Shown: positions 1-64,000 of the stretch, in pieces
Numbering within the stretch: the stretch's first letter is position 1
Layout of the letters: each line of letters starts with the position of its first letter
NCBI RefSeq assembly: GCF_963855985.1
Contig: NC_087099.1
Span: 14,166,001-14,230,000 of the forward strand
DNA: 64,000 nucleotides
DNA from: Ostrinia nubilalis
Lineage: Eukaryota; Arthropoda; Insecta; Lepidoptera; Crambidae
Direction of reading: 5' to 3'
Translations under genes and position numbers: made by a program
Notes under the pieces: model-generated
Told to the model about the DNA's origin: nothing
Database searches by the model: none
The model's input: the letters and a program-made list of their open reading frames with translations, nothing else

Positions 1-606
1 CCAGAAGGTTGTTAAGAGATGCTGAGCTGGAGTCTTGTGTATTGGATCGGTTGTGTGAGGTCGAGTTGTGGTGAGCCCTCACTGGAGATCAAGCTTACCG
101 TTATAGTCACTTGTTGAGTCGTATAGATTTCGTATTTACCGACAAAACCCTTAGAGATGACGACTTGTTGAACCTGAGTTCACGTAATTGACAAGGTTTT
201 CCAGAAGGTAAAATGTTACACACAAACCTTCCGTTCTAGTAGTTGCTGTCTCGTCTGGTTGGTCAAAGGTGACGAGGTTTAGTAAGTAGTTTGTGATTGT
301 ATTAATGTTTTTCGATATGCAGTAGAGAACGAGAGATTGATAATTTTAGGGTACCTTGACAAGACATGCGGAGAGGCCGGCGGTGTCTCTGTGATAGGTA
401 TCTACATCCAGATTTAGAATTTAGCATTCAACTACTTCAGATCGGATCAGTACTTACATAATTGTACCTACTGATTAGGACGTTTAATAGAATAGGTTGT
501 TTGGTCTGTCCTTCTTGCGAAGGAATATTGTGGGGAGCAGGCTCATGCTGAGCGGTGCCTTATCTGGTAATTTCAGCACCTGTTTTAACAGGATTTCGGT
601 TTATTT
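1..606. other. Unassigned left-edge sequence
   Basis: I see no coding exon, tandem repeat or clear terminal inverted repeat here. Composition is mixed and ORFs are short. It may be intron or 3' flank of the minus-strand gene(s) to the right. Confidence 0.4.
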
Positions 607-1252
607 GGTCAGCGTTAGACAGTCAAGAGTGTTGAGACGCTGAATAAAGCACGGCGTTGCGGGGGCAAGCACCGGCTTGGAGGTGAATGGCAGACGCATC
701 CCTGGAACCATTGTCAGGTAACAGGTTGACCTCCGCAGTCTGATGACGCCTGCCACTGCCCAAGATACGCTCAAAGGCAGCCTCCATAGAATTTGCTGAG
801 TGGAAAGTCACTTGACTTTGATATTCTTGTTTGGTCAGCGCTAGACAGTCAAGAGTGTTGAGACGCTGAATAAAGCACGGCGTTGCGTGGGCAAGCACCG
901 GCTTGGAGGTGAATGGCAGAAGCATCCCTGGAACCATTGTCAGGTAACAGTTTGACCTCCGCAGTCTGATGCCACTGCCCAAGATACGCTCAAAGGCAGC
1001 CTCCATAGAATTTGCCGAGTGGAAAGTCACTTGACTTTGATATTCTTATTTGGTCAGCGCTAGACAGTCAAGAGTGTTGAGACGCTGAATAAAGCACGGC
1101 GTTGCGGGGGCAAGCACCGGCTTGGAGGTGAATGGCAGAAGCATCCCTGGAACCATTGTCAGGTAACAGGTTGACCTCCGCAGTCTGATGCCACTGCCCA
1201 AGATACGCTCAAAGGCAGCCTCCATAGAATTTGCTGAGTGGGTAGTCATTTG
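607..1252 (-). repeat. 219-bp tandem repeat, three copies, open on the minus strand
   Basis: Three head-to-tail units begin at about 607, 833 and 1052. Units 2 and 3 are 219 bp (73 codons); unit 1 carries a 7-base insertion next to TGATG. On the minus strand each unit translates to a similar peptide of about 66 residues containing SANSMEAAFERILGSG and CFIQRLNTLDCL. The junction between units is read through where CAA replaces TAA. I do not recognise the peptide. It may be a duplicated exon of the minus-strand gene, or non-coding satellite that happens to be open because its period is a multiple of three. The 7-base insertion breaks the frame within the array. Confidence 0.7.
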
Positions 1253-1259
1253 ACTTTGT

Positions 1260-2030
1260 TGTTCTTATTACGCTGCCCTGCCCTTCATTTCTAATGAATT
1301 TTATAATTATTGATTTATTGATCGTCTTGGGACCTGAAGGGATTTATTTGGAATCCTTGGCTTTTTGTAAGAACTAATTTAATCAGTCTAAGTAAATAAA
1401 GATACGTTTTGATTTTGCTTGAAATGACCGGCTAGAGAACCAATGTCGGATTAATTTTTAGATATCACCGGTACTAGCACAGGGTGAAAAATCCAGCACT
1501 GGGAGGGTGTTCCTCGCACAGTGCTTATTAGGAATTTTAGCCAGGATACGCTCGTGACATGTTCAAATTCAAATTCAAAAACGTTCATTACAATTTAAAT
1601 GTTGTTGCGAAATAGAGGTATACATGTTCGATGCACTCAGCATTTGCAAAAAAAGAAACATTAGAATTTAATAATTCAAGCTGGAAGGTGGCTCAGTGTT
1701 GGGGGTGGCCGCCCAGTCTACTAATAGTTGTAGTTTAAAGTACTTTGTTGATGTCGTAAAGCATTTGTAGGTGCTTTATTTTATGAGCACAATGAGCCTT
1801 TTTAAAGGGGTAGGTATTTATTAAGAAACTCGTACCAGAAAGAGTTATCGTTCGATTGTGGTGATGCTAACAACGTATTTTAATTGGTAATGTTTACGAT
1901 TGGGGCTGACGGGGCCGCCGTTAAAATTGTATAAGATGGTGGTGGGTAGGTTATTCAATCTATTTATACAATATAGAGATTTGCGAGAATGCTTGTTTGA
2001 TCGAAAAGAGTGTTAAAACTATCAGAATCC
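1260..2030. other. Non-coding stretch without recognised features
   Basis: AT-rich sequence with no ORF of note and no repeat that I can define. Probably intronic or intergenic. Confidence 0.4.
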
Positions 2031-2037
2031 CACGTAC

Positions 2038-2340
2038 CTTGTTTCATCCGTTTTGAATCTCGCCGGGGTCAGAGTTTCTCCGGTATCCGGCGCTCTGGGT
2101 CCACCTGCTCGTCGTCCGGAAGACACTCGTCCCCTTTGGCACCAACCACCATCACGTACATGTCGTTCGCGGTCACACACGCGTGGTCAATTGCAGATGT
2201 TGCTACTTCGGAAGTTAAAGATGCTATGAAGAACTCCGAGCAAGCTCGCCCCCAGGTGACTAAAATGGCGGCAAACGGAAGTAAGTCAAATCAATTCCTA
2301 TTAAATAATTGCGGAAATGACGTCATTTAAGGTATAAAAT
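2038..2340 (-). promoter_or_regulatory. Candidate promoter with first exon (direction uncertain)
   Basis: A GC-rich island in AT-rich surroundings. It contains a palindromic CRE (TGACGTCA, 2319-2326), TATAAA at 2333-2338, a YY1-like AAAATGGCGGC (about 2262-2272), ETS-like GGAA sites and, on the minus strand, ATGAAACAAG followed by the donor GTACGT at about 2038. Read on the minus strand, 2038-2263 could be an exon after ATTTTAG; one frame stays open for about 62 codons (segment SEVATSAIDHAC) and then stops before the donor. The combination looks like a housekeeping promoter with a 5' exon, but I cannot tie it to a known protein, and plus-strand use is also possible. Confidence 0.3.
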
Positions 2341-2344
2341 GGTA

Positions 2345-3000
2345 AAAAAACTACACCGGAAGTAGACGCATCTCTCACCAGATGCTGTGCATCGTCACAT
2401 GCCGAATAATAAACATTATTTTCATATTGAGACAACTACAAATTAAAAAGTATTGTCAAATAATAGTAATACAATATAACTAAAAATAAAATAACTATAT
2501 CTCTCATACATTGGTACAGTTTAAATGTAATTTTAATAATAGCTGAGCCATAACTAAAAGTAGGTCAATTGATACATAAAATTCTTCATCTTCTGGTCTG
2601 TAAAAACTAAATAACATAATGTTTTCTCAATCTCATTTACTCTTTGCGAAGATTTAGTTGTCTTTAGAAGAATTAAGTTACGACTTGGAGGTTATGTTTT
2701 TGAAACTTTATTGATAAACTTTTACTTTATCTAATAAGAATATGGTGTAATAATAAAAATATACTAGATATTAACAGAGAAAAGAACAGACTGGATAGTT
2801 AAATGATCAAAAGTAAAAAGTTTTAGAAAATATTATTAAAACTACCAACAACTGACATTTTTGTTGTGTTACAGTCAATACAATTTGCCCAATTTCTTTA
2901 ACAATGATTTACTATAACAATTTGTCATATTCTGAAGTACTTAAAGCATACAGAATACACTATAAATTGAAACAATGACTCACAGCAACGATTCAATACT
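2345..3000. other. AT-rich non-coding stretch
   Basis: Strongly AT-rich sequence with no exon-like segment. Probably intron between the 4EHP exon and whatever lies to its left. Confidence 0.4.
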
Positions 3001-3063
3001 TACAGTAGGTGCAATAGATGCACACAACAAGTTGGTTTCAAAGTTAGATGATTGTCAACAAAC

Positions 3064-3312
3064 CTGCCCATAACCAGTGGTGGAGGCGGAGAGTTCGCGG
3101 GCGGGAGGCCGCCGCGAGAACCACATCCAATAGCTGTACTCCAGTTTGTGTTCGTGTGGAGGCACAAAAGGTGGTATTGGGTCGTCTGGATTCCTATCAT
3201 CATCTTCGTGATTCCCATGATTCTGAGCGGCGCCACCCCCCACGCCACCCTCTCCCATTCGTCGTTCAGGCACGTTTAAATTGTAGAACTTGCACATTTT
3301 CCTTTCAGTCAT
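3064..3312 (-). CDS. 4EHP: 4EHP / eIF4E2 N-terminal coding exon (partial gene)
   Basis: Cap-binding eIF4E-homologous protein. The family binds the mRNA 5' cap without recruiting eIF4G and so represses translation of chosen mRNAs. The minus-strand exon runs from an ATG at 3312 to the donor GCAG|GTTTGT at 3063 (83 codons, phase 0). It has an acidic linker NHEDDDRNPDDP, then the eIF4E signature EHKLEYSYWMWFSRRPPAR and STTGYGQ. The first cap-binding tryptophan region (YWMWFSRR) matches the 4EHP branch, as in the human form with YNYTFWYSRRTPG. Three in-frame ATGs (MTERKM..., MGEGG) leave the exact start open, and an upstream 5' UTR exon is possible. I could not find the following exons, expected to carry the VEQWW-type segment, in 1-3063, so they lie beyond the left edge or escaped me. 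Head to head with CDC16. Confidence 0.85.
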
Positions 3313-4168
3313 GTTATTCTAAGTATTGTACTAACATGTTTCGCTAACGGCCTAACCTAGGACACGTTGCGTTTGAGGTATCAGACTCTACACAAAACAA
3401 ATTACTATAATTTACACTTTCACTATTATACAATATAAATTCACTATTTGTAGGATTCACGATTTATAAATACCATTTATTTGAGCGGAATTATAAAATA
3501 CCCTCCTATTCTGTTTATAACCTTTTTCTTTCCGTCATCAAATTCAAACTGTCAGTTGACAGCATGGCATGGATGACGATACAGCTAACAAAACTTAAAT
3601 TATTATTAAACAATTTACAATTTTGTTTATATTTATATTTCTTGGTAATTATCAACAATTAATAGGATAGTAATGTTTTAGGGATTTAAATGAGTCTTGA
3701 ATTAAATTAAGAAATGTGGGGATTTTAAATGTTTTTGCTTAAAAAAACTAAAACCAAACTCAACAAATCTGTCATGATTATTTTAACGTCTCTGCATTTG
3801 GATTATTTACCAATACATTCAAAAGAAGATTTAATAAACTAAGAATTTAAACTATAATAACAAATTACGGAATTGATTGTTCTTTTTTATATGTTGTGTT
3901 GATTACCAATAAAAATCTAAATTTTATTATAAAAGAATTTTAAATAAATGTTTGACATTACTGACTGACAGTCTATGGTCTAGTCAACAAACGGTCAAAT
4001 AATACCTGTGATTGACGGCGCGAATTGTGTTGTTTGATCGTTTGAAGAAAATGCAAAAAATCCTGTTTTTAAATTAATATTTAAACCATTTATAGTTTTT
4101 GTTCGCTCCAAATAATTACTTCTTTTTGTTTATAAATACATAATTACCAACAGCGCTTATTTTATGCA
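3313..4168. promoter_or_regulatory. Divergent intergenic region between 4EHP and CDC16
   Basis: About 855 bp separate the 4EHP start codon (minus) from the CDC16 start codon (plus). The sequence is AT-rich with no ORF. It must hold the 5' UTR and proximal promoter of at least CDC16, and may act as a bidirectional promoter. I see no convincing TATA box within about 40 bases of either start; this is inferred from gene layout, not from a defined motif. Confidence 0.5.
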
Positions 4169-7100
4169 ATGGCAAAGGCAGAATCAACGGGTCAGAGCAT
4201 AGAATGCTTGAACATAGATTTCATGCGGTCTTTGGTGAAACAATACTCAGAATTGGTTAGTATCTATCGTTTACAATGTTAGATAACTTGATATCGTACT
4301 GCATTTTTTGTATTTGTATCGTTACTTTACTCTAATTTTAGGATAAAGTTAAACTGGCACTGTGTCATGTTTTCTGGGTAAAATTAACAATTTTTTCCTG
4401 CCTAGGGACAATGGACCAGTGCATTATTCTGGGCTGATGCAGCGGCAGCAGCGGGCAGTGGCAATGGGTCTCCCAGCGGTGATGATATCTGGCTGCTGGC
4501 CAGCGTCATGCTCTCCCGAGGAGAACTGCACAGAGCTGCACATGCGGTTACCTCGAGAGAATTACACAGGTATTTAAGTGATGAGTGACACAAATAAGTG
4601 ACTATATTATTAGTGACAACAATATTATTTTATCAACTAACTAGCTGACCCGGCGAACTTTGTTCCGCCTTAATGGCAATAAATAAGCAGACTTTTTTTT
4701 TTATTTCGAACGGGATAAAAAGTATCCTATGTTCTTCTCCTGGCTCTAAACTACCTCCCTGACAATTTTCAGCTAAATCGGTTCAGCCGTTCTTGAGTTA
4801 TAAGTGGAGTAACTAACACGACTTTCTTTTATATATATAGATTCATCCAATAAATTGTTTTGATAGCTAGCACCTAGTTAAGTTTCTATAAGTTTTTGAC
4901 ATGCAAATAAACCAATTGATTCGATTTGTTAGATAGATTATTTCCTAAAGCCTATTTGAAACACATTGTAGCTCAAAAAGTGTCAATTTGTTAGGAAAAT
5001 ATCCTACTACTCGTACAAGTCAACATTTAAACATTGCAGGAGGCATCTCTTGTGTCTGGGGGTGGCGATGCGAGCGTACCTCTCTGCACGTGAGCCTGCC
5101 ACAGCTCTCACCATGATGGAGGAGTGCGACCCAGCGCTGCTCGAGCCACGGACGACCGACCAGACTCACAATGTAAGTTTTATTATTGATAGTGTGTTTT
5201 CTTGGATATTCCACATGAAATTACTGTATGTTGTTTTCCAATAAATGCATTGTTGATACCAGATTTTGCTAGGTTTCAGTCTTGATAACTATGATGATTC
5301 TGGAAGGGGTTTCTAACCGCTTTTGTGTCAATATTTTAGCAAAAACTGCATGGTTTTCATTTTTCAAATCAAATCACATCAAAAATTTTGACCAGTAAAT
5401 TATCATCTATAAAATTAGCTTTAGTAAGTTATGACAGGAGATATCTTCCTTTTGCTAGTAGGAAGGGTCCCTATAGAGTGAATACAGCTCATGTCACATC
5501 ACATCCTATTTATAATTCTTACAGAGGGCGCTAGCAGGAGTACTAGTGTGGCAGGCGCGTGCATTATGGGCTTTGGAGCGACGGGAGGCGGGCGCGGCGG
5601 CGCTGTGCGCGGCGCTGAGGGCGGACTGTGCGTGCTACGAGGCGCTGGAGCTGCTGCTGGAGCGGCACGCGCTCCCGCCCGCCCAGGGTGAGTGTCTAGG
5701 GCGGGGCCGGGCGGCAGGGCGGACTGCGCGTGCTACGAGGCGCTGGAGCTGCTGCTGGAGCGGCACGCGCTCCCGCCCGCCCAGGGTGAGTGTCTAGTCT
5801 AGGGCGGCGCTGAGGGCGGACTACGTGCTACGAGGCGCTGGAGCTGCTGCTGGAGCGGCACGCGCTCCCGCCCGCCCAGGGTGAGTGTCTAGTCTAGGGC
5901 GGCGCTGAGGGCGGACTACGTGCTACGAGGCGCTGGAGCTGCTGCTGGAGCGGCACGCGCTCCCGCCCGCCCAGGGTGAGTGTCTAGTCTAGGGCGGCGC
6001 TGAGGGCGGACTACGTGCTACGAGGCGCTGGAGCTGCTGCTGGAGCGGCACGCGCTCCCGCCCGCCCAGGGTGAGTGTCTAGTCTAGGGCGGCGCTGAGG
6101 GCGGACTACGTGCTACGAGGCGCTGGAGCTGCTGCTGGAGCGGCACGCGCTCCCGCCCGCCCAGGGTGAGTGTCTAGGGCGGCGCTGAGGGCGGACTACG
6201 TGCTACGAGGCGCTGGAGCTGCTGCTGGAGCGGCACGCGCTCCCGCCCGCCCAGGGTGAGTGTCTAGTCTAGGGCGGCGCTGAGGGCGGACTACGTGCTA
6301 CGAGGCGCTGGAGCTGCTGCTGGAGCGGCACGCGCTCCCGCCCGCCCAGGGTGAGTGTCTAGTCTAGGGCGGCGCTGAGGGCGGACTACGTGCTACGAGG
6401 CGCTGGAGCTGCTGCTGGAGCGGCACGCGCTCCCGCCCGCCCAGGGTGAGTGTCTAGTCTAGGGCGGCGCTGAGGGCGGACTGCGCGTGCTACGAGGCGC
6501 TGGAGCTGCTGCTGGAGCGGCACGCGCTCCCGCCCGCCCAGGGTGAGTGTCTAGGGCGGCGCTGCGGGCGGACTACGTGCTACGAGGCGCTGGAGCTGCT
6601 GCTGGAGCGGCACGCGCTCCCGCCCGCCCAGGGTGAGTGTCTAGTCTAGGGCGGCGCTGAGGGCGGACTGTGCGTGCTACGAGGCGCTGGAGCTGCTGCT
6701 GGAGCGGCACGCGCTCCCGCCCGCCCAGGGTGAGTGTCTAGTCTAGGGCGGCGCTGAGGGCGGACTGCGCGTGCTACGAGGCGCTGGAGCTGCTGCTGGA
6801 GCGGCACGCGCTCCCGCCCGCCCAGGGTGAGTGTCTAGGGCGGCGCTGCGGGCGGACTACGTGCTACGAGGCGCTGGAGCTGCTGCTGGAGCGGCACGCG
6901 CTCCCGCCCGCCCAGGGTGAGTGTCTAGTCTAGGGCGGCGCTGAGGGCGGACTGTGCGTGCTACGAGGCGCTGGAGCTGCTGCTGGAGCGGCACGCGCTC
7001 CCGCCCGCCCAGGGTGAGTGTCTAGGGCGGGGCCGGGCGGCAGGGCGGCGCTGGAGCTAAGTATAGTTAACGAATACCACTGCCAATTCAATCAGTACGT

Positions 7101-10100
7101 CGCGGCCACCGACACGTTACCACCCATTACCACGCGCGATACCACCAAACCACCCATTACCACACATTACCAAGCGCGTTACCACCCATTACCACGCGCG
7201 TTACCACCCATTACCACGCGCGTTACCAATTCAATATGCCTCTATGCTACTTCCAATTTGTCTGGTCAGCGTATGCCAAATCCTCTATTTACCTCTGGTA
7301 TTAGAGAGGGATGACGTTGATGACAAAGAACTATACTTTGTTTCCAGAAACAGAGCTGATAGAATCGCTTTCGCTGTCGTCTCAGCTGAGCGGCCCCGAG
7401 GCGGCGTTAGTACGGGCCGCGTACCGCGAGCGACTCAACAGATACGCCGCGCCAGCGATTGAGCCGTCGCCAGAACCCACCTGCCCGGTGAGTGCTGATT
7501 TAACTACCGACAACTCCACCCCGAGGCGTTTCGACCTCATGACAACTCCACCCCGAGACATTTCGACCTCAGGACAACTCGACCTCGAGACATTTCGACC
7601 TCATGACAACTCAATAGTCTTGGGTTCGGATTGTCGTCGGGACTGCTCTTTTATACGGGAAAACTTTATTACATTAAAATGGATGCCTACTCAACCATAT
7701 TGAAAAGACAATGGTTTTCTGTAATTTCTTTTTCATAAGTTTGTCGTTTACCTACTGTACGAATACGAGTACGAGACTGGAGATTTTTTTAGCGGTGGTG
7801 CATTTGGACAAAATTGTATACTCTATGAACTCTATCCTTCTCAAAATGTACCCGAAAAGTGCAGTTGGAAAATAAAAACTATTTTTTGTACAAAATCGGC
7901 CGCCTTTATTTGTTAAAGGGTAGTATTAAAACGAGTGACTGCAAATTAAAGTTTTAAGTGTCAAAAATAATTAATTTAGGTTATAGTATTACTAAGTAAG
8001 CGACTGACTGCGAAAGATGAGAAATCAACAGAACAGCAACTAACAAACATTAATTTGAGGTACTTAAAATACACAATGAGATGCTTCTTAATATTTGAGC
8101 GACCTAATATTTGTTTGAGCGCCAACGTTACGTCCTGCATTATTTTCAATATTTGGCAAATGTTTTTTTTATACTGAGCGGCATTTTATCTTAAATGAAG
8201 TGTTTCAAATACAAAAACCACTGAAAAATACTACAATGAACAAAGTATTATGAGCTCACATTAAAAATGATATTTGAAGAAACACTATTATATTAGCCAA
8301 GTAATTATTAAAATTTAAGGGTAGGTAATGAAATGAAACAAGTAATAATAATATGCATTTACATATTATATCGAAATAACAAAACAAAATAAGTCACTTC
8401 AGTCAACTACAAAAAGTAATATCATTAATTGTATGGAACATTGATAGGCATAAGGAGCCCTACTATGTATTATACTCATCGTCATTGGCAAATAAGTGCT
8501 GGCTTGGACTTAGCAGGCCCACCTTGTTTTCTTTTTTGTCCAATGGGAATCATTTTTGCTTCTAGTGGTAGTGTTGTTAATTTCAGCCGAATTACTAGAT
8601 CCAAAACGTATCCATATCCATTGTCCAAGCTCAATATTAGGTGCCTCAGGTAACGTAGAGGATTCTAATGACTATTGGGCTACCATATAGGTAGCAACAG
8701 ACAGAAATAGCGACAGAGGAATTCTCTTATGAAGTTACTTCATTAGAAAACATATCAAAATAAAGAACATAAGACCTCACATAGAATATCAGTAACCAAT
8801 AATCATTAATAATGCAGCTCACAAAACTTTGCTGGAAGTGAACTTTTTAGTTGTTCGTTGGAAATAACTTCAATTGGAAAAAATCGAATCTATCTTTATA
8901 TTGAAGTTGCCTCTTTGTATTTCTAGTCGCTCACTTAGTAATGTAATCGCACGGACAGAATTTTAATATCTAAAATGGATTAAACATAACCCACTTTTTG
9001 TAAGCTCGTTCTGCATTTCATTATTAATCAATATTCATCGTTAGTTAAGTTAATTTTTCGCTTACTCAAATTCATACCGCTCAATTTATTAAAACAGTAT
9101 GCCATCATCAGTCGCTAAGTTATTTTTTAGTCGATCGTTTTATAATTCCCCTTTGTTAAATAGCGTTCACCAGTGAAACAGACATATTTGCCGGACCACT
9201 AACAAATATTTTATTTCCCATAGATGGTGTCAGAAGTAGAGACTTGCCGCCTGCGTACCTCTGAGGCGGCAATTTGCCGCGCGCGGCGGTTAGCCGCCGG
9301 CTGCGAGTGGGCCGCGGCCCTCAAGTTACTGGATACTGTGGACCCCTGGTGCTGTGGCGAAGTCCGGGCGGCGTGCCTAGTGGAGTTAAAGAAGAGTTCA
9401 GAACTGTTTGCCTTCGCACATACTCTGGTGGATGCATACCCTAATAGTTGGATATCGTGGTTTGCAGTCGGATGCTACTATTATCTTATTGGTGAGTGTC
9501 TTTTAGACGGCTAGAGTTTGATTTAGGCATTAATAGATCTAAAAATAGCTCGGATGGTTCGCTCTCAAGCTTCTGGATACTGTGGACCCCTGGTGCTGCG
9601 GGGAGGTCCGGGCGGCGTGCCTAGTGGAGCTAAAGAAAAACTCGGAACTGTTCGCATTCGCACATACTCTGGTGGATGCGTACCCTAACAGCTGGATATC
9701 GTGGTTTGCAGTCGGATGCTACTATTATCTTATTGGTGAGTTTTTTCTGAGACCACTGTTGTGTTCAAATCAAGCTATTGCTTGATTTAGCTTCAGAAGA
9801 CCTTGGAATTATCGCTCTCAAACTACTGGATACTGTGGACCCCTGTTCAAAGAGGCGGAAATTTGCCGCGCGCGGCGACTACCTGCCGGCTACGAGCTCA
9901 AGTTGTTGGATAATGTGGACCCCTGGTGCTGTGGAGAGGTCCGAGCGGCGTGCCTAGTGGAGTTAAAGAAAAGCTCGGAACTGTTTGCATATGCACACAC
10001 TTTGGTGGATGCATACCCTAATAGTTGGATATCGTGGTTTGCGGTCGGATGCTACTATTATCTTATTGGTGAGTTTTTTTTTGAGACCACAAAAGCTTCA

Positions 10101-13100
10101 ATAAACCTTTGAATTCTTCGCTCTCAAACTACTGGATACTGTGAACCCCTTGTAAGGGAGGCGGCAATTTGCCGCGCGCGGCGGCTGGCCGCCGGCTGCG
10201 AGTGGGCCGCGGCTCTCAAGTTGTTGGATACTGTGGACCCCTGGTGCTGCGGGGAAGTTCGAGTAGCGTGCCTAGTGGAGTTAAAGAAGAGCTCGGAACT
10301 GTTTGCTTTCGCGCACACTTTGGTGGATGCATACCCTAACAGCTGGATATCGTGGTTTGCAGTCGGCTGTTATTATTATCTTATTGGTGAGTGTCTTTTA
10401 GATGACTAGAGTTTGATTTAGGCATTAATAGCTCTAAGAATAGCTCGGATGGTTCGCTCTCAAGCTGCTGGATACTGTGGACCCCTGGTGCTGCGGGGAA
10501 GTTCGAGCAGCGTGCCTAGTGGAGTTAAAGAAGAGTTCAGAACTGTTTGCCTTCGCACATACTCTGGTGGATGCATACCCTAATAGTTGGATATCGTGGT
10601 TTGCGGTCGGTTGCTATTATTATCTTATTGGTGAGTGTCTTTTAGACGACTAGAGTTTGATTTAGGCATTAATAGCTCTAAGAATAGCTCGGATGGTTCA
10701 CTCTCAAGCTACTGGATACTGTGGACCCCTGGTGCTGTGGAGAGGTCCGCGCGGCGTGCCTAGTGGAGTTAAAGAAAAGCTCTGAGTTGTTGGCATTTGC
10801 GCATACTCTGGTGGATGCATACCCTAATAGTTGGATATCGTGGTTTGCGGTCGGATGCTACTATTTATGAGAGAAAATAAAATAAAAAGCAAGAGTGATT
10901 GATAATAACGTTGTATTTAAAATTTAAATACATATAAGTATTTAATTACATTATTTATTATAGTTATAAATCATATAAAATGATGTTTATATATTTATAT
11001 TTAATAACATTTTGTTATTCAACCAAATATTCTATGTATCAAGCCATTATAATATTATAATTATAACAACAGTAAATAGGTATTGCATTACATAATACAA
11101 TTAGTTTACCTGACGAGCTCCGTCCGGGCCCGCAGTCGGCCAACAACTAACTGGCTCTGCGCGCTGCAGGCGCTTTTATAATACGACACAAACAAGCGGC
11201 AAGGCAAGGTGGGGAGAACACGTAATGCTTTTTGTCGTTGGAATAACAAGTCGTTTGTAAACTCCTTGTTTAAATTTAAATTAAGATATATTTTTTTAAT
11301 AAAATAAATTAATCTCCCACACGGCCATACTGACGAGCAGCCGACATAGTCAGGCTCGCGAATAACACTTTGCAAATAAATTATTTAATCATTTTGATAT
11401 ATCAAAGAAAATCAACAACATAATACAATCATTGACAAAAATGTGATCATACACATTATTTTTAAATCGTATGTATCTTAAAGTTCGGCCTCGGTAAAAA
11501 ACGCCGAATCATACGGCACAGCCATTGATGTGGGCCTCGGTAAAAACGCCGAATGTACGGCACAGCCTCTTTTTTAATGTGTGGGCCTCGGTAAAAACGC
11601 CGAATGTACGGCACAGCCTCTTTTTTAATGTGTGGGCCTCGGTAAAAACGCCGAATGTACGGCACAGCCTCTTTTTTAATGTGTGGGCCTCGGTAAAAAC
11701 GCCGAATGTACGGCACAGCCTCTTTTTTAATGTGTGGCCTCGGTAAAAAACGCCACAAGGGCACGGCCAAAAATTTACATTTGTGCTCATTACCCTGTAT
11801 ACATCCAGACATCTGGCCAGGATTCAAGGAGTATACAAAACGATGAGCTCAAATCACGAAACTTTAAAAAATATAATTTTCAGTACTCAAACTAATTTCA
11901 ATTCCCGCCTTAGGCAGTTCGATTATTTTTTTCAAGTTATTTATAATAACAGTTTTTTTTTTCAATGCACGTTTATCCAATTGCTCTACAAACATCTTAA
12001 TCAAGGCGTCCAAAATAAATAAAAAGAGCAGAGGTGGCAGGAGGTGTTCGATGGCACCCGTCAAGTGGCTGGAATGTATTGAATAAACTATTTATTGCTC
12101 ATTGGAACTTTTGTAACCACATCTTTCCAGCCCCTTGCCGAGGTGTTTTAAATAAGCGTGAAGCAATCATTGCAGTCAGAACCCTCATAAGACCTTAGAC
12201 TTGGCTGTTTGCGTGCCTGACACCACTAATTTCTATTATAAAATGAAGTTCAATATTTATTTATTTATTTATTGGGCTATCAACATGTGATACAGGATAC
12301 AGTATTAAACACAACAAAACAAATATACCATATTGTGGCAAAAGTTTCACAATTCCTGTGCCTGTGTGTGTGTGTGATGCTGCGTAATTAAACTTTGTAC
12401 AGATGTCCGACAATAAACCGTATGCAATACATTGACAGGAGGGCGCCAAAGACTTTATTGATTTAGTTCCCATTTTTGCCACGTTCGACAACCGTGATAA
12501 AAATATAATTCTTAGATAATATTATATATATTTTTTTAATATATTTTTGCCACTCGACGTTTCAAAATCGTTATGACTCTACAGGCCGCTGCATGTTGTG
12601 ACGAGTGACGTCCGAGATTTCTAGTAGCAATGTTTAAAGGTATTTTAAAAATATTAAAAATAAAAGTACTGGATCACTTGGCATTATGCCAAGGTTAGAA
12701 AAATGTGACAATTACAAAAACCTTGCATATTCCCTATTCAATATGGCAGCTGCCGTGAGATTGGCGACATGTCATAAAAGAGAGTACAGTACAATGAACA
12801 AGGCAATTCTTAAAATTCTTCGGACATTGGTAGTTATAATTGAGAACCAAAATTGTTTACTGATTTTGCAGAAGTTTGTTTATTACTCGTATTTTGTTGC
12901 TTAAAGCAATTTTCAAATTTGTCATAATAACTACAAAAGTAAAGTGGTAGAGTGTGTGCCTCTTCTTTTTTTTTTTTTTGAGACTCAGCATTCAATTGAC
13001 CATTTGTAGATTGAGCGGTGGTGGAACTAGTACTAGGAATATGATTTATTTATTTATTTATTTATACTTCAATGCCAAAAATATTAACATTAGGCGAACT

Positions 13101-16100
13101 TAATGCCATAAGGCATTCTCATCCAGTTTACCTTTGGAATATGATTATTAGTTATTGTTATTACTTAAAACAGTATGACAGTCCCTTTGAAAATGTCTTA
13201 GATAAAAACATCTTTGGAAACATTGATGAACATTATGTTACACTAGATAAGTTGGGGAAGAGGTACAACGATTGGTAGTGCCAATGACTAGGCTTTCGAA
13301 CGAAACACCGGGAATAATCAATGGTTCCACACTAAAAACATATTTCCAACTACTTGTTGTAACATAACTGATTTTGCTTTAAACGGTACTAAATTTACCT
13401 ATCGACTAAAAGAAACAACACATCAACCAATTTTAAATCAAAAATGAATAGCAAAATGTGTTGGTAAGCGCATAACTCAACAACGCATGAACCAATTTTA
13501 TCATTTTTTTTTTAAATTATCGTTGTTGTCCAAGGATGGTTTTTAAGACGGAAAAATTCGAATAATTTCCGGAAAACCTCTAAAAAATAAAATCGAAACT
13601 CGAGGTCGCTAGTATCAAATAAAAACAAATTTTTAACTCATCCAGCCCCCCTAGACAAAACGCACTTTTTGATCGAATCGAAAATCGAATCCGTCAAAAC
13701 TCCATACAAATAAGGGGCTTTTCGACCACTTTTCGACTGGTTCGCGATTATAATTTGCACTTTGTCTAGACAAATTTTCATTATATTTCGCGAGAAATTT
13801 GACGTAGCGCATCACCATGACAGAAAAGATATTTTTCGCGGTATTTCCAGTTATTTCGTTATCACTATTTTGTGTTGTTACTAAATAATAAATTCTTCAT
13901 TTAGCATTTTTTTTTTCTTATTTATTATTTATTAGTCAGTGAACCTTAATATTTGCATAAAAATCTCGGAGTGCTGATCACTGATGGGTGCCAGCATTAG
14001 CACCCGTTTCCCTAATTACCGCGCCGAGGTGTTGCCACTGAACTAAAGGCCACAGCCTTAATTGTAGCTCAAGTCATTTCAGTGCTCTACGTGACGCGGA
14101 TCGAGTGACGCGGACGAAAAATAGCAAAAATGGGTAAATGCGCAGTGAAAGAGTGCGATTCAAGATCACAAAAATATCTGGAATTACTTTCCACATGTAA
14201 GTCTATTGTATCTGTGTTTATATCATAGTAAAAACACAATAAAATGAGGAATTTTTTTTTTTAAATATTAATTTCAGTGTTTCCACTAGGTAAGAACCTA
14301 GTTTTAAATGTTGTAGAAATCGAAAAAGAGATACTAGGTGCAATAACTGAATCGCCGTTTTAAAGCATCAAACGAGGAAATAACCACCACAATTCACCGT
14401 TTTTAAAAATGTATTGACTAGAAGACTAAGAAAAATTAAAAATATTCACAAAGAAAATGTCTTAAATATTTGAATAAACTTCTAATACACATTCAATAAG
14501 AAATTTATAAAATTATTTCACTTGACGTTTAACGTCTTTTTAAACTTTTTTTTTTTATGACTTAAAAAGTTGGGTAAACTTTGTCATGGGTAGGAAACCT
14601 CATCGCGCCATTACATGTCTAAGGGGAGGTTACACCAAATAAAAAGGATATTAACTTTGACAAACGTAAAATATCTGTGAAACTCCATACAAAAACACCG
14701 GTGGTCAAAGTTAGGTGGTTCCACTCAACCTAATTGTTTCTATTGCATTGTATTGTAATATTATAATTGCGAAAGTTAGTATGGATGTTTGGATGTTAAC
14801 ATGTAAGTATTTTTTTCTCTTTCACGCAAAAACTACTGAACGGATTCTGGGGAAATTTACAGTTTTACTGTTTATAACCCAGAATAAACTATAATTTATG
14901 AAGATCCGTTGCAGACTAAATTTAAAGCCGTGGGCTAAAGGTATTCTAGTGGTTCCAAGCTATGTCATCGCGTTTCAGTAGCAACATTTTTAACACATTT
15001 TAATGAGGTTTGTTTCTCTAGTTAATAGCTCAATGTTTTGCAACGCTGCAATTTATATTCAGATTTCATTTCTTTAAAGGAATAACATGATCACGATCCG
15101 CATCAGACACTGGCTATTTACGTTCGTAAGAATTCAGGCTTTGTATTACTTGAGGTAGATAGACTCAACGAGACTAAGCAGTGAACTCTAAAGACAAGGG
15201 CTGCCACAATAGATCAAACCTGGTTGAGCTGGCGCAAATGAAGGCCCAAAAACCAATAATAATACTTGAGGTATAAGGTTTTAGGTGTCAGTCGCAACAA
15301 GTCCGATCAAATATGAAAGTCTGACATACCTGGTATTACGGCTTCCACCAAATGCGATTCAGTCACCTCCATGCCAACTGCCTTCATTTGCGAGTTACGT
15401 ACTCTGCTAGGTTGCTCGCCTTATCGCTAGTGCTTGAACCAGCACTTCGGCCGGCCAGCATCATGCGTGCTGGAAGCAGGCCGGTGGCGCTGAAGTCCTG
15501 GGTCAGGTGACTCAGGCGTCTCGGCTGCATCATTCAGGCTGATGCTGTTGACTCGTCATCGTGCTGCGTCTCTGAAACTCGTAAACAAGAATATATGTGA
15601 GCAAGATGCCCTAATTTTGTTCAGATCCCACTTCTGATATGAGAGAAAATAAAATAAAAAGCAAGAGTGATTGATAATAACGTTGTATTTAAAATTTAAA
15701 TACATATAAGTATTTAATTACATTATTTATTATAGTTATAAATCATATAAAATGATGTTTATATATTTATATTTAATAACATTTTGTTATTCAACCAAAT
15801 ATTCTATGTATCAAGCCATTATAATATTATAATTATAACAACAGTAAATAGGTATTGCATTACATAATACAATTAGTTTACCTGACGAGCTCCGTCCGGG
15901 CCCGCAGTCGGCCAACAACTAACTGGCTCTGCGCGCTGCAGGCGCTTTTATAATACGACACAAACAAGCGGCAAGGCAAGGTGGGGAGAACACGTAATGC
16001 TTTTTGTCGTTGGAATAACAAGTCGTTTGTAAACTCCTTGTTTAAATTTAAATTAAGATATATTTTTTTAATAAAATAAATTAATCTCCCACATATTATC

Positions 16101-19100
16101 TTATTGGTGAGTTTTTTTTTGAGACCACAAAAGCTTCAATAAACCTTTGAATTCTTCGCTCTCAAACTACTGGATACTGTGAACCCCTTGTAAGGGCGGC
16201 GGTAATTTGCCGCGCGCGGCGGCTGGCCGCCGGCTGCGAGTGGGCCGCGGCCCTCAAGTTGTTGGATACTGTGGACCCCTGGTGCTGCGGGGAAGTTCGA
16301 GTAGCGTGCCTAGTGGAGTTAAAGAAAAGCTCGGAACTGTTTGCCTTCGCGCACACTTTGGTGGATGCGTACCCTAACAGCTGGATATCGTGGTTCGCTG
16401 TTGGGTGCTACTATTATCTTATTGGTGAGGTTTTTTTTGAGACCACTATTGTGGTCAAATCAAGCTATTGCTTGATTAAAGCTTCAGAAGACCTTGGAAT
16501 TATCGCTCTCAAACTACTGGATACTGTGGACCCCTGGTCAAAGAGGCGGAAATTTGCCGCGCGCGGCTACTAGCTGCCGGCTACGAGCTCAAGTTGTTGG
16601 ACACTGTGGACCCCTGGTGCTACGGGGAGGTCCGAGCGGCGTGCCTAGTGGAACTTAAGAAAAGCTCGGAACTGTTTGCATTTGCGCATACTCTGGTGAA
16701 TGCTTACCCTAAAAGCTGGATATCGTGGTTTGCTGTTGGGTGCTACTATTATCTTATTGGTAAGTCACTTTTTGAAGCGACTATAGCTCAGGAATTAGGC
16801 TTAAGAAGAGCTCGAAAAGCTCAAGCTCGGAGTATCATTTGTTGAGGTAACAATAGGCCAAAGATAGCTAAATATAAATAAATATAAATACATCACTGGA
16901 TTATATAGACTAGAAATATTGGCTCTAAGGGTGTGTATGGTGTGTATGATAGCATATTGGACGTTAAAAGTTCTTGGAATTATTCGCTCTCAAACTCCTG
17001 GATACTGTGGACCACTGGTGCTGCGGGGAGGTCCGAGCGGCGTGCCTAGTGGAGCTTAAGAAGAGTTCAGAATTGTTTGCGTTTGTGCATACTCTGGTGG
17101 ATGCGTACCCTAACAGCTGGATATCTTGGTTCGCGGTCGGATGCTACTATTATAATATTGGTGAGTGTCTTTTAGACGACTAGAGTTTGATTTAGGCGTT
17201 AATAGATCTAAGAATAGCTCGGATAGTTCGCTCTCAAGCTTCTGGATACTGTGGACCCCTGGTGCTGTGGCGAGGTCCGAGCGGCGTGCCTAGTGGAGTT
17301 AAAGAAGAGCTCAGAACTGTTTGCCTTCGCACATACTCTGGTGGATGCATACCCTAACAGCTGGATATCTTGGTTCGCTGTTGGGTGCTATTATTATCTT
17401 ATAGGTAAGTTTTTGGAGGCTGCATAATGAAGTTCAGAAGAGCTTGGAATTATTCTCTCTCAAACTGCTGGATACTCTGGACCCTTGGTGCTGTGGGAAA
17501 GTCCACACGTCGTATCTAATCAAGGAAAGAGCTTCGAATAATTCCCCTAAGTTTTACTATCCTCCCTCCATGACATAAGAACCCTCATAACAATCTTTAA
17601 ATCCGGGGGTCTACTAAAAACCACAAAACCCAGAAGTAGTTCATGAGACTAAAAAGTTTGAGATCTCCAATCCACAGTCAACTATAGTCTGGTCCGTGAG
17701 CATGTAGAATTTTGTCCAATGACCCCAAGCTACCCATCCTTATCGCTTGCGCGTAATTATGTTGCTATCGCGCTCGCACACTATCTGCGGGTGCCAGTCG
17801 CACAGTCGCGACAGCAATATAATTACGCGCGAGCGATAAGGATGGGTAGCTAGGGGTCATTGGACAAAATTCTACGTGCTCACGGACCGGGCTTTAGATA
17901 TGTGATCCATTGAAGTATTTATTTGTGTCTTGCAGGCAAGAACGAGTTCGCGCGTCGCTACCTGAGCAAGGCGAAAGGGCTCGAGGCGGGTGCGGGCTGC
18001 GCGTGGCTGGCCTACGGGCACTCCTTCGCCGCCGACTCCGAGCACGACCAGGCCATGGCCGCATACTTCAAGGTACGTCGGCCACCGACGCGATACCACT
18101 CATCACATCACATCACATCACAAACAGCGATGTAGTAGCGATACTGTCGCGCGTTCACATTGATTCAGTCGCAATGCAAACGTGATACTGATTTTTAGAT
18201 GGTTGACTGGCAGAAAATGCCGAAAGGCATTAAGTCCGCCTTATGTACACTCTTCTATGTGCATATAAGTTTTAAATAAATAAATAAATAAAATACTGTC
18301 GCGCTTCTGTCACGATGCAAACGTGATTTAGTAATCCTTCTTCCGTTCTCTCCCCGATGTCGTTCCGACACGGTCGCACGTTTGTATCGATACAGTCGCG
18401 CGGCTGTAGCGCATTGGCATCACTTCTGTAGCGCGATGCAAATGCGACTAGCGCACTGTCGTTCGTTTACGAAACGTGCAACACTAAAAACAGCATCACT
18501 AAAAAAGTTGCCGTGGGCGAGGAGTCTTACCCTGCGCGTTACCACCCATTACCACGCGCGTTACCACCCATTACCACGCGCGTTACCACCCATTACCACG
18601 CGCGTTACCACACTTACTACGCGTGTTACCGCCCATTAACACGCGCGTTACCACCCATTAGCACGCGCGTTACCATCCATTACCACGCGGGTTACCACCC
18701 ATTACCACGCGCGTTGCCACCCATCACCACGCACATTGCCACCCATTACCACGCGCGTTACCACCCATTACCACGCGCGTTACCATCCATTACCACCCTT
18801 TACCCCTCGTGTAACCGCTCATTACCACGCGCGTTACCGTCTATTACCACGCGCGTTATCACCCAAACCACACTCGTAACCACCCCTTATCACGTGCGTC
18901 ACCACGCGTTAAGCTTAATACGCATTAATCCAGTGGCGAGTAATTTTAGCGAAACGTGTGCGAACACCAAAAATTTTGTTTAGAGTCCCATACTAGAGAA
19001 ATTCACTGCAAGCGAATTTCACACTTATTACTCGAGAAGAAAACGATTCAAAATACACTAAACCAATTCAGAGACCAGTCACTGCTCGCTCGTGATAAAT

Positions 19101-22100
19101 CATGCCCGCGTGGTCGCTGCACGTGTTTTGTTTTCGATGCCTACTCGGAGAGATGTATAGAATAGAATAGAATAGAAAAACCTTTATTTGACACAAAAAC
19201 ACAAATGAAAATGAACAAATAAAATAAAATAAGATGAGGCGTAGCAAAACTCAATTTGTTACAAGTCTCTGACTGACAGACCCACTGGGTCTAAAGCCCG
19301 GTCTGTGAGCACGTAGAATTTTGTCCAATGACCCCAAGGTACCCATCCTTATCGCTCGCGCGTAGTTATATTGCTGTCGCGACTGTGCGACGGGCGCCCG
19401 CAGTGAGTGTGCGTGCCACATAATTACGCGCGAGCGATAAGGATGGGTAGCTTGGGGTCAGTGGACAAAATTCTACGTGCTCGCAGACCAGACTTTAGAC
19501 AAAGTGTACATTATTTGCCATTGGAGTTTTGACGGACTTCATTTTCGATTCGATCAAAAAGTGAAACTTGTTGGTGGGCAAGTCTAGTTGTTGTTACTTT
19601 TGTTTCACAAATAAATATTTTTTACTTTGACTGTGTATTTGCAGGCGAGTCAATTGATGGGCGGATGCCACCTGCCGCCGTTGTACGTGGGGGTAGAGTG
19701 TTCACTACTCAACAACTCCGCCATGTGTGAGCGTTTTCTAGCGCGCGCCGCCGCACTGCATAGCAACGCCGAGGTAAGTGTTCCAGGAACTATCCAGCTT
19801 TACCTATCCGTGTATCCCGTTAAAACCTGTTTAAATTAATGAGACTATCTTGCTTGTCTGGAAACATCCAGGTGAGTCAGCTGATGCCGTGCCCCCAAGA
19901 ACTGATGTGACGTGTTGAGAAACATTTTCGGTCGACAATGTTTTTTGCAACGAACATATAATTATATAATTTCGGGTATATTCCCGGCACTGGGAATAGT
20001 GGACCCGCATAACCAGTACTTTTATCTTGCTCGAAGGACCAGAATGTGTGTAAAAACATGAGTCCAGTGCAAAACCACGAAATTAAAAAAAATCTACTCA
20101 ATAGTTAGCAAAATTGTGTCACCATTTAGCGCATCACACGCGTTATGTTTCTTGTTTCCATTTTTACAATGGGTGAAGAATACGCGTGCATTCGTCACTT
20201 ATTGCTCGCTTGTGAAATAAAGCCGCCGACACGTCTCGCGTATTTTGTTTTCGATGCCTATGTAAAGTTGGCGGTTCGCATCGCGACAGAGACAGGAGAA
20301 AGAGACGCGAGACCGAGACGAGAGACCGCGAACGTTACTTGACTTTATTTATTTATTTATTTATTTATTAGGTCTACCAACATTGTTACATTACAACATG
20401 TACACTTAAAAATAACAATTATGAACAAAGTTACAATGCAACAATGCAATGACTTTAGACAATGTTAAAGGTAGCATTCGGATCAAGACGACCGCGACGC
20501 GAGACCGCGACTCGAGACCGCGACAGGCAACCGGTCGCAGGTCGCAGGGCGACAGCTACTTACGAATCTTCGCGACACGAGTCGTGCGACCCATACGAAA
20601 CTTACTAATTCTATTAAAATTTCGTCTTCGTGCGAAGAAAACACGGCCATTTTGCATCTGTCGCGTCACGGCACTGCCTTGTGAGCGACCGAGTCGCGCG
20701 ACGCAAGTAGCCGGCAGGCCACGCCCACACGTCGCGCGACTCGGTCGCTTGCATCCGTCAGCACTTCCTATTAATTCATATAAAGCAGTGGGTCGCGGTC
20801 GCCGGTCGCGGTATCGAGTCGCGGTCTCGCGTCGCGGTCGTCTTGATCCGAATGCTACCTTTAGACAATAAGCGACGACAGTTCGAAAGCGAGACAGATA
20901 CAGACAAGTCTTTGTCTTAGTCACCTTAAGAAGTAGTTGTGAAAACTCTTTTTATTTATTTACTAGCTTTCCGCCCGCGGCTTCGCCCGCGTGGAATTTT
21001 GTCTGTCACAGAAAAACTTTATCGCGCGCGTCCCTGTTTCAAAAACCGGGATAAAAACTATCCTATGTTCTTTCCCGGGACTCAAACTATCTCTATGCCA
21101 AATTTCATCAAAATCGGTTGCGAGGTTTAAGCGGGAAAGCGTAACAGACAGACAGACAGACAGACAGAGTTACTTTCGCATTTATAATATTAGTTGGGAT
21201 TTAAACTATAATGCCAAAATAAATTTGTACATAAGGCGAACTTAATGCACTAAAGCATTCTCGACCAGTTTACCTTTTGGCAAATGTAAAGTTTAATTGG
21301 CAACTCTGTGTGTGTTATAGAAATATAGAATGCTGTTTGTTACAAGTTTCCAATTCAACTTACATTTCCAGGCGTCCTTAGACAAGATGGTGGAGCGCTC
21401 CGACGGCAAGGCCCACTGGGCGCGCCTCGTGCCGCTGGCGCACGAGCCGCACGTGGCGCACGAGGCGGGCGCCGCCGCCTTCGCCGCGGGAGACTACTCC
21501 GCCGCCCACCAGCTGTTCCTGCGAGCCCTACACGCGGCGCAGGGCGGCCGCGAGCCGGCGCAGGTAATAATAAGTACTACGTACAGAAGTTTTACTTCGC
21601 GAAGCTATTTAAAAAAATGTATGCTCAATGACATTAACAATATGGTGTAATTTAGCCTGTCTCAAGAGTCAATCACCGTTTTGTTGACAAACGTCAGTGA
21701 TCGGCACTGCGCCGAAGCTATAGGGCTGACTTCGGTAAAATGATGTGACGTGAGGTGCCAAACTGCGGAAAATGGCGGATGAAATACATGATTTAGCATG
21801 AATTATCATGAATAATATTAACTACTTATTTACCTCTCAGTGTCTTGAGGCAACTTAAAAAAGTACATTCTGTGTTTTTATTATTATTTAGGCAGTTAAA
21901 TACTGCACAGTATTTAGTACACCATTTTCTTTATTTTCTTCCATCATACACAAGAATACGCGTGCGTGAGTCAATGTTCGCTCGTATGTGAGGCCTTGTC
22001 GAATAGTATCCTGTAGGTGGGGCCATCGTGCGTGTTTTGTTTTCGATGTAAACTCGCGGAGATGAACAGGCCTGCTAGCCGCGGGAGACTACTCCGCCGC

Positions 22101-25100
22101 CCACCAGCTGTTCCTGCGCGCCCTACACGCGGCGCAGGGCGGCCGCGAGCCGGCGCAGGTAATAATAAGGGGTGCGTGACAGTTTATATAAGTTTATATG
22201 ATATAAATTCATTTCAATAACGTTCATATTGTATAATAAACGTATGTTATAATAACACTTGATATAATTTTTTAACATATAATGTTTACTTCATATAATA
22301 AATCATTTCTAATAATGTCATTTCAGATACCAATCAAAACGCATAAAGACATTTGATATAAACCTTACTTAATCTAAGACTCATTTGATGTAATTTTGTT
22401 TGATATAAATAATATTTCATATAACCATTACATAAAATAAATATTATTTGTTATAACGACTATTTGGTATACTCTTTAATTGATATAATTTCTGATAGAT
22501 AAAACTTTTAGTATGTTCTTCTTTAGCTTGACTTATAAATGACTTTAGTGACAAAAACGAATCGCCGTAAAACCGACTCCACGTAGTCTTGTCTGCCCTA
22601 CCCCTAGAGTGTAATTTAGAAGCGCGTAGGCACGGAGGGGCGAGGCGGCCCGCGGGCTGAGGAGCAGGTGGCTGGAAGCGAGGCGCCGCGGCTGAGGCTG
22701 GCCGGCGAAGCCGGCCAGCAAGCCGAAGACGCGGTGTCGAGCGAAAGCCATCTGCGACGATTAGCACGCGAGGGACCGCCAGAGCCCCGCAGTGCCGGAG
22801 CCGTGACAGAAGTCTCAAGTTTTTAGTCAAATTTGCATGCTGCATGCCTGCTTGCTTGCTTGCCTGCTTGCTTGCTTGCTTGCCTGCTTGCTTGCTTGCC
22901 TGCTTGCTTGCTTGCTTGCTTGCCTGCTTGCTTGCTTGCTTGCTGGCTTGCTTGCTAGCTTGCTTGCTTGCCTGCATGCTAGCTTGCTTGCTCGCTTGCT
23001 TGCTTGCTCGTTTGCTTGCTTGCTTGCTGCATGCAATGCTTATTATAACAATTGAACTTTATATACAATTATTATTGTTATATGATTTAAGTTTTATAGG
23101 AAAAGAATTTTATCTCATTTGATTGTTCGACACTTTATTTTTATATGATTTGAATATTATTTGTTTTAAATTTTATACATTGTAAGTTTTATAGAAAATA
23201 TTCATTATATCAAACCATTTTATATCAGTTAAATGTTATTTGTCTTAAAATTATTCGTTTTAAAATTATATTATTCGTTTATTATAGTAAATAATTATTA
23301 TATTAAATGATTTTATATAATTTGATGTTATATCCTCTAAGTATTATATGATATGTAGTTATATCATACATTACACACCCAATAATAAGTACTACGTACA
23401 GAAGTTTTACTTCGCGAAGGTATTCAAAAAAATGTATGCTCAATGACATTAACAATATGGTGTAATTTAGCCTGTCTCAAGAGTCAAGCACCATTTTGTT
23501 GACAAACGTCAGTGATCGGCACTGCGCCGAAGCTATAGGGCTGACTTCGGTAAAATGATGTGACGTGAGGTGTCAAACTGCGGAACTGGAAAATGGCGGA
23601 GGAAATACATGATTTAGCATGAATTATCATGAATAATATAAACTACTTATTTACCTCTCAGTGTCTTGAGGCAACTTAAAAAAGTACATTCTGTGTTTTT
23701 ATTATTATTTAGGCAGTTAAATACTGCACAGTGTTTAGTACACCATTTTCTTTATTTTCTTCCATCATACACAAGAATACGCGTGCGTGAGTCAATGTTC
23801 GCTCGTATGTGAGGCCTTGTCGAATAGTATCCTGTAGGTGGGGCCATCGTGCGTGTTTTGTTTTCGATGTAAACTCGCGGAGATGAACAGGCCAGCTAGC
23901 CGCGGGAGACTACTCCGCCGCCCACCAGCTGTTCCTGCGCGCCCTACACGCGGCGCAGGGCGGCCGCGAGCCGGCGCAGGTGAGCCTAGCGCCACAGAAT
24001 AATAATAAGTACAGTCGCAGAATGAAAAGGTTCGTCACCTTAGTGTCGGTTTTCGCTTGCACTAGGTACTGTGAAAGTCAAACCTGCCAACATAACAGTG
24101 CAAGAAACAGTGCTGCTAACATTTAAATAAATATGACGTTTGCTAACAAAAAAGGTTTTGCTTGTTTATTTTTCTATCCCATCAGTGCAATGCAATGATG
24201 ACATTGACCAATTGACAATAGTTTTTTTTATTTAATAGAAATAATAATGGCAGGTTGAACCAACAAGAAGGTTTTAGTTTATCAATCATAATAATCTTCT
24301 TGACAAGATAAATCGTCAAACAACTTTGATCTGGATAATTTTGAACTTTACTGACGAACAGTTAAAGATTATTTTCTCTAACTCGAGATTATTCTGTAAC
24401 ATAGTTTCAAAAGGTAATATGTGCTCGCGATTCGTTGAAGGAATCAATTTGAAAACTGACGAACCTTTTCATTCCGTGACTGTACTACGTACAGAAGTTT
24501 TACTTCGCGAAGGTATTTAAAAAAATGTATGCTCAATGACATTAACAATATGGTGTAATTTAGCCTGTCTCAAGAGTCAAGCACCATTTTGTTGACAAAC
24601 GTCAGTGATCGGCACTGCGCCGAAGCTACAGGGCTGACTTCGGTAAAATGATGTGACGTGAGGTGCCAAACTGCGGAACTGGAAAATGGCGGAGGAAATA
24701 CATGATTTAGCATGAATTATCATGAATAATATTAACTACTTATTTACCTCTCAGTGTCTTGAGGCAACTTAAAAAAGTACATTCTGTGTTTTTATTATTA
24801 TTTAGGCAGTTAAATACTGCACAGTATTTAGTACACCATTTTCTTTATTTTCTTCCATCATACACAAGAATACGCGTGCGTGAGTCAATGTTCGCTCGTA
24901 TGTGAGGCCTTGTCGAATAGTATCCTGTAGGTGGGCCATCGTGCGTGTTTTGTTTTCGATGTAAACTCGCGGAGATGAACAGGCCTGCTAGCGCGCAGAC
25001 AGCGAGGCGAGCTGGGCGCGCCTGCTGCAGGAGCCGAGGGAGCCGCGGGAGACTACTCCGCCACCAGCTGTTCCTGCGCGCCCTACGCGTCTAAAGTGAC

Positions 25101-28100
25101 CGACATAGCTCGCAAAATGTTTGTTTGTCTGTTTCCAAAGTTAACACAAATTATCGCCTCAACTCTTTTTTTATTCGTGCGAGTAAATGTTTTAACGATA
25201 TATCAAAAAATTATAGTGATCTAGAATTATTTCGAACCAAACCCACTACTATAAATAAATTATTCAATTCAAACTTTTTCGACTCCCACTCCAGCGACGC
25301 TTAAAAAGTACTGTTGACTGTTAAGTTTTCACTTGTAAATTCTTTGTCTGCTATGGCGTATGGTCTATTTGCATCAAGATGAAAGTAGACTTCAATTTGC
25401 GATTACCTATAAATGGCTAAGCAGATACATAATTTAAGATCTCATTATTTGTATTGTATTGCTGTTGGTTTTCCGAATAGAAAAAAAAAATGTCATGAGC
25501 TCCCCTGGCCTACCTGCCGGGCTTGTATGCGCGCCGTGATATACTTTATCGACGTGAAATTGTATGGCCAAAATCGATAAAACGGCGTGATAACCGCTTA
25601 TCGCGGCGCGCATCCTAGGCCTGCTAGAAGTCTTTAAATAGACTTCGGACGCAGGTCGGCCGTAGTAAGGACAATCTGTTCAGGTGCGGATTTTTGGATG
25701 GCTCAAACTTGGAGTGCAGGTGTGATTTTGTTCCCCAGTCGACGAAGCACATGATGTCGTGCCCTGCGTGCCCTAACAACTGCACGCGGGAAGATTTAAT
25801 GAAGGCTACTGACAACGCCATTCTTGTGGCGGAGTTTTGGGCCGATGCTGTGTAGGTTTGTTATCGACACGACAAGAAGAAGAAGAAGCTCGCATAATTG
25901 CTAAAATCGAGTAACAGTGGGCGGGGCCCATAGCTCATAGAGATGAAGTTCTCGAGTAGCGACCACGAGCCAAAGACGTAGCGTGTGCCGGCCCCCACTA
26001 GGTGGACCGGCGATCTGGTGAAGGTCGCGGGAAGAACCTGGATGCAGACAGCGCTCGACCGATCATTGTGGAAATCCTTGGGGGAGGTCTTTGTCCAGCA
26101 GTAGACGTCATTTGGCTGGAACGAAAGATGTGTGACGATGTCTTGTTTTAAACTTTCATGGTTAACATCATAATCTGGGGGCACGGCAGTGCCCCCGCCA
26201 AGTCGAGCGCGAAGCAAACACTGCCGTACCATCCTTTACTGGAACCATTTCGCCGCATTTTCAGGCCTCTATTTGAGAACCTTTAGATAAGACCAGAACG
26301 CAGAAATTTTCGTCGTCTAGTAAGCTATAATCACACACTTAAAATCCAAAATTTCAAGTCTGTAGGTCAATTAGTTCCGAAGTTAAGCGAAAGCAAAGTT
26401 TCGCATTTATGACACTCACTCACTGATGATCATCAAAATAGAACTAGTACTTCCCATTAACTCAGAGAGCTGAAATTTGGTACAGAGTTAGGGTTTAATG
26501 GCCACATAAAGGGAAAACTATAAAAACTAGGAAAATAGAAGATCTGGAGTAACACCACATTCATAATCAATACTACTAGCGCCACACCGGCACCGTGGTG
26601 TTCGCCTGTACCGCTCACCGCTAGATGGCGCTAGCACTTTGAGCGTCGATTTTCTGCACCGCGGTGTCCAGATTTTTTTTCCTCTCTAGACCCCCCCCCC
26701 CCCCCCGTCGATTAAGTTGAATGTTGTGTAATTTGAATTTGGTTGATTTCGTTTATTATATCGTGAGGTTCGCTAAGGCATTAAGTTATTATTAAAACAA
26801 TTCTAATTCGTTGTCCATTTTAAAGGTAGATGTGTTTAATATCGTAAAAAAATTACGATAATATTAAAGGACGACGACGTTAAATAATTATGCCACATTC
26901 TACAAAAAGAAGTGAAATCCCACCAAAAACATTCTGTAAAAAACTAGCCAAGTCTCAATGGAGCTGCTTGTTTATCTCTAAAAAGTAATGAAATCTAGAC
27001 AAAGTCGTGCCAAGTCTATGGTTCTTTACTGCGATTTCTTTTTTATTATAGTTAATATGTTGTGTGACTTGGCCGTTGAACAATCTATTATTAAGATAAT
27101 CAATAATCATGCATAAGTATTATTGAAATACGCAGCTTTATTAAGCCTACAATTCACTGGTTATTAAATCAACGTTTTCCAAGTGGCGATTTTCCATCGT
27201 CAATGGGTAGTGGTTCTGGCAACAGATTGGTGCAATGGTGTCATGGAGTACCTGGTTTTGTACCCTTCAACGGCCAAGTCACACAACATTAACTATAATA
27301 AAAAAGAAATCGCAGTAAAGAACCATAGACTTGGCACGACTTTGTCTAGATTTCATTACTTTTTAGAGATAAACAAGCAGCTCCATTGAGACTTGGCTAG
27401 TTTTTTACAGAATGTTTTTGGTGGGATTATTATTACCGCAAGTTCCTTCAGTTACTCCGTGACCATGGCGCTTGTTGCAACAGTGCCGAAATATTGGAAA
27501 CTCAAAATTAGGTACATGGTAGCCAGTAATAATAATGAGGGCTATCGTTTTAGCGCTCACCAGTTAGCACCACTGTAGAGTAAGGTCCTGTCACTTGCTA
27601 GTAGCGAAGACAGTGGCACCAACTGGTGAGCGCGAAAGTGGTAGGAAGACTATCGCATTTGCACTCATCAAGATGGCGCCACTGTAGAGTAAGGTCCTGT
27701 CAATCGCCAGGGGTGCCAACTGTTAAGTATAAAAACGATAGCCCTAATTGTGACGATGTCTGTTCTTTTTCCAGCTAAGCAGCCGTTGGGCAGCGACTCT
27801 AGACGCGCTGGGGCACACGAGCCGGCGCCTGGGCCGCATCGACGACGCCGTAAGCTGGCACGGCCGCGCGCTCGCGCTCCGTCCTGCCCGCAGCGCTTCG
27901 CTAGCCAGCCTGGGTGAGTAGCCCAGCAGTGGGCAAGCTGGCCGCCGGGCCTAGCCACTAGAGATGGGTTATACTAGGTAAATTTGATACTAGGTGCACC
28001 TATTCCTAGTATTTATTAATACTCGATCCAAATACCTATTCCACCTAGTAGGGTAAACCACCCAATTATTGGCACTTTAAGCAGCTACTTCACAAAACCG

Positions 28101-31100
28101 GTAAAATTTGCATGTAAAAATATGTTTTATCAAAGAAAAAAACATTTATATTGGTCTTTTAATCTTTGCAGAATATTATAAAGTACTTATCATTAATAAA
28201 TTAAATCATTTATTCAATATAGTGTACCTTTTAAAAAAATACCTCAAAATACCAGTTCCTGGCATAGCCAAACCTTTTATTGGCAGTGATAATTACCTAT
28301 TATTGGCACTGTTCTCGCAAGACTGAAAAATAGCTGCTAGGTCTTATGTAGGAGGTTTTAAAGAGATTCATGATAGAAATAAACAAAATAAAATCCTTTG
28401 TTATAAGAAAAGTAACATTTATTTGTATAGGAACATACCATATCAGTTCAAACGCTTACTATATTTAAATATGGTTTTAAACTTTACATAAACACTTTTA
28501 TCAAATCTTCTTTTCCCTTCGGAAATACTTTTTTGCTACTGATTTTTATTTTATCCCGTCAACAAAAAGCTGTTCTTCCTCGTCAGTTAAAATTGTGAAC
28601 GGACCGGGCTTAGAGCGATGATCAGGATGTTTCAATCTGAATTGTATAGTAGACCGTGATACCACTTTCAAAGGCTTATTCCACTAATCCCGGGGATTAG
28701 TGAACTTTTTATTCATTAATCCCCGCTAACACCAATGGAGCTTATAATGGGGATTAATGAACTTTTTAGTTTATTTTATTTTTCTTTATTCAGAAAACTA
28801 AGTTAAAAAATAAAATACTAATGTAAGAATCATGTACCTTCTATTTATTATTGGATAAGAACTCACTTATTGTTTATTTTTATAATCAAAATAAATTAAA
28901 TTTAAGCATAATTAATGAACAAAAAGTTCACTAATCCCCGTTGACGGGGATTGTCAACGGGGATTAGTGGAATAAGACTTTGAAAGGCTTTGAAAGTGGC
29001 TGAAAAGATAATATTTTTTATTGGCACCTTTTTAACCAATGTTTGACACCCGTGCCAATAAATGGATTTTATATAATTGGCAGTGGGCCAACATTTGGAT
29101 TGGTGTATCCAAAACGTTAAAAAATATTTTAAATGCAATTTAAACTCAATTTTGAGACAAACAAGGTATAATTTTTAATAAACTCAAATTATTTTAAATA
29201 CCCTTTTATTGGCATGTGTGCCAATAAAATGGATAAACGGATTTTACGCATACCAAATGTTGGCACACTACAAATAATTAAAAGTTGGCGGTTAAATTAT
29301 AAAATAATGTTTTAAAAAGGCAGTTAATATATTCAATAATAAGACAAAATGATTATGTATAGGGACAACAAAATAGATTTGCATTTTTTCAAAAGATTAT
29401 GATAGCTCTTACCTTAGTGAAAAACGAATATTTCGATTGTTTTTTTCGCACAAGTCCCGGTTTGTCAAACAAATGGTTGATGCGCCGCGATGTTTGAAAA
29501 AATAAAAAACGTGTGTAGCCAGTTGAGTAATAAATAATATTACTATACAATTTCTACTAAAAAATATAAGGTTTGGCTACAAAAAACCTTAATTTTCTTA
29601 AAAAACTGGAGCATGCCAATAAATTGGTAGAGTGCCAATGATTGGGTGGTTTACCCTACGTAGTAATTTAGCATACTTGACGCGGCTAGTGTGGACTAAT
29701 CCACGTAATATGACTTTAAAATACAATTTTCTTTGAAAAGATACAACCGTAGTATGAATAATGCAATTTGAAATTGAATAATAATGTTTTTGCTGGCTGT
29801 TGATTGATTGATATCCTCCCTTCATACTTCAACAGACTTAGGACTGTCAACTTAAAAGTTGGCGTATTTAAAAAATATCAATTTCATAAAAATATAAATG
29901 GTTTGACTACGATTGTGTGCGTTTGCTTCGTCGCGTTCAAATTTATTTGGTCAGACAGAGACGGAGTGAATCTTTACGTTCGCACATAAGCTTAGCGAGA
30001 AATACTCGGTGCGCGTAATACACGACTACGGATTAATAAATACGTCTCATCTCTACTAGCCGCGACGCCGGGAGGCACGGGCGCCCGCCCCGCCCGCTGC
30101 ACCTCGCTGGCCAGCCTGGGTGAGTAGCCCAGCAGTGGGCTGTGGGCAACCCTCCATGAGTTTTAGTCTGTTTCACCAGGACCGCGAGGAGAAATTTTTT
30201 ATAGACAACTGGAGAAGTCCCTTCGAAGCTGGAGCGGCTCTTTCGACAGCGAGCCATAGGGACGATACCCATTGACCGGCGCGCACTTACACGGCCGTAA
30301 AGAAAATAGTATTTTATTAACAGTTCTTAGGCCTCAGCCTCGAGTTTAGCGGGCAGCGGGGCGGGAGCGGCGGCGGCGCGGGCGCAGCAGGATCTTATGC
30401 GTAAAATCAAATAGACCGGTTCTCGAAAACAGCGGCGCGGCAGCGGGCAACGAGCGGGCAGCGCATTCCTTCTTTTGCCCACAATAAATCGAGCGTTAGA
30501 AATAAATTTGAATCGAAATAAAATTGTCGCCGTTGTTCAGACATTTCGTTTGCGAATAAAAACAAATATCTCGACAACACAACCCCGAACACAACACTTC
30601 GCCGCTAAAGCGCCGCGCGAGCTGCCCGCTTGTTTCGAGAACGGGTCTGCGTTGCCCGCCCCGCTCCCGCGCCGCCGCCGCTCCCGCCCCGCTGCCCGCT
30701 AAACTCGAGGCTGAGGCCTTAGCGTCTGAATCCGGACGGATGCGCGGGCATGCGTATTCCAGCGGATACGCGCGCATTCCACCGCATTTTTTGCCGAACG
30801 GACGCTGCGCTGCGCGCCGACTCGCGCCGATCAATGTGATTCCTGCCTTAGTCTAAAACGGAGTTACTGATGAATGTCCAAGTTGGACTATAACTCGCGG
30901 CTCTATTTCATTGGGCTCCGACAGACACCGTTGGTAAGACCCCGCCCTTCTGGCTGGGAGAGTCACACAAACCCATAAGCTGTCCTTATTCCCAGTGGGT
31001 ATGCTCAAAGCATTTCCCTTGTCATTATTATACACTAAAATGTTTTCTTAAGTAAATAAATAAAAGAAAATTACTAAACATAAAATAAAGCTGTATGTGG

Positions 31101-32252
31101 GTGACCTGGATCACTGGGGCACATGAGCCAACTACTGTTTTAACAAGTATGATTTTTTTTAAAAGGCTTTGAGCGCTTCAATTATTTCCACTTGCGTATC
31201 ACGTGTTATCTTAAAATGTAATAAACCTACTGTGCTAATAAATAGCCTTTTATAGACGCCCTGTAATTTCCCAGGGCTGGCGCTAGCGCTGCAAGGGCAG
31301 GAGATCGACGCGTCGAGCGCGCTGCACGCAGCCCTAGCGAGAGATCCCGACAACGTGGTAGCACTGGCTTTGTTGGATGCTATAGTCGACACGCTCTCTA
31401 CAGAAAACTTAGGTAAGTGGGGTACTGGTTGTGAGAACCATAGGGGAGTGAGATGAAATACAGTGTGTCTTGATAAAGTGCACATATGAAAATAGGTGAA
31501 ACTAGACTTATTTTTATCGACGGAAAAATTTTCAAAAAATGTCTGAGAATTTTTTGAAATTTTTTATAGATTTTTTTGAAATTTTTTATAGATTTTTTTT
31601 CTATCAATTACTTATTGTAAAGAAAACGTAATAACTTTTAAACTAAGAGGTATATCATGATAAAATAAAAACAGTAATAATGATAAATACAGACGATACT
31701 AAAAAAATACCCAATTTTTCAAATGTAATTTTTTTCAATTTCAATATTTTATTCCATCTCCCGTTTTGTTCGCGTTGTAAAGGACACATTCAAGCACTGC
31801 GAAAAAGGAGAGAAGACTTCCATTATTGTAAAATTATTATTGTGTATTAGGTATATCATTGTTATAAACTACAGTGCCGTCTATATTAATGCTAATGTTA
31901 TCGTTGAAAATCAGTGTTGTGCTCATTTTAGAGCAGTGTCTACACTGAGCTCTCTGCTTTTTTGCACACTTATACCTTAGCGCAGGATTTTCTTTCTTAC
32001 TCTTTGTAATGTACTATATCTTTCCTGCTACTCTTGTGTTTATTAATCTTACTTTTTGCTTCTTGTGTGTCAATATGTGTTTTGCAAATAAACCATAACC
32101 AAATATATCTATCTATCTATCTCCCCCCAGAGGACGAGATCCAGCAGTTCCCGTTCCCAGCCGTGAACATCTCGCTGCCCGCGCCCGCCACGCCCGCGCC
32201 CGCGCCCGCAGACGCCACCAACACGTCCGATATGAGCATGAGCTTCGACTAA
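4169..32252 (+). CDS. Cdc16: CDC16 / APC6, anaphase-promoting complex TPR subunit, 12 exons
   Basis: Scaffold TPR subunit of the APC/C ubiquitin ligase, which marks cyclin B and securin for destruction. Exons: 4169-4255, 4406-4569, 5040-5172, 5525-5687, 7348-7487, 9224-9491, 17936-18072, 19645-19773, 21372-21563, 27775-27913, 31275-31412, 32131-32252. Junction phases agree throughout and the sum is 603 codons plus TAA, close to human CDC16 (620). Diagnostic segments: SLVKQYSEL and GQWTSALFWAD near the N terminus; ELIESLSLSSQL; LVDAYPNSWISWFAVGCYYY and LAYGHSFAADSEHDQAMAAY (TPR core); GCHLPPLYVGVE; WAATLDALGHTSRRLGRIDD; an acidic and proline-rich tail ending DMSMSFD, like the human C-terminal SDMM/TSMSD segment. 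All acceptors end in AG and all donors start with GT. Introns 4, 6, 9 and 10 and the 3' flank contain extra partial copies of the preceding exon; intron 6 also carries an LTR element. Confidence 0.93.
4640..4845 (+). repeat. Dispersed repeat, degenerate 'ctagctgacccggcgaac' family, in intron 2
   Basis: Begins with the CTAGCTGACCCGGCGAAC motif and continues through a GGGATAAAAAGTATCCTATG segment and a 'TAAATCGGTTCAGCCGTTCT' type segment, ending in TATATATA. The same family recurs, better preserved, at 20964-21194, 41445-41672 (reverse) and 56350-56560. These are old interspersed repeats common in insect genomes. Confidence 0.6.
5525..5687 (+). CDS. Cdc16: CDC16 exon 4, parent of the 95-bp exon array
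   Basis: Encodes residues about 129-182 (RALAGVLVWQARALWALE ... LLLERHALPPAQ), an Ala/Leu-rich TPR helix pair. Starts after TTACAG and ends CAGG|GTGAGT (phase 1), which joins exactly to exon 5 (AA|ACA). The distal half of this exon with its donor is the unit repeated downstream. GC content is far above that of the surrounding intron. Confidence 0.88.
5688..7055 (+). repeat. Tandem array of 14 extra copies of the CDC16 exon 4 3' end plus donor
   Basis: Units of about 95 bp (about 90 in a variant lacking one TCTAG). Each contains GCGGACTACGTGCTACGAGG, CTGGAGCTGCTGCTGGAGCG, CTCCCGCCCGCCCAGG and the donor GTGAGTGTCTAG. With the parental exon I count 15 copies of the donor. Variants (GACTGCGCG, TGCGGGCGG, GACTGTGCG) recur in the same order in copies 10-12 and 13-15, a three-unit higher-order repeat. 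No unit has its own acceptor, and stop codons lie in the linkers, so only the first donor gives the in-frame join to exon 5. The others are potential decoy 5' splice sites. Confidence 0.93.
7098..7230 (+). repeat. 22-bp minisatellite (TTACCACCCATTACCACGCG type) in CDC16 intron 4
   Basis: Short array of a CGCGTTACCACCCATTACCA unit just after TACGTCGCGGCCACCGACAC. The same repeat and the same lead-in (TACGTCGGCCACCGACGCG) occur directly after exon 7 at 18073, where the array is longer. Confidence 0.8.
7500..7620 (+). repeat. Short minisatellite, ACAACTC-CACCCCGAGACATTTCGACCTC, in intron 5
   Basis: Three to four imperfect units of about 30-36 bp (CGAGACATTTCGACCTCATG core) immediately follow the exon 5 donor region. 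No coding role is visible. Confidence 0.65.
7640..9220. other. Intron 5 of CDC16, AT-rich, nothing distinct
   Basis: About 1.6 kb of AT-rich intron with no ORF, repeat array or obvious transposon end that I can define. It ends in the exon 6 acceptor TTATTTCCCATAG at 9223. Confidence 0.55.
9224..9491 (+). CDS. Cdc16: CDC16 exon 6 (TPR core), parent of the 166-nt cassettes
   Basis: Encodes 89 codons plus one base. The proximal 34 codons (EVETCRL...RARRLAAGCEWAAALK) form a TPR helix corresponding to the human AERHYYNCDFKMCYKL segment. The distal 166 nt encode LLDTVDPWCCGEVRAACLVE ... SWISWFAVGCYYYLIG, matching the human ELFYLSHKLVDLYP and SWFAVGCYYLMVG segments. Starts after CCCATAG in phase 0 and ends ATTG|GTGAGT in phase 1, joining exon 7 (GC AAG AAC). 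The distal 166 nt are reiterated through intron 6. Confidence 0.92.
11525..11750. repeat. 51-bp tandem repeat inside the LTR element
   Basis: Four full units (starts at about 11530, 11581, 11632, 11683) plus degenerate edges, with core GTGGGCCTCGGTAAAAACGC and a CTTTTTTAAT tract. Because 51 is divisible by three, open frames run through it on both strands (17-residue periodic peptides). I regard these as by-products, not genes. Confidence 0.88.
14130..14295 (+). pseudogene. THAP-domain remnant (P-element/THAP type), frameshifted
   Basis: ATG GGT AAA TGC GCA at 14130 encodes MGKCAVKECDSRSQKY, the start of a C2CH THAP zinc finger (C-x-x-x-x-C spacing as in CAVKGCDS). A one-base deletion then moves the frame; the shifted frame reads GITFHM, the expected continuation. 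A short intron-like gap leads to TTTCAG and TGTTTCCACTAGG (FPL). THAP domains bind DNA in P-element transposases and cellular THAP proteins. The rest of a gene is not visible. It lies on the plus strand inside a minus-strand LTR element, so it was probably carried in or inserted separately. Confidence 0.6.
17684..17896. mobile_element. Foldback MITE, 'GGTCCGTGAGCACGTAGAA' family, copy 1
   Basis: Long palindrome: the left arm has GTAGAATTTTGTCCAATGAC and CTACCCATCCTTATCGC, and the right arm carries the reverse complements. The loop holds GCGACAG. It sits only about 40 bp upstream of the exon 7 acceptor. Other copies: 19290-19500, 40205-40403 and 44606-44775. Confidence 0.85.
17936..18072 (+). 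CDS. Cdc16: CDC16 exon 7 (TPR core)
   Basis: Encodes GKNEFARRYLSKAKGLE ... LAYGHSFAADSEHDQAMAAY-FK, nearly identical to human ARRYLSKAT and AYGHSFAVESEHDQAMAAYF. Acceptor TCTTGCAG, donor AAG|GTACGT. Its phase-1 start accepts exon 6 and every 166-nt cassette equally. Confidence 0.92.
18207..18295 (+). repeat. SINE/LINE 3'-end fragment with (AAAT)n tail
   Basis: Contains GCCGAAAGGCATTAAGTCCG and a TAAATAAATAAATAAA tail. Related fragments without long tails are at 13070-13140 and 21214-21290 (GGCGAACTTAATGC ... AAGGCATTCTC). Typical of lepidopteran retroposon 3' ends. Confidence 0.6.
18529..18915 (+). repeat. 22-bp minisatellite in CDC16 intron 7
   Basis: About 17 units of TTACCACCCATTACCACGCG-CG with decay toward the 3' end. 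It gives long spurious ORFs rich in PITTR/TTHYH. Same unit as the shorter array at 7098-7230. Confidence 0.9.
19290..19500. mobile_element. Foldback MITE, same family as 17684, copy 2
   Basis: Starts AAAGCCCGGTCTGTGAGCAC and ends with the matching arm GTGCTCGCAGACCAGACTTT. The loop differs slightly from copy 1 (GGGCGCCCGCAGTGAGTGTG). Lies in CDC16 intron 7. Confidence 0.85.
20341..20465. repeat. (TTTA)n-headed retroposon 3' end, reverse orientation
   Basis: TTTATTTATTTATTTATTTA followed by TTAGGTCTACCAACATTG: a LINE or SINE 3' end read backwards, lying directly beside the MITE at 20468. Similar heads occur at 12246 and 41835. Confidence 0.5.
20468..20864. mobile_element. MITE with about 45-bp terminal inverted repeats
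   Basis: Left end AAAGGTAGCATTCGGATCAA and right end TTGATCCGAATGCTACCTTT are inverse copies. Inside, both arms continue with CGACCGCGACGCGAGACCGC. About 400 bp, no coding capacity. Lies in CDC16 intron 8. Confidence 0.85.
20964..21194 (+). repeat. Dispersed repeat 'GCTTTCCGCCCGCGGCTTCG', well preserved
   Basis: Runs from CTAGCTTTCCGCCCGCGGCT through GGGATAAAAACTATCCTATG and ATTTCATCAAAATCGGTTGC to ACAGACAGACAGACAGACAG and TTTATAATATTAGT. The reverse copy is at 41445-41672. A widespread insect retroposon-like family; I do not assign a clade. Confidence 0.7.
21372..21563 (+). CDS. Cdc16: CDC16 exon 9 (C-terminal TPRs)
   Basis: 64 codons, phase 0 at both ends: ASLDKMVERSDGKAHWARL, then AHEAGAAAFAAGDYSAAHQL and FLRALHAAQGGREPAQ. 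The last part matches human MHEVGVVAFQNGEWKTAEKW in pattern. Donor CAG|GTAATA. The distal approximately 85 nt (from GCCGCGGGAGACTACTCC) are copied three more times downstream. Confidence 0.9.
22170..23380. mobile_element. 1.2-kb insertion with 9-bp target duplication and (TTGC)n core
   Basis: Flanked by AATAATAAG at 22161-22169 and 23381-23389; the uninterrupted site is visible at 21564 onward. Ends GGGTGCGTGACAG and ATTACACACCC form a short imperfect inverted repeat. The interior has many GATATAA/TATATCA words, a GC-rich block (22560-22810) and about 200 bp of (CTTG/CCTG)n at 22836-23034. No transposase ORF; the long ORFs (ACLL..., ASKQ...) come from the tetranucleotide. The class is uncertain; the target duplication length fits hAT-like or similar non-autonomous elements. 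Confidence 0.8.
22836..23034. repeat. (TTGC)n / (CTTGCTTGCCTG) microsatellite
   Basis: About 200 bp of imperfect four-base repeat inside the 22170-23380 insertion. Open in several frames on both strands only because of its periodicity. Confidence 0.95.
24000..24480. other. Intron 9 segment, nothing distinct
   Basis: AT-rich sequence between two exon 9-derived units. A 64-codon ORF here has no recognised features. Confidence 0.4.
25100..25890. other. Intron 9 segment after the last exon 9 copy
   Basis: Mostly AT-rich unique sequence. A short inverted motif (CGCGCCGTGATA ... ATCGCGGCGCGC) at about 25531-25610 suggests a small foldback remnant. No coding exon. Confidence 0.4.
25893..26140 (+). 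mobile_element. RTE-type LINE 3'-end fragment
   Basis: Contains CACTAGGTGGACCGGCGATC, GTGAAGGTCGCGGGAAGAAC and TTTGTCCAGCAGTAGACGTC, the terminal part of a LINE reverse-transcriptase ORF (translated core WTGDLVKVAGRTWMQ, then VQQ). 5'-truncated. Related to the fragments at 45150, 51312 and 58385. Confidence 0.75.
26141..26910. other. Intron 9 segment with a poly-C run
   Basis: Includes a copy of an insect repeat (TCAAGTCTGTAGGTCAATTA ... TGAAATTTGGTACAGAG) at about 26345-26520 and an uninterrupted run of about 17 C at 26691-26706. No exon visible. Confidence 0.5.
26917..27427. mobile_element. Foldback element with about 160-bp arms
   Basis: Left arm 26917-27079 (CCCACCAAAAACATTCTG ... TGTGACTTGGCCGTTGAA) is repeated in reverse complement at 27268-27427. 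No ORF. Located in intron 9 about 350 bp before exon 10. Confidence 0.9.
27537..27744. mobile_element. MITE 'GAGGGCTATCGTTTTAG' family
   Basis: Ends AGGGCTATCGTTTTAGCGCT and AAAAACGATAGCCCT form the inverted termini. Contains CACTGTAGAGTAAGGTCCTG twice. Ends only 30 bp before the exon 10 acceptor. Further copies sit in the right-end exon array (59874, 60899, 62586, 63609). Confidence 0.88.
27775..27913 (+). CDS. Cdc16: CDC16 exon 10
   Basis: LSSRWAATLDALGHTSRRLG, then RIDDAVSWHGRALALRPARS and ASLASLG: a TPR pair matching human WEPLLNNLGHVCRKLKKYAE and HRQALVLIPQN. Acceptor TTTTTCCAG, donor CTGG|GTGAGT (phase 1). Confidence 0.9.
28051..29656. mobile_element. 1.6-kb TIR element with TA target duplication
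   Basis: Ends GGGTAAACCACCCAATTATT and AATGATTGGGTGGTTTACCC are inverted; TA flanks both sides, as for Tc1/mariner-like elements. The interior is AT-rich with many TTGGCA/TGCCAATAA words and no transposase ORF. A second MITE is nested at 28669-28985. Confidence 0.85.
28669..28985. mobile_element. Nested MITE with CTAATCCCCG arms
   Basis: Left TTCAAAGGCTTATTCCACTA and right TAGTGGAATAAGACTTTGAA are inverted. Repeated GGGGATTAGTGAAC/GTTCACTAATCCCC inside. Lies within the 28051 element, so it is younger than that insertion. Confidence 0.85.
29660..30055. other. Intron 10 segment, nothing distinct
   Basis: AT-rich; short ORFs only. TACTAG-like words next to the 28051 element continue here without a clear unit. 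Confidence 0.4.
30057..30145 (+). repeat. Downstream partial copy of CDC16 exon 10 3' end and donor
   Basis: Ends CTCGCTGGCCAGCCTGG|GTGAGTAGCCCAGCAGTGGG, matching the exon 10 end and the first intronic bases at 27895-27935. The upstream part has diverged (GCGACGCCGGGAGGCACG). One extra copy only. Confidence 0.8.
30330..30718. mobile_element. GC-rich MITE with about 55-bp TIRs and TTA target duplication
   Basis: Left GGCCTCAGCCTCGAGTTTAG and right CTAAACTCGAGGCTGAGGCC, both continuing into GCGGGCAGCGGGGCGGGAGC and its complement; TTA at 30327-30329 and 30719-30721. TTA duplication and structure fit a PIF/Harbinger-type MITE. Confidence 0.9.
31275..31412 (+). CDS. Cdc16: CDC16 exon 11
   Basis: GLALALQGQEIDASSALHAA, then LARDPDNVVALALLDAIVDT and LSTENL: the last TPR and the start of the tail, corresponding to human AVDYFHTALGLRRDDTFSV. 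Acceptor TTTCCCAG, donor TTAG|GTAAGT. Confidence 0.88.
31500..32120. other. Intron 11, AT-rich
   Basis: Duplicated TTTTTTGAAATTTTTTATAG words at 31550-31600 and a (TATC)n run just before the exon 12 acceptor CTCCCCCCAG. No other feature. Confidence 0.55.
32131..32252 (+). CDS. Cdc16: CDC16 terminal exon 12
   Basis: EDEIQQFPFPAVNISLPAPA, then a Pro/Ala stretch (TPAPAPAD) and TNTSDMSMSFD, stop TAA at 32250-32252. The acidic/serine end resembles the CDC16 C terminus. The exon's 3' part with the following CGCAGGTTATACA is copied at 32965 and 34857. Confidence 0.9.
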
Positions 32253-32317
32253 CGCAGGTTATACAACTCTTTGTATCAACGCGAGGCAGTTTGAAGTTTT
32301 AGGCCCGAAACCACAGA

Positions 32318-32540
32318 ATAATAATAAGTACTACCACAGAATAATAATAAGTACTACGTACAGAAGTTTTACTTCGCGAAGGTATTTAAAAAAATGTATG
32401 CTCAATGTCATTAACAATATGGTGTAATTTAGCCTGTCTCAAGAGTCAAGCACCATTTTGTTGACAAACGTCAGTGATCGGCACTGCGCCAAAGCTATAG
32501 GGCTGACTTCGGTAAAATGATGTGACGTGAGGTGCCAGGT
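32318..32540 (+). repeat. Exon 9-intron repeat unit in the CDC16 3' flank
   Basis: AATAATAATAAGTACTACGT ... CTTCGGTAAAATGATGTGAC: the same sequence that follows exon 9 at 21565, but here placed about 65 bp after the CDC16 stop codon. Shows that the intron unit is mobile or was copied over 10 kb away. Confidence 0.85.
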
Positions 32541-32964
32541 TGCGTCTGTGGAGAACCTAATATATTATTACAAATCCCGGCGATAAATATTGCACATCGA
32601 CCTTTAGAAAGAGACAATCGGCTAATTTCGGTTTCGTAGAGCGTTGAACAACGACTGAAAATGACGTTTTGTCAAAGTGTAAACAAACTTTATTTTAAAT
32701 GTGTGCAATTGATTTTGTGAATTAAATTGCTAAAAACTTTTTATAGTAGTGAAAGAAAAGTGGTTTACAATGTTCTGACAATATTTTCATTGAATAATAT
32801 TTGTCAATGCGCGAGCGCGGGGCCCGCCTGCCACAACGGTCTCCCGCGCGGTTCTCGGCGACGGACCACTTTTGTATGAAACCGCGCGGGTTCCGCTTAA
32901 CACAGTTTCGGGCCTTACACGATAGATTAAATAAATATCGCGTTACATTCGTCTGTCCCCGACC

Positions 32965-33075
32965 TTTATGCCACGCCCGCGCCCGCAGACGCCACCAACA
33001 CGTCCGATATGAGCATGAGCTTCGACTAACGCAGGTTATACACCTCTTTGTATCAACGCGAGGCAGTTTCAAGAA
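32965..33075 (+). repeat. Second copy of CDC16 exon 12 end
   Basis: CCACGCCCGCGCCCGCAGAC ... ATGAGCATGAGCTTCGACTAA and the following CGCAGGTTATACACCTCTTT. Keeps the stop codon and the SDMSMSFD reading. No acceptor of its own is clear. Interrupted after AAGTTTTA by the Harbinger element. Confidence 0.85.
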
Positions 33076-33081
33076 GTTTTA

Positions 33082-34310
33082 CGGCCGAATACTGAAACGC
33101 CATTTAAATATTTGTCGGCTTCTCAAATAGTTAAGCAGCTCCTAAACTTACATTTCGCATACTCAAAACAATATCTGAGCAGTTCTCAATTTTTAAGCAC
33201 CTCTCAAATTAAGTTGCACTCAAACGCCACTCAAATGAATTTTCGCATACTGAAACGCCATTCAACGCTAAGCATTACTCAAACAACTGTCAAATCGTCT
33301 TAAGCAGCTGTTAAATTTGAGAGTGCTTGCGCGGTATCTTAAATCCTATTCTTATACCTAAATCGACCTAAATAGTGGTAAATAATGTGTGTTACGTGTG
33401 TTATCATTTCTTTCGAGCCTCGAGGAAATACCTAGATCTAATCGCAGGAACGCAATAAGGCTGAACGCTATTGAAAAATATTATTATAATGACATGCAAT
33501 TTCGAGCGAGGTTCCGCGTCTCTAAAGAAACGGTGTCGTTTCTGGATTCATAATTTGGAAGCTCTTTGAAACCCCTCACCAAATGCCATACAACCAGTGG
33601 ACCAAATACTTATTATAACCCTACTGTTCTAAGCAACGGGAAGTTATGAACGTGTACTAGGTGATATCTTCCACATCTAACAGCCAACTGTGCATCGTAT
33701 AGTGCACGAAGTAACAACCAAAATAGCTGCTATGAAATCGCTTTACATAAACCATGCCTATTTCTGAGGATTAAGGGGACATCGCATAGCAGCATTTCCA
33801 AGAGTTGTTGATTTGTCAATTTGATGCTCTGTGACAGAGCCTCTGTCAGTCAACAATGATAAATGTCAATTGTGGTTACGTTTCGGTCCACGATCGCCAC
33901 TTAATAGATTTCAACAATAAAAAGTATCACCTTTAAAATTATTTTTTTAATTAAATAAAAATGCAAGCATTAATTTTTTAATATGATAAAAAGAGATTTA
34001 TATATAATAGAAACTAAAAATAAACTGTTCTATGTTAAGTTGATTGAGTATATTTCCATAAAAGACAATACATAACCAAACGATGCTGCGTGTAATGGAT
34101 AAAAGACGTAAAGTTATCATTTGTGTAAATGAAAACATACTTTTTTTGGTAAATGTTGCCATTATGTAAACATTTGAGAGCTGCTTAGCTGATCACGGCT
34201 TCAAATCCGTTGAGTAGCGTTTGAGAATACCATTTAAAATTGAAGGATACTTAAATTTAGGAGCCCGTCAGCTGAGTGACAGATTTGAGTAGTGTTTCAG
34301 TATTCGGCCG
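33082..34310 (+). mobile_element. PIF/Harbinger element with degenerate transposase
   Basis: 1229 bp; TIRs CGGCCGAATACTGAAACGCC-like (left) and GTTTCAGTATTCGGCCG (right), TTA at 33079-33081 and 34311-34313. Between 33440 and 33790 broken frames encode FRARFRVSKETVSFL and, later, PTVHRIVHEVTTKIAAM, both typical of Harbinger transposase N-terminal and DDE-proximal helix regions. Stops and frameshifts make it inactive. Repeated TCTCAAA/TTTGAGA words fill the ends. Confidence 0.85.
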
Positions 34311-34331
34311 TTAGACCTCTATATCACACAA

Positions 34332-34626
34332 GGTCACAATCGTGCGTCGATAGAGGCAGAGTAAATACAAATGAGTAGGTCATCTTCATAGAAACGCACG
34401 GGCGCGGTTTATATGTGAGCGCGCCAATACGTATGCGGCGCGCACGCACACACTGACAAAATTCGGGGCAACTCCCCGCTAATCCCCGCTAAATTTTGTC
34501 AGTGTGTGCGTGCGCGCCGCATACGTATATTGGCGCGCTCACATACAAACCACGCTCGGTGAGTTTCTATGAAGATGACCTACTCATTTGTATTTACTCT
34601 GTCTATATCGACGCACGATTGTGACC
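34332..34626. mobile_element. Near-perfect foldback MITE, about 295 bp
   Basis: Left arm GGTCACAATCGTGCGTCGAT ... GCGCGCACGCACACACTGAC; right arm is its reverse complement, ending ATCGACGCACGATTGTGACC. The loop is about 40 bp with CCCCGCTAATCCCCGCT. Confidence 0.92.
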
Positions 34627-34649
34627 ACACCACAAGAAAGGCAGTTTTC

Positions 34650-34794
34650 AGATGACGCGTTTTTACACGCGCGTTTTGAATCGCGCGATTGTAATTCTTA
34701 GGTGAATCGCGCGACTGCATGTGGACAGAATATATGAACGTCTAGTACCTCACTATCGCGCGATTCGAAACTCGCGAGTAAAAACGCGTCATCT
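34650..34794. mobile_element. Small MITE, AGATGACGCGTTTTTAC arms
   Basis: Left AGATGACGCGTTTTTACACG and right GAGTAAAAACGCGTCATCT with internal AATCGCGCGATT palindromes. No coding capacity. Confidence 0.85.
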
Positions 34795-34856
34795 GGACAG
34801 GCTCAAAGCGACACGCATTCTATAAAAGGGCGAGCATTGACAAAGTAACATTGCCA

Positions 34857-34938
34857 ATAACTCCGATATAAGCATGAGCTTCGACTAAGGCAGGTTATAC
34901 ACCTCTTTGTGTCAACGCGAGGCAATTTAAAGAAGTTT
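34857..34938 (+). repeat. Third copy of CDC16 exon 12 end
   Basis: CCGATATAAGCATGAGCTTC GAC TAA, then GGCAGGTTATACACCTCTTT and GTCAACGCGAGGCAATTTAA. ATG has become ATA in one codon, so this copy has started to decay. It ends at the MITE at 34939. Confidence 0.8.
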
Positions 34939-35103
34939 AAGGCTGGTTTTAGTGTCACGCGGACCGTCAGCCGATCTGTATGAACTGCTAGGGAGCGGAG
35001 CGGTTCCTCCGGACCGCATTACTCTAAAACGCTCCCTAGAAGTACAGATCGGCTGTGCGGAGCGATCCGCACTGACAGTCCGCGTGACACTAAAACCAGC
35101 CTT
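34939..35103. mobile_element. MITE, AAGGCTGGTTTTAGTGTCACG arms
   Basis: Left AGGCTGGTTTTAGTGTCACG and right CGTGACACTAAAACCAGCCT are perfect inverse copies; inner arms GATCTGTATGAACTG / AGTACAGATC continue imperfectly. About 165 bp. Confidence 0.9.
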
Positions 35104-35105
35104 AG

Positions 35106-35430
35106 GCCAGGAACGCACTACGCGGTTGGCCGGAGTGCTGTCAGCCGTCCGGTTAACCGCAGTCAAAAACGTGTATTGAAAATTAGTTTTAGAGCGCCTT
35201 CATTACGTCACAAGTAGTGCGGCAGCAGCGTGACTATAGCAGCGCGACAGACGCGCTGCCGATAATTTCATACTATGTGACAGCGGATGCCTGCCTTCAC
35301 ATTATGAAAACGCCGCTGCCGCGCTGCTTGCTCGTAATGTGAAGGCGCACTTATGTCATGCGGCTGTTTCAATACATATTTTTAACCGGACGGCTGACCG
35401 CATTCCGGCTGGCCGCATAGTGCGTTCCAG
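35106..35430. mobile_element. MITE carrying a second nested MITE
   Basis: Outer ends CCAGGAACGCACTACGCGG and CCGCATAGTGCGTTCC with inner GTCAGCCGTCCGGTTAACCG and AACCGGACGGCTGACCGC. Nested element 35194-35348: GCGCCTTCATTACGTC ... TAATGTGAAGGCGC. The nested element has another copy, inverted, at 61979-62141. Confidence 0.88.
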
Positions 35431-35777
35431 GACTTCCAGGCCTTACGCCTCTTTCTATCAACTCCCGATCTCCAAGAAGGCGATACAAAGTTTTCCATCG
35501 TGAAAACTGCTAACTATGCAACGGAACAGCTAACTGAATAGCTATGCAAGCTTAGCTAAAATTATTGCTCTTGGTCTGCAACTGTCAAGTCAACAAAATT
35601 TAATCCGACACTAATATTACATACTTTGTCTAGATATACCTACTGCCCGATTATTTAGATTGTAGCCTAAGAAATTGATTACACCTACTTATGTTTAAGT
35701 GTAAATTGTGTAAATATCTAGTTTGATTGCACTGGATTGCAATTTTTTTTTGTGTATAAGCAAGTAAATATAGTGTA

Positions 35778-35783
35778 AATAAA
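35778..35783 (+). terminator. Candidate CDC16 polyadenylation signal
   Basis: AATAAA in GTGTAAATAAACTTAATTTT, after a stretch that looks like an ordinary 3' UTR end and before a T/G-rich tail (TTTTGTTTG). An earlier signal cannot be excluded, since the 3' flank is full of insertions. Confidence 0.5.
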
Positions 35784-35874
35784 CTTAATTTTGTTTGAAT
35801 CTAAAATCTCAACACCTACCGAGTTAAAGGGAAATGGGAATTATCGATTAATATTACAATTACTTTTTATATAA

Positions 35875-35880
35875 TTTATT
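35875..35880 (-). terminator. Candidate orb polyadenylation signal
   Basis: TTTATT on the plus strand reads AATAAA on the minus strand. It is about 1.45 kb past the orb stop codon and about 90 bp from the CDC16 signal, giving a tight tail-to-tail arrangement. Confidence 0.5.
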
Positions 35881-35883
35881 TTT

Positions 35884-37323
35884 CCAATAACACTTTACAA
35901 TATATTTTAAAATCAAACAAGCTTTGGAGATTAAAATCAACATTTCATGTATTATGAAACCCTAAAATTCTATAAAAATCACCATGATTATACATTTTAA
36001 AAGCCCTTTAAAACGTTTAAAAGTATCGCGATGGACAGCCTACGATGGGCTACTAACAGGCACCGTAAAAATCGATTAAAATCACCTAACTAGTACAGGC
36101 ACATGTAAAATTTATCTATTGAACAACTACGCGGAAGGCGTATGATAATATTCGTATAAAATCGATAAATTGTAATATGCATATCATTGATATAGTTATT
36201 GATCTACAATATATTAGCAAAAAATAAAGTTACTCCAGTGATTATCGTATACAAAACAAGATTGTGGCGCTACTTCATTAGACTATACATTGGGGTAATG
36301 TTCAAAATGGAATGTATAATTAAGACAGCAGCCACGAGTTCATAATCAAAATATTCTAAATAATTTAAAGCTCAATATTCTGTCATTGCGCAAAATCACG
36401 TCTTTTACAGTCTTTTAGCGTCCCAAATTTTTTACTATAAATATTTGCTTACAGACGTGAAAACTTATACAAAATAATACTTAAAATTTAGCTAACGAAA
36501 TACAACACTTCACAACGACAGAACATGGCACAACCGTTACTAACATCGACTGTGAACCTTCAAAGGATTCTCAACATAAAGTATTCATATGAATTTAAAT
36601 TAACTTGGCAGAAAATTACTAGTCAATGTAAAGACCAAAGATGTGTTAGAATTTGGTCAGGTTCGCAGCAGATGCAGTGACGGTCAAATCAACCTTACGA
36701 CTAAGCAAATGCTGGAGCGCCCAACTTAATAGCGGCTCGACAACAAATCTCTCGTCTCAACTAGTGGCACTAGTAACTAGCACTAGTGCGACTAGTGGGG
36801 ACAGCCACTCGGGCAAAATACCCGTTAAAGTATCACCGTATTGGCGACTATTGAACTAGCAACTAGTTTTGCAGCCATGTGCCTTTGTGCTCAGGTTTTA
36901 TAATCAACGAAAGTTTCATTTAGTCTCTTTCTATTGTCTTAGAAAGATATAATGTTGACTAGCAAATTCCGGGAAGGCATTCGCTTCGTTGAATATAAAA
37001 GCTTAGCATTACAGAAGTAAACGAAGATTTCATTGCGTGTCAAAATTACGTCAGTAACGGTGCTCGCAAGTGAACAACGTTCGGATGACCGAGAGCAGAC
37101 TCAGTTTTTATGGCACACATTGAAATGGACACGTTAAAGGATTCTTTCACTCGAGACGAAGTAAAGTCGAGAACAAAAAGTGAAGTCCACCAGAATATTT
37201 AGATTTTCGACTTTACCTCTACTCCAGGCAAAGAAACCCTTAGCAGTACAAGGCTCTGCAGTTCCTAGTTCACGCGCTAACGCTTGCGACTAGTGCGTCG
37301 GCGCCACTAGTGCGGTTCTGCAA
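35884..37323 (-). other. orb: orb 3' UTR (predicted) with CPE-like sites and ACTAGT cluster
   Basis: Minus-strand UUUUAAU at 35930-35936 and 36075-36081, UUUUUAU at 35972-35978 and UUUUAU at 36156-36161 match cytoplasmic polyadenylation elements, the site bound by CPEB/Orb. About ten ACTAGT hexamers lie between 36090 and 37330. UTR extent is inferred from the stop codon and the candidate AATAAA; no ORF or exon interrupts it. Confidence 0.5.
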
Positions 37324-37421
37324 CTAGTGCGGAGGCCAGGCAGCGTCCGTGGAATCTTCTGGAGGCGCGGCGTCTAACTCGCTCGCGCCACTTGTGCCGC
37401 TTGTTGCAGGGGACGGGGTTC
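37324..37421 (-). CDS. orb: orb last coding exon
   Basis: After TTTCTTTAG, GA joins the preceding G to make glycine, then [31 protein letters not shown] and TAG at 37324-37326. Low-complexity Ser/Thr/Ala tail typical of the variable CPEB C terminus. Phase and acceptor agree with the exon at 38146. Confidence 0.8.
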
Positions 37422-38101
37422 CTAAAGAAAAAATCTTTGTTAAAAGAGTTCTAGCTTGTTCGATTAAATTAAGCCAACTGTTGAATTAATACCAAAAAAA
37501 TAAACAAAGCTAGTAAATAATATTTGTGGTTGTAAGATGAGATCAGTTCCGACTACGTCACAATGGAAAATCTAAATTATTGGGTCTGGTACTAAACAGC
37601 TCTTAATTTCAAGGTACAAGCAGTGTTGAATAAATTACTTTTACAGGTTTGAACATAATATACCTTAATCTGTAAATCATAGCAACATATTCAAGCTAAA
37701 AACTGTAGCATCTATGTTGTAAAAAATTTCTTAAATATTACAATTTCACACCACAATATTATAGTCGAGAAGCGGTGGATATCGAACCCGCGTTCCTCGG
37801 ATCTTGAGTCGAGCCAGTCCGACCCATTCACCGTTCGGCTATCGTGGCTAATATAAGAGCTATTTCGCTACAAATCCGCGAGATTATAAAATTATTTAGA
37901 GTTATTTTTGCAACAAAACTAGTGGTGTTTTGTAGCAAAATGTTTAAAATATAAAAAAACTATTGATATAACTCTCGCTCTCTGAAAAACATCAATCTTT
38001 TAAACTGCGATCTCCAACCCGCCTGCCAAGCGTGGGGATGGCAAAACCTCCAACTATAGTAGAGAAGGCTCATAGTCCAGCAGTGGACTGTAAAGGGCTG
38101 T

Positions 38102-38133
<32 letters not shown>

Positions 38134-41100
38134 GATTTAACTCACCCTCGCTAGGCAGCGCGTAGGAGCAGCCGTAGGCAGAGTCGGGCTGGCGCGCGTG
38201 GTGCGACGGCGCGGGCGCACGCGGCGCTGCCTTGGAGTTGCGCATCAGCGGCTTGTGCTCGTCGCCCGAGTGCTGCCACACCCAGCACGAGCGGCAGAAG
38301 TATCTGCCACAAAGAAAGAAAAAATATTTATTTGACAACTAAAAAAGTACAAAAACAATGAAGAGAAAAGAGAAAAAAAAATGTTGCCAAAGAGGTCACC
38401 CACTCAGTATCATCTTGACAGTTGACATTTTACTGCCAAGTGCCAAGACACTGGTTTTCAGTAGGTAACTTGTACGCAAGAGATTCATTATTAAAAAGCA
38501 CTTCCACGTCTCGTCAGTTCTCGAATAGCGACCACGGGCCGGGCCTTTGTCTACCAATGGACGTCATGCGAATGAAACGACTTATTATTACTTTCTGCGG
38601 GACAAATGGGTCAATGCTAAGAAATAACAGCGCAAGAAACTCAGTCACTCGTCTATTGCAAAATTGAGACTTTAGAAAAGCTTAGACGACTATCTTTAAA
38701 AATGGTTTCCATAAATTAAATAGGAGGTAACGAGTTCAGCAAATTATCAAAAGTTTAAATTACAATACACGGTGAAATTCTGAAGTATTAAATTTTATGG
38801 ACATAGTCAGAGCTTGGATCATGTCACTTGCATTACAGCTAATATAAAAAAAATATCATTACAGTAGCTAACTCCAAGTTCTAGACATAAAAGGAATACA
38901 TAGGCCACGCTGAACTGTCCCACCAAACTCAATGACAGGGTGGCGCTACCATCGTTCAACTACACTCGGCATCAAATAAATCGCACCTCCTGCGACAAGC
39001 ACTTATCAAACGTATGCATCCCCTCTTCCCACCAACATTGGTACCATTTGAAAGCCTAGTTCTAAACTTCATTTCATTAAAGGAAAGGTTTTTACCCCAA
39101 AAATGTGTCTTTACAAGGATCCAGAGTCACTTCTTCAAAAAATAGGTAGTTACGCTATAGCCATTTTTTATGACTATAAAACTGTTAAGTTGGGATTAAT
39201 CGCTATCCATCTGTTAAAGAGGGCATGTGAGATCTTTATTTGGTTTTATAACCATAAACATTAGTCTAATTGTTCCCAGAGGTGAGGTCTATTTTCAAGT
39301 CACATTTATGGTATATGTTAATCATTTATTTAGAAATGAAATGTATTTTTCTTTAAGGATATTTATTGGGCTTTCAAATAACACCAATATTGTTGGGGTA
39401 CCATGATTGTGTCAGAAGAAAATCTTTAAAGTTCGCGTCGCGGAAGGTGCGGTTTATTTGATGTTGAGTGTATATGGTTTCCAACATGGCAAAAATCGGA
39501 ACCAGCGATTCGGTATTGACGGTGGCGCCCCGCTGTCAATGTCGTGGATAGGACAGTTCAGTATATTGGAACTATAGGTACTAGGATAAGAAAATGTTTT
39601 GACGTACCTGAAGCACATGGGCTCCCTGCAGAAGTAGGGCCCCTGCTGCAGGTTGCACACCGAGCACATCGAGTCCTCCAGGTACGGGTCCACTTGCACC
39701 TGTAACCGATAAATGACACACGTCAAAACAAATACAAAAATAGTTTGTAACCTGTGAAAATGTTACTAGAAAATTTTAGAATTCGAAAAAAGGCATTGTT
39801 TAAAATCTAGCCTATAATATAGTCCCTAACCGTAACGAAACTAAATCAGTAACGAAAGTTAGTCTCGAAAGATGCAGATAAAACAACAGGAACGATTCCT
39901 CAAATGTGCTATGATAAGTCTACAAAACAATATGCAAGGGCTTTTTAAAAAGTTTTAAGCTGAACGTCAATCGTCGGTCAATACTTAACATCAGGTGCGA
40001 TTGTGGTCAAATACCTGCCTTGTTATGCATAAAAAAAAATACTACCTGCATGTATCAAACAAGGTTGTATGTTTCTTTAATAAAGATAAATAAATACTGT
40101 ACACTGTCAGCGCAATGGCGGAAAAACATAACATAAAAGTCGGGTAATAAAAATGACAATTGCCAACAATCAGTATGCAGACGTTCTGCTCAAAACATTT
40201 AACCTAAAGCCCGCCCCAATCCAAAAAGCCCCAAGCTACCCATCCTTATCACTCGCGCGTAATTATATTGCTGTCGCGACTGTGCGACGGGCGACCGCAG
40301 TGAGTGTGCGAGCGCGACAGCAACATAATTACGCGCGAGCGATAAGGATGGGTAGCTTGGGGTCATTGGACAAAATTCTACGTGCTCACGGACCAGACTA
40401 TAGCCCTTATAGGAGTGATAAATCTTACCTTCTTAGAGAACTTGTCGGTGAAGATCTCGACGTAGGCAGCGGATATGGCACGCACGTACGAGCGCACGTT
40501 GTTGAACGTCACGCGCCCAGACCCGATCGGGTACTTGTTCTTGTCCGTGTCGATACCTGTGGAGAATAAACTTCGTTAAAAGGGCTGAAGATTGGAAGTA
40601 TTTTGCTGCTATTTCATCTAATACCAGAGGGGAATATTCTTTGATTCTTGTATTACACGCTTGCAAATGAAGCAATGAATAATATGGATAGGTGCTGTTA
40701 TTTTTGAGCGATTGAAAATGCATTTAATCTAGGTATTGATATGAAAGGATACTTTCAAGAAAAAAAAAAATACATTACGTAGTGAGAGTATAAAATTCTA
40801 GAAACTAAGTGCGCGAATCCCAGTTGCAAGTGGTAAAGAAAAATATAAGGGTTCTGTTTTTTCCTTTTGAGGCACGTAACCCTAAAAATGTTATTTCAAA
40901 CAGACCATTGGCCGGCATAAATCCACATAGGAGAAGAGTTCATAATGGTGGCAAGCGCGGAGATGACCTAACCTTGACACTGAGCCAACCGTATATGCCA
41001 ACATTTTTTGAACCAGATTTTGAACTTTAATCTGGTGGCAAAACTGACCAGCAGCTAAAGAACAGAACTACTCACCGGCATAAACAACTCCCGAGAACAG

Positions 41101-44100
41101 ATCATTCATAATAGTAGCGAGCGCGGAGAAGCTGAGCCAACTTTATATTATACCCAAATGTTCGCCGCCTGATTTAGAATCAGATAGCAAGCAAAGATTT
41201 GTCCACTAGTAGCTAAAGAACAAAACACTACTCACCAGCATAAACAACTCCCGAGAACAGGTCGTTCATGATGGTAGCGAGCGCGGACGCACTGAGCATG
41301 CCGTGCAGTGCACCCACGAACACTGTGCGCGCCGGCTCCAGCCGCACTGAGCCGCCCTCCACCCAGTTGGCGTCCGACACCGCCCACGGGATCACCTGCA
41401 CCTGTACAGAACGCAATTTTAAATTGTAACACCCTTATCTATACTTCTATACTAATATTATAAATGCGAAAGTAACTGTCTGTCTGTCTGCCTGTGTCTC
41501 TTTCATGCCTAAACCACTGAACCGATTTTGATGAAATTTGGCATAGAGATAGACTCCCGGGAAAGGACATAGGATAGTTTTTATCCCGGTTTTTGAAACG
41601 GACGCGCGCGATAAAGTTTTTCTGTGACAGACAAAATTACACGCGGGCGAAGCCGCGGGCGGAAAGCTAGTTCATAATAATACAAACAGCGTATACCTAT
41701 TTTAACTATTACACTGTTTTATCTCGTTCCTACTTGACGCTGTCATTTGATAGAAAGTGACAGAACAGTAATAGTTAAAATAATCTTAATATGCTGTTTA
41801 CATTATTATGAATGTAATTCTTAAGGATGTAATTCTTTATTTATTTATTTAACAGGACAACCAACAACACATGCACTAGAAGACTAACAATATTTAGGTT
41901 CTTACGCAACAGACCCGTAATATGAAACCCCGCCATTTTATTGTTTTATCCTAAGCTACAACAGTACCAAACTACAGCAGTTATGAAATTTTTAACTTGT
42001 TGACGCTCAAAACGCTTAATTTAGAACGCCAACTGAAATTAACTCATAAAATATCGGTGACAAATGTAGCACACGTAAAAAATTTGGCGCCCAACGTGTT
42101 AGGTAAAATTTGGCGCCCAGCGTGTTAGGTAAAATTTGGCGCCCAGCGTGTTGGGATGAAATTTGGCGCCCAACGTGTTATATAAAATCTGGCACCCAAC
42201 ACGTCACTAATTTGGCGCCCAACATGTAACTAATTTGGCGCCCAACATGTAACTAATTTGGCGCCCAACATGTAACTAATTTGGCGCCCAACATGTAACT
42301 AATTTGGCGCCCAACATGTAACTTATTTGGCGCACAGCGTGTAACTTTGGCGCTCAACGTTTTGTGTAAAATCTGGCGGCCAATGTGTTGTATAAAATTT
42401 GGCGACCAACATGTAACTAATTTGGCGCCCAACGTGTTGCTAATTTGGCGCCTAATGTGCAACTAATTTGGTGCCCAGCGTAACTTGCGAACTACAAGTT
42501 TTGCACCCAACGTGGAACTTGTTTAATCTTACAATTTGAATCGTACAATTGTTTATATGCGCAATGTTTTGCTCAGACCATATACAGGGTGTTAGGTAAA
42601 TGGGTATATGAGCCGACACTAGCCCATGTTAACATGGTCATATAAATGGTATGGTGAAGTCAGAAAATTGATATCTTCATTTTAATTTTCATACAAATCC
42701 GATTTTATAAAATTTATATTGTATGAAAATTAAAAAAAATAAAATGATATCAAATTTCTGACTTCATCATACCATTTATATGACCATGTTAACATGGGCT
42801 AGTGTCGGCTCATATACCCATTTACTTATCACCCTGTATAGGTTAGCTATGTTTTGAGTTGAGTTTGAATTTTAACGTGTCAAGCCTACTTACATCTTTG
42901 GCCCGGAACTTGCGCGAGACGACGCGGTAGTACCAGTCCTTGCCTTCGCGGCGTGACGCCTCCAATAACGCGCGCACGCGGCGCTCGCTCTCCAGCGTGA
43001 CGTAGGCGAAGCCCCGGGGCGAGCCGCCGCCTGCGCCGCCGCCGGGCCCGCTGCCCTCGCGCCCTGGCCACTCCACCCTGGAATAAAAGATTAGAGTAAA
43101 AAAACTAAAATATTAGCAGAAATAAAGGCTCTTATTTTTAAATCTATACTTATAATTAATCTGTAGAGAGGTCAATTCTGTACATGAAATACATTTTCAA
43201 AATAACTATCAGGGGGCGATTAGTGATCGATACTGATGCCAAAAATGCAATCAGTAAAATTTTTGTCTGTCTGTCTGTATGTTCCTTATAGAAACAAAAA
43301 CTACTCGACGGATTTTAACGAAACTTTGTACAATTATTCTTCATACTCCTGGGCAGGTTATAGTATACTTAGGAGCAGAGTAGTGTAGGGAAATTTTGGG
43401 AGAACGGGAGAAGTTACTCCATTTTTAAGCTTCCGTCGCGTGTGCAGCCTTAATGGTTAAATTTGGAAGGGACGGAGCTTAGGTACCGTAGAGTTCCACT
43501 AAGAAAGGAATTCCCGAAATTCCCACGGGAACGGGAATAAGCGGGAAAATCCTTTTGTATGAAAAATCTAAACCGCTTAAGTTAGACGCTTGAAATTCGG
43601 CATGCAGGTACCTTAGTAAACTTAAAGCTAAGTTACAACAGGATATTGCAAAATTCCCACGGGAACGGGAGTTAGCGGGAAAAAACATTTGTATGAAAAA
43701 TCTAAACCGCGTAAGATAGATGAAGGGGGTAAAACGGGATCCACGCGTACGAAGTCGCGGGCGGCCGCTAGTCAGAAATAAAAGCTCTTATTTTGAAATG
43801 AAACCTAAAAATGTTTTGACCATTAGAGCGCTAAGGAATTGCGTAATCTGATCCCCACTGCCACTATCGTGGTGGTGGTACTCTTAACAAGCATAATATT
43901 TAGCTTACCATGTACGTAAGTATTTACAAATTTTCTTTAAAAAAATCTAGCAACAACTAAGAATAAGGCACATCTGCAAAGACCAAAGTATCCAGACAGT
44001 TGTGTAAAACTGCTTGACCCTATTGGAGCAGAACAAAACATGAATGAGACTAAATAATAATAAATTTATTTATTTCGACCACATACAGATGATAGTGTTA

Positions 44101-47100
44101 GTAAATAAGTACTTAAAAATTTTAGGTTAGTAAGAGACGTACATTTGGTTTGATTTTAAATTTGAAAATGTGCATCAGCGGTCTGCCAGTACCAGAATCA
44201 TTGAGCAATGATTTGGGTACCGACAATCAAGTCTCGACGCAAACATAAATAGTCATGCAAGGCCCGGTTTCCCGTATAGTGTTATGGAAAAGCCAAAATC
44301 TGGTTATTCAGTTTCTCCGCTTTGGTAGAAACCGGGCCATAGACGAGCAAAATGTGGCACTCACCTGACGGGATGGAACTGCCTCAGCGCGTACATGAGC
44401 GCGTGCTCAGTGATGTCGTAGGGCAGCCCGCCCAGGAAGACCTTGGGCGAGAAACCGGCGCTGGGGTCGGTGCAGCGCGCCGGCAGCCGGCCCGCCCAGC
44501 GGGCCGCTTTGCCACCACCGCTGGCGCCGCCCAGCTCGCCGCCGGAGCCGCCTAACACGCCGCCTGACCAAGAAAGTAGATGGCTTCATAATCAAACAAG
44601 TCCGGTCCAATGACCAATGAATTTCGTCCAATGACCCCAAGCTATAGTCTCGCACACTCACTGCGGGCGCCCGTCGCACTGTCGCGACAGCAATATAATT
44701 ACGCGCGAGCGATAAGGATGGGTAGCTTGGGGTCAATGGACAAAATTCTACGTGCTCAGCGACCACGCTTTACCAACCGTGCGATGTGGTAGTCATTGGG
44801 ACCTATGTTCAGCAGTGAATGGCTATGACCTATGGCTGAAATGATGATGAATCTAAACTAGTATTGTGAATAGAAATACACCCGTATTCACAAACGATGC
44901 TTGCTTAGAGCAGCAAATCGAACGCACAGCGTTGAATAGAGCTCTGCGATTGGTTCGTGCGTCACCCTGTGCGTGCACGTGCACTGCGACACCTCATAGT
45001 AATGTTTGTAAATACGGGCTATAGTTTCTTAGCTAAGTAATTTAAGTTCTTGCTACATCCATTGTGCGCACAAACAAAGAGTGCACTGTCAATTTCAGTT
45101 TCTGAATTCAGAAAAAGTAAGAAGTAATACGTCCTCAGAGCAAAAAGAGGCCCTTCAGAAACGTTACTGTTGGGCTGTAAACCCTAGGCGACCTAGTGTG
45201 GGCAGGCCACCCACTAGGTGGTCCGACGATCTGGTGATGGTCGCGGGAAGTGCCTGGATGCGGGCAGCGCAGGACCGGTCTTTATGGAAATCTTTGGGGG
45301 AGGCCTTTGTCCAGCAGTGGACGTCATTTAGCTGAAACGAACGTTAGGATCCTAAGCTACTGGTAATGGTGTAAATTACTTTTTTTATGCTAGACAAGGC
45401 AGGTATTTGACCGCAATCGCATCTTGTGTTAAGTGAGATGCAGGCTATATACATTCCTAAATCATTCAACTAAAGAAAAAATGCTCACAGAAAGAGGCGC
45501 GCCTTGGCAGGTTTCTCTCGTTGCGCGAGGCAGGCGCGCGCGGCGGCCACGGCGGGTCCACCTGCAACAATAAGACTCTTAGGGCAATTTCAGCAGTGCA
45601 TCCAGTGCCGATGTCTTACAATGGATACCAACTTAATGGTGCAATTAAAAACAAAAGTAAACTTCACGTCCTTTAGAATTTTGAGCGTTGCTTCGAGAAC
45701 GTAAGGTGCGGGATACTCTTCAATAAGTAACCAAAATTTCGAATGTAACCATCCCTCTTGCGTGAAGCGAGGAGCGAGAGAGATTCACTGAACTATTGAA
45801 GGGCGTTAGCCAAGGAGTAGCTCTGCAGTTTCAGATTTTACCTAAAACAAAGTATGAAAACAGACAAGACAAAATACATCTTTTTTTATCCACAACGAGC
45901 AAACTCTTGGCTTGTATCTCACCTGATGGTAAGTGATGATCAGGCCGAAGGTGGAAAGCGAGCTTCACCTTACATCTTAAAAACAAGTTGGATTAACAAA
46001 TCCCTGAATACTTAGTTTAAAAAAATAAATATCCTTGGACATTTTACACTGCGCCTCTAGTCCCAAACTAAGCAAAGCTTGTACTATGGGTACTAGACGA
46101 CGCTAAGCGCTACAAGATTGTTGAAAATAAATTCTTACCGTGTTGTCGAGCGCGTCGTAGCCGATCGCGGTGTGCGGCGGCACCGAACGCTCGCTGCTGG
46201 TCGGCATCGCCATGGCCTTCTGAAACAAACACGAAATTATGTTCCCACTTGTAAAAAAAAACTATTTTTCCACCACAACATTACTTGTCCACTAGACTTG
46301 TGTTTCAGGAAAAGAAAAACATTACCGAAAACAAGATTCTATCGATAGGATGTTTATTATGTAAACATACTAGGCCCTTTTTCTACTAAAGCAGAAAAGA
46401 GAGATGTGTTTGAATAAACAATCAGATTTTTGAACCGAAGCCGAGTGTAGAAGTGTTGTGGAAATAACGAAAGTTATTCCAACTTATCTTTCCCACTTTG
46501 ATGGAAACCGAGCTTTAGACACCCATGTCAGATCAGTCTGTTAAAAACTTATATTGGCGATATGACATTATTTCCAGATGCATTCATCTAGGCTTAGAAA
46601 ATCTGACAAGACGCACATATTGCTTTTACAGTTTAATTCTGAAATTTTGCAACAATACATGTGATACAAATATTTCTCGATAATAAATAGTCTAGTAAAG
46701 TTATTTTTGACACACTACCGGTAAGACTGTGCCACTTGTCGAACAAAACAATTCTGACAAATCACCTAACTGAAGAATTTTTATATCAACCCGAAGTTAT
46801 GGTTTTCAATTTGTTCATTAAATTTAAACAAAAATGCGACTTACCAAAGAGGTGGCAAGGTCCATAATGACTTGTCCGGAGTCCTCCCAGCCGCCGGGCC
46901 GCGCGTTCTCGCTGCAAGTAGAGGCATCGGTAAATCTCGAGCGTCTGCGTCCACAGTGGCAAGACAAGAGGGTTTACATATTAGAAGTTAGAACATGCAT
47001 AGGTCCAATCAAGAATGTTAACGTTATTAGTGTTATTAGTGAAATGCATAAAATGGATAAATATGAGAATAATGCATTCCCGAGGTTTTTACTCTAAGGC

Positions 47101-50100
47101 GTCGTTATACAGTCGCTAAAAATGCCTTACCACCACTTCGGAACAACATGGGCTGGTGCTGAGAAGTGGCGGAATAAACTCGGTAACTTATGTTTTGGTA
47201 GCTGAACTGTTACAGATGGGAATAAGTCCCAATAGTTTTCGGTATAATAATATCTAGTCCTTAAAAAGCTGAAATATTGTTAATTTGTATCTTAAGAGTT
47301 TAAAAAAAAACACAAAATTAAGTATTTGGTTAGAAAACAGGTTTGAAGAATGGTTCAAGTTCAAGAATAACAGTTTTTACGAGTATTTTAGTACTAAAGT
47401 GAACTTAGAAAAGATTTTGTCAATGTTCTCTATATTTGAATAAGAAAAGTGTTATGATAGTCTCATTTGAGGTTTAGAAAAAAGTAATAAAACCAGCGAT
47501 TTAGACATGGCCCGCTCTCGCGCGTGCTTTCAACTAGACCTTACGCTAACAGCGCATTAACGTACACGGCGCGCTACTTAGGCAAAAGGTGCCACTTTTC
47601 TACAGGCTTTTAATGTTAACTTAATTATGCTACGTGATTACGCTAGGCAATTTAGACGCTCTTTAGAGAAAAACTAGACAAGTGAAGCTTTTAGGCCAGG
47701 ACAAATGCAATGTAACTAATTTTAATAACGTGTGTTTAGTAAAATACAAAAGTTATAAAACATTTCATAATTAAATAAATGATTATTTGATTAATAACTA
47801 AAAGGTTTCCAAGGAATCGGAAAGTTACCTTAAAATATCTTTGTTTAGGTACAATGGAAGATAAATAATTATGGAATGTTAACCTACCAAAATTATACAG
47901 GTTTTGATCGCATTTATTAAAATTAAGTACCCAAGAAAAATAATACGAGCATTCACCCGTTTTATAGCTCTTGTGAAATATTCCGACGCCGTAAAATAGA
48001 AGTGGCAGGTTCTTATTGAAAAATAGCGCGTCCCGATTTGATGATCAAGCTAAATGGCTATCGTTTAGCGCGAAACGCGAATTCAATCTGAAGTAAAAGT
48101 TCCTAGAATAACAGTCTTTCGGCAGTAAGATGGACATAAAGCTTTAAATATTTAGTATCAAAGTAGTATAGGTACAACGGCGAATCAAAGCTGTAGCGTA
48201 ATAGATCTACAAGTCGTAATTAGAAAGGAAAAAAGTGAAAACAAAATAGGCACTTGCAGGGCAGATATGTACCATCCTAGAATGCATCCCACTTAACATC
48301 AGGTGCGATTGTGGTCAAATACCTGCCCTTAGATGCATAAAAAAATTTTTTCTTAACTTAAAGATTTTCTAATAAAGTTGAGGACAATAATAGGCTAGTT
48401 TCCTAAAAAAATTTTTTTAGTCCGTTATGTTTAATATCAAAAAATATTGGACACATTTTTATTTGTCAATCTAACAAATAATTACATAGTTATGGTGCGT
48501 TGAAGTTCCGCACGAAGTCACAACGCGCGGCACTTTTAATGCACGCATTGACGTCACGGGCCTCTTCTTATGAACTTTGGCGCGCTTTATCTCTCAATTT
48601 TCATTAGTTTGAAAAAGTGAAAAATACGTGTAGAGTATTTTTTGATAAGTTAACTAACGGACTAATTAAAACTTGCTTTTTGACCCAGGAAACATCCCTG
48701 GAGATGACCGAATATTTGTGGTAATATCGCTAACAATGTATTATAAAAAGTTTGTAGCAATTTATAATAAACAAGTTTTTGGCTAACGACAAATTAATAT
48801 AACATTTTAATGTTGGCTAAAGACTTACAATAGTCCAGCTTACCTATAGCTGGCGAAGGCGCGGGGGTGCCTCGGGGGGAAGCAGGCGGCGGGCACGAAG
48901 GAGCGCGGCGTGTGCGCGGCCGCGGGGCTGCCCGGCTCCTCCCAGCGCCACTCGCTGTCCGACGCGCCATCCTGAGGACAAACCAATATTAACGAACAAT
49001 CTACACTAATATTATAAAGAGGAAATATTTTATTTGTTTTTATTGAATAGGCTCTGAAACTACTGGACCGTGTTGAAAAATTCTTTCAGTTATCTTATGG
49101 TGCGTCCAGACTGGGCGCACGGGCTCGCGCGGCAAACTCAACATCCTGCTCACTCGAGCAGGGTGAACAGGATAACCAGGGTGCCGCGCGACCCCTTGCG
49201 CCCAGTCTGGACGCACCATTAGAATTCTGCATTATCTCTGATGAACATAGGCTATAGAATATGGATGTGTAAAGACATTCTGTGACAGATCGAGATTGAC
49301 GCGGGCGAAACCGCGGGAAAAACAAGTACTTTATAAAACTAAAGTTTGAACGCGCTAATCTCAGGAACTACTGGTCCGATCAAAAAAATCTGATAGCATA
49401 GCTATTTTTAAGGCTATTATAGGCTTTATACCATCAAAAATATTTCAAGGTTTACGTGTAAACAAGTCGCGAGCACAGCTAGTAATTTAAATATCGAATA
49501 AAACCGAGAAGAAAACTACAGAAACATTAAAACTACAATTATTAAAATATACAAACAGCTAAATTATCCGATACTAAAGACGTGGTCAACGTTATAATTT
49601 ACAATAGCAAGAGCTGGCGCCCAACATGGCTACCAAATTTAAGAGACGTAGACCAAAATTGGCAACAAACGCGTTTACCACAATTGGTAACTCGTGAAGA
49701 TCGTAGATCCAAAATATTAAAATTAAGTGAATAATTTTTTGCCTGGTAAATAAATCCAAAAAATCAATACATAAATTGGCGCCCAACATGTAGCACATTC
49801 TTTCACTACGTTTTATTTACCAAGTTTTAGCGATGTGTGTGCTAAACAGTAATATAAAGGCATACTACTACCTGGAATTAAAAAAATAATAGCAACCAGG
49901 ATATCGAGAGCCAATGTAATGAGAGCCAATTCGGGAAGTACAGTAGAATAGAAAAAACTTCACCCACTTTAAAACGTCCCGTTTAAAAGTATCAATTTTT
50001 GATTTGGCAACGTGCGCCGCGAGCCAACGGCAGATAATCGAGCCTTCAAACATATCGCGCTCACACGAGCCGAGCGGAGCCTATGCGAAAGCCAAGAGGC

Positions 50101-53100
50101 ATGAAAATCACGCCAAGTTTGCGTTTGACATGACCACGATACAGGTTCCGTACAGCGATGCCGCTTGACATACTTTGCATGGTCAAGTTTGGGATAGGAA
50201 ATGAAAATGTCGGTTAAATACAAAATTCCATTTTGTATTTAACCGACATTTTCATTTCCTTAGACTTTTGGTAGAGTGGTAGACGACAGTGTTAATAGTA
50301 AGCAGAATTGTCAAAATTTTTGTGAAGTCTTATAGTTTTATTAATAAAAATGAATGCAATTGAATAAAAGTTAAATAACAGAAGGTCTCGACTTCAGGGG
50401 TTTAAAACTTCATAAGGAACTGTTTAAAGATTAATGTTAGTCGAGCAAGAGTTGCAAGTTAATCCACGGGCCCCCAAAAATCCGCATCTGTATCCAAGAT
50501 AGTTTTCCAGTTCGCGGGACGACGCGATTAAGCCAGACAGTACAAGCAGCCTTGGCATGGGCCTACACAAATAATATTAAATTGCCAGGCCGATGCCAAT
50601 AGCCGGCAATACGCGGCCAGACGCCTGCCAAGTGTGCGATTGCATACTTATTCTATACAATGTTAGGGATTTCAGACATCTCCCGATTTTAAGGGTCGCT
50701 TGGCAAGAAAAGAGTCGTCGACTTTATTTATTACAGCTATTAATATGGCAATATTCTTTAAAGTTAATTCGAGAGAGATTTATTAGAGGGGCGAAGATTT
50801 TTCGAGACAACTTCTGTTATGCATTTGCTATTAAACCAGTATAAAAACGGCGACAAAGTGCACATTTATCTGCAGATTTATTGAATTAAACCAAGTGAAC
50901 TTGGCGTTTTAGGTATAAATATTAACAAAATACTCTTTAACGTGAAGCGTGTTAGAACATCCTATTAAAAGTTACGTCCACAACGTCACAAACGACAGTG
51001 AATGGGAGTTAGAGCACGTGCCGAGCTTGGGCGCGTGGAATAAATACTTTCTGCGCGGGAAAAAACGGTGAACGCAGTGGGGCGAAGACAAGATAGGAAA
51101 ATACAACCAAAGATGGAAAAGAGCAATTTACTATGCAATTCTTACTGAATTATACGAGTTGCTATTTTACTTTTAATTTGTGGAAAATAAAAATCTTTAT
51201 AGATGCTTTGACAACGCTTTCTAGCACGCATCAAAGTGAATAAACTGATAATAAATAGTATATCTAGTGCTATTGTATCGTCAAGCATAAAATTAGCGTT
51301 ACGATACACAACTTGGGGGAGGCCTTTGTCCAGCAGTGGACGTCATTTGGCTGAAACGAACGAACGAACACAACTTAGCGCTATAGAACGCAGGGTTGAG
51401 CGCTTTCTTCGCGCGGTAAGAACATTCAGTTTTGGAAAATGATTTCAGCAACCGTTGTCAATGAATTGATTCTGTGAAAAGAGTCCCGTTTTTACTCGGT
51501 CACACACTATCTTCGCTGGTGAGATAAGCTGAGCTATAACTACTTTAAACATCTACCTTGTTGTATTAACTTGTCTCGGTGAATAAATAATCTTTTTTAC
51601 TACCCTAATCTTGCTTAAGTTTTGTCTCGTGTGCGATTTATATGGCTGGACCATAATCGCAATGCAAAAACGTCATTGAAACGAAATCCTGCCCAAACCT
51701 CTAACATCAAAAATTTAGTTAATCTATCCAAATAGTCAAAAGTCGGGCTAACTGGTAGACAGTTAAACTAACATTCCCATGCAGGCAGAGCGCGGCTAAT
51801 GCAAAAGCAGTGGAGCGACAATAGTGGGCAGTATTTGGCACGCCGCGCGTATTACGGGCGCTGTTGGCACCCACACCGCCCATCAAACCGGATGTCGTAT
51901 GCTACGTTATGAACGGACAATAAAACCTTACAACGTGCTTAAGTTTTGATTTACATTCTCAAACATTTTTTCCATTGAGAAAGCAGCGAAGAAAAGTTGG
52001 CGCCCAACATGTAGCGAAATAAACTTTGCACTTGAAAAATGTGTCTGCTGGCATCAACGTCTGCTATACAAGCAGAAAATTAGGAACGCAGAATAACCTA
52101 ATTTTTAATTTCATAAATGTTTATGAACGTTGGACAAGCAATTTTTACAAATGCATGGAACAGGACGAAGAAACATCGTCAAAGCAGACGATACTATCCA
52201 ATAGAAAACTAAATTAAATTACCCCGAGTACTACAAATTCAAGAGCCAGTGGAGTAGAGACAAATATAGTTAATCTTAATGGAATGGGAATTTTCTTAGG
52301 AATGCAGCCAATAGTTGCGGGCAATGTTAAACAATTGAATGCGGAAAGCAGCACTCATGGTATTACAATTTATCAAGAAAGCAGTCTAGGAAAATATCTT
52401 TAAATTTAAATGCTTTTTAGAGTGCAGAATAATGGCGCCCAACATGTTATCGTGGCCATTTAAATGTCCGTTTTCCTAATAAAAAAGATGGTAACGGACA
52501 GGATTGTAATTTACGAACATATTTGTCTTGGTCCAGCACTTACAGATTTCATAAGAAAATTAAAAAAAAAATCGTTCGACTTCGACAATCCACGATTTAA
52601 AAGCTCAACTACCTACATAAAACAAACTTTGCGTAGATCATGTGGTTTCTAAAAATATCCTACCGATCCATGTTCCGATAAAACATTTTAAAATGGGTAA
52701 ATTGACTCACGTTTGGCCGGTGGTTGGTCCCGACGGGCGGCGCGGGCTCGGCCTGATGAGAGGTCAGCCCCAGGAAATCCTCGAGCAAACGCCGGTTCTC
52801 ACCGGAGCCGCCGCCTCCGCGGCAATTATCCTGGAAGGTAGGTGGTGTGAACAATATTGCACAAATGTGGGTAGAATGAGAAAACTGTAGGTAGACATCT
52901 AAAATGTTGTATTGATAGCCGGTGATATGATTGTAAACGCGACAGAATCACGACCTTCAATTGCATCCGATTTATGTATTCCAGATAACTTTCATGTTTT
53001 TAAAGGTATGAAAGTGATAATAAAGAGCCCATATTAATCAACTAAAATGGATGGAGGTACCTCCAGAAAAAAAGGATAAATTACGTTAAGTTTTAATGAG

Positions 53101-54631
53101 GGTATTAGTTTTATGCAAATTCGATTCTAAGACCGTCGCGATATTAATTTTGCAAAATATAACATGTAAAGCACGATAAAAGTTCATATTATGAGAAGTT
53201 CGCGCCACGCGCCACAGTGGCGCGAACTTCTCATAATATGAACACTGCAGCATCGAAAAAAGTTCGACTAAAAATGTATTGGCTACGTAACGTCATGATC
53301 TAAAACTACCATAAAGTCGATAATAGGTTCCAAAAACCACTTCTCACACGCGAAGAGGGTAGTTTAGAAAATAAAATAAGCAACGCGCGATAGAAAAAAC
53401 AGGCAGTATGACAAAAATAGAAGGATCAAAAGAAAAAAAAGTCACCGGCTACGTACCATCATGATCTAAAACTACCATAAAACAGTACCTCTAGTAGGAA
53501 AAACTTTAGAGTTCGTTTCGTTGCGTATTCAAAGTGTCATCGAAAAATTTTGTATGAAAAATTAAACAGCGCCCCCTATATTATAGCCGCCCTAGGGGGC
53601 GCTGTTTAATGTTTCATACAAAATTTTTCGATGACACTGAATACGCAACGAAACGAACTCGAAAGTTTTTCCTACTAGAGGTACAGAGGCCCCAAGATAT
53701 CCACTTCTCACACGCGAAGAGGGTAATTTACAAAATAAATTGCAGTTTGACGAAAATAAAGGATCAAAAGAAAAAAGTTACTGGCTACGTACCGTCATGA
53801 TCTAAAACTACCCTAAAGTCGATAAAAATAGTAGTTCTCAAAATATTCGATTCTCAAACACGAAAAGGGTAGTTCAAAAAATAAATTACAATCGACGAGC
53901 TATAAATTAGGAAAAACAAAAGCAGTAGGTATGACAAAAATAAAAGGATCAAAGGAAAATGCGATGAAGCCTAGACTAAACTGTTTGTATACCTATTACA
54001 AATAAATAAATAAATAAAAAAGTTACTGGCTAAGTACCGACGTGATCTAAAACTACCCCAAAGTCGATAAAAGGCCCCAAGATATCCACTTCTCACACGC
54101 GAAGAGGGTAGTTCAAAAATAAAATAACGGGCAACGCGCGATAGATTAGCAGAAATAGAAAAAAGTAGTAGTAGTAAGTAAGTAGTAACAAAATAGAAGG
54201 ATAAAAAAAAGGGTTACTGGCTACGTACCGTCATGATCTAAATCTAAAACTACCATAAAAGCAGAAAGCATTAAGATAATAGGAGGCCTCAATATATCCA
54301 CTTCTCACAGGCAAAGAGGGTAGTTCACAAAATAAAAGACAACGCGCGACAAATTAGCAAAAACAAAAAAGCAGTAAGAAAGAACCCAGAAGGAACAAAA
54401 GAAAATGATATTGGTAGAAAAAATAAAAATTTCACTCACCTGATGCAAAAGCGGCATAAGTGCCGCAAAAGTTTCAAAGTTTCGTTCGTAGTCTCGACGC
54501 TCGGGCAGAGTAACTGCTTGACTGTTCGCGCGGCGACGGCGCACAAACGACTGAGAACGAGACTGCGCGCCACGCCGCACGAAGCCGAGCCTGCCCCCAC
54601 CTCCGCTGCCCTCCCACGCCACCCACCGGAA
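37324..54631 (-). CDS. orb: orb / CPEB1-type RNA-binding protein, 13 coding exons
   Basis: Cytoplasmic polyadenylation element binding protein; in Drosophila Orb controls translation of localized oocyte mRNAs. Exons in transcript order: 54631-54440 (5' limit uncertain), 52830-52711, 48971-48844, 46911-46845, 46219-46139, 45561-45489, 44563-44365, 43077-42894, 41401-41236, 40556-40429, 39699-39608, 38303-38146, 37421-37324. All junction phases agree, about 561 codons from the first supported one. Diagnostic parts: [13 protein letters not shown] (RRM1), [39 protein letters not shown] (RRM2), [51 protein letters not shown]. The order and motifs match CPEB1/Orb rather than CPEB2-4/Orb2. The N-terminal half is poorly conserved, as usual. 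Confidence 0.92.
37770..37850 (-). tRNA. tRNA-like sequence (probable tRNA-derived SINE head or pseudogene)
   Basis: Minus-strand TAGCCGAACGGTGAA resembles an A box and GGGTTCGATATCC a B box. The segment CTCGACTCAAGATCCGAG could form an anticodon-like stem with a CAA triplet. The acceptor ends do not pair well and the spacing is unusual, so I do not call a functional tRNA. It lies in the last orb intron. Confidence 0.45.
38085..38131 (+). repeat. LINE 3' terminus with (GAT)n tail
   Basis: CATAGTCCAGCAGTGGACTG followed by TGATGATGATGATGATGATG: the end of an RTE-type element, about 15 bp beyond the donor of the orb exon at 38146. Confidence 0.7.
38146..38303 (-). CDS. orb: orb exon with second half of the C-terminal zinc-binding domain
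   Basis: [20 protein letters not shown] then [20 protein letters not shown] and [12 protein letters not shown]. CxxC plus WxWxHS and HxPLxRN are the conserved cysteine/histidine ligands of the CPEB ZZ-type domain. Acceptor GTGGCAG, donor GAGG|GTGAGT. Confidence 0.92.
39608..39699 (-). CDS. orb: orb exon linking RRM2 to the zinc-binding domain
   Basis: [20 protein letters not shown] then [10 protein letters not shown]. Holds the first CxxC and the FCRE/CF ligands of the zinc domain. The DPYLEDSMC motif is nearly invariant in CPEB proteins. Confidence 0.93.
40205..40403. mobile_element. Foldback MITE, same family as 17684, copy 3
   Basis: CCCCAAGCTACCCATCCTTA on the left and TAAGGATGGGTAGCTTGGGG on the right; the outer left end is altered. 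Ends about 26 bp from the donor of the orb exon at 40429. Confidence 0.85.
40429..40556 (-). CDS. orb: orb exon, C-terminal half of RRM2
   Basis: [20 protein letters not shown] then [30 protein letters not shown] is the RNP1-equivalent strand. Acceptor CCACAG, donor AAG|GTAAGA. Confidence 0.93.
40913..41140 (-). repeat. Two decayed downstream copies of the orb RRM2 exon end
   Basis: At 41076-41140 and 40913-40980 the sequence repeats CACCGGCATAAACAACTCCC, CGAGAACAGATCATTCATAA and TAGCGAGCGCGGA, the 3' end and donor of the exon at 41236 (minus). Copies are about 160 bp apart and include downstream intron (AGCAGCTAAAGAACA). The older copy is more diverged. Confidence 0.85.
41236..41401 (-). 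CDS. orb: orb exon, RRM1-RRM2 linker and RRM2 start
   Basis: [40 protein letters not shown] and [24 protein letters not shown] is the RNP2 strand. Acceptor GTACAG, donor GCTG|GTGAGT (phase 1). Confidence 0.94.
41445..41672 (-). repeat. Dispersed repeat, reverse copy of the 20964 family
   Basis: TATACTAATATTATAAATGC, CCGATTTTGATGAAATTTGG and GAAGCCGCGGGCGGAAAGCT: the complement of 20964-21194, in an orb intron. Confidence 0.75.
41671..41812. mobile_element. Small MITE, TTCATAATAATACAAACAGC arms
   Basis: Right end GCTGTTTACATTATTATGAA is the inverse of the left; inner arms TATTTTAACTATTACACTGT and ACAGTAATAGTTAAAATA. Confidence 0.85.
42085..42500. repeat. Minisatellite of TTTGGCGCCCAACATGTAAC units (about 23 bp)
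   Basis: About 18 imperfect units in an orb intron; core TGGCGCCCAAC(A/G)TGT. The inner five are identical (CTAATTTGGCGCCCAACATG). TGGCGCCCAAC equals the primer binding site start of many Ty3/gypsy LTR elements. Isolated copies occur at 49616, 49777, 51999 and 52434. Confidence 0.9.
42583..42839. mobile_element. Foldback MITE with TACAGGGTG ends
   Basis: TACAGGGTGTTAGGTAAATG and CATTTACTTATCACCCTGTA ends; inner CCATGTTAACATGGTCATAT palindromic arms. The TACAGGGTG end type is widespread in insects. Ends about 55 bp from the RRM1 exon donor. Confidence 0.9.
42894..43077 (-). CDS. orb: orb exon, second half of RRM1
   Basis: [40 protein letters not shown] and [27 protein letters not shown] is RNP1. 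The Gly-rich insert in the RRM1 loop is longer than in Drosophila. Acceptor TTCCAG, donor GAT|GTAAGT. Confidence 0.93.
43110..44340. other. orb intron between the RRM1 exons
   Basis: Contains two tandem copies of an AATTCCCACGGGAACGGGA segment (about 43515 and 43655) within an old dispersed repeat (TTTGTCTGTCTGTCTGTATG, ACTCGACGGATTTTAACGAA). No exon. Confidence 0.5.
44365..44563 (-). CDS. orb: orb exon, Gly-rich linker and RRM1 start
   Basis: [20 protein letters not shown] then [20 protein letters not shown] and [34 protein letters not shown] is RNP2. Acceptor TTGGTCAG, donor TCAG|GTGAGT. Confidence 0.92.
44606..44775. mobile_element. Foldback MITE, same family as 17684, copy 4 (left arm truncated)
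   Basis: Left arm reduced to GTCCAATGACCCCAAGCTA; right arm complete with TAAGGATGGGTAGCTTGGGG and TCTACGTGCTCAGCGACCAC. A LINE 3' fragment follows at 44776-44850. Confidence 0.75.
44880..45019. mobile_element. Small MITE, CCCGTATTCACAAAC ends
   Basis: CCCGTATTCACAAAC and GTTTGTAAATACGGG termini with GC-rich centre. About 140 bp. Confidence 0.75.
45150..45345 (+). mobile_element. RTE-type LINE 3'-end fragment
   Basis: Translated plus strand has [20 protein letters not shown] and [14 protein letters not shown], the C terminus of a LINE endonuclease/reverse transcriptase polyprotein. 5'-truncated, opposite to orb. Confidence 0.85.
45489..45561 (-). CDS. orb: orb small exon (Arg/Pro-rich)
   Basis: [24 protein letters not shown] then T, completing TGC with the next exon. 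Supported by phase, acceptor TTGCAG and donor CTTTCT|GTGAGC. Contains an RRAS phosphosite-like motif. Confidence 0.8.
46139..46219 (-). CDS. orb: orb small exon
   Basis: [20 protein letters not shown] then YDALDNT, phase 0 at both ends. Acceptor TGTTTCAG, donor ACG|GTAAGA. Confidence 0.8.
46845..46911 (-). CDS. orb: orb small exon
   Basis: [22 protein letters not shown] after completing a Ser codon. Acceptor ACTTGCAG, donor TTG|GTAAGT. Confidence 0.78.
47100..48840. other. orb intron, AT-rich
   Basis: No exon or clear element. A retroposon end-like CTTAACATCAGGTGCGATTG at 48291-48330 is also present at 39986 and 45418 and marks an old dispersed repeat. Confidence 0.5.
48844..48971 (-). CDS. 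orb: orb N-terminal region exon
   Basis: [20 protein letters not shown] then [22 protein letters not shown]. Acceptor TCCTCAG, donor TATAG|GTAAGC. Disordered N-terminal sequence, identified by phase continuity and GC-rich codons. Confidence 0.8.
49098..49218. mobile_element. 121-bp MITE with TTA target duplication
   Basis: TGGTGCGTCCAGACTGGGCG and CGCCCAGTCTGGACGCACCA-type ends, TTA at 49095-49097 and 49219-49221. Fits a Harbinger-type MITE. Confidence 0.9.
49230..50190. other. orb intron segment
   Basis: Contains two isolated GGCGCCCAACATG words (49616, 49777) and an old repeat piece after the MITE. No exon. Confidence 0.45.
50196..50260. other. Perfect 31-bp hairpin with 3-base loop
   Basis: Arms 50196-50226 and 50230-50260 (AGGAAATGAAAATGTCGGTT... 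and its exact reverse complement), loop TCC. Pre-miRNA-sized but with no mismatch or bulge, so a small palindrome is more likely than a miRNA. Confidence 0.9.
50270..52700. other. Large orb intron, few features
   Basis: AT-rich. A short LINE 3' end (GGAGGCCTTTGTCCAGCAGT) lies at 51312-51366, with GGCGCCCAACATG words at 51999 and 52434. No exon found. Confidence 0.5.
52711..52830 (-). CDS. orb: orb N-terminal region exon
   Basis: [20 protein letters not shown] then [20 protein letters not shown], phase 0 at both ends. Acceptor CTTCCAG, donor AAC|GTGAGT. Confidence 0.82.
53182..53243. repeat. Short perfect palindrome
   Basis: GTTCATATTATGAGAAGTTC and its inverse GAACTTCTCATAATATGAAC flank GCGCCACGCGCCACAGTGGC. 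Small foldback element or MITE. Confidence 0.85.
53320..54340. repeat. Degenerate tandem repeat in orb intron 1
   Basis: About five units of 130-200 bp with CCACTTCTCACACGCGAAGA, GGGTAGTT, AAGGATCAAAAGAAAA and GTACCGTCATGATCTAAAAC. A foldback element (53485-53684) interrupts it. Confidence 0.8.
53485..53684. mobile_element. Near-perfect 200-bp foldback element
   Basis: Left GTACCTCTAGTAGGAAAAAC ... TTAAACAGCGCCCCCTA; right TAGGGGGCGCTGTTTAA ... GTTTTTCCTACTAGAGGTAC, with few mismatches. Confidence 0.92.
54440..54631 (-). CDS. orb: orb first recognised coding exon, 5' limit uncertain
   Basis: Frame ending [21 protein letters not shown] joins the next exon in phase 0; donor CAG|GTGAGT. Upstream the frame is open to TGA at 54643. 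No ATG lies in this frame, so either CGGCAG at 54634 is an acceptor and the start is further upstream, or translation begins elsewhere. An ATG in another frame (54704, MSKIRRKSS) cannot reach this frame without an extra splice. Confidence 0.6.
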
Positions 54632-54719
54632 CTGCCGTAGTCAAATCACTACTTTTAAATTTAGAATTATTTTGTTTCGAACTTTTCCGTCTGATTTTTG
54701 ACATTAAATTAATTTTGAG

Positions 54720-56340
54720 TTTATTTTTGGATTTTACAATATTAAAATTTAGTTTTTCGTTAAAAATAAATTCAATGAAAATAGTTTTAAACTTTTATAA
54801 AAATGTGGGAATCACGTGGTTTCCGACAGCGCTTGCGTGGTTGAAACGGAACCGGAAGGAGGGTTTAAAAATATTTTTACTTTGCCTATTCGAGTTAATG
54901 CATTTTCCCGTGTGTATAAATAAAACATCAATTGGTTTTTTGTTTTAAAATTTATTTATTTGATGCTTAGTTCACATTTTAATATAAACAACAAAATTCT
55001 CCAATTCATATCGGTAAAAGAATCTTTGTCTCTTATGCATTATTGCTTTAATGTAATTTATTTTTAACTTATAAATCTAAGATCTGAATGTTGAATAAAA
55101 TAACGTATGGAGCAAGAATAATCTAACGCCCGTATTTATTTAACTTCTATGCTTGATTTCCTCGTTTTTTCTACACCTCAAGAGATGAAATTACCATGAG
55201 TATACTTCAAAAATACAGCTGGAATAAGCGCGACAAAACGTGAGCGAGATACGATACGACGTTTTTATACGATGTAAAGATTTATTATATAACTAGAATA
55301 TACCAAACTTTATGAACATCACACTACACATAATAGCTAGCCAATGGACTACTAAAACAATATAATTATTTCAAATACATTAAAGCATCTGTATATATTT
55401 TTACAATCTATAAAAACATTTCATCTATGAACTGTTGCTGCAGTCAATATGATATTGGTAAAAACATATTTTCTTAACATTAATTGTAAAAATTGTGTAA
55501 ACTGTAAGGCAAACATATTCGGAAGCATACAGCTTCTAGGATTTATATTAATATTGCTATATCGTATCACTATAACTAAAGCTATTGTTTGTTTATAAAC
55601 AAATCAAACACTTCATACTATAAGTTGTTTCCGAAGATTCTCATGGATTCGCATTACTTATACAATTCAACTTACTTCTTAAATTTTCATTAAGCGTTAC
55701 ATACCGATTCGTTTGCTATAAATACATTTTAACAGATAGATAAATAGAAGTTTTCGTTGTGTCAGAATAATTTACAGTACTTATTTCGTACAGAAGTTTA
55801 AGTGTAGAATGTCGAAATTCGGGCATAATTATTTAAATTTATTTAATTAAATTAGAAAAAAATTAGAAAGATAGTGGTTTTTCTTGAAGTTTCCACTGGT
55901 TTTTTTAAAATACACTAACAGTTTTTGTAACCCTGTTCTTACACTTTACATCGTTAACAGCTTTATGTATTATGTAGGAGCAGACTCTCACAAAACCAGA
56001 GGCAAATGGAGGATTCAGCCAGCCCTATGCTAGCAAAAGTAAACCAGACCTCCCTAACCCAGATATTTCATCTGCAGAAAATACACATACAAACTCTTAT
56101 AATATTGCTTCTTTTTTGTCTTTTGCGACCTGACTTTTAAATCATATCTTACAACACTAGTACAATAAACATGCCACATTTCTAATTTATGCAACATCTT
56201 AACTTACTTAACAAGGCTTTACATTGGCAGTGTACAATCAATTCCTTTATCCTCAATTTAACATCATCAAAAGGTGCGATTTGCATAAAAAAAAATCTAC
56301 TCTGTTAATAATTCTGTCATGATGAGAAAATACTTCTACG
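54720..56340. other. AT-rich flank upstream of orb
   Basis: No exon found. This may contain the orb promoter or 5' UTR introns and the 3' flank of the next minus-strand gene. Confidence 0.45.
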
Positions 56341-56349
56341 TTACATAAG

Positions 56350-56560
56350 AGACTAGCATTTGCCCGCGGCTTCACCGGCGTGATATTTACCAGGCGTCAC
56401 AGAGCGTCATAAATTATAGCCTATATGTTATTCTGAGTTACAAACAATAAAACTGTAGTTTCATCAAAATCCGTTCAGTAGTTTTTGCGTGAGAGTAACA
56501 AACATGTTGACATCCAGACATCCATACAAACTTTCACATTTTTAATATTAGTAGGATAAC
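56350..56560 (+). repeat. Dispersed repeat, same family as 20964
   Basis: GACTAGCATTTGCCCGCGGC, CATCAAAATCCGTTCAGTAG and TTTTTAATATTAGTAGGATA. Related also to 4640-4845. Confidence 0.6.
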
Positions 56561-56639
56561 AGTCAGCCTGGCTGAAGATGGTTATCTGGAGCTAAAAAAT
56601 ACACCTCACTCTTAGACCAGATTGTTGCAGTGATAGGAA

Positions 56640-58179
56640 TAGGAGTCTACTCGCCTCTCTTTCTCTCTCTCAGTCTACTAGAGGCATTGCAGTGATGGGA
56701 CTGAGAGTAATTACACGTCCCACTGTCAAGTGGGAACGAAAGAAGCTTCACGTCCCACTGTCAGTCCAAATAGTGGAGCTCTTTTGTTCCTACGGGCCAT
56801 TTTAAGTTCGAAAAGAGGATTTTTGTAACCCTGAGGTTGCAACCTGCTCAGCGGAGCCCTGATGTAGTTTACGCTCCATTCTCAGTCCGAATAGCGGAGC
56901 TCTACTGTATCCCTCAGTTTTGTAGCCCGATGTAGCCTACGTCCCATTCAAGTCCGAAGAGGATTTTTGTAGTCTTGTAGTTCCCGTAGTTCTCGTCAGT
57001 CCTGCAGCCCGAACAGCGGAGCCCTGATTGTCACAGAAGGCGCGCGGCAGGCGCAGCACCCAGTAGGCCGACGCCGACAACTTGATGGCGGGAGCGCAGT
57101 GGTGGGACCGAGTAAGTTGCAGTGGTGGGAACGAGAGGCTGAGAAGTTACACGTCCCACTAACAAGTTCCAATGGTAAGTTTTCATGTCCCACTGTCAGT
57201 CCGAAAAGAGGACTTGTACCCCTGTCTTGCAACGTAGTAATGTCCCATTCATGTCCGAAGAGGGTTCTTGTAGTCTAGTAGTCTTGTAGCCCTCAGTCCT
57301 GCAGCCCGAACAGCGGAGCCCTGATATACCCGGCGCGGTCCCTCGGCAGCAGCCCGCGCTCGTCGCAGAAGGCGTAACTGTTTACATTATGACGTCGCTG
57401 CTGTAATCATTGCTGTCACGAGCAATGTGTTCTGTTTTTGGGCATATTGCTGCGAGACCGGCCCCGCCCCCTTGTCACATATCCCTTTAATTTCGTGATC
57501 TGTGGGTGAGACCGAGAAAGGCTATACGTTCCAATTTTAAGTTGCAGTGGTGGGAACGAGAGAGGCTACGTCCCACTATCAAGTTTCAATGCCGGCAACG
57601 TCAGAAGCTTCACGTCCTACTGTCAATCCAAAAAGAAGAGTCTTGTAACCTGAATAGTGGAGCCCTGATGTAGCCTACGCCCCATTCTGTGTCTGAAAAG
57701 AGGATTCTTATATTCAGAGAGTCATATATCCTTAGTGTTGCAACCTGATCAGCGGAGCCTTGATGTAGTTTACGCTCCATTCTCAGTCCAAATAGAGGAG
57801 CTCTACTGTATCCCTCAGTTTTGCAGCCCGATGTAGCCTACGCCCCATTCATGTCCGAAAATCTTGTAGTCTTGTATTTCTCGTAGTCCCCTCAGTCCTG
57901 CAGCCCGAACAGCGGATCCCTGATTGTCGCAGAAGGCGCGCGGCAGGCGCAGCACCCAGTAGGCAGACGCTGACAGCTTGATGGCGGGAGCGCAGTGGTG
58001 GGACCGAGTAAGTTGCAGTGGTGGGAACGAGAGGCTGAGAAGTTACACGTCCCACTAACAAGTTCCAATGGTAAGTTTTCATGTCCCACTGTCAGTCCGA
58101 AAAGAGGACTTGTACCCCTGTCTTGCAACGTAGTAATGTCCCATTCATGTCCGAAAATAATCTTGTAGTCTTGTAGCCC
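56640..58179 (-). repeat. Tandem copies of the last exon and 3' flank of the unidentified gene
   Basis: Last-exon pieces (GCCCGAACAGCGGAGCCCTG ... CACCCAGTAGGCCGACGCCG) occur at about 56995-57096, 57296-57371 and 57893-57995, downstream of the real exon (58180-58362). Between them, units with CAGTGGTGGGAACGAGAGGC and CACGTCCCACTGTCAGTCCG repeat with a major period near 898 bp. Copies lack the proximal exon half. Confidence 0.85.
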
Positions 58180-58362
58180 TCAGTCCTGCAGCCCGAACAG
58201 CGGAGCCCTGATATAGCCGGCGCGGTCCCTCGGCAGCAGCCCGCGCTCGTCGCAGAAGGCGCGCGGCAGGCGCAGCACCCAGTACGCCGACGCCGACAGC
58301 TTGATGGCGGGAGCACCCACCGGCTGCGGGATGAAGATCGGCCCGCCTGGGACTGGCTGAAT
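58180..58362 (-). CDS. Last exon of an unidentified minus-strand gene
   Basis: After AATTTCAG: IQPVPGGPIFIPQPVGAPAI, KLSASAYWVLRLPRAFCDER, GLLPRDRAGYIRAPLFGLQD, stop TGA at 58180-58182; 60 codons, phase 0 start. It joins the penultimate exon ...VTLDPK in frame. I do not recognise the family. The segment has a proline-rich start and a hydrophobic AYWVLRLP motif, no signal peptide or clear membrane span. Codon use and phase support a real exon. Confidence 0.72.
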   Translation of the reverse strand: MQPVPGGPIFIPQPVGAPAIKLSASAYWVLRLPRAFCDERGLLPRDRAGYIRAPLFGLQD

Positions 58363-58384
58363 CTGAAATTGAGAATTGTTACCG

Positions 58385-58662
58385 GTTAAATCGCAGAATT
58401 GCTAAAATCAAGTGGCAGTGGGCGGGACATATTGCTCGTAGAGACGATGGCCGTTGGGGCAGAAAAGTTCTCGAGTGGCGACCACGGGCTGGAAGACATA
58501 GCGTGGGCAGGCCTCCTACTAGGTGGACCGACGATCTGGTAAAGGTCGCGGGAAGAGCCTGGAGGCAAGCCGCTACCAACCGTGCGATGTGGAAGTCATT
58601 GGGGGAGGCCTATGTTCAGCAGTAGACGTGCTGTGACTGAAATGATGATGATGATGATGATG
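58385..58662 (+). mobile_element. RTE-type LINE 3' end with (ATG)n tail
   Basis: Plus-strand frame has RIAKIKWQWAGHIAR, RWTDDLVKVAGRAWR and SLGEAYVQQ, then AATGATGATGATGATGATGA. Typical C terminus and 3' tail of an RTE LINE. Inserted next to the last-exon acceptor of the unidentified gene, in the intron. Confidence 0.88.
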
Positions 58663-59110
58663 ACCGGTTAAATCATGTTTGGCAAGTTCATGAGGGCAGA
58701 AGCGATTTGTACATACATTAGTAACATTCCCGTTAACTCCTTAGTTAAATCAAATTGGTTGTTTAATAGACAGTTAATAATAATAATCTAGAATCAAACT
58801 AACGAACTTGAATACAGAAGGACATGCGATTTATAAGGGCTACTTCTAAAGCAGTGTGGTACACCAAATCCTCTGACAGGAGTCGTCGACATTTTTGTCA
58901 ACGGATTAGGCAATTTTTTGTAGTGGCCGATTTTGTAACTGTCCGCAACAGTGGCTAGAGTGTTTGAGCACGTACTCAAAACGCAGACTTGTCGCCATAA
59001 GTCGGCGAACGACACGCGTGGATACAAATTCTGCCATGAATTGATGATGCTTTTGAAATAAAGTCACCGAGCTGAGTCGGTGTTTTAGTGTGTAAACTGC
59101 TTAAGTGTCA
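58663..59110. other. Intron of the unidentified gene
   Basis: Unremarkable sequence between the LINE fragment and the first exon copy. No exon seen. Confidence 0.45.
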
Positions 59111-59454
59111 CGCACCTTGGGATCGAGCGTGACGTGTACAGGCGCCTTGGGCGTGACGACGAGCACGGGCACGCGGCCGCCAGTTGATTGGTGGCGCCAA
59201 ACGATCTATTAAATAGACCATTGTCATTGGAATTGAAACCTTATCAACGCACCTTGGGGTCCAGAGTGACGTGTACGGGCGCATTGGGCGTGACGACGTG
59301 CACGGGCACGCGGCCGCCAAGTGATTCGTGACGTCAAATGGTCTATTACACTGTCATAGGAACTGAAACCTTATCAACGCACCTTAGGGTCCAGCGTGAC
59401 GTGTACAGGCGCCTTGGGCGTGACGACGTGCACGGGCACGCGGCCGCCAGTTGA

Positions 59455-59662
59455 TTCATCATCATCATCATCATTTCAGCCATAGGACGTCCATTGCTGA
59501 ACATAGGCTTCCCCCAATGCTTTCCACGTTGATCGATTGGTAGTGGCCTGCGTCCAGCGCTTCCCTGCTACTTTTACGATGTCGCCGGTCCACCTTGTAG
59601 GTGGACGTCCCACGCTGCGTTTTCCGGTACGCGGCCTCCATTCCAGAACCTTGCTGCCCCAG
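59455..59662 (-). mobile_element. RTE-type LINE 3' end, reverse orientation
   Basis: CATCATCATCATCATCATTT tail read backwards, then CAGCCATAGGACGTCCATTG and CACCTTGTAGGTGGACGTCC. Inserted inside one short exon copy. Confidence 0.85.
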
Positions 59663-59873
59663 TTGATTGTGGCGTCAAATGGTCTACATTGTCATTGGAA
59701 TTGAAACCGTATCAACGCACCTTGGGGTCGAGCGTGACGTGCACGGGCGCCTTGGGCGTGACGACGTGCACGCGCGCCAGCTGGGCGGGCGCCACGTGCG
59801 GCGCGCGGCACGGGCACGCGGCGGCCAGCGGCATGTCGGCGGCGTCTGATGGTCTACTACATTGTCATTGGAA

Positions 59874-60030
59874 TGAGGGCTATCGTTATTATACTTAACA
59901 GTTGGCACCCCTGGCGATTGGCAAGACCTTACTCTACAGTGGCGCCATCTTGATGAGTGCAAATGCGATAGTCCTCCTACCACTTTAGCGCTCACCAGCC
60001 GGCGCCACTGTCTTCGCTACTTAAGTTAAA
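59874..60030. mobile_element. MITE 'GAGGGCTATCG' (truncated copy) in the exon array
   Basis: GAGGGCTATCGTTATTATAC ... CGCCACTGTCTTCGCTACTT; it lacks the right terminus. The identical truncated copy at 62586-62741 shows the later block duplication. Longer copies, 60899-61222 and 63609-63932, contain a tandem internal segment of about 96 bp and the right end AAAACGATAGC. Confidence 0.88.
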
Positions 60031-60389
60031 GTAAGATTGAAACCTTATCCCACGCACCTTGGGGTCCAGAGTGACGTGCACGCGCGCCAGCTGGGCGGGC
60101 GCCACGTGCGGCATCAAAAGGTCTATTACATTGTCATAGGAATTGAAACCTTATCCCACGCACCTTAGGGTCCAGTGTGACGTGTACAGGCGCCTTGGGC
60201 GTGGCACGGGCACACGGCGGCCAGTTGATTAGTGGCGTCAAATGCATGGTCTATTACACTGTCATTGGAATCGAAACCTTATCAACGCACCTTAGGGTCG
60301 AGAGTGACGTGCACGGGCGCCTTGGGCGTGACGACGTGCACGCGCGCCAGCTGGGCGGGCACGCGGCCGCCAGTTGATTCTTCTTATTC

Positions 60390-60555
60390 GTTATGCTCTT
60401 GGCAGAGCGGTCGTGGTCACGTTGAGGCTTTGTTCACATCGGTTGTAGAGGCGGATACAACTTTCCACACGATCTCCCACCATCTCTCTCTATTGGCAGA
60501 CTGTCTGGTGCAGTCAAATACGCCGTCTCCCACTGCTGATTTGTGGCGTTGCCAG
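60390..60555. repeat. Retroposon fragment in the exon array (also 63101-63266)
   Basis: TTCTTCTTATTCGTTATGCT ... GATCTCCCACCATCTCTCTC: unlike the exon units, probably a LINE 3' end in reverse. Present twice because of the 2.7-kb duplication. Confidence 0.5.
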
Positions 60556-61424
60556 TTGATTTTGTGGCGTCTAATGGTCTACTACATTGTCATAGGAACT
60601 GAAACCTTATCAACGTACCTTAGGGTTCATCGTGACGTGCACAGGCTCCGTTGGGCGTGACGATGAGCACGGGCACGCGGCCGCCAGTTGATTGGCGTCA
60701 AATGGTCTACTACATTGTCATAGGAACTGAAACCTTATCAACGCACCTTAGGGTCCAGCGTGACGTGCACGGGCGCCTTGGGCGTGACGACGTGCACGCG
60801 CGCCAGCTGGGCGGGCGCCACGTGCGGCGCGCGGCACGGGCACGCGGCGGCCAGCGGCATGTCGGCGGCGTCTGATGGTCTACTACATTGTCATTGGAAT
60901 GAGGGCTATCGTTATTATACTTAACAGTTGGCACCCCTGGCGATTGGCAAGACCTTACTCTACAGTGGCGCCATCTTGATGAGTGCAAATGCGATAGTCC
61001 TCCTACCACTTTAGCGCTCACTAGCCGGCGCCACTGTCTTCGCTACTAGCAAGTGACAGGACCTTACTCTACAGTGGCGCCATCTTGATGAGTGCAAATG
61101 CGATAGTCCTCCTACCACTTTAACGCTCACTAGCCGGCGCCACTGTCTTCGCTACTAGCAAGTGACAGGACCTTACTCTACAGTGGCGCCAACTGGTGAG
61201 CGCTAAAACGATAGCTCTCATTGAAACCTTATCAACGCACCTTGGGGTCGAGCGTGACGTGCACGGGCGCCTTGGGCGTGACGACGTGCACGCGCGCCAG
61301 CTGGGCGGGCGCCACGTGCGGCGCGCGGCACGGGCACGCGGCGGCCAGCGGCATGTCGGCGGCGTCTAATGGTCTGTTACATTGTCATTGGAATTAAAAC
61401 CCTATCTCACGCACCTTGGGGTCT

Positions 61425-61730
61425 AGCGTCACGTGGCGTATCATATAGCTAGCTCATGACTTAGTACTGATATCCATATGTTGTCTTCGAATCGGTAACC
61501 CAAAAATGTGTGGGGAGCACTAACCATTTTGGGGTGCCCTGGCTTCCCGCTAAATGTATACCCAACTTATGACTGAGGGAGGGGGGAAGGGTGCCGCCAC
61601 TGGGTGGTAGCTAGCCAGGCGGACTTAGAACAAGCCCTACCACCAACCAAACCGGGACCTCTGCGTCTGAAGCAAAGACCGACAAGTGGTAACCTCTGTG
61701 GTCTCACTAGACCGAGGCGGTTAAGTTAAA
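61425..61730. other. Unique insert within the exon array
   Basis: AACCCAAAAATGTGTGGGGA, GAGGGAGGGGGGAAGGGTGC and CGGGACCTCTGCGTCTGAAG: about 300 bp absent from the other array units. Perhaps a retroposon fragment; ends not defined. Confidence 0.4.
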
Positions 61731-61978
61731 GTAAGATTGAAACCTTATCCCACGTACCTTGGGGTCCAGCGTGACGTGTACAGGCGCCTTGGGCGTGACG
61801 ACGAGCACGCGGCCGCCAACCGGTGGTGGCGTCAAATGGTCTATTACACTGTCATAGGAACTGAAACCTTATCAACGCACCTTAGGGTCCAGCGTGACGT
61901 GCACGGGCGCCTTGGGCGTGACGACGAGCACGGGCACGCGGCCGCCAATTGATTGGTGCCGTCAAAACGGTCTATTAG

Positions 61979-62141
61979 TGCGCCTTCACATTACGTCGCA
62001 AACAGTGCGGCGGCAGCGGCGTTTTTATAATGTGAAGGCAGGCATCCGCTGTCACATAGTATGAAATTATCGGCAGCGCGTCTGTCGCGCTGCTATAGTC
62101 GCGTTGCTGCCGCACTACTTGCGACGTAATGTGAAGGCGCT
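61979..62141. mobile_element. MITE, second copy of the element nested at 35194
   Basis: GTGCGCCTTCACATTACGTC and GACGTAATGTGAAGGCGC ends; interior (CTGTCACATAGTATGAAATT) is inverted relative to 35194-35348. Confidence 0.9.
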
Positions 62142-64000
62142 CTTACATTGTCATAGGAATTGAAACCTTATCTCACGCACCTTAGGGTCGAGCGTGACGT
62201 GCACAGGCTCCGTTGGGCGTGACGATGAGCACGGGCACGCGGCCGCCAGTTGATTGGCGTCAAACGGTCTATTACATTGTCATTGGAATTGCAATCTTAT
62301 CCCACGCACCTTGGGGTCGAGCGTCACTTGCACGGGCGCTTTGGGCGCGGCGCGGGCACACGGCCGCCAGTTGATTGGTGGCGTCAAACGGTCTACTACA
62401 TTGTCATTGGAATTGAAGCCGTATCAACGCACCTTGGGGTCAAGCGTGACGTGCACGGGCGCCTTGGGCGTGACGACGTGCACGCGCGCCAGCTGGGCGG
62501 GCGCCACGTGCGGCGCGCGGCACGGGCACGCGGCGGCCAGCGGCATGTCGGCGGCGTCTGATGGTCTACTACATTGTCATTGGAATGAGGGCTATCGTTA
62601 TTATACTTAACAGTTGGCACCCCTGGCGATTGGCAAGACCTTACTCTACAGTGGCGCCATCTTGATGAGTGCAAATGCGATAGTCCTCCTACCACTTTAG
62701 CGCTCACCAGCCGGCGCCACTGTCTTCGCTACTTAAGTTAAAGTAAGATTGAAACCTTATCCCACGCACCTTGGGGTCCAGTGACGTGCACGCGCGCCAG
62801 CTGGGCGGGCGCCACGTGCGGCATCAAAAGGTCTATTACATTGTCATAGGAATTGAAACCTTATCCCACGCACCTTAGGGTCCAGTGTGACGTGTACAGG
62901 CGCCTTGGGCGTGGCACGGGCACACGGCGGCCAGTTGATTAGTGGCGTCAAATGCATGGTCTATTACACTGTCATTGGAATCGAAACCTTATCAACGCAC
63001 CTTAGGGTCGAGAGTGACGTGCACGGGCGCCTTGGGCGTGACGACGTGCACGCGCGCCAGCTGGGCGGGCACGCGGCCGCCAGTTGATTCTTCTTATTCG
63101 TTATGCTCTTGGCAGAGCGGTCGTGGTCACGTTGAGGCTTTGTTCACATCGGTTGTAGAGGCGGATACAACTTTCCACACGATCTCCCACCATCTCTCTC
63201 TATTGGCAGACTGTCTGGTGCAGTCAAATACGCCGTCTCCCACTGCTGATTTGTGGCGTTGCCAGTTGATTTTGTGGCGTCTAATGGTCTACTACATTGT
63301 CATAGGAACTGAAACCTTATCAACGTACCTTAGGGTTCATCGTGACGTGCACAGGCTCCGTTGGGCGTGACGATGAGCACGGGCACGCGGCCGCCAGTTG
63401 ATTGGCGTCAAATGGTCTACTACATTGTCATAGGAACTGAAACCTTATCAACGCACCTTAGGGTCGAGCGTGACGTGCACGGGCGCCTTGGGCGTGACGA
63501 CGTGCACGCGCGCCAGCTGGGCGGGCGCCACGTGCGGCGCGCGGCACGGGCACGCGGCGGCCAGCGGCATGTCGGCGGCGTCTGATGGTCTACTACATTG
63601 TCATTGGAATGAGGGCTATCGTTATTATACTTAACAGTTGGCACCCCTGGCGATTGGCAAGACCTTACTCTACAGTGGCGCCATCTTGATGAGTGCAAAT
63701 GCGATAGTCCTCCTACCACTTTAGCGCTCACTAGCCGGCGCCACTGTCTTCGCTACTAGCAAGTGACAGGACCTTACTCTACAGTGGCGCCATCTTGATG
63801 AGTGCAAATGCGATAGTCCTCCTACCACTTTAACGCTCACTAGCCGGCGCCACTGTCTTCGCTACTAGCAAGTGACAGGACCTTACTCTACAGTGGCGCC
63901 AACTGGCGAGCGCTAAAACGATAGCCCTCATTAAAACCTTATCTCACGTACCTTAGGGTCGAGCGTGACGTGCACGGGCGCCTTGGGCGTGACGACGTGC

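Follow-up and report, generated by a model that had tools for sequence, protein, structure and literature searches.

Intron 6 of the Ostrinia nubilalis CDC16 gene, which lies in a 64-kb stretch of DNA analyzed here as a whole (the window), holds nine copies of the 3′ 166 nt of exon 6 (exon-6 nt 103–268; the core). Eight of the copies are intact and one is interrupted by an insertion; a decayed fragment then ends the array (Table 1). A hand-built 518-aa CDC16 model is 100% identical to an annotated CDC16 of Ostrinia furnacalis. A preliminary description of the locus had listed nine extra 166-nt cassettes. The array is real, but one cassette (c5) breaks off at 157 nt and resumes at 16094, past the insertion, and the additional fragment starts at 17465. 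The two 456-nt terminal repeats of the insertion are 100% identical to each other, and the longest open stretch wholly within it (128 aa) is located in its internal tandem repeat. Other anatomical features proposed earlier were confirmed. The eight intact copies contain no indel and continue into GTGAGT, GTGAGG or GTAAGT, eight of the nine copies are preceded by CTCAAG (c8 has CTCAAA instead), and the phases are as claimed: exon 5 ends at 0, the cassettes run from 0 to 1, and exon 7 starts at 1. Pieces of the exon-6 5′ part lie directly upstream of four copies: 51 nt with a 12-nt deletion at c2, a similar 51-nt piece at c7, 63 nt at c3, and 63 nt with two replacements at c6. Elsewhere in the window, a minus-strand gene at 59–64 kb gave no PDB match at E values up to 5.

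Table 1. Features of the CDC16 exon 6 array (window coordinates; replacements are relative to exon 6)
Feature	Position	Strand	Description
CDC16 exon 6, functional copy	9224..9491	+	translation joins exons 5 and 7
Exon 6 5′ part	9224–9325		34 codons, complete only in exon 6 itself
Exon 6 core	9326–9491		166 nt
N-type spacer, first of four	9492..9561	+	the four follow exon 6 and the copies at 10221, 10465 and 16995
c1	9570..9735	+	intact core copy, GTGAGT donor, 1 replacement (S24N)
c2	9903..10068	+	intact core copy, 2 replacements
c3	10221..10386	+	intact core copy, A15V
c4	10465..10630	+	intact core copy, zero replacements
c5	10709..10865	+	core copy broken by insertion after 157 nt; F28L
Insertion inside c5	10866..16093	.	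456-nt terminal direct repeats
c6	16259..16424	+	intact core copy, A15V (common to c3 and c6)
c7	16594..16759	+	frame intact, 3 replacements (C10Y, D36N, N40K)
c8	16995..17160	+	3 replaced codons (P7H, A31V, L54N); acceptor AG lost (CTCAAA)
c9	17239..17404	+	intact core copy, zero replacements, GTAAGT donor
c10, decayed tenth fragment	17465..17504	+	
CDC16 exon 7	17936..18073	+	acceptor TTGCAG

Every core match found in the genome assembly sits at the CDC16 locus (at least 11 protein matches, 13 candidates; at least 10 DNA matches, 3 candidates), and no second CDC16 locus that might act as a donor was present among the scored candidates of the protein and DNA searches. Viral contigs searched for relatives of the core yielded a single, uninformative 14-residue match. 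Tandem arrays are error-prone and a single assembly was used, so alleles or paralogues could have been set out as an array. We regard such an artefact as highly improbable: the assembly comprises 52 contigs for 495 Mb, the distinct spacers, insertion and decayed end form a coherent array, and random errors are not expected to be synonymous.

The ten core copies, exon 6 included, contain 46 synonymous and 12 replacement variants. Leucine-codon sites at core nt 1 and 61, which were scored as replacements by the script, were reassigned by hand to the synonymous class. Neutral change would be 72–78% replacement (stops included), and the silent bias departs from the two ends of this range with binomial p values of 6e-20 and 1e-15. 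The codon counts given earlier against exon 6 were reproduced (12 synonymous and 1 replacement for the copy at 9570; 13 and 0 for that at 17239). Replacements are also mostly private to a single copy (11 of 12, compared with 14 of 46 synonymous variants; Fisher p 1.7e-4), A15V being the sole one common to two copies. These data support the conclusion that the copies have varied under purifying selection at the protein level. A hand count in the exon-6 5′ pieces next to c2, c3, c6 and c7, which lie outside the shared block, gave 6 replacement variants and 5 synonymous ones, leaving out the 12-nt deletion; the pieces differ from the core (Fisher p 0.029) and do not differ from neutral expectation (p 0.17). 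Because the presumed cassette and the block of homology common to all copies are the same 166 nt, this boundary of constraint fits exchange between copies and splicing alike.

As the preliminary description had argued, the copies are not simply drifting pseudo-exons. Drift in the complete absence of exchange is ruled out, to near certainty, by the binomial tests (p ≤ 1e-15), by the permutation test described below, and by simulation, in which dead copies accumulate 82 replacements each at equilibrium. The c10 fragment does behave in this way, with replacements at six of nine changed codons (ungapped comparison over 18 codons, to 17518).

The copies, including exon 6, are mosaics. In a PHI-type permutation test, adjacent informative sites were more compatible than permuted ones (k=1, 0.276 vs 0.664, 0/5000), as were sites at wider steps (p 0.0002 at k=2, 0.022 at k=4 and 0.006 at k=8). 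Sites at least 12 informative positions apart appear independent (0.760 vs 0.777, p 0.37), and some linkage persists when all site pairs are taken together (0.664 vs 0.746, 0/300). Exon 6 and c4 have zero differences across core nt 61–135 and 10 elsewhere, and the exon 6 core carries no private variant among the ten copies. Gene conversion with the functional exon, raised as an alternative in the preliminary description, is thereby backed, and the pattern fits exchange in either direction.

Spacers and cores are discordant. Any two of the four N-type spacers differ at 2–4 of 70 positions, and spacers of one type generally show 2–6% differences (the A type also has two single-base gaps), whereas the cores adjoining same-type spacers differ at 15–42% of fourfold sites. 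Over all 45 pairs of cores the fourfold-site distance averages 30% (range 14–45%). The low divergence between copies expected of a gene-conversion pool was therefore not found (mean fourfold distance 0.30), and the high divergence fits such a pool only if the pool is population-wide. Together, discordance and mosaicism are unexpected for old independent exons and expected for copies trading short tracts with a working exon.

The preliminary description had proposed that the cassettes are mutually exclusive exons, with exon 5 joined to exon 6 or to one cassette and then to exon 7. On this account the better cassettes would be translated and under selection, with some conversion. The frame and phases, the lack of indels in eight of nine copies, the GT donor retained in all nine, and the stronger constraint on the core than on the exon pieces directly upstream all fit. 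Its acceptors fit less well. Scored with a matrix built from nine true acceptors only, the proposed cassette acceptors rank 113–419 among 440 intronic AGs. With a different matrix, whose training set included it, the exon 7 acceptor far outscored all remaining intron 6 AGs. In leave-one-out scoring with the nine-site matrix, true acceptors reach −3.3 to 9.7; c1, c4, c5 and c9 fall slightly under this range (−3.6 to −6.1, the best cassette at −3.6 against −3.3 for the weakest true acceptor left out), and c2, c3, c6 and c7 score −15 to −18. The latter four have T-poor exon sequence at the tract position, with 2–3 Ts at positions −20 to −4 compared with 6–11 in true acceptors. A plausible 3′ splice site is thus not present at every copy, c8 having no AG at all; eight of the nine copies are phase-compatible and open, c5 being interrupted.

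The predicted products likewise argue against alternative exons. Distinct protein versions do not recur across copies (only A15V occurs in two; each of the remaining 11 replacements is confined to one). The products would be near-identical and would be missing 34 first-helix residues. The annotated protein contains the full exon 6, and the first-helix segment is missing from none of the 47 relatives, among the best 52, whose alignment reaches most of it. In post hoc comparisons, copies with better acceptors have fewer replacements, as splicing predicts: of the 12 replaced codons, two fall in c1, c4, c5 and c9 (binomial p 0.046; 0.070 with the shared A15V counted once), and acceptor score correlates with replacements (Spearman −0.75, p 0.02, n=9) more strongly than does distance from exon 6 (0.45, p 0.23), the correlation expected under exchange within a pool. 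The selection part of the earlier proposal thus stands, but mutually exclusive splicing, given weak exon-derived acceptors and near-identical peptides, is not supported; we consider it unlikely, and exchange of tracts with the working exon is a more likely source of the silent bias than alternative exons.

With little more than even confidence, we favor a germ-line exchange pool seeded by tandem duplication of an exon end. In this view, a segment comprising the 3′ end of exon 6, its 5′ splice site and the beginning of intron 6 would have been duplicated in tandem to give the copies, and we infer that these are skipped in the mRNA, as they have no good acceptor. Short tracts would pass in the germ line between the copies and the working exon, by ectopic gene conversion or unequal crossing-over, within the 166-nt block common to all copies and at a rate that may be hundreds of times the mutation rate. 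Exon 6 would thus be a mosaic supplied by a pool with some ten slots. A sequence would be under purifying selection while it occupies the exon-6 slot; replacements would be rare and private because sequences often pass through that slot, and synonymous variants would build up throughout the enlarged pool.

Simulations of a pool selected at the exon-6 slot only, with exchange at 900 times mutation (picked to match the replacement count), gave 1.2 replacements per cassette (the nine real cassettes have 12 replaced codons) and a spacer diversity of 0.034–0.037. Synonymous distance was 0.12 at 150 haplotypes, 0.185 at 400 and 0.21–0.23 at 800 (observed 0.30), with 23–27 synonymous variants per haplotype (observed 46) and a private fraction of replacements of 0.76–0.82 (observed 0.92). 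The modeled pool is thus of the right order of magnitude, with too little silent diversity. Weak selection on all cassettes with slower exchange, as mutually exclusive splicing would entail, reproduced the counts and spectra (synonymous distance 0.29–0.36, 39–47 variants, private replacements 0.93–0.98), and in these models fits as well as or better than the pool; the simulations fail to separate the two. Repeated overwriting of dead cassettes by exon 6 alone is very unlikely: it yields few replacements (1.55 per cassette) but, under the one parameter set run, a synonymous distance of 0.063, about one-fifth of that observed.

Three further exon-end arrays in the window resemble that of exon 6, and one of the three is also silent-biased, giving two silent-biased arrays of four. 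In the exon-4 and exon-9 arrays, exon- and intron-derived parts of the unit are equally similar, as in a minisatellite; in the exon-6 array they are unequally similar, unlike in an intronic minisatellite. These arrays bear on another explanation, in which an old array undergoes frequent, mutagenic break repair that elevates synonymous change in the shared block while selection on exon 6 purges replacements. The divergence peak does coincide with the recombining block, and four bases occur at wobble sites 3, 87 and 147. Nevertheless, there is no direct evidence of a raised mutation rate, the same exchange would still be required to purge replacements, and the exon-4 and exon-9 arrays have no such peak, making this explanation improbable.

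Among known systems, Dscam likewise has tandem, phase-compatible, in-frame exon copies in one gene with a donor per copy. For Dscam arrays 4 and 6 in Daphnia, PMC3236188 reports paralogous exons that differ in amino acids and no detected gene conversion; the CDC16 array differs in its near-identical proteins, strong mosaicism and weak acceptors. The Drosophila Amy tandem duplicates also exchange between neighbors, with conversion estimated at about 100-fold the rate of synonymous mutation (PMC2588116), but in CDC16 the partners are partial exons within an intron and the pool keeps high synonymous diversity. Non-functional neighbors are described as exchanging with the functional copy in MHC, plant R and immunoglobulin genes (PMC3924837), where a diverse product is favored, whereas the CDC16 protein is constant and only silent diversity is left. 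Red/green opsin exon 5 is described there as a divergence peak flanked by more similar introns; that peak lies around amino-acid differences that selection maintains, while the CDC16 peak is silent. Among the papers listed in literature searches, none reports such a CDC16 array in its title or abstract.

A strong synonymous-over-replacement bias in duplicated exons is usually read as proof of translation. CDC16 suggests that it can also come from untranslated copies recombining with a functional exon, so recombination and spacers should be checked when dN/dS is used to look for hidden alternative exons. If the splicing reading were true, CDC16, an APC/C scaffold, would have alternative TPR exons, which would be unexpected. 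The exchange pool instead predicts that, in this essential APC/C subunit, a single exon is extremely polymorphic at silent sites. Tentatively, exon ends, each carrying its 5′ splice site, may be recurrently amplified in this moth genome into intronic "exon reservoirs" that trade sequence with the working exon, so that coding exons of essential genes could become silently hyperpolymorphic while the protein stays fixed.

On sequence grounds, the gene is CDC16 (APC6), a TPR scaffold of the APC/C: exons 5-8 match the chains assigned to CDC16 in solved APC/C structures (lowest E 1.7e-53), and a hand-built ten-exon model is 100% identical over 518 aa to an annotated Ostrinia furnacalis protein, which places the source of the window in O. 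furnacalis or a near relative. Downstream of exon 6 lie nine additional copies (cassettes c1-c9) of its 166-nt 3' core; eight are intact, c5 is interrupted by a 5.2-kb insertion, and the array terminates in a decayed fragment (c10) at 17465. The coordinates and codon counts of the preliminary description were borne out when the copies were rechecked against exon 6; its observation is correct, and odder than first described. Codons 1-34 of exon 6 are complete only in exon 6 itself, with partial copies (63 or 51 nt) adjoining c2, c3, c6 and c7 upstream. The matches to exon 6 found in the genome (52 contigs, 495 Mb; at least 11 by protein and at least 10 by DNA) are all at the CDC16 locus. The insertion, whose longest wholly internal open stretch is 128 aa and which contains a 51-bp tandem repeat (11529-11754), resembles a recently inserted, non-autonomous LTR element. 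Smaller repeats also occur in CDC16 introns: a 22-bp minisatellite (TTACCACGCGCGTTACCACCCA) is common to introns 4 (7115-7228) and 7 (18527-18905), look-alike short elements with inverted ends (GTAGAATTTTGTCCAATGACCCCAAG...), MITE-like by eye, are present in introns 6 (17690-17895) and 7 (19300-19500), and intron 9 carries a TTGC tetranucleotide array of ~49 copies (22833-23028).

Exon-derived arrays and the insertion in the window
Feature	Position	Strand	Description
Exon 6 core		 	3' 166 nt of CDC16 exon 6, 9326-9491
Cassettes c1-c9		 	starts 9570, 9903, 10221, 10465, 10709, 16259, 16594, 16995, 17239
Insertion in c5	10866-16093		456-nt terminal repeats, 100% identical to each other
Exon 4 array	5525-7025		~95-bp units carrying the 3' end and 5' splice site; an identical 54-nt core occurs 15 times, counting the exon itself
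Exon 9 array	21372-25089		3' end; three extra copies, 22078-22159 (98.8% identity), 23899-23980 (98.8%) and 25042-25089 (88%)
Exon-end array of a further gene	59110-63507	minus	12 copies, then GTGCGT (GTACGT once)

Variation among the ten copies (the exon 6 core and c1-c9) is overwhelmingly silent, with 46 synonymous variants, two leucine sites having been assigned to this class by hand, and 12 replacements, where neutrality would predict 72-78% replacement (p 6e-20 and 1e-15 by binomial test for the two ends of that range). In the dN/dS comparison that the preliminary description had proposed, mean pairwise dS was 0.70 and dN 0.025 over 45 pairs. Eleven of the 12 replacement variants but 14 of the 46 synonymous variants are private to a single copy (Fisher p 1.7e-4), and therefore the shared, older variation is nearly all silent. 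The c10 fragment, in which six of nine changed codons among 18 are replacements, serves as an in-place control for this bias.

Spacers of the same type are nearly alike (2-4 differences in 70 for type N, six pairs from four copies; 7 in 167 plus two single-base gaps for type A; 3 in 152 for type B), but at fourfold sites the cores show a mean difference of 30% (14-45% across 45 pairs); exon and spacer histories therefore differ. In a PHI-type test, adjacent informative sites were far more compatible than in permuted order (0/5000 at k=1; p 0.0002, 0.022 and 0.006 at k=2, 4 and 8), sites at least 12 informative positions apart appeared independent (p 0.37), and some linkage remained over all site pairs, a value as low being reached in none of 300 shuffles. 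The core copies are mosaics of short tracts, exon 6 among them; exon 6 has no private variants and is identical to c4 across core nt 61-135.

The preliminary description had read the cassettes as mutually exclusive alternatives to exon 6. Acceptors were scored with a matrix built from the nine true acceptors of CDC16. The acceptor AG is absent from c8, and the eight cassettes retaining it rank 113th-419th against the 440 other AG sites of intron 6. Scores are -3.6 to -6.1 for c9, c1, c4 and c5 (-3.3 for the weakest true acceptor, left out) and -15 to -18 for c2, c3, c6 and c7, where positions -20 to -4 are exon sequence with 2-3 T, versus 6-11 in true acceptors, and 9-10 pyrimidines of 17, close to the 9-13 of true acceptors. 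The CTCAAG preceding cassettes is normal exon 6 sequence (codons 33-34). In the predicted cassette isoform, 34 residues would be missing from the first helix of a TPR, a loss found in none of 47 relatives with alignments spanning most of the segment (from the best 52 of 712). Replaced codons number 1, 0, 1 and 0 in c1, c4, c5 and c9, and 2, 1, 1, 3 and 3 in c2, c3, c6, c7 and c8; the better-acceptor group thus has 2 of the 12 replacements (p 0.046, or 0.070 if A15V, present in c3 and c6, is counted once), and replacements fall with acceptor score (Spearman -0.75, p 0.02, post hoc, n=9). This trend told against a pool in which the copies and working exon 6 trade short tracts in the germ line, the correlation that such a pool predicts, of replacements with sequence distance from exon 6, being weaker (0.45, p 0.23). 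The pool's sole account would be that c1, c4, c5 and c9 exchanged with exon 6 more recently; these are mostly nearer exon 6 in sequence as well. Mutually exclusive splicing is possible, with some support from the fewer replacements behind better acceptors, but it is not the best account.

Forward simulations were performed in three runs (10, 4 and 4 parameter sets; 150 haplotypes in the first) against observed values of 1.3 replacements per cassette, a synonymous distance of 0.30 and spacer diversity of 0.02-0.06. Dead copies without exchange accumulated 82 replacements per cassette (150 haplotypes), and one-way overwriting from exon 6 gave 1.55 replacements with a distance of only 0.06; both were rejected. 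With symmetric exchange among 150 haplotypes, replacements numbered 51.5 at 10x mutation, 12.8 at 100x, 1.47 at 900x (distance 0.12) and 0.66 at 3000x (distance 0.11); a quarter of the diversity at 900x gave 1.19 and 0.083. Larger populations at 900x yielded 1.17-1.24 replacements, spacer diversity of 0.018-0.050 and distances of 0.13-0.23 that varied with diversity and size, those with 800 haplotypes being 0.21-0.23. Without allelic crossing-over the distance was 0.016, and therefore the pool has to be population-wide. Strong selection on all cassettes left <0.1 replacements and distances of 0.22 to 0.74; when every cassette was weakly selected and exchange was slower, the corresponding values were 0.9-1.6 and 0.29-0.36. 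Under these models, weakly selected cassettes fit the data as well as the pool or better, and they are disfavoured solely on splice-site and product grounds. Two published results make the exchange mechanism plausible in kind: conversion enlarges effective population size according to Mano and Innan (as cited in PMC3924837), and in Drosophila Amy it is estimated at ~100x the mutation rate (PMC2588116). The rate that the pool would require at the CDC16 array is ~9x the Amy estimate.

Exons 4 and 9 of CDC16 share the layout of a working exon whose 3' end and 5' splice site recur downstream. Many exon 4 units are out of frame through a 2-nt deletion, GACTACG replacing GACTGCGCG or GACTGTGCG, and the copies in both arrays are too uniform to test. 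In the minus-strand array, synonymous variants outnumber replacements by 7 to 2 (p 0.003, taking 72% replacement as the assumed expectation, some copies lying within larger duplicated blocks and hence being non-independent), and its spacers are not less diverged than its fourfold sites (0.29 versus 0.21). The most likely account of the exon 6 array is that partial exons in the intron form a pool that recombines, and the further exon-end arrays favour a general process rather than a splicing system specific to CDC16.
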